Origin: Dietzia lutea
Lineage (GTDB): Bacteria > Actinomycetota > Actinomycetes > Mycobacteriales > Mycobacteriaceae
Assembly: GCF_003096075.1 (NCBI RefSeq)
Contig: NZ_CP015449.1
Location: 2,535,001-2,599,000 of the forward strand
DNA: 64,000 nucleotides
Direction: 5' to 3'
Below, piece by piece: positions 1 through 64,000 of this stretch. Position 1 is the first letter of the stretch; each line of letters opens with the position of its first letter. Position numbers and translations under genes: made by a program. The notes beneath the pieces were generated by a model, which worked only from the letters and a program-made list of their open reading frames with translations, did not search any database and was not told where the DNA came from.

Positions 1-498
1 TCCGACCACGATCAGGAACTTCTTCCGGTCGGACAGGGTGCCGAGGAAGTCACGGACACCGGAGGTCGACGGCTTCTGACCCTCGACGAACTCGGTGACC
101 ACGTGGATGCGCTCGCTGGCGGCCCGGTCGGACAGGGCGCCGCGGAGAGCGGCGGCCTTCATCTTCTTGGGTGTGCGCTGCGAGTAGTCGCGCGGCTTGG
201 GGCCGTGGACCGTACCGCCGCCGGTGTAGGCGGGGGCGCGGGTCGAGCCCTGGCGGGCGCGGCCGGTGCCCTTCTGGCGGAACGGCTTACGACCGCCGCC
301 GCTGACCTCGCCGCGGGTCTTGGTCGAGTGCGTGCCCTGGCGCGCCGCGGCGAGCTGGGCCACCACGACCTGGTGCATCAGGGGCAGGTTGGGCTCAGCT
401 CCGAAGATCTCGGCGGGGAGCTCGACCGAGCCGTCGGTCGAGCCGGCCGGGGTACGGACATCCAGCTTGAGGTTCACGGTGTTCTCCGTCGTGGTCAT
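1..498 (-). CDS. rplD: 50S ribosomal protein L4 (partial, C-terminus outside window)
   Basis: Structural protein of the large ribosomal subunit whose extended loop lines the peptide exit tunnel. About 166 N-terminal residues are visible, beginning [14 protein letters not shown]. The loop signature [15 protein letters not shown] is present, so the family call is secure. The ATG overlaps the rplC stop by 4 nt (ATGA, 495-498), as expected for translational coupling inside the S10 operon. The 3' part of the gene lies beyond position 1, so length and C-terminus cannot be judged. Confidence 0.97.
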
Positions 499-1160
499 GC
501 GCGCGCACCGCCCTTCACAGCGGAACGGACCATCACGAGGCCGCCGTTGCGACCCGGGATGGCTCCCTTGATGAGGAGGACGCCGGCCTCGGCGTCCACC
601 TTGTGGACCTTGAGGTTCATGGTGGTCACGCGCTCGTTGCCCATGCGGCCGGCCATGGCCTTGCCCTTGAAGACACGGCCGGGCGTCGAGGCGCCGCCGA
701 TGGAACCCGGCTTACGGTGCACGGCCTGGGTACCGTGCGAGGCACCCTGACCGGCGAAGCCGTGGCGCTTCATGGTGCCGGCGAAACCCTTGCCCTTCGA
801 CGTGCCGGTGACGTCGACGAAAGCGCCGTCCTCGAACACGTCGGCGCCGATCTCCTGGCCGATCTCGAAACCGGCGGCCTGCTCGGCGTTGTCGAGGCGG
901 ATCTCGGCGATGTGGCGGCGCGGGGTGACCCCGGCCTTCTCGAACTGACCCGCGACCGGCTTGGTGACCTTGCGGGGGTCGACCGCGCCGAACGCGATCT
1001 GGACGGCGTTGTAGCCGTCGTTCTCTTCGGTACGAATCCCGGTCACGACGCACGGCCCGGCCTTCACGACGGTCACCGGGACCACCCGGTTGTTCTCGTC
1101 GAAGACCTGGGTCATGCCGAGCTTGGCGCCCAGGATGCCCTTGATCTCGGTGTTACTCAT
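495..1160 (-). CDS. rplC: 50S ribosomal protein L3
   Basis: Large-subunit protein that binds 23S rRNA early in assembly and reaches toward the peptidyl-transferase centre. The 221 residues match the usual bacterial length. Typical segments are visible: [15 protein letters not shown] near the N-terminus, [17 protein letters not shown] in the middle, and GHRxPGS-like [10 protein letters not shown] followed by GKAMAGRMG. It is second in the rpsJ-rplC-rplD series: 52 nt follow rpsJ, and its TGA overlaps the rplD start. No anomaly is seen. Confidence 0.98.
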
Positions 1161-1192
1161 CTGTTCACTGTCTCCGCTGCACGTTGCTTACT

Positions 1193-1207
1193 GACCGCTA
1201 CGCGGTC
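1193..1207 (-). other. Small hairpin between rpsJ and rplC
   Basis: GACCGC-TAC-GCGGTC forms a perfect 6-bp stem 5 nt after the rpsJ stop codon. No T-tract follows, so it is more likely a processing or pausing hairpin within the operon than a terminator. That role is inferred. Confidence 0.4.
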
Positions 1208-1212
1208 GGAGG

Positions 1213-1518
1213 TCACTGGATGTTGACGTCGACGCTGGCAGGCAGGTCGATGCGCATGAGCGCGTCCACGGTCTTCGGCGTGGGGTCGAGGATGTCGATC
1301 AACCGCTTGTGGGTACGCATCTCGAAGTGCTCACGCGAATCCTTGTACTTGTGCGGCGAGCGGATGACGCAGTAGACGTTCTTCTCGGTGGGCAGCGGCA
1401 CCGGGCCGACGACACGAGCACCCGTACGGGTCACCGTCTCGACGATCTTGCGCGCCGAGGCGTCGATGGCCTCGTGGTCATAGGCCTTGAGCCGGATGCG
1501 GATCTTTTGTCCCGCCAC
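1213..1518 (-). CDS. rpsJ: 30S ribosomal protein S10
   Basis: Small-subunit protein S10 (also NusE, partner of NusB in antitermination). From the GTG at 1518 the protein is 101 residues, the normal family length, beginning [16 protein letters not shown] and containing GPVPLPTEK and [14 protein letters not shown]. The frame is open further upstream to about 1686, but that extension has no S10 homology. A Shine-Dalgarno-like stretch GGGAGGAGAAGAGGA lies just before the GTG and supports this start. First gene of the S10 operon; a region of more than 500 nt without a convincing gene lies upstream. Confidence 0.97.
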
Positions 1519-2082
1519 TTCGTCCTCTTCTCCTCCCGCCCGTGAAGGCGGCTGTCGTGAGCGCCCTCGCCGCGCGGGGACACTGCTGTGTTCGCTTGTC
1601 ATACGTGACACCGTCAGACCGTCGATAGCCCGGTCTCGTGCATCGGTGCCCGTCGTGGAGGGCTCCCCCGTGCACACACGTGACACGACTACGAGGCCTC
1701 CAGAGGACGGGAGTGCCGCACACTCGCGAGACGCGAGGATGACGGCGGACCGATCCGCTGCCGCTGTTGACGTGTCACGACGCGTCCACGCGGTCGGGCG
1801 TGTCGCCCTCCCGCTTTTCCGGCGGATGATCGCTCACCCGCCCTTGTCGTGCTCGCCCGACCAACCCGACACCGCGAACCGATCCGTGAGGACCCATACG
1901 CGGACGCCGACTTATCCGGGCAACTTGACCAGTATGCAGTACGTCGCCGCCGGGGGCAAAATCGGCGGCCCCGGCACCCGACGCCCGCGCCGTCTCAGAC
2001 CGGACGGCGCCCCGGCGGACATCCCGACTTGGGTACCGTCGGGGAGATCAACGACCGCGTCCGCCCCCTAGGAGAGCTGCCC
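1519..2082. other. Intergenic region upstream of rpsJ and of the J-like gene
   Basis: No convincing gene is visible in these 564 nt; the open frames here look random. The 8-mer CGTGACAC occurs three times (1604-1611 and 1679-1686 on plus, 1772-1779 on minus). A possible minus-strand promoter reads TTGCCC, 17 nt, CATACT (plus positions 1954-1959 and 1931-1936). It would give rpsJ a leader of roughly 400 nt. The stretch probably holds the S10-operon promoter and leader plus the promoter of the small plus-strand gene. Confidence 0.5.
1931..1959 (-). promoter_or_regulatory. Candidate promoter for the S10 operon
   Basis: On the minus strand TTGCCC (-35) and CATACT (-10) are separated by 17 nt, each matching the sigma-70 consensus at 4 of 6 positions. 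It points toward rpsJ, about 400 nt away. Weak evidence only. Confidence 0.25.
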
Positions 2083-2355
2083 GTGAACAGTCGACGTGAA
2101 CCCCGCGACCCGGTCGCCTATCGAAGGGACAGGCGGCAGGCGGTCCTCCGCCATCATCCCGACAAGGGCGGCGACCCCGACGCGCTCCTGCGAGCTCTCG
2201 AGGAGGTCGACAGGCGGCACGGCGTCGCCGGCAGCGGTCGCGGCGATCACGGCGCCAGTGCCGAACAGGTCGCCGCGGTCGCGGTCACGGCGTTCGCGGG
2301 GGTCGCCGCGGTCGGCCTCTCCGTCGCCATGAGCATCCTGGGACGCCGACGGTGA
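2083..2355 (+). CDS. J-domain-like small membrane protein (90 aa), function unknown
   Basis: The GTG at 2083 is preceded by AGGAGA with about 7 nt spacing, a strong ribosome-binding site that selects this start. Residues 1-23 are very basic. HHPDKGGD at 24-31 is the HPD loop typical of DnaJ J-domains, followed by an acidic-hydrophobic helix (DALLRALEEVD). Residues 62-86 form one hydrophobic helix (QVAAVAVTAFAGVAAVGLSV) ending in GRRR, which suggests a C-terminal membrane anchor. It is shorter than a full J-domain protein, lacking most of helix I and the G/F region. The role is not known; a membrane-tethered DnaK stimulator is one possibility. It is oriented against the ribosomal operons. Confidence 0.7.
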   Translation: MNSRREPRDPVAYRRDRRQAVLRHHPDKGGDPDALLRALEEVDRRHGVAGSGRGDHGASAEQVAAVAVTAFAGVAAVGLSVAMSILGRRR

Positions 2356-2385
2356 CCGCCGCGGCTCCACCGCCTGCCGCGAATG

Positions 2386-2425
2386 CGTGAAGGGCGCCCC
2401 ACCTCGCGGTGGGACGCCCTTCACG
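2386..2425. terminator. Bidirectional terminator hairpin between the J-like gene and tuf
   Basis: An 18-bp inverted repeat (2386-2403 with 2408-2425) has one mismatched pair and the 4-nt loop TCGC. It lies between convergent genes ending at 2355 (plus) and 2466 (minus). No U-tract follows, as is common in high-GC actinobacteria. Confidence 0.85.
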
Positions 2426-2465
2426 TGTGGTGCGAGTTGCTCACCCGCGCCGGGGGATCATTCGA

Positions 2466-3656
2466 TCACTTGATGATCTTGGTGACCTGGCCGGCGCCGA
2501 CGGTGCGGCCACCCTCACGGATGGCGAACCGCAGGCCCTCGTCCATGGCGACCGGCTGGATGAGCTCGACGCTCATCTCGGTGTTGTCGCCCGGCATGAC
2601 CATCTCGGTGCCCTCGGGGAGGGTCACGACGCCGGTCACGTCCGTGGTACGGAAGTAGAACTGCGGACGGTAGTTGTTGAAGAACGGCGTGTGGCGGCCG
2701 CCCTCGTCCTTGGACAGGATGTACGCCTGGCCCTCGAAGTTGGTGTGCGGGGTGTAGGCGCCCGGCTTGATGACGACCTGACCACGCTCCACCTCCTCGC
2801 GCTTGAGACCGCGCACGAGCAGACCGACGTTGTCACCGGCCTCGCCGTAATCGAGGAGCTTACGGAACATCTCGATGCCCGTGATGGTGGTCTTGGTGGC
2901 CTTGTCCTTGATGCCGATGAGCTCGACATCCTCGTTCACGTTGATCTGGCCACGCTCGATACGACCGGTGACGACGGTGCCACGACCGGTGATCGTGAAG
3001 ACGTCCTCGACGGGCATGAGGAACGGCTTGTCGGTCTCACGCTCGGGGTCGGGGATGGAGTCGTCGCACGCCTGCATGAGGTCGACGATGGCCTGAACCC
3101 ACTTCTCGTCACCCTCCAGCGCCTTGAGCGCCGAGATCTGGACGACGGGGGCGTCCTCGTCGAACTCCTGCGAGGCGAGGAGCTCCCGCACCTCCATCTC
3201 AACGAGCTCGAGGATCTCCTCGTCGTCGACCATGTCGCACTTGTTCAGGGCGACGAGGATGTACGGCACGCCGACCTGACGCGCAAGCAGGACGTGCTCA
3301 CGGGTCTGGGGCATCGGGCCGTCGGTGGCCGCCACAACCAGGATGGCGCCGTCCATCTGGGCCGCACCGGTGATCATGTTCTTGATGTAGTCGGCGTGAC
3401 CGGGGGCGTCGACGTGCGCGTAGTGACGCTTCTCAGTCTGGTACTCGACGTGGGAGATGTTGATCGTGATACCACGAGCCTTCTCCTCCGGCGCCTTGTC
3501 GATCTCGTCGAACGCGAAGGCGTCGTTGAGATCGGGGTAGGTGTCCGCCAGAACCTTGGTGATGGCCGCGGTGGTGGTGGTCTTACCGTGGTCGACGTGA
3601 CCGATGGTGCCGATGTTAACGTGCGGCTTCGTCCGCTCGAACTTCGCCTTCGCCAC
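2466..3656 (-). CDS. tuf: Elongation factor Tu
   Basis: GTPase that delivers aminoacyl-tRNA to the ribosomal A site. The 396 residues are the standard length. All G motifs are visible: GHVDHGKTT near residue 19, [16 protein letters not shown] and SALKALEG. The C-terminal region ends in [10 protein letters not shown]. The ATG has the strong ribosome-binding site AGGAGG in the 176-nt gap after fusA. A separate candidate promoter in that gap would allow tuf to be expressed above the rest of the str operon. Confidence 0.99.
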
Positions 3657-3721
3657 TTGTTGTCCTCCTGGACTTGTCTGTCCCCACCCGTCGAGGTGGG
3701 CACTGCATTGTGTGGGGTCTG

Positions 3722-3750
3722 ATCTTACTCATCGTGCCGTGAGGCACGAA
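3722..3750 (-). promoter_or_regulatory. Candidate tuf promoter
   Basis: On the minus strand TAAGAT (plus 3722-3727) is a 5-of-6 match to the -10 consensus, preceded by 17 nt and TTCGTG, a poor -35. The hairpin TCGTGCC-GTGA-GGCACGA (3732-3749) overlaps the spacer. Its position, about 65 nt before the tuf start, is plausible. Confidence 0.35.
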
Positions 3751-3795
3751 CCGGCGGCCACCCGGAGGTTCGACCGTGCGCCGCCGGCATCGGCC

Positions 3796-3821
3796 CCGGC
3801 GCGCTTTCACAGACGCGCCGG
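3796..3821 (-). terminator. Hairpin after fusA (attenuator or partial terminator)
   Basis: CCGGCGCG and CGCGCCGG form a perfect 8-bp stem around a 10-nt loop, 12 nt past the fusA stop. No T-tract is present. It could partly end str-operon transcription before the separate tuf promoter. Confidence 0.45.
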
Positions 3822-3832
3822 AGCCGTACCGG

Positions 3833-5944
<2,112 letters not shown>

Positions 5945-6088
5945 GGATTCTCCCGATTGTGAGTCGTCGGTGGCCCGTGCGGTCGGTGTCGACCGTCCGA
6001 ACCGGGTCGGTGTTACTGCCGGTACCCGCACTCGGTACGGCCGGTACGGGCCTTGTTCAATACTGCCACCCGCCGGGTGACCACGGGA

Positions 6089-6129
6089 CCCTGGCCGGGG
6101 GGTCGTCGCCGACGCCCGCCCCGGCAGGG
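6089..6129 (-). other. Hairpin in the rpsG-fusA spacer
   Basis: CCCTGGCCGGGG (6089-6100) and CCCCGGCAGGG (6119-6129) pair with one bulged base, and the loop can itself fold (GTCG/CGAC). It lies about 10 nt after rpsG in a 195-nt gap before fusA. It may act as an attenuator or processing site; no T-tract is present. Confidence 0.4.
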
Positions 6130-6139
6130 CCCCACCGGA

Positions 6140-6610
6140 TCACCAGCGGTAGTGCGCGAACGCCCGGTTGGCCTCGGCCATCTTGTGCGTGTCCTCACGA
6201 CGCTTGACCGCGGCACCGAGGCCGTTGGAGGCGTCCAGGATCTCGTTGGCGAGGCGCTCGACCATCGTGTTCTCGCGACGCTGCCGGGAGAAGGTCACCA
6301 GCCAGCGCATCGCCAGGGTCGTCGAACGACCGGGGCGGACCTCGACGGGCACCTGGTAGGTGGCGCCGCCGACACGACGGGAGCGGACCTCGAGCGCCGG
6401 GCGGACGTTGTCCAGGGCCTTCTTGAGGGTGATGACCGGGTCGGTTCCGGTCTTCTCGCGGCAGATCTCCAGCGCCGAGTACACGATGCGCTCGGCGGTG
6501 GTCTTCTTACCGTCGAGGAGGATCTTGTTGACGAGCTGGGTGACCAGCGGCGACCCGTAGACCGGGTCGTTGATGAGCTGGCGCTTCGGGGCGGGACCCT
6601 TACGAGGCAT
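6140..6610 (-). CDS. rpsG: 30S ribosomal protein S7
   Basis: Primary-binding protein that nucleates the head of the 30S subunit. At 156 residues, [20 protein letters not shown] is the canonical N-terminus; [31 protein letters not shown] and a C-terminal [11 protein letters not shown]-like end are present. Its ATG overlaps the rpsL stop by 1 nt (TAATG), implying coupled translation. It is followed by 195 nt before fusA. Confidence 0.99.
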
Positions 6611-6981
6611 TACTTCTCCTTCTTGGCGCCGTAGCGGGAGCGGGCCTGCTTGCGGTCCTTCACACCCTGGGTGTCGAGCGAGCCGCGGATGATCTTGTAA
6701 CGGACACCCGGGAGGTCCTTCACACGACCGCCACGCACGAGCACCATCGAGTGCTCCTGCAGGTTGTGGCCCTCGCCGGGGATGTAGGCGGAAACCTCGA
6801 CGCCGCTGGTCAGGCGCACACGGGCGACCTTACGGAGCGCGGAGTTCGGCTTTTTGGGGGTCGTGGTGTACACGCGGGTGCAGACGCCGCGACGCTGAGG
6901 CGAACCCTTGAGGGCAGCCGTCGACGTCGCCGACTTCTTGTCCTGGCGGCCCTTGCGGACCAGCTGGTTGATGGTTGGCAT
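6610..6981 (-). CDS. rpsL: 30S ribosomal protein S12
   Basis: Decoding-centre protein of the small subunit. At 123 residues, [16 protein letters not shown] is the normal N-terminus. The two loops where streptomycin-resistance substitutions are known, [12 protein letters not shown] and [11 protein letters not shown], carry the wild-type lysines. First gene of the str operon; the 199 nt upstream should hold its promoter (a TTGACC-like element reads on the minus strand at plus 7150-7155, with no clear -10). Confidence 0.99.
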
Positions 6982-7180
6982 GAACCGACTTTCTCTAGCT
7001 GGCGGCTTCGTCAGGGGAAACCACCGGTCTCTGGGACATTGCTCGTATTCGGACTCTCGCGCGCCCGTCGCCGCGCACGAACGACCTCGTCGGCCGCTCT
7101 CGCTGGCCTACAGGGCACGATCCTCCAGCTCGCGTACTGCGAGCACGATGGTCAAGCCTAACCGTCCACAGGAGTGGCGG

Positions 7181-7831
7181 TCAAAATGAGGCGTTCGCGA
7201 CATCCCCGGTCGACCACTCGGGCGTCTCGACGAGGACGCCGTCGAGGGTCTGCGCCCAGAACCGCACGATCTTATCCCGACGCTCGGAGTCGTCGGACAG
7301 GACGTCGGCGAGGCCGAGTCCGCGGGCGAGGTCGAGGGTGGTCTGGAGTCCGCGGCGCACGCGGACGTCGCCGGCATCGCGACCGAGGGCGGCGGCGGCG
7401 ATCGCGAGGACCTCGCGCGACATGTGGTTCTCGAGGGGCAGGACCCTGTCGCGGAGCGCCGGGTCGCTCGCTGCGGCGGTCCAGACGTGCAGGGCGGCCT
7501 TGAACAGGTCCGATGTGTAGTGCTGGACGATGAAACCCACCACGGCGACCGTGCGCTCGGGGCCGGGCTCGGGCAGATCGAGCCCGCCACGGCGGACGTC
7601 GGAGATGCGCTGTTCGATCATGTGTCCGAGCGCGGCGGTGATGAGATCCTCGCGCGTCGGGAAGTGGTGTTGGGCGGCGCCCCGGGAGACGCCGGCGGCG
7701 GCGGCCACCGCGCCCACGGTGGTCGCCGCCCACCCCTGGGTGGCGAGGAGGTCGATGGAGGCACCGAGCAGGCGCTCCCGCGTGATGCGGCTGCGGTCCT
7801 GCTTGGGCACGCGCTGCTCTGGTGCCGTCAT
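7181..7831 (-). CDS. TetR-family transcriptional regulator
   Basis: A 216-residue DNA-binding repressor-type protein. The N-terminal helix-turn-helix is visible around residues 36-63 (TTVGAVAAAAGVSRGAAQHHF), preceded by RERLLGASIDLLATQGW. The C-terminal two thirds is a typical ligand-binding helical domain with no recognisable specificity. The ATG at 7831 has AGGAGG 6 nt upstream; the open frame further upstream overlaps the dehydrogenase and is spurious. It starts 11 nt after the alcohol dehydrogenase gene in the same direction, so the two form an operon. It probably binds the palindrome in front of that operon. Confidence 0.9.
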   Translation of the reverse strand: MTAPEQRVPKQDRSRITRERLLGASIDLLATQGWAATTVGAVAAAAGVSRGAAQHHFPTREDLITAALGHMIEQRISDVRRGGLDLPEPGPERTVAVVGFIVQHYTSDLFKAALHVWTAAASDPALRDRVLPLENHMSREVLAIAAAALGRDAGDVRVRRGLQTTLDLARGLGLADVLSDDSERRDKIVRFWAQTLDGVLVETPEWSTGDVANASF

Positions 7832-7842
7832 CGGTCCTCCTG

Positions 7843-8976
7843 TTACCAGTCCTGCTCGTCGTAGATGATCACACCGCGGAGGTTCTTGCCGTCGCGCATG
7901 TCCTGGTAGCCCTGGTTGATCTCCTCGAGCCGGTAGGTCTTGGTGATGAGTTCGTCGAGCTTGAGGTTGCCCGCCCGGTACTGGTGCAGCAGGTGCGGAA
8001 TCTGCTTGCGCGGACCGGTGCCGCCGAAGATAGCCCCCTGCAGGGTCTTCTGCTGCATCGCCAGGTCGAGGATCGAGATCTGGGCGTCGACCGCGTTCAT
8101 GTCGCCGAGCCCCACCACCACGCACCGTCGACCCTTACCCGTGAGCAGTAACCCCGGAAGCAGGTCCTTGCCCTCGACCACGCCCATCGTGAGGATGACG
8201 AGGTCGGCCATGCGGCCCCAGCTGATCTCCCCCACCAACCCCATCGCCTCGTCCATCGAGGCACAGGTGTGGGTCGCGCCGAACTCCATGGCCTTCTCCC
8301 GCTTGAACTCGACGGGGTCGACCGCGACGATCGCGCGGGCGCCCGCGGCCGCCGCGCCCTGCACGGAGTTGATGCCGATGCCGCCCACGCCGACGACCAC
8401 GACGATGTCGCCCTCCTTGGCGCCGCCGATCTCCGTGGCGGATCCCCAGCCCGTGCACACGCCACACCCGAGCAGGGCCGCCTTGTCGAGGGGGATGTCC
8501 TTCTCGATCTTGATGACCGACGACTGGTGCACCGTGACGTGGGGCGCGAAGGTGCCGAGGACGCACATGGTGGCGACGTCGGTCCCGTCCGCGGTGTGGA
8601 CCCGGTACCCGCCGTCGCTGATCGCCCGCCCGCTGAGCAGGCCGGCGCCGTTGTCGCAGAGGTTCTGCAGCCCCTCGGAGCAGGGCGGGCAGGTCCCACA
8701 GGCGGGGATGAAGGCCAGGACGACGTGATCGCCCTCCTCGAGCCCGATCACCCCCTCCCCCACCTTCGTGATCACGCCGGCCCCCTCGTGGCCGCCCATG
8801 ATCGGGTAGGACTCGAACTGCAGGTCGCCGGTGAGCAGGTGCTCGTCGGAGTGGCAGAGGCCTGACGCTGCCAGCTTGATCTGGACCTCCCCGGCTTTGG
8901 GATCGTCGATGTCGACGTCGACGATCTCCCAGCCGTCCTGCTTCGGCTCCCGGATGATGGCGGCCTTGGTGCGCAT
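7843..8976 (-). CDS. Zinc-dependent alcohol dehydrogenase, NDMA-dependent type
   Basis: Medium-chain dehydrogenase of 377 residues from the ATG at 8976, which has GAGGAGA upstream. Catalytic-zinc ligands appear in GLCHSDEH and GGHEGAG; the structural-zinc cysteines are in CGTCPPCSEGLQNLC. The Rossmann glycine motif is VGVGGIGINS. The overall pattern (AFIPACGTC, GAGLLSG, FGATHT, GYQDMRDGKNLRGVI) resembles the actinobacterial NDMA-dependent class, known for tightly bound NAD(H), such as mycobacterial AdhB. The physiological alcohol is unknown. An upstream 27-codon open extension is not supported. Co-transcribed with the TetR gene. Confidence 0.88.
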   Translation of the reverse strand: MRTKAAIIREPKQDGWEIVDVDIDDPKAGEVQIKLAASGLCHSDEHLLTGDLQFESYPIMGGHEGAGVITKVGEGVIGLEEGDHVVLAFIPACGTCPPCSEGLQNLCDNGAGLLSGRAISDGGYRVHTADGTDVATMCVLGTFAPHVTVHQSSVIKIEKDIPLDKAALLGCGVCTGWGSATEIGGAKEGDIVVVVGVGGIGINSVQGAAAAGARAIVAVDPVEFKREKAMEFGATHTCASMDEAMGLVGEISWGRMADLVILTMGVVEGKDLLPGLLLTGKGRRCVVVGLGDMNAVDAQISILDLAMQQKTLQGAIFGGTGPRKQIPHLLHQYRAGNLKLDELITKTYRLEEINQGYQDMRDGKNLRGVIIYDEQDW

Positions 8977-8992
8977 TCGCGTCTCCTCGGAT

Positions 8993-9023
8993 GAGAAAGG
9001 GTGATGAGCGAGAAAGGGTGATG
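8993..9023. repeat. Two 14-bp direct repeats in the dehydrogenase leader
   Basis: GAGAAAGGGTGATG occurs at 8993-9006 and again at 9010-9023, a 17-bp period, between the dehydrogenase start and the palindrome. Possible second regulatory site or local duplication. Confidence 0.7.
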
Positions 9024-9024
9024 T

Positions 9025-9048
9025 GACACCGGTCACGTGACCAGTGTC
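9025..9048. promoter_or_regulatory. Candidate TetR operator (24-bp palindrome)
   Basis: A perfect 12-bp core GGTCACGTGACC (9031-9042) is extended by GACAC on the left and GTGTC on the right, with one mismatched pair; 11 of 12 base pairs are symmetrical. It lies 49 nt before the dehydrogenase start, at the head of the dehydrogenase-tetR operon, as expected for an autoregulated TetR site. Confidence 0.65.
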
Positions 9049-9058
9049 GCAGTTCAAC

Positions 9059-9877
9059 CTACTCTGACTCTGCTGCCCAGGAGGGCTGTCTGCGTTCCAG
9101 GAACGCCGTCATCCCCTCGGCGACCTCGGGGGTGCCGAACAGGCGGGCCGTGACGCCCGCCAGGTCCTCGCCCCGGGCATCCAACTCGGCGAGCAGTGGT
9201 GCGCTGAGCAGGGCCTTGTTCTCCCGGAGGCCCTGCGGGGAGCAGGGCCTGAACGCCGCGACGAGCTCGTCGACGGCGGCGTCGAGGTCCTCCACGGCCT
9301 CGGAGAGCAACCCGATCGCACGTGCGTGGTCGGCATCGAACTTCTCGCCCGTCAGCAGTGCCCGCGTGAGGTCACGCGAGTTCACGCGCGCGGCCAGCGG
9401 TACCGAGATCATGGCCGCGGCGAGGCCGAGGCGGACCTCGGTCAGTGCGAACGTCGAGGCCGGGGCGGCCAACGCGAAGTCGCATGCCGCCACCAGTCCC
9501 ATCCCGCCTGCACGGACGTGACCGTCGACGGCCGCGATCACGGGCTTGGGATGGGACGCGATCGCCCGCAGCAGTCCCAGGAAGATCCGGGTCCGCTCGG
9601 CCGCCCGGTCCTCGGGGCTCCCCTGACCCGATGACGCCTCGGACAGGTCCGCCCCGGCGCAGAACGTGCCGCCCGCGTGCCCGAGCACCACCACCCGCGC
9701 GGCGTCCTCGCCGGCCGCGCGATCCAGCGCGGCGTGGAGTTGCTCGACGAGTGCCGTGGAGATGGCGTTCCGGTTGTGTTGCGAGTCGAGGGTGAGGCGG
9801 GCGGCACCGCCGGAGACCTCGTAGCGCACCAGGGTCCGACCGGCCCCGGCCTGATCACTCACGGCTCGTTCACTCAT
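9059..9877 (-). CDS. echA7: Enoyl-CoA hydratase/isomerase family protein (LiuC/AtuE/EchA7-like)
   Basis: Crotonase-fold protein of 272 residues from the ATG at 9877. The oxyanion-hole and active-site region is visible (GGTFCAGADLSE, AAVDGHVRAGGMGLVAACD, FALTEVRLGL). The usual first catalytic Glu in the GGGCELA-like segment is replaced (GGMGLVAACD), while the second (LTEVRLG) is kept. I recall the same pattern in methylglutaconyl-CoA/isohexenylglutaconyl-CoA hydratases (LiuC, AtuE), which fits the carboxylase genes upstream. Last gene of the operon, 11 nt after the fadE12-like gene. The symbol follows the M. tuberculosis gene order echA7-fadE12-accA2-accD2-fadE13 and is an inference. Confidence 0.85.
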   Translation of the reverse strand: MSERAVSDQAGAGRTLVRYEVSGGAARLTLDSQHNRNAISTALVEQLHAALDRAAGEDAARVVVLGHAGGTFCAGADLSEASSGQGSPEDRAAERTRIFLGLLRAIASHPKPVIAAVDGHVRAGGMGLVAACDFALAAPASTFALTEVRLGLAAAMISVPLAARVNSRDLTRALLTGEKFDADHARAIGLLSEAVEDLDAAVDELVAAFRPCSPQGLRENKALLSAPLLAELDARGEDLAGVTARLFGTPEVAEGMTAFLERRQPSWAAESE

Positions 9878-9888
9878 GTCGCGGCCTC

Positions 9889-11070
9889 TCAGTAGCTCTT
9901 CGGCAGCCCGAGCGAGTGCTGCGCCACGTAGTTGAGGATCATCTCCCGGCTCACCGGCGCGATGCGGGGCAGCCGGGACGCGGCGAGCATCCCCGCCAGG
10001 CCGTACTCGACCGACAGTCCGTTGCCGCCGAGGGTCTGGATGGCCTGGTCGACCGAGCGGGCCGAGACCTCTCCGGAGGCGTACTTGGCCATGTTCGCGG
10101 CCTCCCCGGCGAGGTCGTCGCGGCCGGCGTCGACCAGGGCGGCGGCCTTGCGCATCATCAGCCGCGCGAGTTCGAGCTCGATCTTGCACTGCGCGAGTGG
10201 ATGGGCGACGCCCTGGTGTGCGCCGATGGGGGTCTTCCACACGGCGCGCTCGTTGGCGTACTTCGTGGCCCGGTCCAGGGCGAAGCGCGCGGTGCCGCAC
10301 GCCATCCCGGAGGCCATGATGCGCTCGGGGTTGAGGCCGGCGAACAGCATGAGCAGGGCGGTGTCGCCGTCGCCGATGAGCGCCTCGGCGGGCACGCGGA
10401 CGTCGTCGAAGTACAGCTGGAACTGCCGCTCGGGAGTGCGGACCTCGGTGGGGATGTGCGTCCGCTCGAGGCCGGGCGCGTCGGTGGGGACCATGAACAA
10501 CGCCGGTTCGAGCCGACCGGAGGTGGAACCCTCGAGACGCGCCACGACGAGGATCGCGTCGGCCTGGTCGACGCCCGAGATGTACGTCTTCTGGCCGGAG
10601 ATGAGGAAGTCCGAGCCGTCGCGACGGGCGGTCGTGGTGATGGCGTGCGAGTTGGACCCGGCGTCGGGCTCGGTGATCGCGAACGAGGTGATGGTCTCCC
10701 CCGACGCGATGCCGGGCAGCCAGCGCTTCTTCTGCGCCTCGGTGCCGAACCGCGAGATGATGGTGCCGTTGATCGCGGGCGAGACCACCATCATGAGCAG
10801 CCCGGCGCCGGCGGCGGAGAGCTCCTCCTCGACGATCGCGAGCTCGGTCATCCCGGCGCCGCCACCGCCGTACTCCTCGGGCAGGTTCACGCCGAGCAGG
10901 CCGAGCTTCCCGGCCTCGGTCCACAGCTCGTCGGTGGTCTCGCCCGCGTCGGACTTGGATCGCATGTACTCGAGCCCGTATCGGCAGCCCAGGTCGTAGG
11001 CGACCTTCCGGAGCTGGGCCTGCTCGTCGGTGTCGATCACAGGGTTGGGGATCGGTGAGATGTCGGTCAT
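9889..11070 (-). CDS. fadE12: Acyl-CoA dehydrogenase (FadE12-like)
   Basis: FAD-dependent alpha,beta-dehydrogenase of 393 residues. Start ATG 11070 (MTDISPIPNPVIDTDEQAQL) has CAGGAGTG upstream, 5 nt after the accA2 stop. Signature segments: FAITEPDAGSNSHAITT (flavin/substrate region), SGQKTYISG, and QTLGGNGLSVEYGLAG near the C-terminus, where the catalytic base normally lies. Together with the carboxylase and hydratase it would oxidise a branched acyl-CoA such as isovaleryl- or citronellyl-CoA. The substrate is not readable from sequence. Confidence 0.88.
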   Translation of the reverse strand: MTDISPIPNPVIDTDEQAQLRKVAYDLGCRYGLEYMRSKSDAGETTDELWTEAGKLGLLGVNLPEEYGGGGAGMTELAIVEEELSAAGAGLLMMVVSPAINGTIISRFGTEAQKKRWLPGIASGETITSFAITEPDAGSNSHAITTTARRDGSDFLISGQKTYISGVDQADAILVVARLEGSTSGRLEPALFMVPTDAPGLERTHIPTEVRTPERQFQLYFDDVRVPAEALIGDGDTALLMLFAGLNPERIMASGMACGTARFALDRATKYANERAVWKTPIGAHQGVAHPLAQCKIELELARLMMRKAAALVDAGRDDLAGEAANMAKYASGEVSARSVDQAIQTLGGNGLSVEYGLAGMLAASRLPRIAPVSREMILNYVAQHSLGLPKSY

Positions 11071-11075
11071 CGCGG

Positions 11076-13157
<2,082 letters not shown>

Positions 13158-13168
13158 GGTCTCGTTCC

Positions 13169-14767
13169 TCACATCCGGAAGACGCCGAAGCGGTCGGTTC
13201 CGGCGACCTCTCCGGAGTGGATCGCGGACAGGCTGAGGCCCAGCACCGTCCGGGTGTCGCGGGGGTCGATGACGCCGTCGTCGTAGAGCATCCCGGACAG
13301 GAACGCCGGCAACGACTCCTTCTCGATCTGGTCGGCGATGGCCGCCTTGAGCCCCTCGACGGTCTCGGGGTCCATCTCCTCCCCACGGGCGGCCGACGCG
13401 GCGGCCGCCACCGACGTGACGACGTCGGCGAGCTGCTGGCCGCCCATGACCGCGGACTTGGCGCTGGGCCAGGAGTAGAGGAACCGCGGGTCGAAGGCGC
13501 GGCCGCACATCCCGTAGTGGCCGGCGCCGTAGGACGCGGCCGTGATGAGCGACAGGTGCGGGACCTCGGAGTTGGAGACCGCGTTGATCATCATGGCGCC
13601 GTGCTTGATGATGCCGCCGCGCTCGTATTCCGAGCCGACCATGTAGCCGGTGGTGTTGTGCATGAACAGCAGCGGGGTGTCGTAGCGGTTGGCCAGTTCG
13701 ATGAACTGCGTGGCCTTCTGTGCCTCCTCGCTGAAGAGCACGCCGCGGGCGTTGGCGATGATGCCGATCGGGTAGCCGTGGATCTCGGCCCACCCGGTGC
13801 ACAGGCTCGCGCCGTAGAGGGGTTTGAACTCGTCGAAGTCCGAGCCGTCCACGATGCGGGCGATGATCTCGCGCGGGTCGAAGGGGATCTTGAGATCGTC
13901 GGGCACGATCCCCAGGAGCTCGTCGGCGTTATACAGCGGCTCGATCACGTCGGTGCGCGGTGCGCGCCCGGCCTTGGACCAGTTGAGGCGGCGGACGATG
14001 CCGCGGGTGATGCGCGCGGCGTCGGACTCGTCGACGGCGAGGTGGTCGGCCAGCCCGGAGACCCGCGCGTGCATGTCGGCGCCGCCGAGCGTCTCCTCGT
14101 CGGCGATCTCCCCGGTCGCGGCCTTGACCAGTGGGGGTCCGGCCAGGAAGACCTTGGACCGCTCCTCGATCATGACGACGTGATCGCTCATGCCGGGCAC
14201 GTAGGCGCCGCCGGCGGTGGAGTTGCCGTACACGACGGCGATGGTGGGGATGCCGGCCTTGGACAGGCGGGTCAGGTCGCGGAAGAGGCCACCGCCCGGG
14301 ACGAAGACCTCCTTCTGCGTGGGCAGGTCTGCGCCGCCGGACTCGACGAGGCTGATGACCGGGAGCCGGTTCTTCATGGCGACGTCGTTGAGTCGGAGGA
14401 TCTTGCGCAGCGTCCAGGGGTTGGAGGTGCCGCCCTTGACCGTGGGGTCGTTGGCGATGAGCAGGCACTCGACACCGGAGACGACCCCGATGCCGGCGAC
14501 CACGGAGGCGCCGGTCTGGAAGTCCGAGCCCCACGCGGCGAGCGCGCACAGTTCGAGGAAGGGCGACTCGCGGTCGAGGATCATGTCGATCCGCTCGCGC
14601 GCGGTGAACTTGCCGCGCTCGCGGTGGCGGGCGACCTTGCGCTCGCCGCCGCCGGCCAGCGCCGGTTCGAGGTCGGTGGCGAGCTGGTCCAGCTTGCCCT
14701 CCATGGCCTCTCTCGCTGCGCCGAACTCGGCGCTCGTGGTGTCCAGTGTGGACCGCAGGATCGTCAT
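13169..14767 (-). CDS. accD2: Acyl-CoA carboxylase beta subunit (carboxyltransferase)
   Basis: 532-residue carboxyltransferase that moves CO2 from carboxybiotin to an acyl-CoA. Typical segments: RHRERGKFTARERID, NDPTVKGGTSNPWTLRKILR, YGNSTAGGAYVPGMSD, FMHNTTGYMVGSEYE and SYGAGHYGMCGRAFDPRF. These resemble methylcrotonyl-CoA carboxylase subunits more than propionyl-CoA carboxylase. The ATG at 14767 overlaps the fadE13 stop by 4 nt (ATGA). The open frame continues upstream inside fadE13 but that part is a shadow. Confidence 0.93.
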   Translation of the reverse strand: MTILRSTLDTTSAEFGAAREAMEGKLDQLATDLEPALAGGGERKVARHRERGKFTARERIDMILDRESPFLELCALAAWGSDFQTGASVVAGIGVVSGVECLLIANDPTVKGGTSNPWTLRKILRLNDVAMKNRLPVISLVESGGADLPTQKEVFVPGGGLFRDLTRLSKAGIPTIAVVYGNSTAGGAYVPGMSDHVVMIEERSKVFLAGPPLVKAATGEIADEETLGGADMHARVSGLADHLAVDESDAARITRGIVRRLNWSKAGRAPRTDVIEPLYNADELLGIVPDDLKIPFDPREIIARIVDGSDFDEFKPLYGASLCTGWAEIHGYPIGIIANARGVLFSEEAQKATQFIELANRYDTPLLFMHNTTGYMVGSEYERGGIIKHGAMMINAVSNSEVPHLSLITAASYGAGHYGMCGRAFDPRFLYSWPSAKSAVMGGQQLADVVTSVAAAASAARGEEMDPETVEGLKAAIADQIEKESLPAFLSGMLYDDGVIDPRDTRTVLGLSLSAIHSGEVAGTDRFGVFRM

Positions 14768-16014
14768 GCCGTGTACCCCAAACGTCGTCCGGCGAGGGTG
14801 GTCAGGATCTCGGTGGTGCCGCCGCCGATGCCGAGGAGTCGGACGTCGCGGTACTGGCGGCTCACCTCGGACTCGGCCATGAAGCCGAGACCTCCGAAGA
14901 GCTGCACCGCCTGGTTGGCGACCCATTCGGCACACTCGACGGCGGTGTTCTTGGCGAAGCAGACCTCGGCGATGGCGTCGTGCCCGGCGACGGCGAGGTC
15001 GGCGCAGCGGTGCGTGTACGTGCGGGCCACGTCGACGCGACGGGCCATCTCGGTGACCGTGTTCTGCACGGCCTGGCGCGACAGCAGCGGGCGCCCGAAG
15101 GTCTCGCGCTCGCGGACCCAGGCCAGGGTGAGGTCGAGGCAGCGCTGGGCGTGCGAGTAACCCTGGGCGGCCAGCGCGATCCGCTCGCCCACGAAGCCGA
15201 TGGCGATCTGCGCGAACCCGTCGTTCTCCGCGCCGACGAGGTTCTCGACCGGCACCCGGCAGTCGGTGAAGGTCAGCTCCGCGGTGTCCGAGGCGCGCCA
15301 GCCCAGCTTCTCCAGCGGGGCCGAGCGATGGAACCCCGGGGTGTCGGTGGGGATCACCAGGAGGCTGACGCCGGACGCATCGGGTAGGCCCTCGCCGCCG
15401 GTGCGGACCGCGGTGACGACGAAGTCGGCGCGGGTTCCTGAGGTGATGTACGTCTTGGCGCCGTTCACGACGTAGTGGTCGCCGTCCCGCCGGGCACTGG
15501 TGGTCAGGTGCCCGACGTCCGAACCCCCGCCGGGCTCGGTGATGGCCAGGGAGCCGATCATCTCGCCGGCCAGCGTGGGGCGGACCCACCGGTCGATCTG
15601 GTCGGGGCGTCCGGACTGGGCGAGGTGGGGGGTGGCGATGCCGCAGGTGAACAGGGAGGCGAAGACCCCGCCGGACACGCCGGCCTCGTGGAGGGCCTCG
15701 CACACGATGAGGGAGTCGCGCATGTCTCCCCCGCCGCCACCGACCTCCTCGGGGAACGACACGCCGAGCAGGCCGAGATCCCCGGCCGCGCGGTGCAGGT
15801 CGCGGGGGATCGCTCCGGCGGCCTCCCACTCGTCCTGGTGCGGCAGGATCTCGCGCTCGGCGAAGCGGGTCGTGGTCTCGCGCAGGGCGAGACGTTCGTC
15901 GGTGTACCAGGGGTCCCCGGGTACATGGGGTGGGACGGTGGGGGCTGTACTGCGTGGGACGGTGGGGGCGGTACGGCGTGGGACGGTGGGGGCGGTACGG
16001 CGTGGGATGGTCAC
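14764..16014 (-). CDS. fadE13: Acyl-CoA dehydrogenase (FadE13-like)
   Basis: 416-residue acyl-CoA dehydrogenase. Motifs: LAITEPGGGSDVGHLTT, NGAKTYITSG, and the C-terminal QLFGGLGFMAESEVSRQYRD with GIGGGTTEI. The GTG at 16014 overlaps the AtuA-like stop (GTGA). Residues 2-28 are unusual: an 8-residue unit (about RRTAPTVP) is repeated about three times, encoded by a 24-bp DNA tandem repeat, before the real dehydrogenase domain starts near GDPWYTDERLALRE. Seven-gene operon; substrate probably a branched acyl-CoA. Confidence 0.88.
   Translation of the reverse strand: MTIPRRTAPTVPRRTAPTVPRSTAPTVPPHVPGDPWYTDERLALRETTTRFAEREILPHQDEWEAAGAIPRDLHRAAGDLGLLGVSFPEEVGGGGGDMRDSLIVCEALHEAGVSGGVFASLFTCGIATPHLAQSGRPDQIDRWVRPTLAGEMIGSLAITEPGGGSDVGHLTTSARRDGDHYVVNGAKTYITSGTRADFVVTAVRTGGEGLPDASGVSLLVIPTDTPGFHRSAPLEKLGWRASDTAELTFTDCRVPVENLVGAENDGFAQIAIGFVGERIALAAQGYSHAQRCLDLTLAWVRERETFGRPLLSRQAVQNTVTEMARRVDVARTYTHRCADLAVAGHDAIAEVCFAKNTAVECAEWVANQAVQLFGGLGFMAESEVSRQYRDVRLLGIGGGTTEILTTLAGRRLGYTA
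15931..16002. repeat. 3 x 24-bp tandem repeat inside the fadE13-like gene
   Basis: Units at 15931-15954, 15955-15978 and 15979-16002. The last two are identical, the first differs at two bases, and a partial fourth begins at 16003. Length 24 keeps the reading frame, so copy number changes only alter the protein's N-terminal Pro/Thr/Arg tail. Confidence 0.9.
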
Positions 16015-17852
16015 GCGTTCTCCTCGGCGGCCGCGCGGGCGGCATCGGCGGTGGTGGGCACGGGGGCGGTGATGGAGTCGGGGATGTCGACGTGTCGGGA
16101 GCGCAGCCACTCGGCCAGGCCCTTGGCCTGCGGGTCCCAGCGGTAGCCGTGGGCGACGCCCTTGCCGAGGAGACCGTCGATGACGAAGTTCACCGCGTGC
16201 AGGCGCGGCAACTCGTAGCGCTCGATCGGCAGGTCGGCGGCCTCGGGCAGCAGGCGGCGGAGCTCGTCGACGGTGAGCGTGGCCAGCATCCAGCGGTAGG
16301 CCTGCTCGTCACCGGCCCACAGTCCGATATTGGCCGTGCCGCCCTTGTCACCCGAGCGGGCGCCGAGGACGTCGCCGAGAGGGCGACGGCGGACGGGGCC
16401 GGAGGGCGGGACGTAGGCGTCGAGCGGGGCCCCGTCGGCGCCGAGTCCGTCGGAGGCGTGGCCGTCGCCCATCTCCCCGGTCCGCGCCGGCGGCTCGATG
16501 TCGACGCGGGTGCCGTCGGGCAGCACGGCCACGTGCGGCACCTCGGTCTGCGGGAGGTAGGCGGGGATGTAGACGCCGTACGGTCCGCCGCGGCCGGGCG
16601 GCCCGCTCGGGGTGGCCCCGGGGTAGCTGGAGAGCGTCATCGCGACGGCGGCGTCGGAGAACGCCCGGCCCACCACGTCGGAGTCCGGATCCCAGGCGAC
16701 GATGGTCATCATGGCGGTCGCGGCGGCCTGGGTGTCGGCGTCGGGGTGATCGGTCCGGTGCAGACGGAAGTCGAGCTGGGCGGGTTCCCGTTCGAGGCCG
16801 GCGCGGAACTGCCGCTCGACCAGGGCGGCCTTGTCGGAGATGTCGAGGCCGGTGAGCAGGAAGGTGACCTCGTTGCGGAACCCGCCGAGGCACGTGACGG
16901 ACACCTTGGTGGCGGGCGGGGCGGGCTCGCCGACGACTCCGGAGATGCGGACGCGGTCGGTGCCCTCCTGCTCCACGACGGCGGTGTCCAGGCGGGTGAC
17001 GACGTCGGGGCCGCCGTAGCGCGCCCCCGTGACCTCGTACAGCAGCTGCGAGGTGACGGTGCCGACGGTCACGGCGCCGCCCGTGCCGGCGTGCTTGGTG
17101 ATGATCGAGGTGCCGTCGGCGGAGATCTCCGCGATCGGGAACCCGGGGGTCACCGGGTCGGCGATCTCGCCGCGGTTGAAGAAGGCGTAGTTGCCGCCGG
17201 TGGCCTGGGTGCCGCACTCGATGACGTGGCCCGCCGCCGTGGCACCGGCGAGCGCGTCGAGGCCGTCGCGGCCCCAACCGAAGTGGCTGATGGCCGGCCC
17301 CACGATGACCGAGGCGTCGGTGACGCGGCCGGTGACGACGATGTCCGCGCCCGCGTCGAGGCAGCGCGCGATCCCGAACGCACCGAGGTAGGCGTTGGCG
17401 GTGACGGGGACGCCGGCGACGGCCGGGATGTCGAGCTCGGAGACCCTGGACATGAGGTCGTCACCCTCGACGTGCGCGACGACCGGCGACAGTCCGAGAC
17501 GCGTACCCAGCTCGCGGATCGCCTCGGCCAGTCCGGCCGGGTTGAGGCCGCCCGCGTTGGCGACGATCTTCACGTTCTTCTCGAGCGCGAGCCCGAGGCA
17601 GTCCTCGAGCTGGCGGAGGAACGTCTTGGCGTAGCCGAGCTCGGCGCTCTTCAGCCGGTCCCGGCCCAGGATGAGCATGGTCAGCTCGGCCAGGTAGTCG
17701 CCGGTGAGGACGTCGAGCTCGCCGCCCTCGAGCATCTCGCGCATCGCGGAGATGCGGTCGCCGTAGAACCCCGACATGTTACCGACGCGGAGCGGAGGCA
17801 CCGTCGACTCAGGGCCGACGCGCAGCGGCGCCGACGTGGTGGATCCGGTCAT
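16011..17852 (-). CDS. AtuA-like protein (DUF1446, acyclic terpene utilisation family)
   Basis: 613 residues from the ATG at 17852 (overlaps the upstream stop, ATGA). Family segments: PLRVGNMSGFYGDR, ANAGGLNPAGL, GAFGIARCLDAGADIVVTGRVTDAS, DPVTPGFPIAEI and RSGDKGGTANIG. AtuA is required for citronellol/geraniol catabolism in Pseudomonas, but its reaction is not established. Here it sits with acyl-CoA carboxylase and dehydrogenase genes, the Rv0976c position in M. tuberculosis. A shorter paralogue lies at 20442-21899. Confidence 0.87.
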   Translation of the reverse strand: MTGSTTSAPLRVGPESTVPPLRVGNMSGFYGDRISAMREMLEGGELDVLTGDYLAELTMLILGRDRLKSAELGYAKTFLRQLEDCLGLALEKNVKIVANAGGLNPAGLAEAIRELGTRLGLSPVVAHVEGDDLMSRVSELDIPAVAGVPVTANAYLGAFGIARCLDAGADIVVTGRVTDASVIVGPAISHFGWGRDGLDALAGATAAGHVIECGTQATGGNYAFFNRGEIADPVTPGFPIAEISADGTSIITKHAGTGGAVTVGTVTSQLLYEVTGARYGGPDVVTRLDTAVVEQEGTDRVRISGVVGEPAPPATKVSVTCLGGFRNEVTFLLTGLDISDKAALVERQFRAGLEREPAQLDFRLHRTDHPDADTQAAATAMMTIVAWDPDSDVVGRAFSDAAVAMTLSSYPGATPSGPPGRGGPYGVYIPAYLPQTEVPHVAVLPDGTRVDIEPPARTGEMGDGHASDGLGADGAPLDAYVPPSGPVRRRPLGDVLGARSGDKGGTANIGLWAGDEQAYRWMLATLTVDELRRLLPEAADLPIERYELPRLHAVNFVIDGLLGKGVAHGYRWDPQAKGLAEWLRSRHVDIPDSITAPVPTTADAARAAAEENA

Positions 17853-18667
17853 GCCCGCTCTCCCTTCTCGCGGCCGCCGCCGGGGAGGCCGGCGAATGCC
17901 TGGGCGATGCGCAGCCACTTCTCGGCGTCGGCGCCGACCGCCTCGAGGGCGGTGTCCTCGCGGTGGACGCGCTGGGTGACCAGCAGGCAGAAGTCGAGGA
18001 TCGGCCCGGTGACGCGCTGCTCGGCGTCGGCGGGACCGAACTCGACGACGGCGCCGTCGGCCTGCGTGAGCGCGACATACACCTCGGAGGCGGGGGCCTC
18101 GAGGCCGTTCATCATGTACGCGAAGGCGCGGGTCTTCCATCCCAGCCGGGCGACGTGCGGGAGGGCTCCCACGAACGCCGGGTCGGAGTCGACCGGGACG
18201 CCGAGCGCGTCGGCCACGTCGACCCCGTGGGCCCAGGTCTCCATGATCCGCGCGGTGGTCATCGACTTGGGACGCATCGGCGGCCCGAACCACGGGATCT
18301 TCTCCCCCGGGTCCGCGGTCTCGAGAGCGTCGGCGAGCTCACCGCGGGCCCGACGCCAGCGCGCGAGGACCTCGTCGCGGCCGGTGGCCGCGATCTCGGC
18401 GGCGCCGACGTCGACGAACCCGGTCGGGTCGGCCTCGGCCTTCTCGACGACCGACCGGAAGGCGTCCGCGTCGCGGATGGCGGTGACCGAGACCTCGTCG
18501 GTCCAGGCCAGGTGGGCGATCTGCATGCCGACGTCCCAGCCCGCGGCCGGGGTGTCGGTGTTCCAGCCGTCGACGCCGGCGGCCTCGACGAGCTCATCCA
18601 GTCGGGCGTTGAGCGCGGCGAGGGCCGCGTGCGGATCCTCTGTGACGGAGATCTCGGGGTTCGTCAT
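17849..18667 (-). CDS. DinB/MDMPI-like protein (TIGR03084-type putative metal-binding protein)
   Basis: 272 residues from the ATG at 18667. The helical-bundle pattern is visible: WDVGMQIAHLAWTDE carries a conserved His, and RIMETWAHGVDVADALG a second, as in DinB/mycothiol-dependent enzymes. It is the first gene of the carboxylase operon; its stop overlaps the AtuA-like start by 4 nt. I cannot assign a reaction. No clear Shine-Dalgarno precedes the ATG, so the start is less certain; an upstream in-frame extension of 34 codons would run through the putative operator and is unlikely. Confidence 0.75.
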   Translation of the reverse strand: MTNPEISVTEDPHAALAALNARLDELVEAAGVDGWNTDTPAAGWDVGMQIAHLAWTDEVSVTAIRDADAFRSVVEKAEADPTGFVDVGAAEIAATGRDEVLARWRRARGELADALETADPGEKIPWFGPPMRPKSMTTARIMETWAHGVDVADALGVPVDSDPAFVGALPHVARLGWKTRAFAYMMNGLEAPASEVYVALTQADGAVVEFGPADAEQRVTGPILDFCLLVTQRVHREDTALEAVGADAEKWLRIAQAFAGLPGGGREKGERA

Positions 18668-18694
18668 GTGATCACGATGACATCGCTCCACGAA

Positions 18695-18720
18695 AAAAGC
18701 AAGCGTGATTGTTTGCTTTT
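18695..18720. promoter_or_regulatory. Candidate operator in the divergent promoter region
   Basis: AAAAGCAA (18695-18702) and TTGCTTTT (18713-18720) form an 8-bp inverted repeat with 10-nt spacer. It is an AT-rich island in very GC-rich DNA, lying between the divergent carboxylase operon (starting 18667) and the acyl-CoA ligase (starting 18809). The form fits a TetR/FadR-type site, but no regulator is encoded next to it. Confidence 0.6.
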
Positions 18721-18808
18721 CGGCCGGGCCTCCGCCAGCCTGGCATACGGTGATGAGCGTCACAGTCACGCCTATCCCTCACCCCTCCCCCGAGCCCCTG
18801 GAGACAAC

Positions 18809-20416
18809 GTGCGACTCGACCCCGCCGGCATCGACCCGACCGACCACGCCCTCGCCCGCCGCTGCTCCGTGGGGGACATCCCCACCCGTGCGGCCGCCAC
18901 GTTCTCTCACCGCACCGCCCTCACCGACGAGACCGGTTCGTGGACGTATCTCGAGCTCGAGTCCGCCGCCAACCGTTTCGCGCACGGGCTGTTCGAGCAC
19001 GGCATCCGCGAGTCCGAACCGGTCGCGATCCTCTCCCCGAACTGCAGGGAGTTCGTCGCCACCTACTTCGGGACCGCCAAGGCCGGGATGGTCTCGCTGC
19101 CCGTCAATCTGCTGTCCGGGCTCGAGAACATCGCACACGCCCTGACCGACTCGGGGACGCGCATCGTCGTCGTCCACGGCTCCCTCGTGGAGCTCGTCCT
19201 CGGAGCGACCGCCGCCATCCCCGGCGTCGAGACCCTCGTCGTCGTCGGCGGGGTCCCGGACGGACTCGAGGCCGCGCCCGACGGACCCACGCTTATCGGC
19301 TGGGACGACCTGCTGGCCGACGACGACTCCAACCCGGACACCGTGATCGCGGACCGCCAGGTCGTGCAGTGCCTCTACTCGTCCGGGACCACCTCCCGCC
19401 CCAAGGGTGTCCTCACGTCCCACCTCGCGGTGACCGTCGCCGCCCTGGGCAACGGCGCGGTGTTCGGCCTGAACTGGGGCGCGGAACCGTCGGTCACCGT
19501 GTGCCCCCTCCCCCTGTTCCACACCGCCGGCCTCAACGGCGTCCTGTTGTCCGCGGTGACCATGGGCGCGACGGTCCACCTGCTGCCGGGGTTCGACCCC
19601 GTCGGGTACGCCGACACCGTCGCCCGCGTCCGCGCCACGCACCTCGTGGGCCTGCCCCTCATGCTGGAGGCGCTCGCCGACGGCACCGACCGGGGACTCG
19701 ACCTCTCCTCGGTCCGGTTCCTCCTCTACGCCATGGCCCCGATGTCGGAGGAGATGCGCCGACGCCTCGAGGCAGCGCTCCCCGACGCGCGGATGGTGCT
19801 GGCCTCGGGGATGAGCGAGTGCACGCCGGCCACCGTCATGCAGTGGCCCGAACTGTGCCCGGACAAGTCCGACTCGTGGGGCTACCCCACCCCGATCGCC
19901 GAGAACCGGATCGCCGAACCCGGCTCCGACGACCTCCTGCCGCCCGGCGCCGACGGCGAGATCGTCTACCGCGGCCCGACCGTCATGGAGGGCTACTGGA
20001 ACAACCCGCAGGCCAACGCGGAGGCGTTCGTGGGCGGGCGCCTGCACTCGGGCGATCTGGGGCGCATCGACGCCGAGGGCGTGGTGTGGTTCTCCGACCG
20101 CGTCAAGGACATCGTCAAGTCCGGCGGCGAGAACGTCTCGTCGCTGCACGTCGAGCGCGTTCTCATGGACCACCCGCACGTCGCGGAGGTGGCCTGCGTC
20201 GGGCGCCCCGACCCGACGTGGGGCGAGCTGGTCGTGGCGGTGGTCGTGCCCACCGAGGGCGCCCCGGGCGAGGACGAGCTCAAGGCCTCGGTGCGGGAGT
20301 TCGGCGCCGAGCGGCTCCCCTCCTCGCACCGACCGCGCGACGTCGTGGTGGTGGACTCGATCCCCCGCACCGCGACCGGCAAGATCCGCAAGGTTGAGCT
20401 GCGCGCGCTCGCCTGA
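18809..20416 (+). CDS. Acyl-CoA synthetase (AMP-dependent ligase)
   Basis: 535-residue adenylate-forming enzyme. The P-loop YSSGTTSRPKGVLTSH, GMSECTP-type A5 motif, SGDLG and the C-terminal PRTATGKIRKVELR catalytic-lysine motif are all present. The GTG at 18809 has GGAGA 4 nt upstream; the long open frame upstream is a shadow of the divergent gene. It would activate a carboxylic acid to its CoA ester, probably feeding the divergently transcribed carboxylase/dehydrogenase operon, with which it shares a regulatory region. Substrate unknown. Confidence 0.88.
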   Translation: MRLDPAGIDPTDHALARRCSVGDIPTRAAATFSHRTALTDETGSWTYLELESAANRFAHGLFEHGIRESEPVAILSPNCREFVATYFGTAKAGMVSLPVNLLSGLENIAHALTDSGTRIVVVHGSLVELVLGATAAIPGVETLVVVGGVPDGLEAAPDGPTLIGWDDLLADDDSNPDTVIADRQVVQCLYSSGTTSRPKGVLTSHLAVTVAALGNGAVFGLNWGAEPSVTVCPLPLFHTAGLNGVLLSAVTMGATVHLLPGFDPVGYADTVARVRATHLVGLPLMLEALADGTDRGLDLSSVRFLLYAMAPMSEEMRRRLEAALPDARMVLASGMSECTPATVMQWPELCPDKSDSWGYPTPIAENRIAEPGSDDLLPPGADGEIVYRGPTVMEGYWNNPQANAEAFVGGRLHSGDLGRIDAEGVVWFSDRVKDIVKSGGENVSSLHVERVLMDHPHVAEVACVGRPDPTWGELVVAVVVPTEGAPGEDELKASVREFGAERLPSSHRPRDVVVVDSIPRTATGKIRKVELRALA

Positions 20417-20441
20417 CGGCCGGCGCGGGCGGCGTCGGTTC

Positions 20442-21899
20442 CTAGGGTCCGACCTCGAGCAGCTCACCCGGGATCTCCAGCCGCGCCGCGGCGAGGTCGG
20501 CACCCAGCCCGGGCCGCAGCACCTCTCCGCGCGGCGGGCGCGCCACGAGGTTGACCGCGCGGAGGTTGGGCAGCAGGTACAGCCTGGTGTCCATGCCCTC
20601 CAGCTCGGGGATGAGCTCGCGGAAGCGCTCCGCGGTGAGCGCGCCCGCGAGCCAGGCGAAGGCCGAGTCGTCCCACGTCCACACCGCGATGTTGACCCCG
20701 CGCCCGACGACGCCGCGGCGGACGCTGGCCACCGACCCCAGGGTCGCGGTGACGGGCTCACCGCCCGGGACGGCGCCCGCCGACCACGGGACGGGCAGGT
20801 CCCCCGGGCCGATCGGCGCAGTCTCACGCGGCACGGGGACCCGGACGCGCGCGCCGTCGGGCAGCACGACCGTGTGCCCGGACTCGTCCTGCGGCAGCGG
20901 GCGGGCCACCCGGGCGGGGCGCCGGCCGTCCGCGCCGCCCTGGCCGCCCCGGCTCATGCCCACCACCGCCACGACCGGCGGTGCCTGCTCGCCGCGGGCC
21001 CCGCTGATGCGGACGCGGTCCGTGCCCTCCTGCGCCAGGCGGAGGGAGTCGAGCCGCAGGACGACGTCGGGCGCCGCGTACCTCGCGCCGGCGACGCCGT
21101 CGAGGAGCTGGTCGGTGACGGTGCCGACGGTGACCGAGCCGAACGCCGAGGGGTGCCGCGTGATCACCGAGCAACCGTCGTCGGCGATCTCGGCGATCGG
21201 GTACCCGCCGGTGACGGGGTCGGTGGTGCGGGTGACGTCGGTGGTGGAGTCGACGACCCCCGTCGCGCCGGGGCCGCCGGAGAGCACGTGCCCCACCGCG
21301 ACGGAGCCGGCGAGGGCGTCGAGGGCGGACGGCGTCCAGCCGTGGTGCGCCGCCGCGGCGCCGGCGACGAGGGCCTCGCGACTGACGCGCCCGGTGACGA
21401 CGACGACGGCACCGGCCGCCAGCGCGCGGGCGATCCCGAACGCACCGTGTCGGACGGTGGCCACGTCGACGTCACCGAGTCCGAGTGCGGCCGCCCGGTC
21501 CGTCACCTCACCGGGATCGAGGTGGGCCACGGCGAGCTCCACGCCCTTGTCCGCGGCCAGGGCCCGCAGGTCGCGGACGAGGCCAGCCGGGTCGAGCGCA
21601 CCCGCGTTGGTGACGATCCGGACCCCGCCGGCACGGTTCCCACCGGCACTGTTCTCGCCGGCCCCGCCCGCGCCGAGGCGGTCGAGACACTCGCCGATCT
21701 GCACGAGGGCGGCGCGCTCGTAACCCGGGCCGCCCGTCGCCCGCTGCTCGGCCAGGTCGAGCATCGCCTCGTCGGAGAGCATGTCCAGCGCGAGGACGTC
21801 GAGGGACGCCGCCGCGAGGAACTCGGCCGTGGCGCTGGACCGATCGGTCCGCGACGCGGAGACGTTGCCGATGCGTAGGGGCCTCGGGCTGGTCGTCAT
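20442..21899 (-). CDS. AtuA-like protein, shorter paralogue (DUF1446)
   Basis: 485 residues. Same family pattern as the gene at 16011-17852: RIGNVSASRTDRS, TNAGALDPAGLVRDL, GAFGIARALAAGAVVVVTGRVS, DPVTGGYPIAEI, GTDRVRISG. It is about 130 residues shorter and lacks the clear RSGDKGG segment (here SVRRGVVGRGVNIAV), so it may have a different or lost activity. Convergent with the ligase (25-nt gap). It follows the damaged CoA-transferase by 36 nt and may be co-transcribed with it. Confidence 0.78.
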   Translation of the reverse strand: MTTSPRPLRIGNVSASRTDRSSATAEFLAAASLDVLALDMLSDEAMLDLAEQRATGGPGYERAALVQIGECLDRLGAGGAGENSAGGNRAGGVRIVTNAGALDPAGLVRDLRALAADKGVELAVAHLDPGEVTDRAAALGLGDVDVATVRHGAFGIARALAAGAVVVVTGRVSREALVAGAAAAHHGWTPSALDALAGSVAVGHVLSGGPGATGVVDSTTDVTRTTDPVTGGYPIAEIADDGCSVITRHPSAFGSVTVGTVTDQLLDGVAGARYAAPDVVLRLDSLRLAQEGTDRVRISGARGEQAPPVVAVVGMSRGGQGGADGRRPARVARPLPQDESGHTVVLPDGARVRVPVPRETAPIGPGDLPVPWSAGAVPGGEPVTATLGSVASVRRGVVGRGVNIAVWTWDDSAFAWLAGALTAERFRELIPELEGMDTRLYLLPNLRAVNLVARPPRGEVLRPGLGADLAAARLEIPGELLEVGP

Positions 21900-21935
21900 C
21901 GATCCTCCGGGTGCGTCTGTCGGGATGGTGCTCCT

Positions 21936-23485
21936 CTACTCCAGCATGCTTCCCGTCGCGGCGAAACGGGTGTGGAAGGAGAACGCCTCCTCGAGCATAT
22001 GCGGCGTGTTGCCGGCGTCGGGCCGGGCGTTCGCCCTGTCGAGGTAGTCGTGGAGCAGCGGCCGGTACGCCGGGTCGGCGCAGTTGTCCACGACGAGGCG
22101 CGCCCGCTTGCGGGGGCTGAGCCCGCGCAGGTCGGCCAGTCCGTGCTCGGTGACGATCACCTGGACGTCGTGTTCGGTGTGGTCGACGTGCGGGATCATG
22201 GGCACGATCGCCGACACCGCGCCGCCCTTCGCGGTGGACGGGCTCAGGAACATGGAGACGTACCCGTTGCGGGTGAAGTCGCCGGACCCGCCGATCCCGT
22301 TCATGATCCGGGTGCCGCACACGTGGGTCGAGTTGACGTTGCCGTACACGTCCGCCTCGAGCATGCCGTTCATCCCGATGATGCCCAGACGCCGGACGAT
22401 CTCCGGGTGGTTGCTGATCTCCTGCGGGCGCAGCGTGATGTGGTCACGGTAGAGGTCGATGTTGTCGACCAACTCCTCGAGACCCGCCTGCGACAGGGCG
22501 AGCGAGGTGGCGGAGGCGTGCGCGACCTTGCCCTCGCGGATGAGCCGCAGCATCGAGTCCTGGATGACCTCCGAGTAGCAGGTCAGGTTCTCGAACGGCC
22601 CGGCCTCCAACCCGGAGAGCACGGCGTTGGCGACGTTGCCGATCCCGGCCTGCAGCGGGAGGAGGCTGCCCGCGGGCATGCGCCCGCGCTCGACCTCGTG
22701 ACGGAAGAACTCCACGACGTGCCCGGCGATGGCCCGGCTGATCTCGTCGGGCTCGGTGAGCGCGCTCGCGGAGTCCTGCCGGTCGGTCGGCACCACGGCG
22801 ATCACCTTGGCCGGGTCGACCTCGAGGTGGGCCTGTCCGATCCGGTCGTCGGGACGGGTGAGCATGATCGGCCGACGCTCGGGCGGCAGCGCGGTGCCGT
22901 AGTAGACGTCGTGCATGCCCTCGACGCCCTGCGGGACCCACGAGTTCACCTCGAGGATCACCTTGTCCGCGACCTCGAGCCAGGTCTTGTTGTTGCCGAC
23001 GGACATCGCCGGGACGAGCTTGCCGTCGTCCGTCACCGCGGCCACCTCGACCACGGCGACGTCCACGTTCCCGTAGTAGCCCTCCCACACCTGCTGCGCG
23101 ACGTGCGACAGGTGGATGTCCACGTAGTCCACGCGGCCCTCGTTGATCGCGCGCCGCGCGGTGGGCTCGCTCTGGTACGGCATCCGGAGGTCGACGCCGT
23201 CGACCTCCGCGAGCATCGCCTCGGCCTCGTTGCTCACCGAGGCGCCGGTGAGCAGGTTCACGCGGAGCCGGCCGCCCGCCGCCCGGACGGCTCGCATCCG
23301 CTCGGCGAGCGCCGGCGCGAACGCCTTGGGGGTGCCCGCACTGGCGAACCCGCTGATCGCGCGGTGTCCCCGTCCTCGATGCGGGAGACCGCCGTGGCGG
23401 CGTCGGTGACGAGGTCCCGGAAGTGCGGATGACGGATACGCGCCGGGTCGAATGTCGTTCCCGACTGCTGGACAGTAGATCTCAT
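21936..23485 (-). pseudogene. Acetyl-CoA hydrolase/succinate CoA-transferase, frameshifted
   Basis: Cat1-like CoA-transferase. The N-terminus MRSTVQQSGTTFDPARIR starts at 23485 and is in frame to IEDGDT. The next conserved part, ISGFASAGTPKAFAPALAER, is in another frame, so one base is missing between 23355 and 23366. The rest (from 23357) is intact, with YSEVIQDSML (probable catalytic Glu), GMNGMLEADVYGNVNSTHV and GIGGSGDF. If repaired the protein would be about 516 residues, the family length. The cause may be a real mutation or a sequencing error. Divergent from the MarR regulator. Confidence 0.8.
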
Positions 23486-23673
23486 GCGGTGACCGTAGCG
23501 TCGGTCACACCGCGAACCCGCGTCGTCGGATCGCCGCGGTCCCCCCAACATGGTGGGGCGCGCGTGCGCCGGATCCCGCAGGCGCGGCGGCGCCGGGTCC
23601 TCCGTGCGCCGGCCCGTCGGGCGGATAGACTCTGCTGACCGCCCCGACCGTCGTGCCCTCCAGGAGTGTGCCC

Positions 23674-24180
23674 TTGCCCCCCAGGACCACCCCGATCCCC
23701 GATCGCATCGACCAGGCACGCGCCAACTGGGAACGCGAGGGATGGGCCGACGCCGCGCAGGGCATGACCGTCGTGACGTCGGTGATGCGCGCGCACCAGA
23801 TCCTGCTCGCCCGGGTCGAGGAGACCCTCCGGCCCTGGAACCTGTCGTTCCCCCGCTACGAGCTCCTGCGCCTGCTCGCCTTCTCGCGTTCCGGGGCGCT
23901 GCCCATCACCAAGGCGTCGGAGCGCCTCCAGGTGCACGTCACCAGCGTCACCAGCGCCATGAAGCGCCTGCTCGACGCGGGCCTCGTCGCACGTCGCCCG
24001 CACCCGACCGACGGCCGCACCACGCTGGTCGAGATCACCGACGACGGTCGGCGCGTAGTGGCCGAGGCGACCGCAGCGCTCAACGCCGGCGTGTTCGCCG
24101 ACCCGGGGATGAGCCCCGACGAGCAGGTGGCCCTCATCGACGCGATCTCCTCCCTGCGCCGGTCCGCCGGCGACTTCTGA
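23674..24180 (+). CDS. MarR-family transcriptional regulator
   Basis: 168 residues if translation starts at the TTG at 23674, which has AGGAG with 7 nt spacing; GTGs at 23653 and 23668 are alternatives but are badly placed relative to that site. The winged helix-turn-helix is clear: ITKASERLQVHVTSVTSAMK then LLDAGLVARRPHPTDGRTTLVEITDDG. Divergent from the CoA-transferase gene, with 188 nt between the two starts, so that gene is the likely target. Ligand unknown. Confidence 0.88.
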   Translation: MPPRTTPIPDRIDQARANWEREGWADAAQGMTVVTSVMRAHQILLARVEETLRPWNLSFPRYELLRLLAFSRSGALPITKASERLQVHVTSVTSAMKRLLDAGLVARRPHPTDGRTTLVEITDDGRRVVAEATAALNAGVFADPGMSPDEQVALIDAISSLRRSAGDF

Positions 24181-24255
24181 CCCCCGGGCCCGCGCGGGTG
24201 GCCGGGACACACCACACGCATCCGGGCCCCGCGTGTACGGCCGGACACACGACAC

Positions 24256-24290
24256 CGCGCCCGGCCCCCTCTCGGGTGGGGCCGGGCGCG
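24256..24290. terminator. Bidirectional terminator
   Basis: Perfect 13-bp stem (CGCGCCCGGCCCC with its complement) around a 9-nt loop, between the convergent marR (ends 24180) and transporter (ends 24344) genes. No T-tract. Confidence 0.85.
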
Positions 24291-24343
24291 GCTGGTCGTG
24301 GCGGGGCCCCCGGAGGGGAGATCCCGCGTTCACCGGGTGCGGG

Positions 24344-25774
24344 TCAGGGCACCTCGGTAGCGAGGACGCGGTCCTCGGTGATCTCGGCGTCCGCGTGGAT
24401 CTCGTTCTTGCTCGACTCGGTCATGAGCCACACGCACAGCATCGACATGACCGACAGCAGCGAGAGCATGATGCCCACTCCGAGCGTGTTGCCGGCGGCG
24501 ACCATCGCGGCGGCGGCCAGCGGCGGCAGCGCACCGCCGAGGATGCCGGCGAGGTTGTAGCCGAGTCCGGCACCGGTGTAGCGGTAGCGGGCCTGGAACA
24601 GCTCGGGCAGCAGTGCGCCGGCCGGGCCGTAGGCGATGCCGAAGATGATGAGTGTGACGAACAGGACCACGGCGAACGCGATCGGCGAACCGGTGTCGAG
24701 GATCGGGAACACGAACAGCGTCCAGACCACGGCCAGGGCGACCGAGGTGCCGATGACCTTCTTGCGTCCGATCCGGTCGGAGTAGATGGCCGAGACCGCG
24801 ATCGCGGCGCCGAAGATCAGTGCGGCGAGCATGCCCATGCCCAGGACGAACGGTCGCGGGTGCTCGAGGTTCTTGGTGGCGTAGTTCGTCAGGAACGACG
24901 TGCCCATGTAGAAGAGCGAGAACAGCGAGGTGAGCGCGCCACCGGCGATGAGGATTTCCTTCCACTGGAAGCGGATCGCATCGGCGAAGGGCAGCGTCCG
25001 GGGAGCGGTCTCCGTGGCGGCACGCGCGCGGTCCTGCTTGAAGACCGGGGTCTCCTCGACCGAGATGCGGATCCACAGGCCGATGAGGACCAGGACCGCG
25101 GACAGCAGGAACGGGATGCGCCAGCCGTACTGCATGAACGGGCTGTTGACGTCCGCGCCGTCGCCGGCGATGAGGGAGAACAGCAGGAAGGTGCCCGAGG
25201 AGAGGAAGAAGGCGAAGGCCACGCCGAGCTGGGGCCACATGCCCATCAGCCCGCGCTTGCCCTTGGGCGCGTACTCCGCGGTAAGCAGGGTCGCACCGGC
25301 CCATTCACCGCCGACGGCGAAGCCCTGGAAGAAGCGGCACGCCACGAGGAGAGTCGGCGCGAGGAGGCCGATACCGTTCTCGAACGCCCCGAAGGCCCCG
25401 GTGTCGTAGCCGGGCAGCAGGCCGATGAACACGGTCGCGACGCCCATGATCATGAGCGTCCAGACCAGGGTGCGCTTGCGACCGATCCGGTCGCCGAAGT
25501 GCCCGAAGACCGCCGCGCCGACGGGCCGCGCGAAGAACGCGACGGCGAACGTGGCGAAGGACGACAGGGTCGCCGTGGCCGGGTTCTGATCCGGGAAGAA
25601 CAGGGTCGGGAAGACGAGGGCCGCGGCGGTGCCGTAGATGAAGAAGTCGTACCACTCGATGGTCGTGCCGATCGAGGAGGCCGCGGCGACCTTCGCGAGC
25701 GAGGTCTTCTGGGTGGCCGGGGGCTGGTTCGGCGACGGTGCCGAATCGCCCGCGGGGAGGTTCGTGGCAGTCAA
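24344..25774 (-). CDS. MFS transporter, metabolite:H+ symporter (MHS) family
   Basis: Inner-membrane transporter with about 12 hydrophobic helices. From the TTG at 25774, with GGAG 5 nt upstream, it is 476 residues. The N-terminal cytosolic stretch is Pro/Ser-rich. SSIGTTIEWYDFFIYG is the typical start of helix 1 in the MHS group (ProP, KgtP, ShiA). The loop motifs DRIGRKRTLVWTL and, in the second half, YSDRIGRKKVIG follow. The substrate is probably a carboxylate, betaine or aromatic acid; nothing in the neighbourhood settles it. Confidence 0.87.
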   Translation of the reverse strand: MTATNLPAGDSAPSPNQPPATQKTSLAKVAAASSIGTTIEWYDFFIYGTAAALVFPTLFFPDQNPATATLSSFATFAVAFFARPVGAAVFGHFGDRIGRKRTLVWTLMIMGVATVFIGLLPGYDTGAFGAFENGIGLLAPTLLVACRFFQGFAVGGEWAGATLLTAEYAPKGKRGLMGMWPQLGVAFAFFLSSGTFLLFSLIAGDGADVNSPFMQYGWRIPFLLSAVLVLIGLWIRISVEETPVFKQDRARAATETAPRTLPFADAIRFQWKEILIAGGALTSLFSLFYMGTSFLTNYATKNLEHPRPFVLGMGMLAALIFGAAIAVSAIYSDRIGRKKVIGTSVALAVVWTLFVFPILDTGSPIAFAVVLFVTLIIFGIAYGPAGALLPELFQARYRYTGAGLGYNLAGILGGALPPLAAAAMVAAGNTLGVGIMLSLLSVMSMLCVWLMTESSKNEIHADAEITEDRVLATEVP

Positions 25775-25915
25775 GACAACTCCAAGTCCTGTGAGGGGCC
25801 GCCGGGTGAAGCCCCGGCGCTGTGGTCCCCGACGCGTGAACGTCGATTGACGGACAAGGTATGTGATGGCTGCCACACCCGCCTACACCCGAAAGTGGAG
25901 GGTGGGTGATCTGTC

Positions 25916-26887
25916 TCACGCGGTGGGCGCGGAGAGCTTCTGCGGAGCCCTGGTCCGGAACCACTCGACCGTGCGCGCGAGACCCTCCGCCCACGGGACG
26001 GCCGGCTCCCAGCCCAGCGCCTCGGTCGCCAGTGCGGTGTCCGGGCGCCGGACCTGCGGGTCGTCGACGGGACGGTCGATGTACCGGATCCGCGAGGACG
26101 AGCCGACCGCCTCGATGACGTCGCGGGCGATACGCAGCACCTCGAGCTCGTTGGGGTTGCCGATGTTCATCGGCCCCGCGTGGCCCGACTCGGCCAACGC
26201 GAGGATCCCGCGCACGAGATCGTCGACGAAGCACACCGACCGGGTCTGGGACCCGTCGCCGGCCACGGTGAGTTCCTCACCGCGCAGCGCCTGCCGGATG
26301 AAGGTCGGGATCGCCCGCCCGTCGTGCGGACGCATGCGGGGGCCGAAGGTGTTGAAGATGCGCACGATCGCCGTGTCGACGCCGTGGGTGGTGCGGTAGG
26401 CCTCGGTGAGCGCCTCCGCGTACCGCTTGGCCTCGTCGTACACCCCGCGGGGACCGACCGGGTTGACGTTGCCCCAGTACGTCTCGGGCTGGGGGTGCAC
26501 GAGCGGGTCGCCGTACACCTCGGAGGTCGAGGCCAGGACGAACCGGGCGCCCTTGTCGCGGGCGAGGCCCAGGGCGTTGTGTGTGCCCTGCGACCCCACG
26601 CGGAGAGTGTGGATGGGCAGCTTGAGGTAGTCGATCGGCGAGGCCGGGGACGCGAAGTGCAGGACGAGGTCGACCGGGCCCGGGACGTGGACGTAGTCGG
26701 TGACGTCACGCTCCATCAACTGGAACCCGGTGTCCGCGGCGAGGTGCGCGAGGTTGTCCGGGGTGCCGGTGAGGAAGTTGTCCAGGGCGACGACCTCGAC
26801 GCCGCGGCGGCGGAGCTCGGTGCACAGGTGGCTGCCGAGGAAACCGGCGCCTCCGGTGACGACGGCCCGTGCGATGGTTCGGGTCAT
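25916..26887 (-). CDS. NAD-dependent epimerase/dehydratase, UDP-glucuronate decarboxylase-like
   Basis: 323-residue extended SDR. Nucleotide-binding [11 protein letters not shown] near residue 11, [27 protein letters not shown], catalytic YDEAKRYAE (Y-x3-K) and FNTFGPRM. These segments match UDP-xylose synthase (UXS) much better than ADP-heptose epimerase HldD. It is the last gene of the heptose operon; its ATG overlaps the GT9 stop by 4 nt. It may make UDP-xylose for the glycan or act on the heptose nucleotide; the first is more likely from sequence. Confidence 0.85.
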
Positions 26888-27963
26888 GATGTGGTCCTCC
26901 CCGTGTCGTGGCTGAGTAGGTCGAAGGCGGAAGCGAGCACCTCGTCGGTCCGCACGGCGTCCAGCCGCGGATCGACGACGTCACCGTGGGGGTCGCCCCA
27001 CGAGTCGGCGTCCGGGTCGCCGTGCCACAGGACGTGGTGCAGGTGGGGGTCGATGAGCGGGCCCCACCACCGGGGCGGGACGGGACCGAAGAGGACCACC
27101 GACGGGGTGGCCAGCGCCGTCGCGAGGTGCGCGATTCCGGTGTCCCCGCTGAGGACGAGTGCGGCCCCGCGGACGAGGTCGGTCAGGGCGTCGAGGTCGA
27201 GCGCTCCCCCGGCGTCGGTCGCGCCGGGGGTCGACCCGGCGACCTCGGCCGTCAACGCCGCCTCGTCGGCCGAGCCGGTGATCACCACGCGGTGACCGTC
27301 CTCGGCCAGCGCGCGGGCGACGGCCGTCCACCGCTCGACAGGCCAGCGGCGTGCGGGCGCGGCGGCGCCGGGGTGGACGACGACCGGCCCCCCGGGAACC
27401 CCGCCGGATGATCCGCCGGGCGAGCGGTCGGCGGGGTCGGTGAGGCGGAGGTCCTCGGGGCCGCACGGCCCGCCGGCGTCGCTCACCAGGCGGCACCACC
27501 GGTGGACCTCGTGTTCGTCACGATGCCAGGGCGGGCCGGCGTGCCCCACCTCCGGGCAGTCGAACCCGATGAGGCGGCCGGGGTCCGTGGCGGTGAGCAG
27601 ACCTCGACTGGCCGGGCCGTTACCGTGCAGGTCCACCGCGATCTGTCCCCCGCGGATCGGCCCGAGCGGGACCAGGCCAGGGGTCGGCAGGACCGCGTCG
27701 ACGACGCCCAGGCGGGCCAGCCACCCCCCGACCCCTGCCGGGGCCGCCAGGACGAGACGCGACCCCGGTGCCAGTCGTCGCAGCCCCCGCAGTGGGGCGA
27801 TGCCGGCGAGGGCGTCCCCCATACCGAGGGCACGGAGGGCGAGTACGTCGCCGGATCCGATGTCCTCCGGCCGCGCTGCCCACGTCTCCTCGCGGGCGAC
27901 GTCGACGTGCGTGGGCACCCCGGCCGCCCGGAGCGCCTCGGCGGTGTAGGGCTCAACCGGCAT
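26884..27963 (-). CDS. Glycosyltransferase family 9 (heptosyltransferase family)
   Basis: 359 residues from the ATG at 27963, which overlaps the kinase gene by 11 nt. It resembles Gram-negative heptosyltransferases: [24 protein letters not shown] at the start, [19 protein letters not shown] (nucleotide-sugar binding), and [26 protein letters not shown]. The donor is inferred to be a nucleotide-activated heptose because HldE/GmhA/GmhB functions are encoded beside it. The acceptor is unknown; actinobacteria of this kind have no LPS. A second GT9 gene is at 32101-33213. Confidence 0.85.
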
Positions 27964-29326
27964 CGCTGATCCGATCGAGGATCGAGGTCGTGGACCGACC
28001 GGACAGGAGCGGGAGGATCTCGACCCGGCCGCCCCAGCTGTGGACGAGCGGTGCCTCCGGCAGGTCGGCCACGCGGTAGTCGCCGCCCTTGACCCAGACG
28101 TCGGGCCGCAGTGCGTCCAGCGCCTCACGCGGGTCGTCCTCGTCGAACACCACCACGGCGTCGACGCTGGCCAGCGCCTCGAGCAGCGCGCGCCGGTCGG
28201 CGACCGGGTTGACCGGACGACCGCGGCCCTTGAGCCTGCGTACGGAGGCGTCGGAGTTGAGCAGGACCACCAACAGGTCACCCAGCTCGCGGGCGGCGCG
28301 CAGGTACTGCGCGTGACCGGCGTGCAGGACGTCGAAGCAGCCGCCGGTCGCGACGATCACCCCGCCCGCCTCGCGGGTGCGGGCGATGCGGTGGGCGAAG
28401 CCGTCGAGGGTGCTCGGGGCGGGCTGGTTGCCACGGCCGCGGAACCCGGCGGCGCCACCCTCCGCCACCCACCGCGAGGCGTCGGCCACGGCCCGGGCCG
28501 CCGCGGTGGCCGCCGACTCCCGCCGGCTCAGCGACGCGGCGATCGACGCCGCGACGCGGTCACCCGCGCCGCACGGGTCGCCGGCCTCGCGCCCACCGGA
28601 CGGAATCTGCCGCAGGTCGTCCCCCTCTGCGAGCCAGGCGCCCTCGGAGCCGACGGTGACGACCACGGCGCGGGCCTCCCAGGCGCGGCGGAGCGCACGG
28701 GCGAGATCGCCCGGAAGTTCCGGGTCGGCGTCGAGGCCGAGGGCGCCCGCCGCGTCGAGGGCCTCGGCCAGATTCGGGGTGACGACAGCGCACCCGGGCA
28801 CGGGCGGCCCGCCCCGGGGGTGCGGGTCCCAGACCACGTCGCCGTCCCGCGCGGCCTGTTCGAGCCCCGCGCGCACCGCCGGGTCGCGGGTGGTCCCCGC
28901 GCCGTAATCGCTGACGAGCACGACCGCCCCGGCAAGCGCCTCGGCCAACCGGGCGGGGTCGACGTCCCGCGGGGTGGCCGGCCCGCCGTCGTCCACGCGG
29001 AGCAGGGTCTGGCCGCCGGCCCGGATGCGCGTCTTGGTGCGGGTGCCGCCCTCGTGCCCGAGCGCGCGGACGTCGATGTCGGCGAGCTCGGAGCGCAGTG
29101 TCTCCCCGGCGGCGTCGTCGGCCAGGGGCGCGACGAGCCGGACTCGGGGCACGCGGTCGATCCGGGCGCACATGAGCGCCGCCAACCCGGCGCCGCCGGG
29201 ACTCACGCGCGTGTGGTCGGCGTCCACGACGGGGACGGGGGCGTCGGGGCACAGTCTGGTCGACGTGCCCTCGAGGTCACGGTCGAGGACGACGTCTCCG
29301 ACGACGGCCACGGGGTCAGCGTGCAT
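27953..29326 (-). CDS. hldE: Bifunctional heptose-7-phosphate kinase / heptose-1-phosphate nucleotidyltransferase
   Basis: 457 residues, close to the about 477 of E. coli HldE and with the same domain order. Residues 1-310 are a PfkB-type kinase with SPGGAGLAA (42-50) and the catalytic DPCGAGDR (250-257). Residues 325-457 are a nucleotidyltransferase with GGCFDVLHAGHAQYL (328-342), WVKGGDY (411-417) and GRSTTSI (443-449). It would phosphorylate D-glycero-D-manno-heptose 7-phosphate at C1 and later attach the nucleotide. The nucleotide (ADP or GDP) is inferred from HldE similarity. It overlaps the genes on both sides by 11 nt. Confidence 0.88.
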   Translation of the reverse strand: MHADPVAVVGDVVLDRDLEGTSTRLCPDAPVPVVDADHTRVSPGGAGLAALMCARIDRVPRVRLVAPLADDAAGETLRSELADIDVRALGHEGGTRTKTRIRAGGQTLLRVDDGGPATPRDVDPARLAEALAGAVVLVSDYGAGTTRDPAVRAGLEQAARDGDVVWDPHPRGGPPVPGCAVVTPNLAEALDAAGALGLDADPELPGDLARALRRAWEARAVVVTVGSEGAWLAEGDDLRQIPSGGREAGDPCGAGDRVAASIAASLSRRESAATAAARAVADASRWVAEGGAAGFRGRGNQPAPSTLDGFAHRIARTREAGGVIVATGGCFDVLHAGHAQYLRAARELGDLLVVLLNSDASVRRLKGRGRPVNPVADRRALLEALASVDAVVVFDEDDPREALDALRPDVWVKGGDYRVADLPEAPLVHSWGGRVEILPLLSGRSTTSILDRISDAG

Positions 29327-31145
29327 TGTCCACCTCTCGGCTCCGGGGCAGCCGCGTGTCCACGGCGGCCGCGAGGGCGTGCAGGAGCACCAGGTGGCAC
29401 TCCTGGATCACCGCCGTGTTGCAGGAGGCGACCCGGATCGACTCGTCGCACTCCTCCTCGAGCGGGTTGGGTCCGCCTCCGGTGAGCGCCCATGTGGTGA
29501 CGCCGCGTTCGCGCGCCCGGCGGGCGGCGGCGATGACGTTCTCGCTGGTGCCGCTCGTGGACAGCAACACGAGGATGTCACCCGGCGAGGCGTGCGCCTC
29601 GACCTGGCGGGCGAAGACCTCCGCGTAGCCGTAGTCGTTGCCGATCGCGGTGAGCCCGGACAGATCGGAGGTCAGGGCGATCGCGGAGACAGGGCGCCGG
29701 TCCTCGATGAACCGTCCGACGAACTCGGCAGTGAAGTGCTGGGCCTCGGCCGCGCTGCCGCCGTTGCCGGCGGCCAGGAGCCGGCCGCCCGCGAGCAGGC
29801 GCGCGGTGAGCCGGCCCGCCCACCGGTCGAGGGTGGGCCCGTGTCGGGCGACGTCGTCGAGGGCCGCGCGCAGTCCCCCGAGGTGCGACTCGAGCCACCC
29901 GCTGGCGGGGGTCGCGTCCCCTGCCGTGCGGGGGGCGGCCGACCGCGCGGCGTCCGCGTAGGCGGCGAGGGTCGCGTCCACGACGCCGTCCCAGGAGAAG
30001 AGGGTCTCGACGCGCCGACGCGCAGCGACTCCCATGGCCTCCGCGCGGTCGCGGTCGTCGAGCAGCTCGGTCACCGCCCGGGTGACAGCCGCCTGGTCGC
30101 CGGGTGGCACGAGTAGCCCGGTGACCCCGTCGTCGACGGAGTCGAGCAGCCCGCCCACGGCCGTGCCGACGAGGGGGCGGCCGCACGCCATGGCCTCGAG
30201 CGGGACCATACCGAAGGGTTCGTACCACGGGGTCACCACCACGACATCGGCGGAGGCGAGCAGGGCGGCGGCGTCCGGGCGGTCGAGCCGCCCGGTGAAG
30301 GTCACCCGGTCGTCGACACCGAGTTCGCGCGCGAGCGCCTGCAGCCGCACGGCCTCGGGGTCGCGGTCGAGTTCCGTGCGGTCGGGCCCGCCGGCCACGA
30401 CGAGGTCGGCGTCGGGAATCGAGCTGAGCGTGCGGATGGCGTGGTCGATGCCCTTGCGCGGCACCATCCGGCCGAGCGAGACGATCCGGCGGTACCCGTC
30501 GCGGCGCGGCGGCAGGTGTTCCGCACGCGTCCGGTGGGCGTCGGGGCGGAACAGTTCGAGGTCGACCCCGCAGGGGATGACGTGGATCCGGTCGGGATCG
30601 GAGCCGAGATCGACGAGCTCGCGGCGTTCGTCGCGACAGCTGGCGGTGACGGCGTCGGCTCCGGTGGCGAGCGCGACCTCGTCGGCGAGGCGGCCGGGCG
30701 GGCTGGTGTCCGCACTGCCCTGGTGACGCCGCTTGACCACGCCGAGGGCGTGGAACGTCTGGAGGAAGGGCACGTCGACCGTCTGCCGGGCGCGCTGCAC
30801 GGCCAACCCGGACATCCAGAAGTGGGCGTGGGCGACGTCGGGGACCCCGTCGGCGAGCCAGTGCCGGGCGAGCGCACGCCCGAACTCGTCCATGTAGGGG
30901 GCGAGCTCGTCCTTGGGCAGCGGGGCCGGAGGCCCGGCGGTGACGTGGACCAGCTGCACGCGCTCGGCGAGCCGGATCGTCTCGTGCGCCGAGGCCGACT
31001 CTCTACGGGTGTAGACGGTGACGTCGTGGCCGCGCGCGCCGAGGCCGGTCGCCAGCTCGGCGACGTACACGTTCTGGCCGCCGGCGTCCTCCCCGCCGAG
31101 CGCGGCCAGGGGGCTCGCGTGTTCCGATACGAGTGCGATCCTCAT
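29316..31145 (-). CDS. Fusion: GT4 glycosyltransferase + GmhA-like heptose-phosphate isomerase
   Basis: 609 residues with two enzymes in one chain. Residues 1-400 are a GT4 glycosyltransferase: MRIALVSEHASPLAALGGED start, SLGRMVPRKGID (223-234), and EPFGMVPLEAMACGRPLV (309-326). Residues 415-609 are a SIS-fold phosphoheptose isomerase: NGGSAAEAQH (461-470), STSGTSENVI (529-538), IQECHLVLLH (580-589). The zinc/catalytic set of GmhA is intact as H470, E474, Q581 and H589, with the same spacing as H61, E65, Q172, H180 in E. coli. It starts the heptose pathway from sedoheptulose 7-phosphate while adding a sugar elsewhere. The ATG overlaps the upstream stop by 4 nt. Confidence 0.9.
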   Translation of the reverse strand: MRIALVSEHASPLAALGGEDAGGQNVYVAELATGLGARGHDVTVYTRRESASAHETIRLAERVQLVHVTAGPPAPLPKDELAPYMDEFGRALARHWLADGVPDVAHAHFWMSGLAVQRARQTVDVPFLQTFHALGVVKRRHQGSADTSPPGRLADEVALATGADAVTASCRDERRELVDLGSDPDRIHVIPCGVDLELFRPDAHRTRAEHLPPRRDGYRRIVSLGRMVPRKGIDHAIRTLSSIPDADLVVAGGPDRTELDRDPEAVRLQALARELGVDDRVTFTGRLDRPDAAALLASADVVVVTPWYEPFGMVPLEAMACGRPLVGTAVGGLLDSVDDGVTGLLVPPGDQAAVTRAVTELLDDRDRAEAMGVAARRRVETLFSWDGVVDATLAAYADAARSAAPRTAGDATPASGWLESHLGGLRAALDDVARHGPTLDRWAGRLTARLLAGGRLLAAGNGGSAAEAQHFTAEFVGRFIEDRRPVSAIALTSDLSGLTAIGNDYGYAEVFARQVEAHASPGDILVLLSTSGTSENVIAAARRARERGVTTWALTGGGPNPLEEECDESIRVASCNTAVIQECHLVLLHALAAAVDTRLPRSREVDNAR

Positions 31146-32113
31146 GCCGTCACCTCCTGCAGGACGGTGTCCCAGTCCGCGAGGAAGCGGCCGAGTCCAT
31201 AGTGGCGCAGTGCGTGGTCCCGGGCGGCGGCGCCGGCCGCCGCGGCGGCGTCGCGGTCGTGAAGCCAGTCCCGGGCGCGCGCGAGCAGCTCGTCAGGGTC
31301 GTTGCTGAGCAGGCCCGCCTCGGGCGGCACCGCGTGGGGCGCCTCGGTGGTGCTCAGCGCCAGGACCGGCATGCCGAGCGTCATGGCCTCGAGCAGGGCC
31401 AGGCCGAGGCTGGTCCACCGGTACGGGTGGAAGTAGGCGCGGTGGCGGCCGAGCGTGCGGTGCAGTTCGGCCTGGGGCGGGTTCTCGTGCAGCGTCGGCG
31501 CGAGGTGCGGCGCGAGCTCGGCGAGCTCGTCCATCCCCATGCCGTAGACGTGGAGGGAAACCTGACGTCCCAGGTCCACGACGAGGTCGGTGCCGGCGAT
31601 GCGGCCACGGCGTACCGGTTCGTTGACGACGACGGCGAGGCTGGCGTCCTCCCCCGTCCACGCCCGCCCCGGGTCGACGATGCCGTGCTCGACCACGCCG
31701 GTGCGCGCGGATCCGCAGTCCCACATCATGCGGTTGAAGCGGGTGACGTGGATGACGGGCACCCGGTCCTGGTCGGCCATCGGGTGCCGGGAGCTGACCG
31801 CGTGCTCGCGGGGGGTGTCGTGCTCGACGTAGACGGCCGGCACGTCGACGCCGGCCCGCAGTCCCGTCCACTCGCGCAGCAGGTCGACCTCGTGGGCACG
31901 TTGGAGGACCACCACGTCGATCCCGCCGCCCGTGGCCTGTTCGCGCAGCTGCCCGGGGTCGAGCTCGGAGACCGACGCGGGCCAGTCCCACGTCTGCGCG
32001 CGGCCGCGGCCGTCGGGGCCCCGGTCCGGCAGGACCGGCACGAGGTACTCGTGGTCACCCTGGACGAAGGACGTGGTCCAGGATCCGTGGACGTGCCAGA
32101 TCAGGATGCGCAT
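31142..32113 (-). CDS. Glycosyltransferase, GT4-like
   Basis: 323 residues from the ATG at 32113 (MRILIWHVHGSWTTSFVQGD). The N-terminal half binds an acceptor; VEHDTPREH, VTRFNRMMWDCG and the C-terminal YRWTSLGLALLEAMTLGMPVL, equivalent to the E-x7-E donor-binding motif of GT4 enzymes, are visible. Its ATG is 13 nt inside the end of the GT9 gene. The long open frame reading through from 34051 is a shadow. Donor and acceptor unknown. Confidence 0.8.
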   Translation of the reverse strand: MRILIWHVHGSWTTSFVQGDHEYLVPVLPDRGPDGRGRAQTWDWPASVSELDPGQLREQATGGGIDVVVLQRAHEVDLLREWTGLRAGVDVPAVYVEHDTPREHAVSSRHPMADQDRVPVIHVTRFNRMMWDCGSARTGVVEHGIVDPGRAWTGEDASLAVVVNEPVRRGRIAGTDLVVDLGRQVSLHVYGMGMDELAELAPHLAPTLHENPPQAELHRTLGRHRAYFHPYRWTSLGLALLEAMTLGMPVLALSTTEAPHAVPPEAGLLSNDPDELLARARDWLHDRDAAAAAGAAARDHALRHYGLGRFLADWDTVLQEVTA

Positions 32114-33213
32114 CGGGTTCTCCTCTCCGTGGCGAGTTCGGTGACGGCGGAGACCACCTGGTCCGGCGGGACGCCGGTCAGGCACGGGTGCCCGTCGACG
32201 GGGCACTCGCGGGCGCGGGTGTCCCGGCACGGCGCGTGTTGGTCGCCGAGGAGGCGTACGGGCACGCCCCACGGCGCCCAGCGGTCGGCGGGGACGACCG
32301 GGGAGAACAGCGAGACGACGGGGGTGCCGACGGCGGCGGCCAGGTGGGCGGGGCCGGTGTTGCCGACGACGACGACGGCCGCCCGCTCGAGCACCGCGGC
32401 CAGCTGCGCCAGGTCGGTGCGTCCGGCGAGGTCGAGGACGCCGCCGTCGGTGCGGTGGGAGCCGTCGGCGCCCCGGGTGTCGTGGGGGCCGTCGCCGCCG
32501 GTGCCGCCGGGGCACGCGGCTAGGGTCCGGGCGACCAGCTCGCGCTCGCCGGGGCCGCCGGTGACCGCGACGAGGTACCCGACGTCGCGCAGCGCCGCGA
32601 CGATGCGGCCGGCGTGGGCGGGCGTGAGCGACCGGGCGGGGACGGACGCGCCGGGGTGGACGACGACGAGGTCGCGCCCGTCGCCTGGGAGCAGGTCGGT
32701 CACGTCGGGAAGCGGGTGCCGCACGGCGAGGCCGGGGATGCGGTCCGGTCGCCGGGCGCCGGCCGCGACGGCGATCTCGACGGCGGCCTCGACCTCGTGC
32801 CCGCCGCCGGGCGGGTCGTCGCGGCGGACGCGCACGTCGAGCAGCGAGCCGGGGTAGTCCACGCTGGCGGCGGCGATGAAGGGCACGCTGGCCAGCCGCA
32901 GCAGCAGCGCCATCGGCAGGGGGCTCTGGTGGAAGGAGGTGAACACCACCGCCCGGTCGTAGCCCCCGGACGCGATCCGCTCGACCAGCTCCGCGGTGGC
33001 GGCGCGGTCGACCGGCGGCGGGCGGAAGCCCGACCAGGGGGCGTCGTGGACCAGCACCTCGGAGACCGCCGGGAGGAGCCCGGCGGCCGCCAGGCCCTGG
33101 GAGGAGACCAGCAGGTCGACCACGTCGCCGGTCTCCGCCAGCAGGGTCAGGGCGGGGCCGCAGAGCAGCACGTCGCCGTCGGAGTCGAGCCGGACGGCCA
33201 GGGTTCGTCCCAT
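32101..33213 (-). CDS. Glycosyltransferase family 9 (heptosyltransferase family), second copy
   Basis: 370 residues from the ATG at 33213 (MGRTLAVRLDSDGDVLLCGP), sharing 1 nt with the upstream stop (TGATG). GT9 motifs: LVVVHPGASVPARSLTP and VVVVGNTGPAHLAAAVGTPVVSLFSPVVP. A Gly/Asp/His-rich insert (about 290-310) precedes the second motif. CRDTRARECPVDGHPCL near the end has three cysteines, as in some WaaC/WaaF relatives. Together with the gene at 26884 it gives two heptosyltransferase-type enzymes in one operon. Confidence 0.85.
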   Translation of the reverse strand: MGRTLAVRLDSDGDVLLCGPALTLLAETGDVVDLLVSSQGLAAAGLLPAVSEVLVHDAPWSGFRPPPVDRAATAELVERIASGGYDRAVVFTSFHQSPLPMALLLRLASVPFIAAASVDYPGSLLDVRVRRDDPPGGGHEVEAAVEIAVAAGARRPDRIPGLAVRHPLPDVTDLLPGDGRDLVVVHPGASVPARSLTPAHAGRIVAALRDVGYLVAVTGGPGERELVARTLAACPGGTGGDGPHDTRGADGSHRTDGGVLDLAGRTDLAQLAAVLERAAVVVVGNTGPAHLAAAVGTPVVSLFSPVVPADRWAPWGVPVRLLGDQHAPCRDTRARECPVDGHPCLTGVPPDQVVSAVTELATERRTRCAS

Positions 33214-34838
33214 CAGCGCAGCACCTCCCCCACCGCCGTGAGCAGGTCGGGGGCGACGCACGGGGCGTCGCGGACCTCCTCGGGCCGGGTGACCGGGGTG
33301 GGTACGAGGACCGGCCGGGCACGTGCGGCCAGGGCGGCCTCGACGTCGGCGCCGATGTCCCCGATGACCACGCACTCACGCGGGTCGACGCCGAGGTCGG
33401 CGGCGGCGCCGGTGACGAGGCCGGGTTCGGGCTTGCGGCAGCCGCACCCGTCCTCCGGTCCGTGCGGGCAGTAGCGCCAGGTGTCCATCCCGCCGAGGAG
33501 CTCGTCGACCCGGGCGTTGACCGCGCGGACCGCCGCCTCGTCGAGCAGTCCGCGGGCGATCCCGGACTGGTTGGAGACCACACCCACCGCCAGGCCCGCG
33601 GCGCGGGCCCGGTCGACGGCCTCGCGGGCGCCGGGCATGAGCTCGACCTTCTCCGGGTCCCCGTTGTAGGGCACGTCCCGCACGAGGGTGCCGTCGCGGT
33701 CGAACAGCACCGCGCGGGGCGTCGGCGGCCACGGCGTCGCGTCACGGTGGCGTCGCCACCCGTCGACCCGGTGGCGGACCGCCGCGAACGGGATGGTGAG
33801 CGAGGTCGGGACCATCCGGCGCGCCTCGGCGCGGAACTCCGGGTGGCCGGGCCGGGGCCCGGGGCCGAGTCGGATGGCCAGGAAGCGCGTGGTGAGTCCG
33901 GCCCAGGCCAGCGCACCGACTCCGGCCGCCGCGCCGGCCGCACGGGCGGTGCCGGCCGCGCCGCCCGTCCCGGCATCGGCCCCGGTCGCGTAGCCCGCGG
34001 CGGGCGTGGTGCGCGCCCACGCGCCCGCGGCCACCGCCGTGGCAGCGCCACCCGCGGCGACCAGCGCCGCGGCCACCGTCGCGACGTGGTAGCCGAACCC
34101 GCCGCCCGGGGCCTGCGCCACCTCGCGCCAGCGCGGGCCGTGCAACCTCCGCATGAGGGCGTCGTCGGCGTTGCCTGCCTGCAGGCGCAGGCTCACCCCG
34201 TCGTCGGCCGGGCGCACGGGGTGGATGATGTGCCGCGCACCGCGGGTGAGCGACCAGCCCGCGCGGCGGATCCGCAGCGCGAGATCGGCGTCCTCGCGGA
34301 AGGCCCGGGGGAACCGCTCGTCGAAGCCCGCCACCTGCTCGAGGGCCGCGCGGCGGTACGCCATGTCCGCGGTCGCCCAGTCCGCGCCCTCGAGCGCGGC
34401 GACGTTGCGCTCCCAGTCCGTCGGCGGGCGATCGGTCGGACGCGGCACGCGGATCGAGGCCTGCGTGGCGCCCGTGTCCGGGCCGCACGCCGCGAGGTCG
34501 TCCACGAGTCCGGGGAGCCACCCGTCGGGCAGGATCACGTCGTCGTCGAGGAAGGAGATCCACTCGGGTGCCGACTCGCGGGTGGCCTGCCAGCCGCGGT
34601 TTCGGGCGGCGGCGGGTCCGCGCCCGTAGCCGCGGACGACTCGCAGTGGCCAGTCGACGCCCGGCAGGCTCGCCGTCAGCGGCTCGACGCGCCCCGGCCG
34701 GTCGTCGACGAGCACGACCTCCACGGGTGCCGGGTGGGCGTCGTCGGTCCGCTGCGCGGCCAGGGAGTCGAGCATCGCCTGCAGGCACGGTCGACCGATG
34801 GTGGGCACGACGATCGCCCAGCGGGGCGCTCGGCTCAT
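33213..34838 (-). CDS. Fusion: GT2 glycosyltransferase + GmhB-like heptose-bisphosphate phosphatase
   Basis: 541 residues. Residues 1-240 are a GT-A fold family-2 glycosyltransferase: VVPTIGRP (10-17), LVDDRPG, AARNRGW and the DDD metal site (98-100). Residues 250-320 are an Ala/Gly-rich, hydrophobic linker that could span or touch the membrane. Residues 375-541 are a HAD-IIIA phosphatase: DRDGTL (380-385), SNQSGIARG (422-430), zinc loop CPHGPEDGCGCRKP (457-470) and GDIGAD (493-498). The zinc loop is a GmhB hallmark, so it should remove the 7-phosphate of heptose 1,7-bisphosphate. The ATG overlaps the carbamoyltransferase stop by 4 nt. Confidence 0.9.
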   Translation of the reverse strand: MSRAPRWAIVVPTIGRPCLQAMLDSLAAQRTDDAHPAPVEVVLVDDRPGRVEPLTASLPGVDWPLRVVRGYGRGPAAARNRGWQATRESAPEWISFLDDDVILPDGWLPGLVDDLAACGPDTGATQASIRVPRPTDRPPTDWERNVAALEGADWATADMAYRRAALEQVAGFDERFPRAFREDADLALRIRRAGWSLTRGARHIIHPVRPADDGVSLRLQAGNADDALMRRLHGPRWREVAQAPGGGFGYHVATVAAALVAAGGAATAVAAGAWARTTPAAGYATGADAGTGGAAGTARAAGAAAGVGALAWAGLTTRFLAIRLGPGPRPGHPEFRAEARRMVPTSLTIPFAAVRHRVDGWRRHRDATPWPPTPRAVLFDRDGTLVRDVPYNGDPEKVELMPGAREAVDRARAAGLAVGVVSNQSGIARGLLDEAAVRAVNARVDELLGGMDTWRYCPHGPEDGCGCRKPEPGLVTGAAADLGVDPRECVVIGDIGADVEAALAARARPVLVPTPVTRPEEVRDAPCVAPDLLTAVGEVLR

Positions 34839-36475
34839 GCGTCACCGCCGGCCACGAAGTCCGCGCGGCGCACGAGGTGCGGGCCGAGCACCAGCGCGGC
34901 GACCGGCGCCGACCCGAACAACTCGAGGGCGTCACGGGGATCGTCGACCATGGGTCGGCCGGCCGTGTTGAGGCTCGTGTTGACCAGCACCGGGACGCCG
35001 GTCCGCGCCTCGAAGGCGCGCAGCAGGTCGGCGACCCTGGGCGTGTCGGTGTCGGAGACGGTCTGGACCCGCGCGGTGCCGTCGGTGTGCACCACTGCGG
35101 GCAGCCTGTCCCGCCATTCGGGCCGCACGGTGTGCACGAACAGCATGTACGGACTCGGCAGCGGGCCGTCGGTGACGATGTCGGCGGCGCGTTCGGCGAG
35201 GATCATGGGGGCGACGGGCCGGAACTGCTCGCGACCCTTGACGTCGTTGAGCCGCTCGACGTTCGTGGCCCGCGTCGGGTTGGCCAGCAGGGACCGGCGG
35301 CCCAGCGCCCGGGGGCCGAACTCACTACGCCCGTCGAACCACGCGATGACGCCGTCGTCGGCGAGCAGATCGGCCACCTCGCCCGCCAGGTCCTCCGGGG
35401 TGGTGAAGGGCACGCGGGCCGCGGTGAGCCACTGCGCCAGCTCGTCGTCGTCCCATCCACGCCCCGCCGCGGGGTCCACGGCACCCGGGGCGAGCTCGTC
35501 CTGCTCGCGCGCCAGGTGCAGCGCCGCTCCCAGGGCGGTGCCGGAGTCGCCGGACGCCGGCTGGACCCACACCTCCTCGAAGGGGCCCTCGCGCCAGATC
35601 CGCGTGTTGGCCACGCAGTTCAGCGCGGTCCCGCCCGCCATGGTGAGCACGGTCGCGCGCGTCTGCCGGTGAAGCCACTCCGCGTTGGCGACCAAGACCT
35701 CCTCGACCCCGGCCTGCACCGACGCGGCGAGGTCGGCGTGCACGCCGCCCCACGTCCCGTCGTCGACGCGGCGGGGCGCGAACCGCTCCCACTCCGGGGC
35801 GCGCGCGGTGAACCCCCCGTCCGGGTTCGCGTGCAGACTCTCGCGCAGCTCGGGCAGGAAGCGAGGCTCGCCGTAGGAGGCCAGCGCCATCACCTTGAAC
35901 TCATCGCTCGAGCGCAGGAAGCCCAGGTGCTCGGTGAGCGACTCGTAGTACAGGCCCAGCGAATCGGGCAGGTCCTGGCGGTGACAGATCTCGAGCTCGC
36001 CGTCGCGGTAGTGGCCGGCGAGCTGGGAGTGCCGCTCCCCCCGGCCGTCGTTGACCAGGACCGCGCACGTGCGGTGCGGCCCGGCCAGGGCGGCGGAGGC
36101 GGCGTGCGCGACGTGGTGCTCGACGAACCGCACCCGGCCGGGGTCCAGTCCGGGCAGCGCCTCGGCGAGGAACTCGGGCGCGCGCCGCACGTAGTCGATC
36201 CGCACCGGGTCGAAGGGGTCGTCGGGCTGCGGCGCCGCCAGCTCGGCGTCGAAGGCGTACCCCACCGCGTCGAGGTCGGCCGCGGTGACGCCGGCCTCCT
36301 CGAGGCACCAGCGCATCGACAGCTCCGGTAACTCCCACGCCGAGAACGGCACCGGCCGCTTGGCGTGCTTGCGGCGGGAGAAGCGTTCCTCCTCGGCGGC
36401 GGCTACCACGCGTCCGTCGACGACCAGCGCGGCGGACGAATCGTGGAAGGTGGCATTGACTCCCAAGACGATCAT
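34835..36475 (-). CDS. Carbamoyltransferase, NodU/CmcH family
   Basis: 546 residues, normal for the family. N-terminal Kae1-like ASKHA domain starts MIVLGVNATFHDSSAALV, with VEHHVAHAASA (metal-site histidines) and the C-terminal domain FGPRALGRRSLLANP, FRPVAPMIL, VLVNTSLN. Family members transfer carbamoyl from carbamoyl-phosphate to a hydroxyl on a sugar or antibiotic, via carbamoyl-adenylate. As first gene of the eight-gene heptose operon it would carbamoylate the glycan made there. The ATG at 36475 lies 52 nt after a glycosyltransferase gene, so the operon may begin further upstream. Confidence 0.9.
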   Translation of the reverse strand: MIVLGVNATFHDSSAALVVDGRVVAAAEEERFSRRKHAKRPVPFSAWELPELSMRWCLEEAGVTAADLDAVGYAFDAELAAPQPDDPFDPVRIDYVRRAPEFLAEALPGLDPGRVRFVEHHVAHAASAALAGPHRTCAVLVNDGRGERHSQLAGHYRDGELEICHRQDLPDSLGLYYESLTEHLGFLRSSDEFKVMALASYGEPRFLPELRESLHANPDGGFTARAPEWERFAPRRVDDGTWGGVHADLAASVQAGVEEVLVANAEWLHRQTRATVLTMAGGTALNCVANTRIWREGPFEEVWVQPASGDSGTALGAALHLAREQDELAPGAVDPAAGRGWDDDELAQWLTAARVPFTTPEDLAGEVADLLADDGVIAWFDGRSEFGPRALGRRSLLANPTRATNVERLNDVKGREQFRPVAPMILAERAADIVTDGPLPSPYMLFVHTVRPEWRDRLPAVVHTDGTARVQTVSDTDTPRVADLLRAFEARTGVPVLVNTSLNTAGRPMVDDPRDALELFGSAPVAALVLGPHLVRRADFVAGGDA

Positions 36476-36527
36476 GGCGCCAACTTAGGCGCGATCGGGG
36501 GGAAGTGGCTACCGCTCGCGTCGACTC

Positions 36528-37448
36528 TCAACTGTCGTAGCGCCGTGCCGCGCTGGACCTCTGGCTCTCCTCGAGGGCCAGGAAACGGGCCTCGACGTGC
36601 GGCGGCAGGACCCGCCGATCCCTCGCCACCCAGGCCGCGCCGCGGAGGGCGTCGAGTACCCCCGCAGCGGTGACGCGATCCCGCGGCGCGCCCGCGAGGA
36701 CGTCTCGGGTGCGCCGGAGCGCGGCGGGCAACGGTCGGCGGAGCCACGTGAACCACAGGGTGTTGCGGATGCCGTGACGGCGGCGCAGGTGCGGATCCCG
36801 CAACACCGACGCCCGGTGGTGCACGGTCATCTCGGGCAGGTAGCACAGCTCCCATCCCGCGGCGGCGAGGTCGGCCGCGAGCAGCTCCTCCTCGCCACCC
36901 AGCCACAGGCGCTCGTGGAAGCCGCCGACCTCCCGGTACGCCTCCGCCCGGACGATGCTCGCCCCCGCGAGGAAGCTGCCGAGCGCCGGCCCGGGCAGCC
37001 AGTCCGGTCCGCGCACCGGCGAGTTCTCCAGCTCCGGCACGATCGGGTCGTCCTCGCCGCCCGGCTCCACGACGATCCGCGCGGTGACCACGCCCAGCCG
37101 TGGATGCGCGTCGAGGGCGTCGGCCCCGGCGCGCAGCGAACCCGGGTCCCACCACGTGTCGTCGTCGCAGAACGCGACGTAGGGGGTGCTCGCCGCGTCC
37201 ACGCCGAGGTTGCGACCGACCGCGCCGAGGTTCGTGGGGCTGGCGATGAGCCGCACGTCGGGGTGCTGCCGGGTGATGGCGTCGGCGGTGCCGTCGGTGG
37301 ACCCGTTGTCGACGACGATGACCTCCGGCACCTCGGGGAGCCCCGCCAGACGGTCCAGAGCGGCGAGCGCCTCCTCGCGGCGGTTCCAGGTGATCATCAC
37401 CACGCTCACCCTGGGATCCCGGCCCTCCGGCCCCGGTGCACTGCTCAT
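36528..37448 (-). CDS. Glycosyltransferase family 2
   Basis: 306 residues from the ATG at 37448, preceded by GGAAGGAGAGACGG. GT-A fold pattern: VSVVMITWNRREEAL, VIVVDNGSTDGTAD, and the metal-binding AFCDDDTWWDPGSL, then GGEEELLAADLAAAGWELCYLPE. It is clearly related to the next gene (37521-38366), with the same DDD-x-WW and GEEE blocks, suggesting a tandem duplication. A rhamnosyl- or galactosyl-type transferase is likely, but the sugar is not readable. Confidence 0.85.
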   Translation of the reverse strand: MSSAPGPEGRDPRVSVVMITWNRREEALAALDRLAGLPEVPEVIVVDNGSTDGTADAITRQHPDVRLIASPTNLGAVGRNLGVDAASTPYVAFCDDDTWWDPGSLRAGADALDAHPRLGVVTARIVVEPGGEDDPIVPELENSPVRGPDWLPGPALGSFLAGASIVRAEAYREVGGFHERLWLGGEEELLAADLAAAGWELCYLPEMTVHHRASVLRDPHLRRRHGIRNTLWFTWLRRPLPAALRRTRDVLAGAPRDRVTAAGVLDALRGAAWVARDRRVLPPHVEARFLALEESQRSSAARRYDS

Positions 37449-37520
37449 CCGTCTCTCCTTCCGTGTGCTTCCACCTGTCCCCTGTGGGGCTTCTACCCCT
37501 CGTCCGCGGCGCGGACCCAT

Positions 37521-38366
37521 CTATCCGTCGTCCGCGGCGCGGAGCCGCTCCCGCGCGCGCAGCGTGCGCTCCCCCACCACCCGGCGCGCGGCGAGCGCGG
37601 CGGGAATCCTCGGAACCGCGCTGAGTAGTCCCCTCCGCCCGTCCGCGCTGCGCATCCCGTCCACGACCTCACCCGCGACCGCGCCCGCCGGCAACCGGAG
37701 GACCGCGGTGAGGAGGCGGCTGCGGGTGAGTCCCGCCCGGCGGATCCCCGGCGCGTCACGCACCGGCGACGGGTGGTGGTGAGCCACGAGGTCCGGGACG
37801 TGGCAGATCTGCCAGCCCGCGTCGTGCAGGTCGAGGGCGACCCGCTCCTCCTCGCCGGGAAAGCGGATGACGTCGTCGAATCCACCCACGCCGAGGAACG
37901 CCTCGCGGCGGACGATCGCACCGCACCCGACGAAACCCAGGAGGCCCGGGCCCGGGGCGTCCGGCGCGGTGCCCAGGGGCGAGTCGGCGAGGACCGCGTT
38001 GATCGGGTCCGGCTCGTCCGCCGGTCCCACGAGGATGGTGCCGGCGGCCAGTCCGAGGCGCGGATACTCGGCGAAGAGCCGCACCGCCCGCTCGAGGGAG
38101 TCCGGCTCCCACCACGAGTCGTCGTCGGCGAACGCGACGAGCTCGGTCCGCGCCGCCCGCGCGCCGACGGTGCGGGCCCTCGCGGCGAGGTTCTCGGGGG
38201 ACGCGATGACGCTCACGTGGTCGCCCGCCGCGCGGCACACCTCCACCGAGTCGTCGTCCGAGGCGTTGTCCACGACGATCACGGGCGCGTCATGGCGGGG
38301 CAGGGTGGCCCGGAGGTCCTCTCGCCGGTTCCTCGAGGCCACCACGACGGTCACGTTGGTGTTCAC
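37521..38366 (-). CDS. Glycosyltransferase family 2, paralogue
   Basis: 281 residues from the GTG at 38366 (VNTNVTVVVASRNRREDL). Motifs: VIVVDNASDDDSVE, AFADDDSWWEPDSLERA, FPGEEERVALDLHDAGWQICHVPD. No strong ribosome-binding site is seen, so translation may be leaderless. Only 66 nt separate its start from that of the divergent pyruvyltransferase-like gene. The long frame continuing to 39572 is a shadow of that gene. Confidence 0.83.
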   Translation of the reverse strand: MNTNVTVVVASRNRREDLRATLPRHDAPVIVVDNASDDDSVEVCRAAGDHVSVIASPENLAARARTVGARAARTELVAFADDDSWWEPDSLERAVRLFAEYPRLGLAAGTILVGPADEPDPINAVLADSPLGTAPDAPGPGLLGFVGCGAIVRREAFLGVGGFDDVIRFPGEEERVALDLHDAGWQICHVPDLVAHHHPSPVRDAPGIRRAGLTRSRLLTAVLRLPAGAVAGEVVDGMRSADGRRGLLSAVPRIPAALAARRVVGERTLRARERLRAADDG

Positions 38367-38432
38367 CGGCCCGAGGCTAGCCCGACGAGGCGGGGCTGGC
38401 GGGGCGGAGCCGTGTCGGGCAGGCTCGATGGG

Positions 38433-39377
38433 GTGCGCGTACTCATCGTCGGTTGGTCCAGTCCCCTGCACGGCGAGGCCACGGCCGGCGACGTCCTGGC
38501 GATGGAGGCGGTGGCCCGTCGCCTCACCGCCGACGGGATCGGTCACGACACTGCCTGGAGCGCGGTGATGTGCCCGCCCGGCGGCCTCCGCCTCGACGAC
38601 GTCGACCCCGCCCACTACACCCACGTGGTCTTCGTGTGCGGCCCCGCCAGCGGCGATGCCGCGGTCGAGATGCTGGACCGCTTCCCCCGCTGCCGACGGA
38701 TCGCGGTCGGCGTCAGCGTCGTGGACCACGCCGATCCCCTGCTCGACCGACTCGACGCCGTGATCGCCCGCGACTCCCCCGGTTCGACCGCGCGACCCGA
38801 CCTGGCCGCGCACGTCTCGCCACCGGTGGTGCCCGTCGTCGGGGTGTACCTGACCGGCGGCCAACACGAGTACGGCGACCGTCGCCGCCACGAGGCCGTG
38901 ATCGGCGCGCTCACCGACTGGCTGGGCGGCCTGGACGCGGCGCTGCTGCCGCTGGAGACCCGACTCGACCCCCGCGACTGGCGGCTGCCCTCGACGCCCG
39001 GTCAGGTGAGCTCGGTGATCGCCCGCCTGGACGCCGTGGTGACGATGCGGATGCACGGACTCGTTCTGGCCCTGCAGACCGGCGTACCCGCACTGGCCAT
39101 CGATCCGATCAGCGGTGGCGGCAAGGTGTCCGCGCAGGCCGCGGCGTGGGACTGGCCGGCGGTCATCGGCGCCGACGACCTCGGCGCGGGCGCGCCCGGA
39201 GCCGACGCGTTCACCGCCGACGGCCTGGGCGCCCCCGGCCCAGGTGAGACCGTTCTCGACCACTGGTGGCGCTGGTGCCTGTCCCCCGACGGGCGCGCCG
39301 CCGCGCGCCGACTCGCCGACGACCGGCCGACCGACGGCATGCTCGACGAACTGATGGAGGCACTGCGGAGGCGGTGA
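38433..39377 (+). CDS. Polysaccharide pyruvyltransferase-like protein (CsaB family)
   Basis: 314 residues from the GTG at 38433 (MRVLIVGWSSPLHGE when started there); a GTG 7 codons upstream (38412) is an alternative, and neither has a strong Shine-Dalgarno. The family's C-terminal signature VTMRMHGLVLALQTGVPALAID is clear, with VGVSVVDHADPLLD and FVCGPASGD in the N-terminal lobe. Such enzymes transfer pyruvate from PEP to a sugar as a ketal, adding negative charge to surface glycans; some relatives are glycosyltransferases. Divergent from two GT2 genes. Confidence 0.75.
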   Translation: MRVLIVGWSSPLHGEATAGDVLAMEAVARRLTADGIGHDTAWSAVMCPPGGLRLDDVDPAHYTHVVFVCGPASGDAAVEMLDRFPRCRRIAVGVSVVDHADPLLDRLDAVIARDSPGSTARPDLAAHVSPPVVPVVGVYLTGGQHEYGDRRRHEAVIGALTDWLGGLDAALLPLETRLDPRDWRLPSTPGQVSSVIARLDAVVTMRMHGLVLALQTGVPALAIDPISGGGKVSAQAAAWDWPAVIGADDLGAGAPGADAFTADGLGAPGPGETVLDHWWRWCLSPDGRAAARRLADDRPTDGMLDELMEALRRR

Positions 39378-39496
39378 GCGCGCGGCGGCCGGATGCCGGC
39401 GGGACGGTCGCGACCGGAAGCGCGTCGGCGCGAGTCGCTCTAGGGTGGCCGGGACGCCTACCGCGAGTTCCCACCGAGCACGAAGGAGAGCGCCCG

Positions 39497-40804
39497 ATGC
39501 CCCGACCCACCGCCCGAGTAATGGGTGACCAGTCCCTCGACTTCCTCCGCTCCGGCTATCTGTTCGCCTCACGGGTGCGTCAGCGGGCGGGCGTCTCCCC
39601 CGAGTCGCAGACCCCGGTCCGCCTCCGGCTGATGGGCCGCAGCACGGTGCTGCTGCGGGGCATCGACGGTGTCCGCGCCTTCTACGACGCCGACAAGGTC
39701 AAGCGCGACGGGGCGATGCCGTCGTTCATCCGGCTGCCGCTGTTCGGACCCGGCTCCGTCCACAAGCTCGACGGCCGCGCGCACGCCGCCCGGAAGAACG
39801 CGCTCGCGGACATGGCCTACGACGACGACCGGGTCGCCCGGTTCGCCCGGCTGGTGGCCGACGAGCTCGAGGAAATGCTCGACCGGTGGGCGCGCAGCGG
39901 CGGGGGCACCGTCTACGACGACACCTCGACCGCGTTCGGCCGGGCGGCGTTCCGGTGGGCCGGGTTGCCGCTCACGCCGCCGGAGGCCGACCGCCGCGCA
40001 CGGCAGATGAGCCGGCTGCTCGACACGTTCGGGAAGGTGGCGACCAACCCGGTCGCGGAGGTCGAGCGCGTGCGACTGGACCGCTGGGCCACGGGACTGA
40101 TCCGCGCGGTGCGCTCGGGCGACCTGCGGGCCGAGCCGGGCTCCGTCCTGGCGGCGATGGCGGATCTGCGCGACGAGGACGGCGCGCTCGTCGACGACCG
40201 CACCGCGGCGGTGGAGCTACAGAACCTGACCCGACCCACCGTGGCGGTGGCCCGGTTCGCCGCGTTCGCGGCGGTCGCCCTCGCCGAACACCCGCAGTGG
40301 GCGGACCGGATCCGGGAGGCTGCGTCCGCCGCCGGTCGGCTCACGGACATCCCGGAGGCCGTGGCGTTCGCCCAGGAGGTCCGCCGGATCTACCCGTTCG
40401 TGCCCATGCTGCCCGCCCTGGCCACCAGGGATTTCGAGGTCCAGGGCTGCCCGGTCCGCAAGGATCAGCTGGTCCTGCTCGATCTCCTCGGCACCGACAC
40501 CGACCCCAACCACTGGCACGACGCCACCACCTTCGACCCCGGACGGTTCCTGGGCGTCGACGACGCCGAGGCGCTCGAGGCGTTCATCCCCCACGGCGGG
40601 GCCGGGGTGCGCACGGGTCACCGCTGTCCCGGCGAGAAGATCGCCGTGACCGCGCTGTCCGCCACCGTGGCCGCGCTGTGCCGCCCCGAGGTGCGTATCA
40701 GTCGGGATCACGACGACATGACGTTCCCGTGGACCCACATGCTCACCCGGCCCGCGACCGGCGTGCGGGTGACGTGGCAGGAGCGGGAGACCGCGCCGAC
40801 GTAG
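39497..40804 (+). CDS. Cytochrome P450 of the CYP152 (fatty-acid peroxygenase/decarboxylase) family
   Basis: 435 residues; ATG 39497 has AAGGAG with 7 nt spacing. The heme loop HGGAGVRTGHRCPGE (Cys377) and the carboxylate-binding R246-P247 in LTRPTVAVARF are CYP152 hallmarks; ordinary P450s have an acid-alcohol pair there. F83 and H89 (PLFGPGSVHKLDG) correspond to F79 and H85 of OleT, the terminal-alkene-forming member, whereas P450-BSbeta has Gln85. It uses H2O2 and free fatty acids in this family. It stands alone, convergent with a LuxR-type gene. Confidence 0.88.
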   Translation: MPRPTARVMGDQSLDFLRSGYLFASRVRQRAGVSPESQTPVRLRLMGRSTVLLRGIDGVRAFYDADKVKRDGAMPSFIRLPLFGPGSVHKLDGRAHAARKNALADMAYDDDRVARFARLVADELEEMLDRWARSGGGTVYDDTSTAFGRAAFRWAGLPLTPPEADRRARQMSRLLDTFGKVATNPVAEVERVRLDRWATGLIRAVRSGDLRAEPGSVLAAMADLRDEDGALVDDRTAAVELQNLTRPTVAVARFAAFAAVALAEHPQWADRIREAASAAGRLTDIPEAVAFAQEVRRIYPFVPMLPALATRDFEVQGCPVRKDQLVLLDLLGTDTDPNHWHDATTFDPGRFLGVDDAEALEAFIPHGGAGVRTGHRCPGEKIAVTALSATVAALCRPEVRISRDHDDMTFPWTHMLTRPATGVRVTWQERETAPT

Positions 40805-40806
40805 AG

Positions 40807-40834
40807 CCGCCCCGCCGTCGCGACGGCGGGGCGG
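40807..40834. terminator. Bidirectional terminator
   Basis: A perfect 28-bp palindrome (arm CCGCCCCGCCGTCG) immediately after the CYP152 stop and before the convergent LuxR-type gene's stop (40860). No T-tract. Confidence 0.82.
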
Positions 40835-40859
40835 GGGACGGTGATACGGCGGGGGCGGG

Positions 40860-41723
40860 TCAGGGCAGGAGGCCGAGCAGCCGCGCCCGGGCCACCGACT
40901 CCATCCGCGACCGCGTCCCGAGCTTGGTGCCGATATTGCGCAGGTACGCCTTGATCGTCTCCGGCGAGAGCGATAACCGTGCGCCCACCTCCGCGTTGGA
41001 CAACCCGAGCGCCACCTGGGCGAGGACGTCGATCTCCCGGGGCGAGAGCACCGACTTCGCGGACACCGGCACCTCGCCGGCGTCAGGCGAGCGCCCGACC
41101 CCGGCGAGGGCGGACCCGGCGGCCAGCAGCCTGTCGCGCAGCGCCGGGTCGCCCAGCTCCGCGGCGATCGCGCGCAGCTCACCGTGCAGCACCCGCAGCT
41201 GCTCACGATCCGAGGCCTCCAGGCCGACGGTGTGCTCGGCGGCGGCGACATCGGCCATGCGCAGTCGACGGTCGACCTCGTCGCGGACCCGGAATTCCGA
41301 GGCCAGGTCGGCGGCCACCGAGTTGAAGGTCTTCGTCACGTGGTCGCCGAGCTGCGTGGCCACGCGCGCCGAGCCGTAGAGGATCGTGCGCGCGACGCCG
41401 GAGACCATCACCGGGACCGAGATGATGGCCCGCAGGCCCTCCTGCCCCACCGCCTCGGCGTAGTGCCGGGTGATGCCGGAGCAGTCCTCGTAATCGCGGA
41501 CCGTCGCGGGCCGCCCGGACGCCATGACGTGACCGCCGAGCCCGCGGCCCTTGGCCACCTGCAGACCCTGCATCGAGGTGGTCCGGGCACCGATGAACCG
41601 ACTGAGCTGGGCGGTCTCGCCGTTCCCCTCCCCCGCGAAGACGATCGGGAGCCCGGATTCCTGTCGAGCTCTGCGCAGTGCGCCCAGAACGGCGTCCGAA
41701 TCGCTCGGCCGGAGGGTGGTCAT
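40860..41723 (-). CDS. GAF-domain LuxR-type transcriptional regulator
   Basis: 287 residues. The N-terminal part (20-150) looks like a GAF sensor (LSRFIGARTTSMQGLQVAKG, GLGGHVMASGRPATVRDY, AIISVPVMV). The C-terminal LuxR helix-turn-helix is clear: LSPREIDVLAQVALGLSNAEVGARLSLSPETIKAYL. GAGGAG precedes the ATG. It follows mmsB by 24 nt on the same strand, so it is probably the last gene of the valine operon and may regulate it; the ligand is unknown. Confidence 0.85.
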   Translation of the reverse strand: MTTLRPSDSDAVLGALRRARQESGLPIVFAGEGNGETAQLSRFIGARTTSMQGLQVAKGRGLGGHVMASGRPATVRDYEDCSGITRHYAEAVGQEGLRAIISVPVMVSGVARTILYGSARVATQLGDHVTKTFNSVAADLASEFRVRDEVDRRLRMADVAAAEHTVGLEASDREQLRVLHGELRAIAAELGDPALRDRLLAAGSALAGVGRSPDAGEVPVSAKSVLSPREIDVLAQVALGLSNAEVGARLSLSPETIKAYLRNIGTKLGTRSRMESVARARLLGLLP

Positions 41724-41747
41724 GACAACTCTCCTCGTACTGACGGG

Positions 41748-42653
41748 TCAGCTCCGCGCGGAGTCGCGGATGCTGGTGATGATCGCACTGAAGTCCTTGC
41801 CGCCGTTGTCCTGCGCGAACTCGTCGTACAGTGCCGCGGCCGCCGCGCCGAGCGGCGCCACGGTCCCGGTGCTCTCCAGCGCGGCCAGCGCCAGGCCCAG
41901 GTCCTTGTTCATCAGTGCGGTGGCGAAGCCGGGCTTGAACTCGTTGTTCGCCGGCGACGTCGGGACCGGGCCGGGCACCGGGCAGTTGGTGTGCAGCGCC
42001 CAGCTGTTGCCGGTCGCGCCGGTGACGACGTCGAACAGCGCCTGGTGCTCGAGCCCCAGCCGCTCGGCCAGGACGAACGCCTCACCGATCGCGATCTGGT
42101 GCACGGCCAGGACCATGTTGTTGCAGACCTTCGCGGCCTGGCCCGCACCGGCGCCGCCGCAGTGGATGACCTTGCCCGCCATCGGCTCGAGGACCGGCTG
42201 CGCGGCCGCGAACGCCGCGTCCTCGCCACCGACCATGAACGCCAGGGTGCCGGCGGTGGCGCCCTTGACCCCGCCCGAGACGGGGGCGTCCACCTGGAGC
42301 ATCCCGGCCGCCACCGCCTGCTCGTGGACCGCGCGGGCATCGTCGACCGAAATGGTGGACGAGTCGATGAACAGCGTGCCCGCCTCGGCGGAATCGAGCA
42401 CGTCGGCGTAGGTCGAGGTCACCAGCTCACCGTTGGGCAGCATCGTGATGACCACGGCGGCACCCCGCACCGCCTCGACCGGGGACCCGCACACCGTCAC
42501 CCCGGCCTCGCGGGCGGCCTGCTGTGCGGCCTCGACGGGATCGAAGCCGCGGACCTCGTGACCGGCCCCGACCAGATTGGCGGCCATCGGCCCGCCCATG
42601 TTGCCCAGCCCGAGGAACGCCACGGTCGGCTTGCTCGTGTCCACGTTGCTCAT
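41748..42653 (-). CDS. mmsB: 3-hydroxyisobutyrate dehydrogenase
   Basis: 301 residues, family length. NAD-binding VAFLGLGNMGGPMAANL near the N-terminus, then FIDSSTISVDDAR, the substrate motif DAPVSGGVKGATAGTL, and GAGQAAKVCNN with the catalytic lysine. It oxidises 3-hydroxyisobutyrate to methylmalonate semialdehyde in valine breakdown. It lies between the acyl-CoA dehydrogenase (3-nt gap) and the LuxR-type gene, downstream of mmsA, which makes the pathway assignment firm. Confidence 0.93.
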   Translation of the reverse strand: MSNVDTSKPTVAFLGLGNMGGPMAANLVGAGHEVRGFDPVEAAQQAAREAGVTVCGSPVEAVRGAAVVITMLPNGELVTSTYADVLDSAEAGTLFIDSSTISVDDARAVHEQAVAAGMLQVDAPVSGGVKGATAGTLAFMVGGEDAAFAAAQPVLEPMAGKVIHCGGAGAGQAAKVCNNMVLAVHQIAIGEAFVLAERLGLEHQALFDVVTGATGNSWALHTNCPVPGPVPTSPANNEFKPGFATALMNKDLGLALAALESTGTVAPLGAAAAALYDEFAQDNGGKDFSAIITSIRDSARS

Positions 42654-42656
42654 CTA

Positions 42657-43820
42657 CTACGCTCCCAGTCCGCGAGCGGCGACGGCCCGGCCGACGACGA
42701 CACGCATGATCTCGTTCGTGCCCTCAAGGATGCGGTGGACCCGCAGATCCCGCACGATCTTCTCGATTCCGTATTCCGATAGATATCCGTAGCCGCCGAA
42801 CAGCTGCAGCGACCGGTCCGCGATGTCGAAGCAGCGGTCCGTGACGAAGAGCTTGGCCATGGCGCACAGTTCCACGTGGTCGGGCTCCTTGGCGTCCAGC
42901 GCCGCCGCCGCCCGCCACAGCATCAGCCGGCTGGCCTCCAGCTCGGTGGCCATCTCCGCGAGGGTGAAACGGATGGTCGGCTCGTCGATGAGCGCCCCAC
43001 CGAACGCCTCGCGGTCCCGCACGTGGGCCACCGCCCGCGCATAGGCCTCCTGCGCGCCACCCAGCGAACAGGCCGCGATGTTGATGCGGCCGCCGTTGAG
43101 ACCGCGCATGGCGATGGTGAAGCCCAGCCCCTCCCCGCCGGAGTCCGCGCCGCCGATGAGGTTGGCGGCCGGCACGCGCACGCCCTCCATGATCACCTGC
43201 GCGGTGGGCTGCGCGTTCCAGCCCATCTTCCGCTCCTCCGCGCCGAAGCTCAGCCCCTCGGAGTCCGCGGGGACCAGGAACGCCGAGATGCCCTTGGCCC
43301 CGGCGTCCCCGGTCCGCGCCATGACGAGATAGACGTCCGACTGCCCGCCACCGGAGATGAACTGCTTGGTACCGGTGAGCAGGTAGTGGTCACCGTCCCG
43401 CACCGCCTTCGTCCGCAGCGCCGCCGCGTCCGACCCGGCACCCGGCTCGGTCAGGCAGTAGCTCGCGAACAGCTCCATCGAGGCCAGCCGCGGGATCCAC
43501 TCCCGCCGCTGCTCGTCCGTGCCGAACTCGTCGACCATCCACACGCACATGTTGTGGATCGACAGGTACGCCGCCACCGACGGACACCCCCGCGCCAGCT
43601 GCTCGAAGATGCGGACACCGTCCAGGCGTCGCATCCCGCTGCCCCCGACGTCCTCCGAGACATAGATCGCGCCCATGCCCATCCCGGCGGCCTCGCGCAG
43701 GACGTCCTTGGGGAAGAGGTGGGTCTCGTCCCACTCCTGCGCCTTGGGACCGACCCGCTTGTCCGAGAAGTCGCGTGCGGCGTCGACGATGACCTTGTCG
43801 TCGTCATCAAGCGTGAACAT
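42657..43820 (-). CDS. Acyl-CoA dehydrogenase, probable isobutyryl-CoA dehydrogenase
   Basis: 387 residues. YCLTEPGAGSDAAALRT, TGTKQFISGGGQSDVYLV and the C-terminal QLFGGYGYLSEYGIEKIVRD followed by RILEGTNEIMRVVVGR are typical. Placed between mmsA and mmsB it should convert isobutyryl-CoA to methacrylyl-CoA. A hydratase (methacrylyl-CoA) and the 3-hydroxyisobutyryl-CoA hydrolase are not in this operon and must be elsewhere. The ATG is 28 nt after the mmsA stop. Confidence 0.9.
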   Translation of the reverse strand: MFTLDDDDKVIVDAARDFSDKRVGPKAQEWDETHLFPKDVLREAAGMGMGAIYVSEDVGGSGMRRLDGVRIFEQLARGCPSVAAYLSIHNMCVWMVDEFGTDEQRREWIPRLASMELFASYCLTEPGAGSDAAALRTKAVRDGDHYLLTGTKQFISGGGQSDVYLVMARTGDAGAKGISAFLVPADSEGLSFGAEERKMGWNAQPTAQVIMEGVRVPAANLIGGADSGGEGLGFTIAMRGLNGGRINIAACSLGGAQEAYARAVAHVRDREAFGGALIDEPTIRFTLAEMATELEASRLMLWRAAAALDAKEPDHVELCAMAKLFVTDRCFDIADRSLQLFGGYGYLSEYGIEKIVRDLRVHRILEGTNEIMRVVVGRAVAARGLGA

Positions 43821-43848
43821 CAGGTTCCTCTCCTACGCCCGGAAGGCG

Positions 43849-45375
<1,527 letters not shown>

Positions 45376-45431
45376 GACCGTCCCTTCGTCAGCGGGGTCG
45401 CCTCGGCCGGATGGCCGCGCGCCCCTCTCCC

Positions 45432-45453
45432 GTGATGCCCATCACCCTATACT
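45432..45453. promoter_or_regulatory. Candidate operator and promoter element upstream of mmsA
   Basis: GTGATG-CC-CATCAC (45432-45445) is a perfect 6-bp inverted repeat with a 2-nt spacer. It abuts an AT-rich stretch with CCTATACT (45446-45453), which reads TATAGG on the minus strand, a possible -10 for mmsA. The 233-nt region serves both mmsA and the divergent synthetase. Confidence 0.45.
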
Positions 45454-45542
45454 TGCAACTCCTAGTAATCCATATCGGGCCCCCGCCCGGCCTCGCACCC
45501 TCCCCTTTCGGGTGTACCGCCACCGCGGACGACAGACCTACT

Positions 45543-45574
45543 GTGAGCTGACTCACTACACAGAACTGACTCAC
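45543..45574. promoter_or_regulatory. Repeat pair upstream of the acyl-CoA synthetase
   Basis: CTGACTCAC occurs at 45548-45556 and 45566-45574 (18-bp period); the first copy is also part of the inverted repeat GTGAG-CTGA-CTCAC (45543-45556). It sits 35-66 nt before the synthetase ATG, a plausible repressor site. Confidence 0.4.
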
Positions 45575-45608
45575 ACCACCACCGGCACGTCCGTCGACAG
45601 GAGTACCC

Positions 45609-47354
45609 ATGTCCCCGCTGCCCACCGAGGCCACCGTCCGGTTCCGCGCCGCCCGCGACTTCCTCCAGGCCCACGCGCAGGACTACGACGGAGCCCGGGA
45701 CGGTTTCGCCTGGCCCGAGCTGGACGAGTGGAACTGGGCGCTGAACTGGTTCGACGTGCAGGCCGAGGGCAACGACGACCCCGCGCTGTGGATTGTCGAG
45801 GAGCACGACGGCGGCGGCGCACCCACCGAGGCCAAGTACTCATTCGACGAGATGCGCGTGCGCTCCGACCGCACCGCCAACTGGCTCCGCGACCGTGGCG
45901 TCGCGCCCGGCGACCGCATCCTGCTCATGCTCGCCAACCAGGTCGAGCTCTGGGACGTCATGCTCGCCGTGATCAAGCTCGGTGCCGTCGTCATCCCCGC
46001 GACCACGCTGCTGGCCGAGGGCGACCTGCGCGACCGGATCGCCCGCGGCGGCATCAAGCACGTGATCGCCCGCGCCGAACTGGCCGACCGCTTCTCCGCC
46101 ATCTCCGGCGACTACCAGCGCATCTCCGTCGGCGGCGTGGACGCGGCCGGCGCCGGCGGCGCACCCGAGGGCTGGACCGATCTGGCCGGCGCGATGGACG
46201 CCTCCCCCGACTTCGAACCCAGCCACACCACGCACGCCGACGACACACTGCTTCTGTACTTCACCTCCGGCACCACCAGCAAGCCCAAGCTCGTCGAGCA
46301 CACGCACGCCTCGTACCCCGCCGGCCACCTGTCAACCATGTACTGGATCGGCCTGCAGCCCGGCGACGTCCACCTCAACGTCTCCTCGCCAGGCTGGGCC
46401 AAGCACGCCTGGTCCAACGTCTTCACCCCGTGGATCGCCGGCTCGTGCGTGTTCATCTACAACTACTCGCGCTTCGACGCGACGGCGATGATGCGCGAGA
46501 TGGACCGCTGCGGCGTGACCAGCCTGTGCTGCCCGCCGACCGTGTGGCGCATGCTCATCCAGGCCGACCTCACCCAGCTGCAGGTGCCGCCGCGTCTCGC
46601 GGTAGGCGCCGGTGAGCCGCTCAACCCCGAGGTGATCGGCCGCGTCCGCGACGCGTGGGGCGTGACCATTCGCGACGGCTTCGGCCAGACCGAGACCACC
46701 GTGCAGATCGCCAACACCCCCGGCCAGCCCATCAAGGACGGCTCCATGGGACGGCCGTGCCCGGGTTTCGAGGTCGCGTTGGTCGACCCGGCCACCGGGC
46801 AGGAGGTCACCGGCGACGGGGCCGAGGGCGAGATCTGCCTGCGCCTCGACCCCCGACCGCTCGGGCTGATGGTCGGCTACCACGGCGACCCCGAGCGGAC
46901 CGCCGCCGCGTACGCCGACGGCTTCTACCACACCGGTGACGTCGGATCCCGGGACGCGGACGGGTACATCACCTATGTGGGCCGCACCGACGACGTCTTC
47001 AAGTCCTCGGACTACCGCATCTCGCCCTTCGAGCTCGAGTCGGTGCTGCTCGAGCACCCGGCGGTCGCCGAGGCGGCCGTGGTGCCGTCCCCCGACCCGG
47101 TGCGGTTGAGCGTGCCCAAGGCGTTCGTCGTCCTGGCCGGGGACTGGGAGCCGACCGAGGAGACCGCGCGAGAGATCTTCGAGTACTCGCGCACCCACCT
47201 GGCCGGCTACAAGCGGATCCGTCGGCTGCAGTTCACGGACCTGCCCAAGACCATCTCGGGCAAGATCCGGCGCGTCGAGCTGCGCAGGGCCGAGGTCGAC
47301 AACGGCCCGTCGGTGGACTTCCCCGGCGAGTTCCGCGAGGAGGCGCTGCGCTGA
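45609..47354 (+). CDS. Acyl-CoA synthetase, medium-chain (MACS)-like
   Basis: 581 residues; ATG with CAGGAG upstream. Adenylation motifs: YFTSGTTSKPKLVEHTH (P-loop), GFGQTETT, YHTGDVGSRDADGYITYVGR, and PKTISGKIRRVELR with the catalytic lysine. NWFDVQAEGN-like N-terminus and the overall pattern fit medium- or branched-chain acyl-CoA ligases. Divergent from the valine operon, so isobutyrate or another short branched acid is a reasonable substrate guess; not proven. Confidence 0.87.
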   Translation: MSPLPTEATVRFRAARDFLQAHAQDYDGARDGFAWPELDEWNWALNWFDVQAEGNDDPALWIVEEHDGGGAPTEAKYSFDEMRVRSDRTANWLRDRGVAPGDRILLMLANQVELWDVMLAVIKLGAVVIPATTLLAEGDLRDRIARGGIKHVIARAELADRFSAISGDYQRISVGGVDAAGAGGAPEGWTDLAGAMDASPDFEPSHTTHADDTLLLYFTSGTTSKPKLVEHTHASYPAGHLSTMYWIGLQPGDVHLNVSSPGWAKHAWSNVFTPWIAGSCVFIYNYSRFDATAMMREMDRCGVTSLCCPPTVWRMLIQADLTQLQVPPRLAVGAGEPLNPEVIGRVRDAWGVTIRDGFGQTETTVQIANTPGQPIKDGSMGRPCPGFEVALVDPATGQEVTGDGAEGEICLRLDPRPLGLMVGYHGDPERTAAAYADGFYHTGDVGSRDADGYITYVGRTDDVFKSSDYRISPFELESVLLEHPAVAEAAVVPSPDPVRLSVPKAFVVLAGDWEPTEETAREIFEYSRTHLAGYKRIRRLQFTDLPKTISGKIRRVELRRAEVDNGPSVDFPGEFREEALR

Positions 47355-47388
47355 CGGCGCCCGAAGCGGACGACGACGAGGTGAGCGC

Positions 47389-47419
47389 CGCGCCCGCCGC
47401 GCAGTTCGCGGCGGGCGCG
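47389..47419. terminator. Bidirectional terminator
   Basis: Perfect 13-bp stem CGCGCCCGCCGCG with loop CAGTT, between the convergent synthetase (ends 47354) and SDR (ends 47443). No T-tract. Confidence 0.85.
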
Positions 47420-47442
47420 TGACGGACACGGACCGACGATGC

Positions 47443-48336
47443 TCACGCCCGGATGAGGGCGTCCAGCTCCTCGGGGGTCCAGGGCGGGCTGTCGTGGAAG
47501 TCCCGATACGCCAGGATCCGCGCCTCGGGCGAGGGAAACCTGCCGACGAACCCGCCGGCGCCGGCGAAGACGCCCCCGGTGATCCCGGCCGCGAGGTCGG
47601 ACACCAAATAGGTGTAGAGCGGGGCGACGTACCCGGGGTCGGCCGGGTCCAGCGCGCCCGCGACGCTGAGCTCGTCGAGCAACCCGCGCCGACCGAGCTC
47701 CCGGATCTGCTCCTCGTAGCCGGGCCCGCTCGACAGTCTGGTCCGCGCGCCGGGGCACACGACGTTGGCGCGGACCCCGTGCTCGGCCAGCTCGGCGGCG
47801 ATCGCCATGGTCAGTGATGTGACCGCGCCCTTGCCGGCCGGGTAGCCGGTGCCGCCGTAGTCGCCCTTCCAGGCGAACGACGACGTGGTGACGATCGCGC
47901 CCGAGCCCGCCGCCACCAGGTGTGGCGCGAACACGCGGCAGGGGGCGAACACGGTGCCCAGGTGGGCGTCCATGAGTTCGGCGAACTCCTTGTGGGAGAC
48001 CGTGAGGATCGAGGAGCCCGCGGGTTCGGGCACGCCCGCGCAGGTGATGAGACCGCCCACGGCGGAGCCCCCCTCGCGGGCCCGGGCGAGCAGTTCCTCG
48101 GCCACGTCGGGCTCGTGCGCGGGCCCGGCCACCCCGGTGATCCGACCGGCGGACCGCTCCGCGAGGGCCTCGACCTGCTCGGCCAGCGCATCCGCGTCGC
48201 GCCCGTTGAGCACCACGTCCGCGCCGCGGGCGGCGAGGTCCTCGGCCACCGCGGCTCGGATCCCCCGAGAGGAGCCGGTGACGGCGACGACCCGGCCGTC
48301 CAGCCGGTGTCCCGGATCCCGGCCCTCTCGCGTCAT
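47443..48336 (-). CDS. Short-chain dehydrogenase/reductase with a degenerate nucleotide motif
   Basis: 297 residues. The catalytic Tyr165-x3-Lys169 (GGTGYPAGKGAV) and the Ser region (VTTSSFAWKG) are present. The glycine motif reads TGSSRGIR (20-27), with Arg replacing the last Gly of TGxxxGxG, and the NNAG motif reads TCAG. Cofactor binding may be changed. The C-terminal 40 residues (SPEARILAYRDFHDSPPWTPEEL) resemble actinobacterial SDRs found near steroid or fatty-acid CoA ligases. Its ATG overlaps the FadD stop by 4 nt. Last gene of the leftward cyp51 operon. Confidence 0.82.
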   Translation of the reverse strand: MTREGRDPGHRLDGRVVAVTGSSRGIRAAVAEDLAARGADVVLNGRDADALAEQVEALAERSAGRITGVAGPAHEPDVAEELLARAREGGSAVGGLITCAGVPEPAGSSILTVSHKEFAELMDAHLGTVFAPCRVFAPHLVAAGSGAIVTTSSFAWKGDYGGTGYPAGKGAVTSLTMAIAAELAEHGVRANVVCPGARTRLSSGPGYEEQIRELGRRGLLDELSVAGALDPADPGYVAPLYTYLVSDLAAGITGGVFAGAGGFVGRFPSPEARILAYRDFHDSPPWTPEELDALIRA

Positions 48337-49994
48337 GACCGCGAGCCCACCGTGTCGGTGCGGCGATCATGGTCGGGGTCGCGGTCGGCGAGGACCCGCT
48401 TGGCCCAGCCGTAGTCGGTCTTGCTGCTGGGGTGACGCTCGATCTTCTCGACCACCCAGAAGGCGACGGGGATCTTGAAACCCGCCAGTGACGCGCGCAG
48501 GGCCTGCTCGAGGGCGTCGAAGTCCCCCACGTGCCCCTCGGCCCACTCGATCACGGCACCGACCCGGTGTCCGAACCTCTCGTCGGGCACCCCCAGCGCC
48601 ACCGCGTCCTGCACGCCGTCGACCGCTTTAAGCGCAGACTCGACCTCCTCGGCGAAGATCTTCTCCCCGCCCGAATTGACGACCTGGCTGCCGCGGCCGA
48701 GCATGATGATGCTGTCCGGGCCGTCGTACCGGCCCCGGTCCCCCGTGAAGACCCGCCGGCTGCCCGCGATCTCGCGGAACGTCTCGGCGGACTTGGCCAC
48801 GTCCTTGTAGTAGCCGCTGGGCTGGTAGCCGGACTTGACGATCCACCCGATCTCCGTGGAGTCGTCGGGCAGCGGCTCGTCGAAGTCGTCGACCAGCTGC
48901 AGGTTGGCGCCCCGCGGGATGCGGGGACCGCGGTCGGCGAACAGCGAACCGTCGTCCAGGTTGGCCTTGGTCGCGACCCCCAGCCCGCCGAAGCCGCTCT
49001 CGGACGAACCGAACGCGTCCATGATCATGAGATCGGGACGCAGCTCGAGCAGCTCGGCCTTGACCGACGGGGAGAACAGCGCGGCCCCGGAGCTGAACAT
49101 GAACACGCTCGAGGTGTCCACGCCGGTCTCGCGCATGTGCGCGAGCATCGGCCGCACCATCGCGTCGCCGGCGACGATCACGATCTGGATCTTCTCGCTG
49201 ACGATCTCCTCCAGGACGTCCGCGGCCCGGAAGTGCGGCAGGTAGTGACACGTGCCCCCAGAGAACAAAGCGGTGAAGCTGGGCATGAGCCCGGAGGTGT
49301 GGATGAGCGGCAGCAGCACGAGGTAGCGCGCCGGGTCACCTCCCAGCCCGGAGCGGGACTGGTGGTACTCGTCCGGCACCGGCTCGCCGGTGTAGTAGTC
49401 CGCGCCGCCGGCCAGACTGCGCCACAGGTCCTCCTGACGCCACATCACCCCCTTCGGCTTCCCGGTTGTGCCGCCGGTGAAGACCAGGAACAGATCGTCG
49501 GCGCTCCGGTCGGCCGGGACCCGATCCGGGGAGGCCGCCGCGAGGGCCTCCCTGGCGTCGAGCGCACCGTCGGGCAGGTCTCCGGCTTCGGAGCCGTCGT
49601 CCACCGCGATGAGGAGCTGCAGCTTCTCCAGACCGTCCGCTGCCGCCGCCACGGCCGGCGCGAACTCGCGGTGGAAGACCAGCGCGCACGCGTCCGAGTA
49701 GTCGTAGAGGTACCGCAGTTCGGATCCCGCGTAGCGGTAGTTGATGCTGATGGGGACCGCGCGGAGCTTGAGGACGCCGAGGAAGAGCGCGATGCAGTCG
49801 ACGCCGTTGCGCAGGTGGATCGCCACATGCGCCCCCGCGCCGACCCCTCGCGAGGCGAGGACGTCGGCCCACCGGTTGGCCTCGGCGTCCAGGTCGGCGT
49901 AGGTGAGGCGGCGCTCGTCCTCGACCACCGCCAGCCGGTCGCTTCCGTACGCGTCCGCCGCGTGTTCGAAGAGGTCTGCGAAGTTGTGTGCCAT
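48333..49994 (-). CDS. Acyl-CoA synthetase (FadD type)
   Basis: 553 residues; ATG with GGAGGACC upstream. Motifs: LVFTGGTTGKPKGVMWRQED (P-loop), FGSSESGFGG, FTGDRGRYDGPDSIIMLGRG, and SSKTDYGWAK carrying the C-terminal lysine. The MWRQED variant of the P-loop region occurs in mycobacterial FadD enzymes for bulky or steroid side-chain acids such as FadD19; that assignment is only suggestive. Its place in the cyp51/cyp123 operon supports a terpenoid/steroid-type substrate. It is 33 nt from the upstream unknown gene. Confidence 0.87.
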   Translation of the reverse strand: MAHNFADLFEHAADAYGSDRLAVVEDERRLTYADLDAEANRWADVLASRGVGAGAHVAIHLRNGVDCIALFLGVLKLRAVPISINYRYAGSELRYLYDYSDACALVFHREFAPAVAAAADGLEKLQLLIAVDDGSEAGDLPDGALDAREALAAASPDRVPADRSADDLFLVFTGGTTGKPKGVMWRQEDLWRSLAGGADYYTGEPVPDEYHQSRSGLGGDPARYLVLLPLIHTSGLMPSFTALFSGGTCHYLPHFRAADVLEEIVSEKIQIVIVAGDAMVRPMLAHMRETGVDTSSVFMFSSGAALFSPSVKAELLELRPDLMIMDAFGSSESGFGGLGVATKANLDDGSLFADRGPRIPRGANLQLVDDFDEPLPDDSTEIGWIVKSGYQPSGYYKDVAKSAETFREIAGSRRVFTGDRGRYDGPDSIIMLGRGSQVVNSGGEKIFAEEVESALKAVDGVQDAVALGVPDERFGHRVGAVIEWAEGHVGDFDALEQALRASLAGFKIPVAFWVVEKIERHPSSKTDYGWAKRVLADRDPDHDRRTDTVGSRS

Positions 49995-50027
49995 GACTGG
50001 TCCTCCGGGGGTGACGGCGGGTCGGGC

Positions 50028-51326
50028 TCAGACGGGGGTGATGGGCAGTGCGTTCCGCCTGGGTCCGAAGTCGAAGGCCGCGCCGGTGCTGATGCGGGTC
50101 ACGGCCACCTCCTCGGACTCCTCTGCGGGCCGGTCCCCCATCCGCAGGACGGCCTCGACACGCGAGCCGTCGGCGGGGACGCGCTCGACCGTCCAGCGCG
50201 GGTCCACCGCCTGGGCCGCGGCGGCGAGCGGCCGGAGTCCGTCGCGGGCGAGCAGGGGTAGCCAGGTGTCGTCGGCGAACCCGTCCGCGGCCGTGTCCCA
50301 CCGGACGGTCAGCCCGGTGCCGTCGGAGGTCACCTCGGACGAGTACCCGGTGTACGCGGTCGGGCCGGCGAGCGGGTGCACGTCGAGAACCGCCGCGAGC
50401 CCCGGGGCGTCCGCGACGACACCCAGGACGTCCCGGATCCGGCCCGCGGCGACACCGGCGATCCCGGTGGCCTGGTAGGCGAGCAACCGGTCGGCGACCT
50501 CGGCGTCCGAGCGACGCCGGACCGACTGGTGGAATCCCACGGCGAGCAGGTGCATCTGGAGGTACACCTCGCGGATGATCCTGATGAGTGCCGCGGAGGT
50601 GAACTCCGTGAAGACCAGGTCGCTGAGCAGCGGCCCGGCGTAGTCATCGCGGTCACCCTCCCCCGTGGTGTCGCGGGGTGCCGGCGGGTCGAACCGGAAC
50701 CCGACCACGCGGCTCGACGCCGACTCGATGGCGGGTTCCGGGAACGGGAAGGGTTCTCCGTCGGGATCGATCCGCACCCGCCAGTGGCAGTGCGGGGTCC
50801 GGCCCTCGGGACTGCGGGGCGGGCGGTGGATCGGCTCGACCACGGCCAACGGGTTGGTGGCCAGAGCCGTGGCGGGGAACGTCGGATCCTCGATGTCGTG
50901 GCACATGGTCGTGACCAGACGGTCCCCCATCGGCTCGACGTCCATGAGTGCGCCGCAGTGGTCGAGCCAGAACTCGCCGTTGTCGTGGTCACTCACGGAA
51001 TAGCGGAAGTCCATGAACTCGGGCGGGGCGCCCACGTCGAGTTGGAACCCCTTGAAGATCTCGGCGACCCCGTCGCCGGTGATGGACAGCGCCTCCTTCA
51101 TGCGCTTGGCGTAGTGCGGGCTGGCGGCCTGCCATTCCTCGATCGCGACGTCGCGCATGCCGTCGACGCCGAACTCGCCGAGCAGGGCGGGCATACCCGC
51201 GCGGTCGACGAGCTGGCCGATGAGCAGCAGGTCCGGCAGGAGCCGGGCGAGCGTCGAGTGGGACAGGGACTCGAGCGGATCGGGACGCGCCGCGGGCCCC
51301 GGCGGCGGTGTGGGCGTCGACGACAT
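50028..51326 (-). CDS. Conserved-looking Cys/His-rich protein, function unknown (432 aa)
   Basis: Not recognised. From the ATG at 51326 the protein is 432 residues, soluble, with no signal peptide or membrane helix. Clustered Cys/His residues stand out: DHCGALMDVEPMG (H123, C124), MCHDIEDPTF (C142, H143), PIHRPPR (H167) and TPHCHWRVRIDP (H179, C180, H181). These suggest a metal or metallocofactor site. The C-terminal half is Ala-rich and helical. The gene lies 5 nt after the SnoaL-like gene and 33 nt before FadD, so it is part of the cyp51 operon; an oxidoreductase or sterol-modifying role is a guess. The open frame continues upstream to 51863 but is a shadow there. Confidence 0.75.
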   Translation of the reverse strand: MSSTPTPPPGPAARPDPLESLSHSTLARLLPDLLLIGQLVDRAGMPALLGEFGVDGMRDVAIEEWQAASPHYAKRMKEALSITGDGVAEIFKGFQLDVGAPPEFMDFRYSVSDHDNGEFWLDHCGALMDVEPMGDRLVTTMCHDIEDPTFPATALATNPLAVVEPIHRPPRSPEGRTPHCHWRVRIDPDGEPFPFPEPAIESASSRVVGFRFDPPAPRDTTGEGDRDDYAGPLLSDLVFTEFTSAALIRIIREVYLQMHLLAVGFHQSVRRRSDAEVADRLLAYQATGIAGVAAGRIRDVLGVVADAPGLAAVLDVHPLAGPTAYTGYSSEVTSDGTGLTVRWDTAADGFADDTWLPLLARDGLRPLAAAAQAVDPRWTVERVPADGSRVEAVLRMGDRPAEESEEVAVTRISTGAAFDFGPRRNALPITPV

Positions 51327-51331
51327 GGGAC

Positions 51332-51907
51332 TCAGACCTCGTCCGGGGCCGAGACCGGCCACAGCGGGGCCGGGCTGTCCTCGATGCGGTACCAGCCGGC
51401 GGGCTTGCCCCCGGCAGCCTCGAAACGCTCCTTCATGGAGGGGGTCAGCGCGTCCGCGTTGTACATGCGCATCATGAGATCCACGACGTTGCCGAAGTCG
51501 AAGAAATCGCGCTGCCAGGCCCACTGCTGATCGCCGTTGTAGAGGAACCACGACCCACCCAGGCCGTGCACCTCGTAGGGCTCGCCGGTCCGGGGATCGA
51601 CGGTGTCGCGCGCGACCTGCTTCCACAGACACAGCACGTCGCCGGTCTCCGGGTCGATGATCGTCCGGATGTAGGGGTACTCCCAGCCGTCGAGTCCGGC
51701 CATCTCCTGTCCGAGGGCGATATCGCGGATCTCGTCTCGGCCGACGGCCATGAAGTCGTCCTTCGTGCCGTAGTTCCATCCGTAGGTGGCGTCCTCGGCG
51801 TAGAACTCGGCCAGCGGTCGCCAGTCCTTGTTGCGCTCGCACTCGGCGTTGGCCTCGATCCATCGGTCGACGAACTCGGCGATCTCGGCGCGGTCAAAAC
51901 GGGTCAC
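51332..51907 (-). CDS. SnoaL/NTF2-like protein
   Basis: 191 residues if started at the GTG at 51907, which has AGGAG at about 8 nt; the GTG at 51916 (overlapping the ferredoxin stop as GTGA) is an alternative. The alpha+beta cone fold pattern is visible: IAEFVDRWIEANAECERNKDWRPLAEFYAEDATYGW-type start, then VGRDEIRDIALG and GSWFLYNGDQQWAWQRDFFD. Such proteins include ketosteroid isomerases and polyketide cyclases, and many of unknown function. It lies directly after the CYP51 ferredoxin, a position that recalls Rv0762c in M. tuberculosis. Confidence 0.78.
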   Translation of the reverse strand: MTRFDRAEIAEFVDRWIEANAECERNKDWRPLAEFYAEDATYGWNYGTKDDFMAVGRDEIRDIALGQEMAGLDGWEYPYIRTIIDPETGDVLCLWKQVARDTVDPRTGEPYEVHGLGGSWFLYNGDQQWAWQRDFFDFGNVVDLMMRMYNADALTPSMKERFEAAGGKPAGWYRIEDSPAPLWPVSAPDEV

Positions 51908-51912
51908 GTCAC

Positions 51913-52128
51913 TCACTCCTGGGCTCTGTCGGTGTCGACCAGGCGCAGCGCCTGGGTCGGGCAGTACTTCACGGCGTCTCTGACCGCGTCGATCTGGTCC
52001 TCGGGGATCTCGCCCCGCTTCGCGCGCGCCTTGGCGTCGGCGCCCTTGCCGACGGTGAACCAGTCCGGGGCCTCGACCTGGCATTCGGCGTGGCCCTGAC
52101 ACAGGTCGAAGTCGACCTCCACCCGCAT
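51913..52128 (-). CDS. 3Fe-4S ferredoxin, electron donor to CYP51
   Basis: 71 residues from the ATG at 52128, which overlaps the cyp51 stop by 1 nt (TGATG). Cluster ligands: C10 and C16 in LCQGHAECQ and C56 in YCPTQAL, with His13 at the position of the missing second Cys. This C-x2-H-x2-C...CP pattern is the 3Fe-4S type found beside mycobacterial P450 genes. Tight coupling with cyp51 makes it the likely redox partner. The reductase is not in the window. Confidence 0.93.
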   Translation of the reverse strand: MRVEVDFDLCQGHAECQVEAPDWFTVGKGADAKARAKRGEIPEDQIDAVRDAVKYCPTQALRLVDTDRAQE

Positions 52129-53510
52129 CACAGCACCCGCTTCCGATAGCGGACCTTGCAGGGCTGGGCCAGCTGGACGACCATCTTCGAGTGGTCGTTG
52201 TGATAGCTCTCCTCCGGCTGCGCGAGCTCGAATTCGTACTCGCGCAGCAGCACCGAGAAAATGGCCTTGATCTGCAGCTGGGCGAACGCCGCGCCCACGC
52301 AGCGGTGCCGGCCGGCGCCGAAGGGGATCCACGTCCAGCGATTGACGATGTCCTCCTGCCGCGGCTCGGCGTAGCGGTCCGGGTCGAAGGAGTCGGCGTC
52401 CGGGAAGTCCTCCGGGAGCCGGTTGGACACCGCCGGTGAGGCGGCGACGGTCTGGCCGGCCCGGACCACGAAGTCGTCGATCTTGACGTCCTCCTGCGCG
52501 ACCCGCATGAGGATGATGAGCGGCGGGTGCAGCCGCAGGGTCTCCTTGAGCGCGTTCTCGACCTTCGGCATCTGACGAAGGGCGCCGAAGCTGTACTCGG
52601 CGCCGTCGGCGTAGATCTCGTCGAGTTCGGCGAGGACCTGCTGCATGTACTCCGGGTGCCGCAGGAGCTCGATGAGCATCCAGGCGCTGGTACCCGACGT
52701 GGTGTGGTGACCGGCGAACATCATCGAGATGAAGATTCCGGTCACCTCGTTCGGGGTGAACCGGTGGGTGCCGTCTTCGTCCTTGATCGACACCAGGACG
52801 TCCAGAAGGTCCCGGTCCTCCTTGTCGGCCGGCGGATTGGCGATCCGCTCGTCCATGATCGCGGAGACGAGCTCCACCAGACCCTCGCGGGCGGCGTCCC
52901 GTCGACGGAAGGACTCGATGTCCGCGTACGGGTCGATATACGCGTGCGGGTCGGTCCCCTGCTCGAGGTCGTGGTACAGATGCGCGAACCGGGCGTCGAG
53001 CTGTTCGCGGAATTTCGGCCCGATGAGACAGGCCGACGACGTGTAGATGGTGAGCTCGGAGAACCATTCGAGCAGGTCGATCTCGCCCTCGTCGCCCCAG
53101 TCCGCGACCATCCGCTCGACCTCGCGCGGGATGGTGACGGCGTGTTGCCGCATGTGCTCCCCGCGAAGGGCGGTGTTGTGCAGCATCTCGGATCGACGCT
53201 CCGGGCTGGCGTCGAACACGACGCCCTCCCCGAACACGGACGTCATGAACGGGTAGGCGGCGGCCTGGTCCAGCGATTCGTCCGGCGCGCGGAAGAACGC
53301 CTCGTTCGCGGCCGCCCCGGAGGCGAGGCAGATGTCGCGGTCGGCGATCCGGAAGATCCCCAGCTCGCCACATTCCTCCCGGACCCGCCAGAACAGGCTG
53401 ATGGGATCGGTCCGGAGCTCGTCCATGTGGCCTAGTTCGCCCTCGCCACCGGACACGCGGGTCGGCTCTTTCAGGGTCGAGAAGTCGACCGGGTTTTCTG
53501 TGCTGGTCAC
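52128..53510 (-). CDS. cyp51: Sterol 14-alpha-demethylase CYP51
   Basis: 460 residues from the GTG at 53510, which has GAGGAGGA upstream and overlaps the SDR stop (GTGA). It is very close to M. tuberculosis CYP51: AYPFMTSVFGEGVVFDASPE (B' helix/BC loop), MMFAGHHTTSGT (I-helix), KETLRLHPPLIILMR (ExxR), and FGAGRHRCVGAAFAQ with heme ligand Cys404. The reaction is oxidative removal of the 14-alpha methyl of sterols. Bacteria of this group are not known to make full sterols, so the natural substrate is uncertain. Confidence 0.96.
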   Translation of the reverse strand: MTSTENPVDFSTLKEPTRVSGGEGELGHMDELRTDPISLFWRVREECGELGIFRIADRDICLASGAAANEAFFRAPDESLDQAAAYPFMTSVFGEGVVFDASPERRSEMLHNTALRGEHMRQHAVTIPREVERMVADWGDEGEIDLLEWFSELTIYTSSACLIGPKFREQLDARFAHLYHDLEQGTDPHAYIDPYADIESFRRRDAAREGLVELVSAIMDERIANPPADKEDRDLLDVLVSIKDEDGTHRFTPNEVTGIFISMMFAGHHTTSGTSAWMLIELLRHPEYMQQVLAELDEIYADGAEYSFGALRQMPKVENALKETLRLHPPLIILMRVAQEDVKIDDFVVRAGQTVAASPAVSNRLPEDFPDADSFDPDRYAEPRQEDIVNRWTWIPFGAGRHRCVGAAFAQLQIKAIFSVLLREYEFELAQPEESYHNDHSKMVVQLAQPCKVRYRKRVL

Positions 53511-54301
53511 GAGTAGTCCTCCTCGATGGGGGCTTCCGGCTGGATCTCCAGCTCGGTGATCTGGGCGCCTCGGGGCATCGACACCATGGCGGCGACTCCC
53601 CTGGCGAGGTCGGCGGGCTTGCACATCCGTGGGTGTCGACCGAATCCGTGCCTGACCCATTCGTTGATGACGGCCTCGGCGGTGTCCTGGTCGAACTCGG
53701 TACCCATCTCGGTCATCACCGGCCCCGGGCGGACGACGCCGAGCCGGACACCCGTGCCCTCGAGTTCCCGGCGGGCCTGCTTGGCCATCGTCTCCAGGCC
53801 GGCCTTGGCGGCGACGTACGCGCCCGAACGAGGCCGGGCGGTGTAGGCGACGTCGGAGCCGATGAGCACAACGTCCCCACGGTGGCGCTCGATCATCCCG
53901 GGCAGAACCGCGTGCAGCAGTCGATGGACGGCGAGCAGGTGGATGTCCACCTGGGCGGCGAAGTCGTCCGGGGACAGTTCCCAGACCCGGGCCATCTTGA
54001 GGGTTCCGGCGCTGGACACCAGCACCTCGGGCGCCCCGTAGGCGTCGGTGGCCGCGGTGACGAACCCGGCGACGGAGCCGGCGTCGGTGACGTCGACCGC
54101 GCGCGCCGTGGCCTCACCGCCGGCCTCGCGGATGGACCGGACGAGGTCGTCGAGACGGTCGGCACGGCGCGCGCCGACGACGACCGGGTGGCCGAGTGCC
54201 GCGAGGGCCTCGGCCGACGCGCGGCCGATGCCCGAGGAGGCCCCGGTGACCAGCGCGGGCCGGCCCGTGACCTCGAGATGGGGCGGGAACCTCAGGCTCA
54301 T
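53507..54301 (-). CDS. Short-chain dehydrogenase/reductase
   Basis: 264 residues. Intact TGASSGIG nucleotide motif near residue 19 and catalytic GAYVAAKAGL (Y-x3-K), with VLIGSDVAY before it. The NNAG motif reads SSAG. It overlaps the upstream P450 gene and the downstream cyp51 by 4 nt each. The corresponding M. tuberculosis gene is Rv0765c, between cyp123 and cyp51. It probably handles an alcohol or ketone made by the P450s. Confidence 0.88.
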   Translation of the reverse strand: MSLRFPPHLEVTGRPALVTGASSGIGRASAEALAALGHPVVVGARRADRLDDLVRSIREAGGEATARAVDVTDAGSVAGFVTAATDAYGAPEVLVSSAGTLKMARVWELSPDDFAAQVDIHLLAVHRLLHAVLPGMIERHRGDVVLIGSDVAYTARPRSGAYVAAKAGLETMAKQARRELEGTGVRLGVVRPGPVMTEMGTEFDQDTAEAVINEWVRHGFGRHPRMCKPADLARGVAAMVSMPRGAQITELEIQPEAPIEEDYS

Positions 54302-55515
54302 CGCCGGGACACCTCGACACGCATCGGCAGGTGGGCGAACCCGCGAACGTTGGAGGAGTGGACGCGCTGGGCACCCGGTAGCAGCTCGTACCCGGCGATC
54401 GACCGCGAGATCATGTCCAGCGCGATGCGTCCCTCGAGCCGGGCCAAGTGAGCGCCCAGGCAGAAGTGCGGGCCCTGACCGAAGCTCAGGCTCGCCGAGG
54501 TGTCGCGGGACAGGTCGAACGTGTCACCGCGCTCGAACACCTCCTCGTCGCGGTTGGCGGAACCGATGAGCAGCAGCACCTTCTGGTCGGCGGGGATCGT
54601 CACGCCGCGGACGGCGGTCTCCTGCGTCGTGGTGCGCAGGACCAGCTGGCTGGAGGTGTCGAACCGCAGCGTCTCCTCCACCCAGGCCGGGGCGAGCTCG
54701 GGGTCGTCGAGCACCGCGCGCGACTGGTCCGGGTTCTCGTGGCCCCAGAACAGCGCGTTGGCCAGCAGCTTGGTGGTGGTCTCGTTCCCGGCGACCACCA
54801 TGAGGAAGAGGAATGACAGGATCTCGTCCTCGTCGAGCTTCTCGCCGTCGATCTCGGCGTCCAGCAACGCGGAGGTGAGGTCCTCGGTCCGCACCCGCCG
54901 GCGCTCGGCGACCATGCCCTGGTAATAGGTGATGAGGTCCAGCGCGGCGACCATCGACTCCTGCGGGACGTCCTCCACGCCCTCCTCGCGGTGCATGACC
55001 AGATCGGCCAGGCGGCGCAGCTCCGCGCGGTCGGCCTCCGGGACCCCCATGAGGTCCGAGATGACGTCCATGGGCAGCTTGCCGGCGTAGTCCTCCACGA
55101 AGTCGAACGCCTCTCCGTCGCGGGACCGCGCCAGACACTCGTCCCAGTACTGGCGGGAGATTGCCGCGATCTGATCCGACAGCGCGTCGACGCGGCGGGA
55201 GGTGAACCCCTTGCTCACGAGCTTGCGCAGCCGGGCGTGCCGCGGGTCGTCCATCGCGAGGAAGGACATCGTCTTGTAGGCGTGCGGACCGTAGGCCGCG
55301 GGGTCCAGCGAGACGCCCATGGCGTTGGAGAACACGTCCGGTGCCCGGAACGCCTCCCGCACGTCGGCGTGCCTGCTCAGCGCCCAGAAACCCAGCTCCG
55401 GGTTGTGGTAGACGGGAGCCTCGGCGCGGAGACGGGCGTAGTACGGGTACGGGTCCTCGTGGACCGCGTAGTCGTACGGGCTGAACACGAGTGGGGCGGG
55501 AGTACTGGTGGTCAT
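54298..55515 (-). CDS. cyp123: Cytochrome P450, CYP123-like
   Basis: 405 residues from the ATG at 55515, which has GAGGTG about 9 nt upstream; the GTG at 55527 (overlapping the tetR stop) is an alternative. P450 motifs: LMVVAGNETTTKLLANAL (I-helix), EETLRFD (ExxR), and FGQGPHFCLGAHLARLEG with the heme Cys. The symbol comes from the shared order with M. tuberculosis Rv0766c; the substrate of that protein is unknown. Second gene of the leftward operon. Confidence 0.85.
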   Translation of the reverse strand: MTTSTPAPLVFSPYDYAVHEDPYPYYARLRAEAPVYHNPELGFWALSRHADVREAFRAPDVFSNAMGVSLDPAAYGPHAYKTMSFLAMDDPRHARLRKLVSKGFTSRRVDALSDQIAAISRQYWDECLARSRDGEAFDFVEDYAGKLPMDVISDLMGVPEADRAELRRLADLVMHREEGVEDVPQESMVAALDLITYYQGMVAERRRVRTEDLTSALLDAEIDGEKLDEDEILSFLFLMVVAGNETTTKLLANALFWGHENPDQSRAVLDDPELAPAWVEETLRFDTSSQLVLRTTTQETAVRGVTIPADQKVLLLIGSANRDEEVFERGDTFDLSRDTSASLSFGQGPHFCLGAHLARLEGRIALDMISRSIAGYELLPGAQRVHSSNVRGFAHLPMRVEVSRR

Positions 55516-55523
55516 GGCCAGTG

Positions 55524-56096
55524 TCACCTCAGGATCAGTCGAGCTGCGGATTCGATCGCGTCTGCCATGTCCGAGTAGGAGCCGTAGCCCATCCCCGCCC
55601 GGACGAGTGCGCCGGCGTAGACCATCTCCAGCGCACTGACGACCTCGTCGTCGTTCTCCTCCCCCAGCGCCGCCACGAGGCGGCGGCGGATGTCCGCGCC
55701 GATCCGGACGCGCAGGTGGGACACCTCCGGGTCGTCACCCAACAGCGCAGCGGTGACCGCCGACGACAGTTCGGGCTCGTCGGCCAGGAGCAGCGCCACG
55801 TCGCGCAGCACGGCGACCACCCTGTCGGCGATGGAGCCGCCCTCGGGCCGCTCGGTCACGTGCTCGCTCAGCCGCCGCCAGAACACCTCCGCGATGAGAT
55901 GGCCCTTGGAGGAGAAGTAGGTGTACGCGGTCGCCGGGGCGACCCCCGCCTTGGCGGCGACACCGCGCACGGCCAGGCCCGCCGGGCCCTTCTCGCGCAG
56001 CACCTCGACCGCCGCGGTGGTGAGACGGTCGACGGTCTCGGCCTGTTGGCCGTTGAGCCTGCGCCGCGTCGATTCGAACCGGAGATCACTGGACAT
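55524..56096 (-). CDS. TetR-family regulator of the cyp51/cyp123 locus
   Basis: 190 residues from the ATG at 56096. Helix-turn-helix region AVRGVAAKAGVAPATAYTYFSSKGHLIAEVF is clear, preceded by RLTTAAVEVLREKG. The C-terminal domain is helical with no known ligand. It heads the leftward P450 operon and faces the aldehyde dehydrogenase gene; repeats GTCT(G/A)GACA just upstream are likely its sites. Corresponds by position to Rv0767c. Confidence 0.88.
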   Translation of the reverse strand: MSSDLRFESTRRRLNGQQAETVDRLTTAAVEVLREKGPAGLAVRGVAAKAGVAPATAYTYFSSKGHLIAEVFWRRLSEHVTERPEGGSIADRVVAVLRDVALLLADEPELSSAVTAALLGDDPEVSHLRVRIGADIRRRLVAALGEENDDEVVSALEMVYAGALVRAGMGYGSYSDMADAIESAARLILR

Positions 56097-56097
56097 G

Positions 56098-56143
56098 TGT
56101 CTGGACAATACACCACTGCCGGACTACCGTCTAGACAGCTGTC
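56098..56143. promoter_or_regulatory. Candidate TetR operators in the divergent promoter
   Basis: GTCT(G/A)GACA occurs at 56099-56107 and 56129-56137, 30 bp apart (about three helical turns). The second overlaps the perfect palindromes GTCTAGAC (56129-56136) and GACAGCTGTC (56134-56143). Placed between tetR (start 56096) and aldA (start 56184). Confidence 0.6.
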
Positions 56144-56183
56144 CACCCGACCGACGACCACCCATCCCGACGGAAGGCTCACC

Positions 56184-57659
56184 GTGACGACGAGCATCAC
56201 CGACACCGCCCCCCTCCTCATCGGCGGCGAGCTCCGCCCCGCCACCAGCGGCGCCACGTTCGACGTGCTCAACCCGGCCACCGAGGAGGTCATCGGCCGG
56301 GCCGCGGACGCGGGACGCGAGGACATGGACGCGGCCATCTCCGCCGCGCGGACCGCCTTCGACACCACCGACTGGTCCACCGACCACGCGTTCCGCGCGC
56401 GGTGTCTGCGCCAACTGCGCGACGCGTTGCAGGACCAGATCGAGGAGCTGCGGACGCTCACCATCACCGAGGTCGGCGCGCCCCGGATGTTCACCGCCGG
56501 CCCGCAGCTCGAGGGCCCCGTGGCGGACCTGGGTTGGCTGGCCGACCTCGTGGACTCGTACCAGTGGGTCACCGAGCTGGGCGAGTCCGAGATCATGGGC
56601 GTGCGCTCGTACCGGTCCACCCGCCGCGAGGCGATCGGCGTGGTCGGCGCCATCACGCCGTGGAACTTCCCCAACCAGATCAACCTCGCCAAGATCGGCC
56701 CCGCCCTGGCCGCCGGCTGCACGGTCGTCCTCAAGCCCGCACCGGACACCCCGCTCATCGCGGCCGCGGTGGCCCGGATCGCCGCCGAGCGCACCGACAT
56801 CCCCGCCGGCGTGCTCAACGTGGTCACCGGCACCGACCACGGGCTCGGCGCGCAGCTGGTCGAGGACCCGAGGGTCGACCTCATCTCCTTCACCGGTTCC
56901 ACCGCGACCGGCAAGAAGATCATGGCGGCCGCCGCCGAGACGCTGAAGAAGGTCTTCCTCGAGCTCGGCGGGAAGTCGGCGTCGGTCGTGCTCGACGACG
57001 CCGACCTCGGAACCGCCTGCTTCATGACCGCCCTCAACGCCTGCACCCACGCCGGCCAGGGCTGTGCGCTCACCACCCGGCTCGTGGTGCCGCGCGCCAG
57101 GTACGACGAGGCGATCGAGGCCGCCAAGGGGGCCATGGCCTCGTTCGCCCCGAAGGACCCGAACGACCCCGGCGCCTTCTGTGGCCCGGTCATCTCCGCC
57201 GCGCAGCGTGAGCGCGTCGAGGGCTACATCGAGCTGGCCCGGCAGGAGGGCGGGACCATCGAGACCGGCGGCGGCCGCCCCTCCGACCCCGACAAGGTCC
57301 GCGGTTTCTGGGTCGAGCCCACGCTCATCTCCGGCCTCGACAACTCCGCGCGCGTTGCCCGGGAGGAGATCTTCGGCCCCGTCCTGGTCGTCATTCCCCA
57401 CGACGGGGACGACGACGCGATCCGGATCGCCAACGACTCGCCCTACGGCCTGTCCGGCGCGGTGTGGGGCACCGACCCCGAGCGTGTCGAGAAGGTCATC
57501 GCCGGCATCCGCACCGGGACGCTCGGGGTCAACGGCGGCCAGTGGTACGGCGCCGACGTGCCCTTCGGCGGCTACAAGCAGTCCGGCATCGGCCGCGAGA
57601 TGGGGCGCGAGGGCTTCGAGGAGTACCTCGAGATCAAGTCCGTCGCCACCCCGGCCTGA
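56184..57659 (+). CDS. aldA: Aldehyde dehydrogenase (AldA-like)
   Basis: 491 residues from the GTG at 56184, with GGAAGG about 7 nt upstream. Intact active site: TPWNFPNQ (N161), LELGGKSAS (E260) and GQGCALTTR (Cys294); FTGSTATGKKI binds the nucleotide. NAD(P)-dependent oxidation of an aldehyde to the acid, perhaps one produced by the neighbouring P450s and SDRs. First gene of the rightward operon; matches Rv0768 by position. The long frame upstream overlaps tetR and is a shadow. Confidence 0.92.
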   Translation: MTTSITDTAPLLIGGELRPATSGATFDVLNPATEEVIGRAADAGREDMDAAISAARTAFDTTDWSTDHAFRARCLRQLRDALQDQIEELRTLTITEVGAPRMFTAGPQLEGPVADLGWLADLVDSYQWVTELGESEIMGVRSYRSTRREAIGVVGAITPWNFPNQINLAKIGPALAAGCTVVLKPAPDTPLIAAAVARIAAERTDIPAGVLNVVTGTDHGLGAQLVEDPRVDLISFTGSTATGKKIMAAAAETLKKVFLELGGKSASVVLDDADLGTACFMTALNACTHAGQGCALTTRLVVPRARYDEAIEAAKGAMASFAPKDPNDPGAFCGPVISAAQRERVEGYIELARQEGGTIETGGGRPSDPDKVRGFWVEPTLISGLDNSARVAREEIFGPVLVVIPHDGDDDAIRIANDSPYGLSGAVWGTDPERVEKVIAGIRTGTLGVNGGQWYGADVPFGGYKQSGIGREMGREGFEEYLEIKSVATPA

Positions 57660-57703
57660 CCGGCCACCACCGCCAACCACCTACAGGAAGAGACACAGAC
57701 GAC

Positions 57704-58456
57704 ATGGGACGTTTCGACGGTAAGACCGCCATCGTGACCGGGGCCGCCGGCGGCATCGGGGAGGAGTACGCCAAGGCGCTGGCCGCCGAGGGCGCGAACG
57801 TGGTGGTGGCCGACGTCTCGGCCGACGGCGGCGAGCGCGTCGCCGCCGAGATCTCCACCGCCGGCGGCCAGGCGTTCTTCCAGCACACCGACGTCTCCGA
57901 TCCGGACTCGGCGAACGCCTGCGCCGACGCGGCGGTCGAGAGGTTCGGCCGGCTGGACCTCCTGGTCAACAACGCCGCGATCTTCGGCGGGATGAAGCTC
58001 GACTTCCTCATCACCGTCCCGTGGGACTACTACGAGAAGTTCATGTCCGTGAATCTCAACGGGCAACTCGTCATGGTCCGCGCGTGCTGGGAGAAGATGG
58101 CCGCCGCCGGTGGCGGCGCGATCGTCAACCAGTCCTCCACCGCGGCGTGGCTGTACTCCGGCTTCTACGGTCTGGCCAAGGTCGGCGTCAACGGCCTCAC
58201 CCAGCAGCTGGCCACCGAGCTGGGCGGCTCCAACATCCGCGTCAACGCTATCGCTCCCGGCCCGATCGACACCGAGGCCAACCGCTCGTCGACGCCGCAG
58301 TCGATGGTCAAGGAGATGGTCGACAAGTTGCCCCTCAAGCGCATGGGCCAGCCGGAGGACCTGGTGGGCATGCTGCTGTTCCTGCTGTCGGACGAGGCGT
58401 CGTGGGTCACCGGCCAGATCTTCAACGTCGACGGCGGACAGATCATCCGGTCATGA
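57704..58456 (+). CDS. Short-chain dehydrogenase/reductase
   Basis: 250 residues. TGAAGGIG at 12-19, NNAA-type motif LLVNNAAIFGG, catalytic FYGLAKVGV (Y-x3-K) preceded by VNQSSTAAWLYS, and GQIFNVDGGQIIRS at the end. All catalytic residues are present. It starts 44 nt after aldA, and its stop overlaps the next ATG (ATGA). Rv0769 is the matching M. tuberculosis gene. Substrate unknown. Confidence 0.9.
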   Translation: MGRFDGKTAIVTGAAGGIGEEYAKALAAEGANVVVADVSADGGERVAAEISTAGGQAFFQHTDVSDPDSANACADAAVERFGRLDLLVNNAAIFGGMKLDFLITVPWDYYEKFMSVNLNGQLVMVRACWEKMAAAGGGAIVNQSSTAAWLYSGFYGLAKVGVNGLTQQLATELGGSNIRVNAIAPGPIDTEANRSSTPQSMVKEMVDKLPLKRMGQPEDLVGMLLFLLSDEASWVTGQIFNVDGGQIIRS

Positions 58457-59436
58457 GCGCGCATCCCCACACCGACTCGGCACCGATCGGCCCCGGCCTG
58501 CCCGACGACTCCCCCGCCCCGGTCGGCTTCATCGGCCTGGGCAACATGGGCGCGCCCATCGCCAAGCGCCTACTGGCCTGGCCCGGCGGCCTGGTGGTGT
58601 GCGACGTGCGCGCCGAGGCGACCGAGCCTTTCGTCGCCGAGGGCGCCACCGCGGTCGCGACAGGCGCCGAGGTCGCGCGTACGGCGCGGCTGGTGTCGGT
58701 GACGGTGCTCGACGACGCCCAGGTCCGCGAGGTCGTCGACGGCCCGGACGGGATCCTGCGGACGGCCGCGCCCGGCACCGTGATCGCCGTGCACTCCACC
58801 ATCTCCGATTCCACGGCCGTGGAGCTGGCCGAGGTCTGCGCGGCGGCCGGCGTGCACCTGGTGGACGCGCCGGTCTCGGGTGGCGCGCAGGGCGCGGAGT
58901 CCGGTCAGCTGGCGGTGATGGTCGGCGGACCGCGGGAGGTCTACGAGGCGTGCAAGTCGGCCTTCGCGCTGTGGGCGGGGATGCCCGTGCACGCCGGCGA
59001 GGTGGGAGCGGGCACGCGGATGAAACTCGCGCGGAACCTCCTGCACTTCATCTCCTTCACCGCGACCGCCGAGGCATCCCGGCTGGCCGAGGCCGCCGGC
59101 CTCGACATCGCCAAGCTGGGACGCGTGGTTCGCCACACCGACGCCATCACCGGCGGCGCCGGTGCCGTGATGCTGCGCGAAACGACCGCGCCGATCGCCC
59201 CCGACGACTTCTGGCACGGCGTGTTCACCCACGTCCGGGCCCTGGGCGAGAAGGACCTGTCCCTGGCGTTGGCGCTGGGTGACCGCCTGGGCGTGGACCT
59301 GCCGCTCGGGGACATCGCCCTGCGGGACCTGGGCGCCGGGTTGGGCGTGGGACCGGGCGAGATCGCGCGCGCCGCCGCCGGTGCCCGCACCGGAGGGCGC
59401 GAGGAGCACGATGACGACGACGACGAGGAGTTGTGA
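58453..59436 (+). CDS. 3-hydroxyisobutyrate dehydrogenase-like NAD-binding protein
   Basis: 327 residues. GFIGLGNMGAPIAKRL (Rossmann motif, about residue 25), DAPVSGGAQGAESGQL (substrate motif) and GAGTRMKLARNLLHF with the catalytic lysine are intact. The family includes beta-hydroxyacid dehydrogenases; by context the substrate is probably not hydroxyisobutyrate, since a true mmsB is at 41748. The C-terminus is a run of acidic residues (EEHDDDDDEEL), beyond the usual family end. Matches Rv0770 by position. Confidence 0.88.
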   Translation: MSAHPHTDSAPIGPGLPDDSPAPVGFIGLGNMGAPIAKRLLAWPGGLVVCDVRAEATEPFVAEGATAVATGAEVARTARLVSVTVLDDAQVREVVDGPDGILRTAAPGTVIAVHSTISDSTAVELAEVCAAAGVHLVDAPVSGGAQGAESGQLAVMVGGPREVYEACKSAFALWAGMPVHAGEVGAGTRMKLARNLLHFISFTATAEASRLAEAAGLDIAKLGRVVRHTDAITGGAGAVMLRETTAPIAPDDFWHGVFTHVRALGEKDLSLALALGDRLGVDLPLGDIALRDLGAGLGVGPGEIARAAAGARTGGREEHDDDDDEEL

Positions 59437-59834
59437 TGAGCGAGGCCGCAGACACCGGGATGAGCCCGGAACGCGAGCACGGACTGGCCATGATGACCGA
59501 GGTGTACGGCTTCGAGATGTCCGACGGGCCGGGTGATTACTTCGCGGAGACGGCCGACCATCTCTTCGGCCGGATCTGGTCCCGCCCCGGCCTGACGCAC
59601 CGCGACCGCCGCCTGCTGCTTCTGGGCGCGCTCACGGCGCAGGGCAACACCGACGTCGCCGACATCCAGGTGGGCGCCGCGCTGGGCAACGGCGAGTTGA
59701 CCGCGGAGGAGCTCGAGGAGATCGTGCTCTTCCTCTGCTACTACGCGGGCTGGCCCAACGGCACCAAACTGGGCAACGTGGTGGGCCCCCACGTCGCGCG
59801 CGCCCGCAAGGCCGCCCGCCGCGCCGAGGGCTGA
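59436..59834 (+). CDS. Carboxymuconolactone decarboxylase-like protein
   Basis: 132 residues from the ATG at 59436, sharing 1 nt with the upstream stop; GAGGAG lies 5 nt before it. CMD/AhpD-type helical fold: RDRRLLLLGALTAQGNTDVADIQ, then LTAEELEEIVLFLCYYAGWP. Only one Cys is seen, so it lacks the C-x2-C of AhpD and is closer to PcaC. Matches Rv0771 by position and ends the rightward operon. The reaction here is unknown; gamma-carboxymuconolactone is an unlikely substrate in this setting. Confidence 0.87.
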   Translation: MSEAADTGMSPEREHGLAMMTEVYGFEMSDGPGDYFAETADHLFGRIWSRPGLTHRDRRLLLLGALTAQGNTDVADIQVGAALGNGELTAEELEEIVLFLCYYAGWPNGTKLGNVVGPHVARARKAARRAEG

Positions 59835-60518
<684 letters not shown>

Positions 60519-60543
60519 GCGGGGTCACACGGCCGACCGCGCC

Positions 60544-60611
60544 CGCGGAGTCACCGGGGCCGCGGAGTCACCGGGGCCGCGGAGTCACCGGGGCCGCGGA
60601 GTCACCGGGGC
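60544..60611. repeat. 4 x 17-bp perfect tandem repeat
   Basis: CGCGGAGTCACCGGGGC is repeated four times without change (60544-60560, 60561-60577, 60578-60594, 60595-60611), with a degenerate fifth start. It fills most of the 100-nt gap between the convergent methyltransferase and VWA genes; no other terminator is seen there. Confidence 0.95.
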
Positions 60612-60618
60612 CGCCGGG

Positions 60619-62637
60619 TCACACGGCCCAGCGGCCGCCCGCGCTCCACGCGTCACCGGAGCCCGGGCGGCCGCGGCGGGTGTGCAGGAACCGCCCCACC
60701 ACGGCAGCCCCCAGGTCATCGACGTCCGGCGCCACCACCGTGCCCTCGACCCGCCGGGCCAGCGCGTCGAGGAACCGCGAGAGGCCGGGGTCCACGCCCA
60801 GGCGGAAGAACGTGGTCTGCGCGCCGAATCGGGCGACCCTGTCGAGTTCGTCGACGGTCGTGCGGATGGTGTCCGGGTCCGGCGGGTAGGCGAACCAGGG
60901 TTCGCCGCCGCTGAGCAGGTGCGCGGTGGGCTCGCCGTCGGTGACGATGAGCAGGACCGGCTGCATGGTCGGGTGCTCGCGGAAGAAGCGCCCCGCCAGG
61001 AGCAGCGCGTGGTGCAGGTTCGTCCCGGCCTCGTACTGGGCGTCCAGTGACAGCAGTGACTCGATCGTGCGGGTCTGGGCGAACCGCCCGAACGAGATGA
61101 GCTGGAGCCGGTCCTGCCGGAAGCGGGTGCTCACCAGGTGATGCAGGGCGAGCGCGGTGCGTTTCATCGGCACCCACCGGCCCTCCATCGCCATGGAGAA
61201 CGAGGTGTCCACGAGCAGCGCGACCGCGGCCTGCGTCCGGGCCTCGGTCTCGCGGACCTCGATGTCCTCGGGCAGGAGCCGGACCCCGCCGGCGGGTTCA
61301 CCGCCCTCGGCGGCGATGCGGGAGATCGCGTTGCCGATCGTCCGCGGCACGTCCCACGACTCGACGTCGCCGAACTCCCACGCCCGGCTCGACCCCGTCT
61401 GGTCGCCCGCCGCCCCCGATGCGCGGGTCTCCCGCGCGCCCGAGCGGCCGGACAGCCGGCGGGCGGCGTCCCGCAGCAGCGACCTGCCCAGTTTGCGGAG
61501 CGCGGCCGGGGACAGTCGCAGGTCGCCGTCCGACCGGCGGCTGAGGTAGCACGAGTCCCGCATGGCCTGCTCGAGACGGGCCAGCGTCTGGACGGACACC
61601 GCCGCCTCGCGGCCCAGAGTCCGGGCGACGGCCTCCAGGTCCAGTTCGGACAGCGGCGACCGGTCACTGCGGGACAGCTGCTCGGCCAGGCGGTCGAGGT
61701 CGCCGAGTTCGGCCATCGCGGCCGTCCCCTCGGACATTCCCAGGCCCTCGGAGCCCTCGAAGTCCTCGGAGCCGTCCCAGTTCTCACCGGGTCGCAGTGT
61801 CTGCAGCAGCCCGTCGAGCCTTCCGAGTTGCTCGGAGAGCTCGGGCGAGCCGAACGCCTGCTGCGACAGGGCGATGAGCTCCTCCCGCTGCTCCGGGGTC
61901 ATCGAGCGCATCATCCGCTGCGCTGCGGCCGAGCGCTTGGCGAGGGTGTCGATGAGCTCGTCGACGTTCCGCGGCTGCTCGGGGAAGGCGTCGCCGTGCT
62001 TGTCCATGAACTCGCGGAAGTCCTCGTCGGTGTCCTCCCCGCGGGCGTGCTTGTCCAGCAGGTCGGTGAGGTCGGAGAGCATCTCGGACACCGCCGCCCG
62101 GTCGGCGTCGGTGGTGTTCTCCAGCGCCTGCTTCATTCCGGCGAACCGCGCGTCGAGGGCCTCGGCCCCCAGCAGGTCCTGGATCCGCTTGTACGCCTCG
62201 CGGGCGTCGGGCGAGGCCCAGTCGTAGTCCTTGAGCTCCCCCACCGCGGCCGCCGGGCTGTCTGGGAGGTTCTCGATGGTCATCTCCCGCAGCGTGCGGT
62301 CCATGGGGTCCATCTCGGTGTCGCGGGCGAGCTGCCCGCGCTCGGCCAGCAGAGCCTCGTCGAGCAGCTTGGACACCTCGTCGAGGGTTCCGCCCAGCCG
62401 GTTGCGCTTCAGCAGTTCACGGCGCCGGCGTTGGACGCGCCCGGCGAGCTCGTCGAGTCCGGTGTGGTCGCGGCCGCCGGAGCGCAGGAACTCGCGCATC
62501 GACTGCTCGGGCGAGTAGCCGGCCATGACGCCCTCGGACACCGCGTCGAGTGCCTCGGACAGGTCGAGCGGGGGCGCGAGCGGGTCCGGCCCGCCGACGT
62601 AGCGTCCGTAGCGGGCGCGGGGTTCTGGTCGCGACAT
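60619..62637 (-). CDS. VWA-domain protein (CoxE/BatA-like partner of a MoxR ATPase)
   Basis: 672 residues. The first about 440 residues are charged, helical and low in motif content. The C-terminal VWA domain has an intact MIDAS: DTSFS (477-481), the Thr in AGTNLHHA (about 539) and TDGEPT (Asp567). The gene follows the MoxR/Mg-chelatase-like ATPase gene by 43 nt, an arrangement (Rv0958/Rv0959 in M. tuberculosis) in which ATPase and VWA protein act together on a metal or folding client. The client is unknown. Confidence 0.87.
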   Translation of the reverse strand: MSRPEPRARYGRYVGGPDPLAPPLDLSEALDAVSEGVMAGYSPEQSMREFLRSGGRDHTGLDELAGRVQRRRRELLKRNRLGGTLDEVSKLLDEALLAERGQLARDTEMDPMDRTLREMTIENLPDSPAAAVGELKDYDWASPDAREAYKRIQDLLGAEALDARFAGMKQALENTTDADRAAVSEMLSDLTDLLDKHARGEDTDEDFREFMDKHGDAFPEQPRNVDELIDTLAKRSAAAQRMMRSMTPEQREELIALSQQAFGSPELSEQLGRLDGLLQTLRPGENWDGSEDFEGSEGLGMSEGTAAMAELGDLDRLAEQLSRSDRSPLSELDLEAVARTLGREAAVSVQTLARLEQAMRDSCYLSRRSDGDLRLSPAALRKLGRSLLRDAARRLSGRSGARETRASGAAGDQTGSSRAWEFGDVESWDVPRTIGNAISRIAAEGGEPAGGVRLLPEDIEVRETEARTQAAVALLVDTSFSMAMEGRWVPMKRTALALHHLVSTRFRQDRLQLISFGRFAQTRTIESLLSLDAQYEAGTNLHHALLLAGRFFREHPTMQPVLLIVTDGEPTAHLLSGGEPWFAYPPDPDTIRTTVDELDRVARFGAQTTFFRLGVDPGLSRFLDALARRVEGTVVAPDVDDLGAAVVGRFLHTRRGRPGSGDAWSAGGRWAV

Positions 62638-62680
62638 CGCGCACCTCCTGCTCCGGCGGCCGGCGGGCCACCGGGGTGTG

Positions 62681-64000
62681 TCAGCCGTAGACGGCGGCGC
62701 CGTCCCCGGTCTCCTTGGACAGGCGCCGCGAGAGGTACAGCCCCTCCAGCGCCAATTCGATCGCGCCGGCCCGCTGGCCGGCGTTGGTGGCGCCGACCCG
62801 GTCGGCGATCTCGTCGTACAGTCCCGGCGCGGACAGCTCTGGCAGCGCGGCCAGGAACTCGGCGGCGGTGACGCTCGCCCCCGTGGTCAGGGTCACCGAG
62901 CCGTCGAACGCCTCGACCAGCGGGGCCATGTCGATGCCGCGGAACAGCCCGCGCACCACGTCTACGGTCGCGGTGCGCAGCAGGTACCGAAGGATCTCGG
63001 ATTCGCGCCCCTCTTCGCCGGGTTCGAACTCGATCTTGCCGCGCAGGACCTCCACGGCGGCGTCGAGGTCCACGAGCCGAGCCACCGCCTCGCCGGGGTC
63101 GTCGGCCCCGCGGACGGCGGCCCGCCTGCGGGCCGCCGCGGCGACGGTCTCCGCGCCGGCGATGGCGAACCGCGCCGACACGCCCGATGCCTGGTTGATC
63201 GAGTCGGAGGTGCGCAGTTCGCGGGTGAACCGGGCGAGCAGTTCCATGAGGGCGTCGGGCACCTCGGCGGTGAGCTCGGCCTCCTGTCTCGCGACCTCGA
63301 TCTCGTCGGCCAGGTCGAGCGGGTAGTGGGTGCGGATCTCCGCGCCGAACCGGTCCTTGAGCGGGGTGATGATCCGCCCGCGGTTGGTGTAGTCCTCCGG
63401 GTTCGCCGACGCCACGACCAGCACGTCCAGCGGCAGGCGCAGTACGTAGCCGCGGATCTGGACGTCCCGCTCCTCCATGACGTTGAGCAACGCCACCTGG
63501 ATGCGCTCGGCCAGGTCGGGCAACTCGTTGAGCGCCACGATCCCGCGATTGGCGCGGGGCACGAGTCCGTAGTGGATGGTCTCCGGGTCGCCCAGGCGGC
63601 GCCCCTCCGCCACGCGCATGGGGTCGACGTCGCCGATCATGTCGGCCACAGACGTGTCCGGGGTGGAGAGCTTCTCCACGTACCGCTCGGTGCGGTGGCG
63701 CCACTCGACGGGCAGCGCGTCGCCCTCGCGGGCGATCCGCTCGCGGGTCGGGTCGGTGATAGGGGCGAGCGGGTCCTCCCCCAGTTCGGAGCCGGCCACC
63801 ACGGGAGACCACTCGTCGAGTAGCCCGACGAGGGTGCGCAGCAGTCGGGTCTTGCCCTGCCCTCGCTCACCGAGCAGCACGATGTCGTGCCCGGCGATGA
63901 GGGCGCGTTCGACCTGCGGGATCACGGTGGTGTCGAACCCGTGCATCCCGGGCCACGGGTCGCGCCCGGCGGCCAGGGCCGCGAGCAGGTTCTCGCGCAG
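62681..64000 (-). CDS. AAA+ ATPase, Mg-chelatase/MoxR-like (partial, N-terminus outside window)
   Basis: At least 440 residues are visible and the frame stays open to position 64000: LRENLLAALAAGRDPWPG precedes the ATG at 63946, so the true start is beyond the window. Walker A GERGQGKTR, Walker B-like GIVALNELPDL, sensor-like VVASANPEDYTNRG and RFAIAGAETVAAAAR are clear. It shares the family of ChlI/Rv0958. It probably drives the VWA protein encoded downstream. Confidence 0.92.
   Translation of the reverse strand: MRENLLAALAAGRDPWPGMHGFDTTVIPQVERALIAGHDIVLLGERGQGKTRLLRTLVGLLDEWSPVVAGSELGEDPLAPITDPTRERIAREGDALPVEWRHRTERYVEKLSTPDTSVADMIGDVDPMRVAEGRRLGDPETIHYGLVPRANRGIVALNELPDLAERIQVALLNVMEERDVQIRGYVLRLPLDVLVVASANPEDYTNRGRIITPLKDRFGAEIRTHYPLDLADEIEVARQEAELTAEVPDALMELLARFTRELRTSDSINQASGVSARFAIAGAETVAAAARRRAAVRGADDPGEAVARLVDLDAAVEVLRGKIEFEPGEEGRESEILRYLLRTATVDVVRGLFRGIDMAPLVEAFDGSVTLTTGASVTAAEFLAALPELSAPGLYDEIADRVGATNAGQRAGAIELALEGLYLSRRLSKETGDGAAVYG

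Follow-up and report, generated by a model that had tools for sequence, protein, structure and literature searches.

What an actinobacterium would make with a minus-strand operon that combines domains for nucleotide-heptose synthesis with glycosyltransferases and an O-carbamoyltransferase is the question raised by a 64,000-nucleotide stretch of the Dietzia lutea genome (the window; contig NZ_CP015449.1, positions 2,535,001 to 2,599,000).

Operon structure

The operon comprises ten ORFs between positions 25916 and 38366 of the window (Table 1). The first-pass annotation had described a single overlapping operon at 25916..36475. The operon is indeed tight, with neighbors abutting or overlapping by 1–13 bases, but it extends two GT2 genes further, some genes abut rather than overlap, and a 52-base gap, the sole exception, separates the GT2b and carbamoyltransferase genes. 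Likely starts within the longest ORFs were placed at ATG 27963 (GT9b), 32113 (GT4b), 33213 (GT9a), and GTG 38366 (GT2a). In profile searches, all named domains scored far above chance on the minus strand, and the ten ORFs encode twelve functions, with GmhA and GmhB each located C-terminal to a glycosyltransferase. The glycosyltransferases total seven (two GT9, three GT2, and two GT4), so that five others accompany the two GT9 genes noted earlier.

Table 1. Genes of the Dietzia lutea operon in order of transcription, with window coordinates.
Feature	Coordinates	Strand	Evidence
GT2a glycosyltransferase, operon gene 1	37521..38366	-	PF00535 E 3.6e-18 (longer ORF); GTG start 38366
GT2b glycosyltransferase	36528..37520	-	PF00535 E 1.4e-23; abuts GT2a
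O-carbamoyltransferase-like, 546 aa, positional counterpart of cwgB	34835..36475	-	PF16861, PF02543
GT2 (N) + GmhB-like heptose-1,7-bisphosphate phosphatase (C) fusion, 541 aa	33213..34838	-	PF00535, NF006506
GT9a glycosyltransferase, positional counterpart of cwgE	32101..33213	-	NCBIfam heptosyltransferase models; WaaF 1psw
GT4b glycosyltransferase	31142..32113	-	PF13692 E 5e-9, PF00534 E 1e-8 (longer ORF); ATG 32113
MshA-like GT4 (GT4a, N) + predicted GmhA sedoheptulose-7-phosphate isomerase (C) fusion, 609 aa	29316..31145	-	PF00534, PF13580, TIGR00441
HldE-type heptose 7-phosphate kinase / heptose 1-phosphate nucleotidyltransferase, 457 aa	27953..29326	-	TIGR02199, PRK11316/NF008454
GT9b glycosyltransferase, positional counterpart of cwgJ	26884..27963	-	PF01075; WaaF 1psw; ATG 27963
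SDR resembling UDP-glucuronate decarboxylase (UDP-xylose synthase), corresponds to cwgA, operon gene 10	25916..26887	-	4gll/2b69

Domains for nucleotide-heptose synthesis

The GmhA, HldE-type, and GmhB domains that the first-pass annotation had recognized were all recovered by profile searches. The GT4–GmhA fusion matched PF00534 in its GT4 part (E = 1.3e-37) and PF13580 in its GmhA part (E = 2.8e-22), and the latter also matched TIGR00441 over residues 446–595 (E = 2e-46; 158 bits vs a cut-off of 209) and the solved GmhA 2xbl (E = 3e-41). HldE matched PF00294 (E = 6e-22) and PF01467 (E = 1.5e-19) and exceeded the cut-off of the nucleotidyltransferase model TIGR02199 (184 vs 181.5 bits); for the whole-protein model PRK11316/NF008454, E was 2e-80, but its 271 bits fell short of the cut-off (521), and TIGR02198, the kinase model, likewise reached 128 bits vs 345. 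In the GT2–GmhB fusion, PF00535 covers residues 9–120 and PRK08942/NF006506 residues 375–521 (E = 1.2e-33; 116 bits vs 178), and the GmhB domain aligns with the solved enzymes 4pnh and 2gmw. TIGR02198, TIGR00441, and NF006506 share their position below the curated cut-off with most of the single-domain models. The active-site motifs of GmhA, the HldE domains, and GmhB are kept in alignments with solved enzymes from the PDB, in agreement with the intact residues reported before. Together, these matches support the presence of a complete domain set for the synthesis of NDP-beta-D-manno-heptose from sedoheptulose 7-phosphate.

The operon shares GmhA, a bifunctional HldE, GmhB, and two GT9 enzymes with the Gram-negative ADP-heptose pathway (GmhA, HldE, GmhB, and HldD) and WaaC/WaaF, but differs from it in the fusion of GmhA and GmhB to glycosyltransferases. 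It also differs in HldD, the epimerase of the ADP-L,D-heptose branch, for which no match in the D. lutea genome exceeded the cut-off (best TIGR02197 match 95.8 bits vs 274.6). Tang et al. are said to have described, in 2022, actinobacterial tridomain NDP-heptose synthetases of the arrangement GmhA–kinase–nucleotidyltransferase. The same three activities are predicted in Dietzia, but here GmhA is joined to a GT4 and HldE is separate; a single ORF combined GmhA and both HldE domains in 7 of the named loci examined (the best 80 of 521 matches).

Glycosyltransferases, SDR, and carbamoyltransferase

Both GT9 enzymes have WaaF/WaaC as their nearest solved structures. GT9a matched the NCBIfam heptosyltransferase models (best E = 4e-14, all below curated cut-offs) and, in a profile search of the PDB, WaaF 1psw (E = 2e-13), while GT9b matched PF01075 (E = 1e-24) and 1psw (E = 2e-11) and did not reach the curated equivalog cut-offs. 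The donor motif is DTG in GT9b and WaaC and NTG in GT9a, and because of this replacement the donor of GT9a may not be heptose; NTG was found in 87 of 94 GT9a segments.

The SDR (PF01370, E = 2e-50), previously called UXS-like, is by sequence closest to UDP-glucuronate decarboxylase, not to HldD, GalE, or RmlB: the solved decarboxylases 4gll/2b69 scored 333 bits and the next enzyme type 129 bits. An assignment as HldD was ruled out by this PDB match and by a TIGR02197 score of 61.7 bits vs a cut-off of 274.6. The carbamoyltransferase, likewise as first annotated, matched PF16861 (E = 7e-63) and PF02543 (E = 4e-47), and its PDB ranking was led by 7xb6 (E = 3e-90), followed by novobiocin-type enzymes, TobZ, and GdmN. 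In Pseudomonas, a carbamoyltransferase (WapO) encoded with heptose synthesis and heptosyltransferase genes has been tied to carbamoylated heptose of the LPS core (PMC8005017). The likeness to the Dietzia operon is one of gene content, and the Pseudomonas product is an LPS core.

Relationship to the Streptomyces cwg operon

In Streptomyces coelicolor, genes SCO6179-6190 (cwgA-L) form the cwg ("cell wall glycan") operon, which is described as a vancomycin-induced sigmaE target within the envelope-stress regulon, with its cell-wall-glycan role given as a prediction (PMC6767563, PMC5839063). Its published gene names, where given, fit the functions assigned here: a putative phosphoheptose isomerase (SCO6186), a bifunctional synthase/transferase (SCO6187), and a putative heptosyl transferase (SCO6183). 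SCO6182 was equated here with GmhB by position, despite being printed there as a "putative dehydratase".

We compared the two operons through these names and the sequence of a Streptomyces violaceorubidus locus (L122). L122 encodes the same 12 functions as the Dietzia operon, in the order SDR, Carb, GT2, GmhB, GT9a, GT4b, GT4a, GmhA, HldE, GT9b, GT2, GT2. Its promoter agrees with the sigmaE promoter reported for cwg in S. coelicolor (table in PMC6767563) except for 2 mismatches in 29 positions, a match for which the expected number was 0, and is located 146 bases upstream of an in-frame GTG, the published distance being 147. The central order Carb-GT2-GmhB-GT9a-GT4b-GT4a-GmhA-HldE-GT9b is identical in Dietzia and L122, whereas the ends are permuted, with the GT2 pair first and the SDR last in Dietzia and the reverse in Streptomyces. 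The 12 genes of the cwg operon correspond to 10 ORFs in Dietzia because GT2–GmhB and GT4a–GmhA are fused. Considering gene content and order, the Dietzia operon is a homolog of the S. coelicolor cwg operon with unusual fusions.

The cwg literature consulted contained no structure of the glycan. Literature searches on Dietzia heptose, on actinobacterial heptosyltransferases with carbamoyltransferases, on heptose in Streptomyces wall glycans, and on GT–isomerase fusions listed nothing on the product of the cluster, and a prior assignment of heptose to cwg is possible.

Distribution in Actinomycetota and in Dietzia

Among 397 genomes sampled across Mycobacteriales, 198 had a match above the cut-off of the HldE nucleotidyltransferase model. 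Clusters like this one are present in numerous families of Actinomycetota. A unique or exceptional cluster in Mycobacteriales is rejected by these observations, and the earlier framing of the operon as exceptional is not supported, in view of the published cwg homolog (PMC6767563 and PMC5839063), the actinobacterial NDP-heptose synthetases already in the literature, and the genome count.

The loci compared were chosen by a GT9a or HldE match, which biases the conservation counts upward, and comprise 20 family loci and 80 named loci (the best 80 of 521 matches, as in all counts of named loci). A complete core of six parts (GmhA, both HldE domains, GmhB, GT9a, and GT9b) was present in 63 of the 80 named and 16 of the 20 family loci, and the core together with Carb, SDR, GT2c, and both GT4s in 35/80 and 11/20. 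Among the 61 long named loci, 45 contained a carbamoyltransferase homolog and 10 had GT2a as a best tblastn match, the other cluster GT2s being closer to GT2b. The GT2–GmhB fusion was found in 14 of the 20 family loci and in 43 ORFs of the named loci. Homologs of UDP-glucose 6-dehydrogenase accompanied 12/20 family and 19/80 named loci (15 of the 61 long ones) and, with two nucleotide-sugar dehydrogenases above cut-off in the D. lutea genome, support the predicted UDP-xylose step.

Of 23 Dietzia genomes, 4 contained a full-length match to the GT4–GmhA fusion and the other 19, some of which are incomplete, gave none; this points to a glycan dispensable in the genus. The insertion site is empty in other Dietzia genomes. 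In a tree built from the 77 loci (of 101) in which each of the five segments reached at least 70% length, the operon groups with homologs of Cellulomonas, Georgenia, and Nakamurella, and not with the bulk of its family. The tree led us to reject vertical descent with Nocardia and other family members; this is a comparison of two trees, and the group was defined once the tree had been seen. Since the block also has a higher GC content, its gain by lateral transfer appears likely. A P450 gene and a pyruvyl-transferase-like gene adjoin the operon divergently.

Predicted product and alternative readings

We consider it probable that the operon represents the cwg family in Dietzia and directs a heptose-containing, carbamoylated envelope oligosaccharide, probably with xylose. 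Because the NDP-heptose domain set, GT9 heptosyltransferase-like enzymes, and an O-carbamoyltransferase share one operon, a glycan with heptose and carbamoyl groups is the most reasonable product to infer, and to this extent the earlier proposal of such a glycan or glycolipid is supported. From the observed domains and motifs we infer that GmhA would turn sedoheptulose 7-phosphate into D-glycero-D-manno-heptose 7-phosphate, from which the HldE kinase domain would form the beta-1,7-bisphosphate, and GmhB would strip the 7-phosphate. The D,D-heptose is probably used unchanged, because no C-6 epimerase is evident. The SDR would decarboxylate UDP-glucuronate, provided by a dehydrogenase encoded elsewhere in the genome, to UDP-xylose, the seven glycosyltransferases would assemble an oligosaccharide with heptose and probably xylose, and the carbamoyltransferase would attach an O-carbamoyl group. 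The cell envelope is the presumed destination by analogy with Streptomyces.

One alternative concerns the acceptor. The same enzymes might build a heptose-containing envelope glycolipid, lipoglycan, or glycoprotein rather than a wall-bound glycan, with cytoplasmic glycosyltransferases extending an existing lipid or protein acceptor. MshA-like glycosyltransferases have soluble or inositol-type acceptors. GT4a is MshA-like (TIGR03449, E = 9e-75, below the curated cut-off), and no flippase, polymerase, or initiating phosphosugar transferase was recognized among the ten genes by domain profile searches, both of which favor this reading; against it, the cwg relative is treated as a cell-wall-glycan operon of the envelope-stress regulon, although that name was likewise predicted and does not settle which acceptor is used. 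We regard it as unlikely.

A secondary-metabolite cluster, transferring heptose onto a small molecule, would recall Streptomyces, in which NDP-heptose serves the biosynthesis of septacidin and hygromycin B (Tang 2018; PMC10948575), and would fit the accessory status of the operon in Dietzia and the adjoining P450 and pyruvyl-transferase-like genes. However, no scaffold-forming gene was seen among the operon genes, seven glycosyltransferases and conservation with the cwg operon speak against it, and the P450 occupies the same site in both operon-free Dietzia genomes read, which makes this reading very improbable. Scores below several curated cut-offs, the NTG variant of GT9a, and the missing HldD would also be consistent with GmhA, HldE, GmhB, and GT9 homologs acting on other sugars, such as hexose or other heptose phosphates, and making no manno-heptose. 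This seems improbable, given that neighboring genes encode all four activities of a single pathway, the cut-off of TIGR02199 is exceeded, and the active-site motifs match those of solved GmhA, HldE-domain, and GmhB enzymes.

Returning to the carbamoylated heptose oligosaccharide, a broader hypothesis, which we put forward tentatively and consider rather doubtful as a whole, is that cwg-type Actinomycetota, including Dietzia, make a conserved stress-responsive envelope oligosaccharide chemically like the Gram-negative LPS inner core (O-carbamoylated D-glycero-D-manno-heptose and xylose), that the heptose-making steps are fused to glycosyltransferases using their product or its neighbors (substrate channelling), and that Dietzia acquired the whole laterally as one block. 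The combination of NDP-heptose, UDP-xylose, and carbamoyl gives a direct chemical prediction for the cwg glycan, namely that the wall should contain D,D-heptose, xylose, and carbamoyl. Dietzia offers a natural comparison, as its genome is small and related species do not have the block.

Predicted nucleotide specificity of the HldE-type enzyme

NDP-heptoses are immune agonists (PMC11461863), and for this reason it matters for innate immunity which Gram-positive bacteria make them. Of the ADP- or GDP-heptose named in the first-pass annotation, ADP-heptose (or CDP/UDP-heptose) would fit the predicted pathway; nothing about the type of kinase points to GDP-heptose. HldE carries LLSGRSTT, which is the STTR5 motif, with Arg at position 5 of (F/L)XXGXSTT, and is predicted to be a candidate nucleotide-promiscuous heptose nucleotidyltransferase. 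Among 88 segments covering the HldE C-domain, Arg occupies this position in 40, and 9 had no match to the motif.

Operon organization and relation to cwg

The Dietzia lutea operon is real and well built, and it belongs to a known kind, that of the 'cell wall glycan' (cwg) operon of Streptomyces coelicolor, rather than to a new one. Its ten genes follow one another without a real break, overlapping by 1 to 13 bases or abutting, with the sole exception of 52 bases preceding the carbamoyltransferase gene. The first-pass annotation had reported heptose-pathway domains, two GT9 genes and accessory glycan genes in one operon; domain models bear out this gene content, while the limits then set were two GT2 genes too short. 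Curated cut-offs were passed for TIGR02199 and the Pfam models and not for TIGR02198, TIGR00441, NF006506 and the whole-protein HldE model, a mixed outcome as expected for a distant branch.

Operon and neighbouring genes in the window
Feature	Position	Strand	Remarks
AtuA-like protein and acetyl-CoA hydrolase/transferase-like gene	20442-23297	-	past the MFS gene
MFS transporter	24344-25876	-	conserved flank of insertion site within genus
Operon	38366 to 25916	-	GT2, GT2, O-carbamoyltransferase, GT2-GmhB fusion, GT9a, GT4b, GT4a-GmhA fusion, HldE, GT9b, UDP-xylose-synthase-like SDR
Polysaccharide-pyruvyl-transferase-like gene (PF04230, E 3e-10) and cytochrome P450	38421-40804	+	adjoin operon, divergent
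LuxR/GAF regulator	40860-41723	-	conserved flank of insertion site within genus
3-hydroxyisobutyrate-dehydrogenase-like gene	41748-42653	-	conserved flank of insertion site within genus

The comparison with cwg was made through L122, a Streptomyces violaceorubidus locus, and through printed annotations, not the S. coelicolor sequence itself. L122 carries twelve functions, arranged as SDR, Carb (O-carbamoyltransferase), GT2, GmhB, GT9a, GT4b, GT4a, GmhA, HldE, GT9b, GT2, GT2, and the cwg promoter, taken from Tran et al., matches it with 2 mismatches in 29 (no chance matches in 100 shuffles), 146 bases upstream of an in-frame GTG versus 147 published. In print, cwgH is annotated as phosphoheptose isomerase, cwgI as bifunctional synthase/transferase and cwgD as dehydratase (PMC5839063), and cwgE as putative heptosyl transferase (PMC5882110), in partial agreement with the operon functions; we equate cwgD with GmhB by position only. 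The same functions occur in Dietzia, but in ten ORFs and with the SDR and the GT2 pair at swapped ends, and GT2 and GmhB, two genes in L122, are one fused gene in Dietzia.

Conservation and gene fusions

The titles of the best 80 of 521 relatives found with the GT9a profile (the named loci) are all actinobacterial. The six core parts (GmhA, both HldE domains, GmhB, GT9a and GT9b) occurred together in 63 of these best 80 of 521 and in 16 of 20 loci of the window's family selected by HldE match, and eleven parts, adding Carb, SDR, GT2c and both GT4s, in 35 and 11, respectively. In many relatives (e.g., L066:8824-9570, L070:8760-9491, L072:10325-11068), HldE and GT9b are separated by a classical short-chain dehydrogenase (PF00106); a homologue was present in 16/20 family loci and 36/61 long named loci and absent from the window's operon.

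GT2-GmhB formed a single ORF at 14 of the 20 family loci, with 43 such ORFs among the best 80 of 521. The GT4a-GmhA fusion was found at two family loci, both Dietzia, and at three of the best 80 of 521 (Dietzia aurantiaca, a Citricoccus bin and Pedococcus). Seven of the same 80 instead joined GmhA to both HldE domains in one ORF inside cwg-like clusters (L100, L106, L107, L110, L114, L117, L127), a tridomain type named in the title of a paper that PMC11573728 and PMC10948575 both cite.

Among sampled genomes, which are draws rather than censuses, the HldE nucleotidyltransferase model exceeded its cut-off in 15/151 of the family and 198/397 of the order. The cwgE-type GT9a profile (E up to 1e-60) matched at least 25/201 family and at least 30/296 phylum genomes, lower bounds since few candidates were scored per genome.

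Active sites and predicted sugars

Alignment with solved enzymes showed that active-site motifs are retained: GNGGSAAEAQHFTAEF and IQECH in GmhA; DRDGT, the CPHGPEDGCGCRKP zinc loop and the GD motif in GmhB; and GAGD (kinase) and GCFDVLHAGH (nucleotidyltransferase) in HldE. In relatives, the GmhB CxH...CxC motif was found in 93/94 segments, a DRDGT-type motif in 64/94 (many of the remainder reading DRDD there), and the GmhA pair in 77/89, the second pattern being absent in 12. GT9b carries DTG. GT9a carries NTG, as do 87/94 segments of its family, so the GT9a donor may be something other than heptose.

The PfkB/HldE-type kinase leads us to expect the beta-anomeric ADP-heptose route. According to PMC11461863, which comments on Tang et al. 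2024, arginine at position 5 of (F/L)XXGXSTT also permits CTP and UTP use; the window's HldE reads LLSGRSTT, and 40/88 homologous segments have Arg there. In the HldE C-terminal alignment, this residue was Arg in Dietzia, Streptomyces and Cellulomonas-type clusters, and mostly Tyr or His in the remaining ones, e.g., the window-family loci. Judging from the alignment, a switch in nucleotide use between clades is possible. No HldD exceeded the cut-off in the organism's own genome (best 95.8 bits versus 274.6), so the sugar is probably D-glycero-D-manno-heptose. The single SIS_2 (GmhA-type) match in that genome is the operon's GmhA.

The operon SDR scored 333 bits against human-type UDP-glucuronate decarboxylase versus 129 against the next enzyme type. 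Elsewhere in the genome, two nucleotide-sugar dehydrogenases exceeded the cut-off. Homologues of UDP-glucose dehydrogenase are encoded in 12/20 family clusters and 19 of the best 80 of 521 loci.

By analogy with Streptomyces, where the destination is likewise called predicted, the product would be a predicted cell wall glycan. This reading is weak as to the acceptor, the export route and the individual donors of the seven glycosyltransferases. The Pseudomonas carbamoyl-heptose precedent (PMC8005017) makes O-carbamoyl-heptose plausible, no more. With the Dietzia operon, an unsolved wall-stress glycan acquires a prediction that can be tested: heptose, xylose and carbamoyl.

Distribution and history in Dietzia

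Of 23 genus genomes, four gave a match over the length of the GT4a-GmhA fusion. The MFS and 3-hydroxyisobutyrate-dehydrogenase-like flanks are about 15.8 kb apart in three operon-bearing genomes (on separate contigs in one other), 1.0-1.3 kb apart in 11 genomes and about 2.4 kb in 4; four gave no distance. At the five operon-free sites read, the LuxR gene stood alone between the flanks in three and with a P450 in two, the P450 occupying the same site in both genomes; the pyruvyl-transferase-like gene and P450 were both present at two other operon-bearing Dietzia sites read. GC content was 75.4% in the operon, against 70.5% in the other part of the window that served as comparison.

A tree built on five concatenated segments (77/101 loci) places Dietzia in one group (22 rows, SH-aLRT 99) together with Cellulomonas, Georgenia, Nakamurella and others. 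Nocardia and the majority of same-family rows lie outside this group; G017, a genome of the window's family, is also inside it. Constraining Dietzia with 18 Nocardia and same-family rows, a grouping named after the tree was seen, was rejected (p-AU 6e-41). Lateral gain followed by loss and repeated recombination are both possible histories. Beyond the MFS gene, the AtuA-like and acetyl-CoA hydrolase/transferase-like pair suggests a catabolic cluster.
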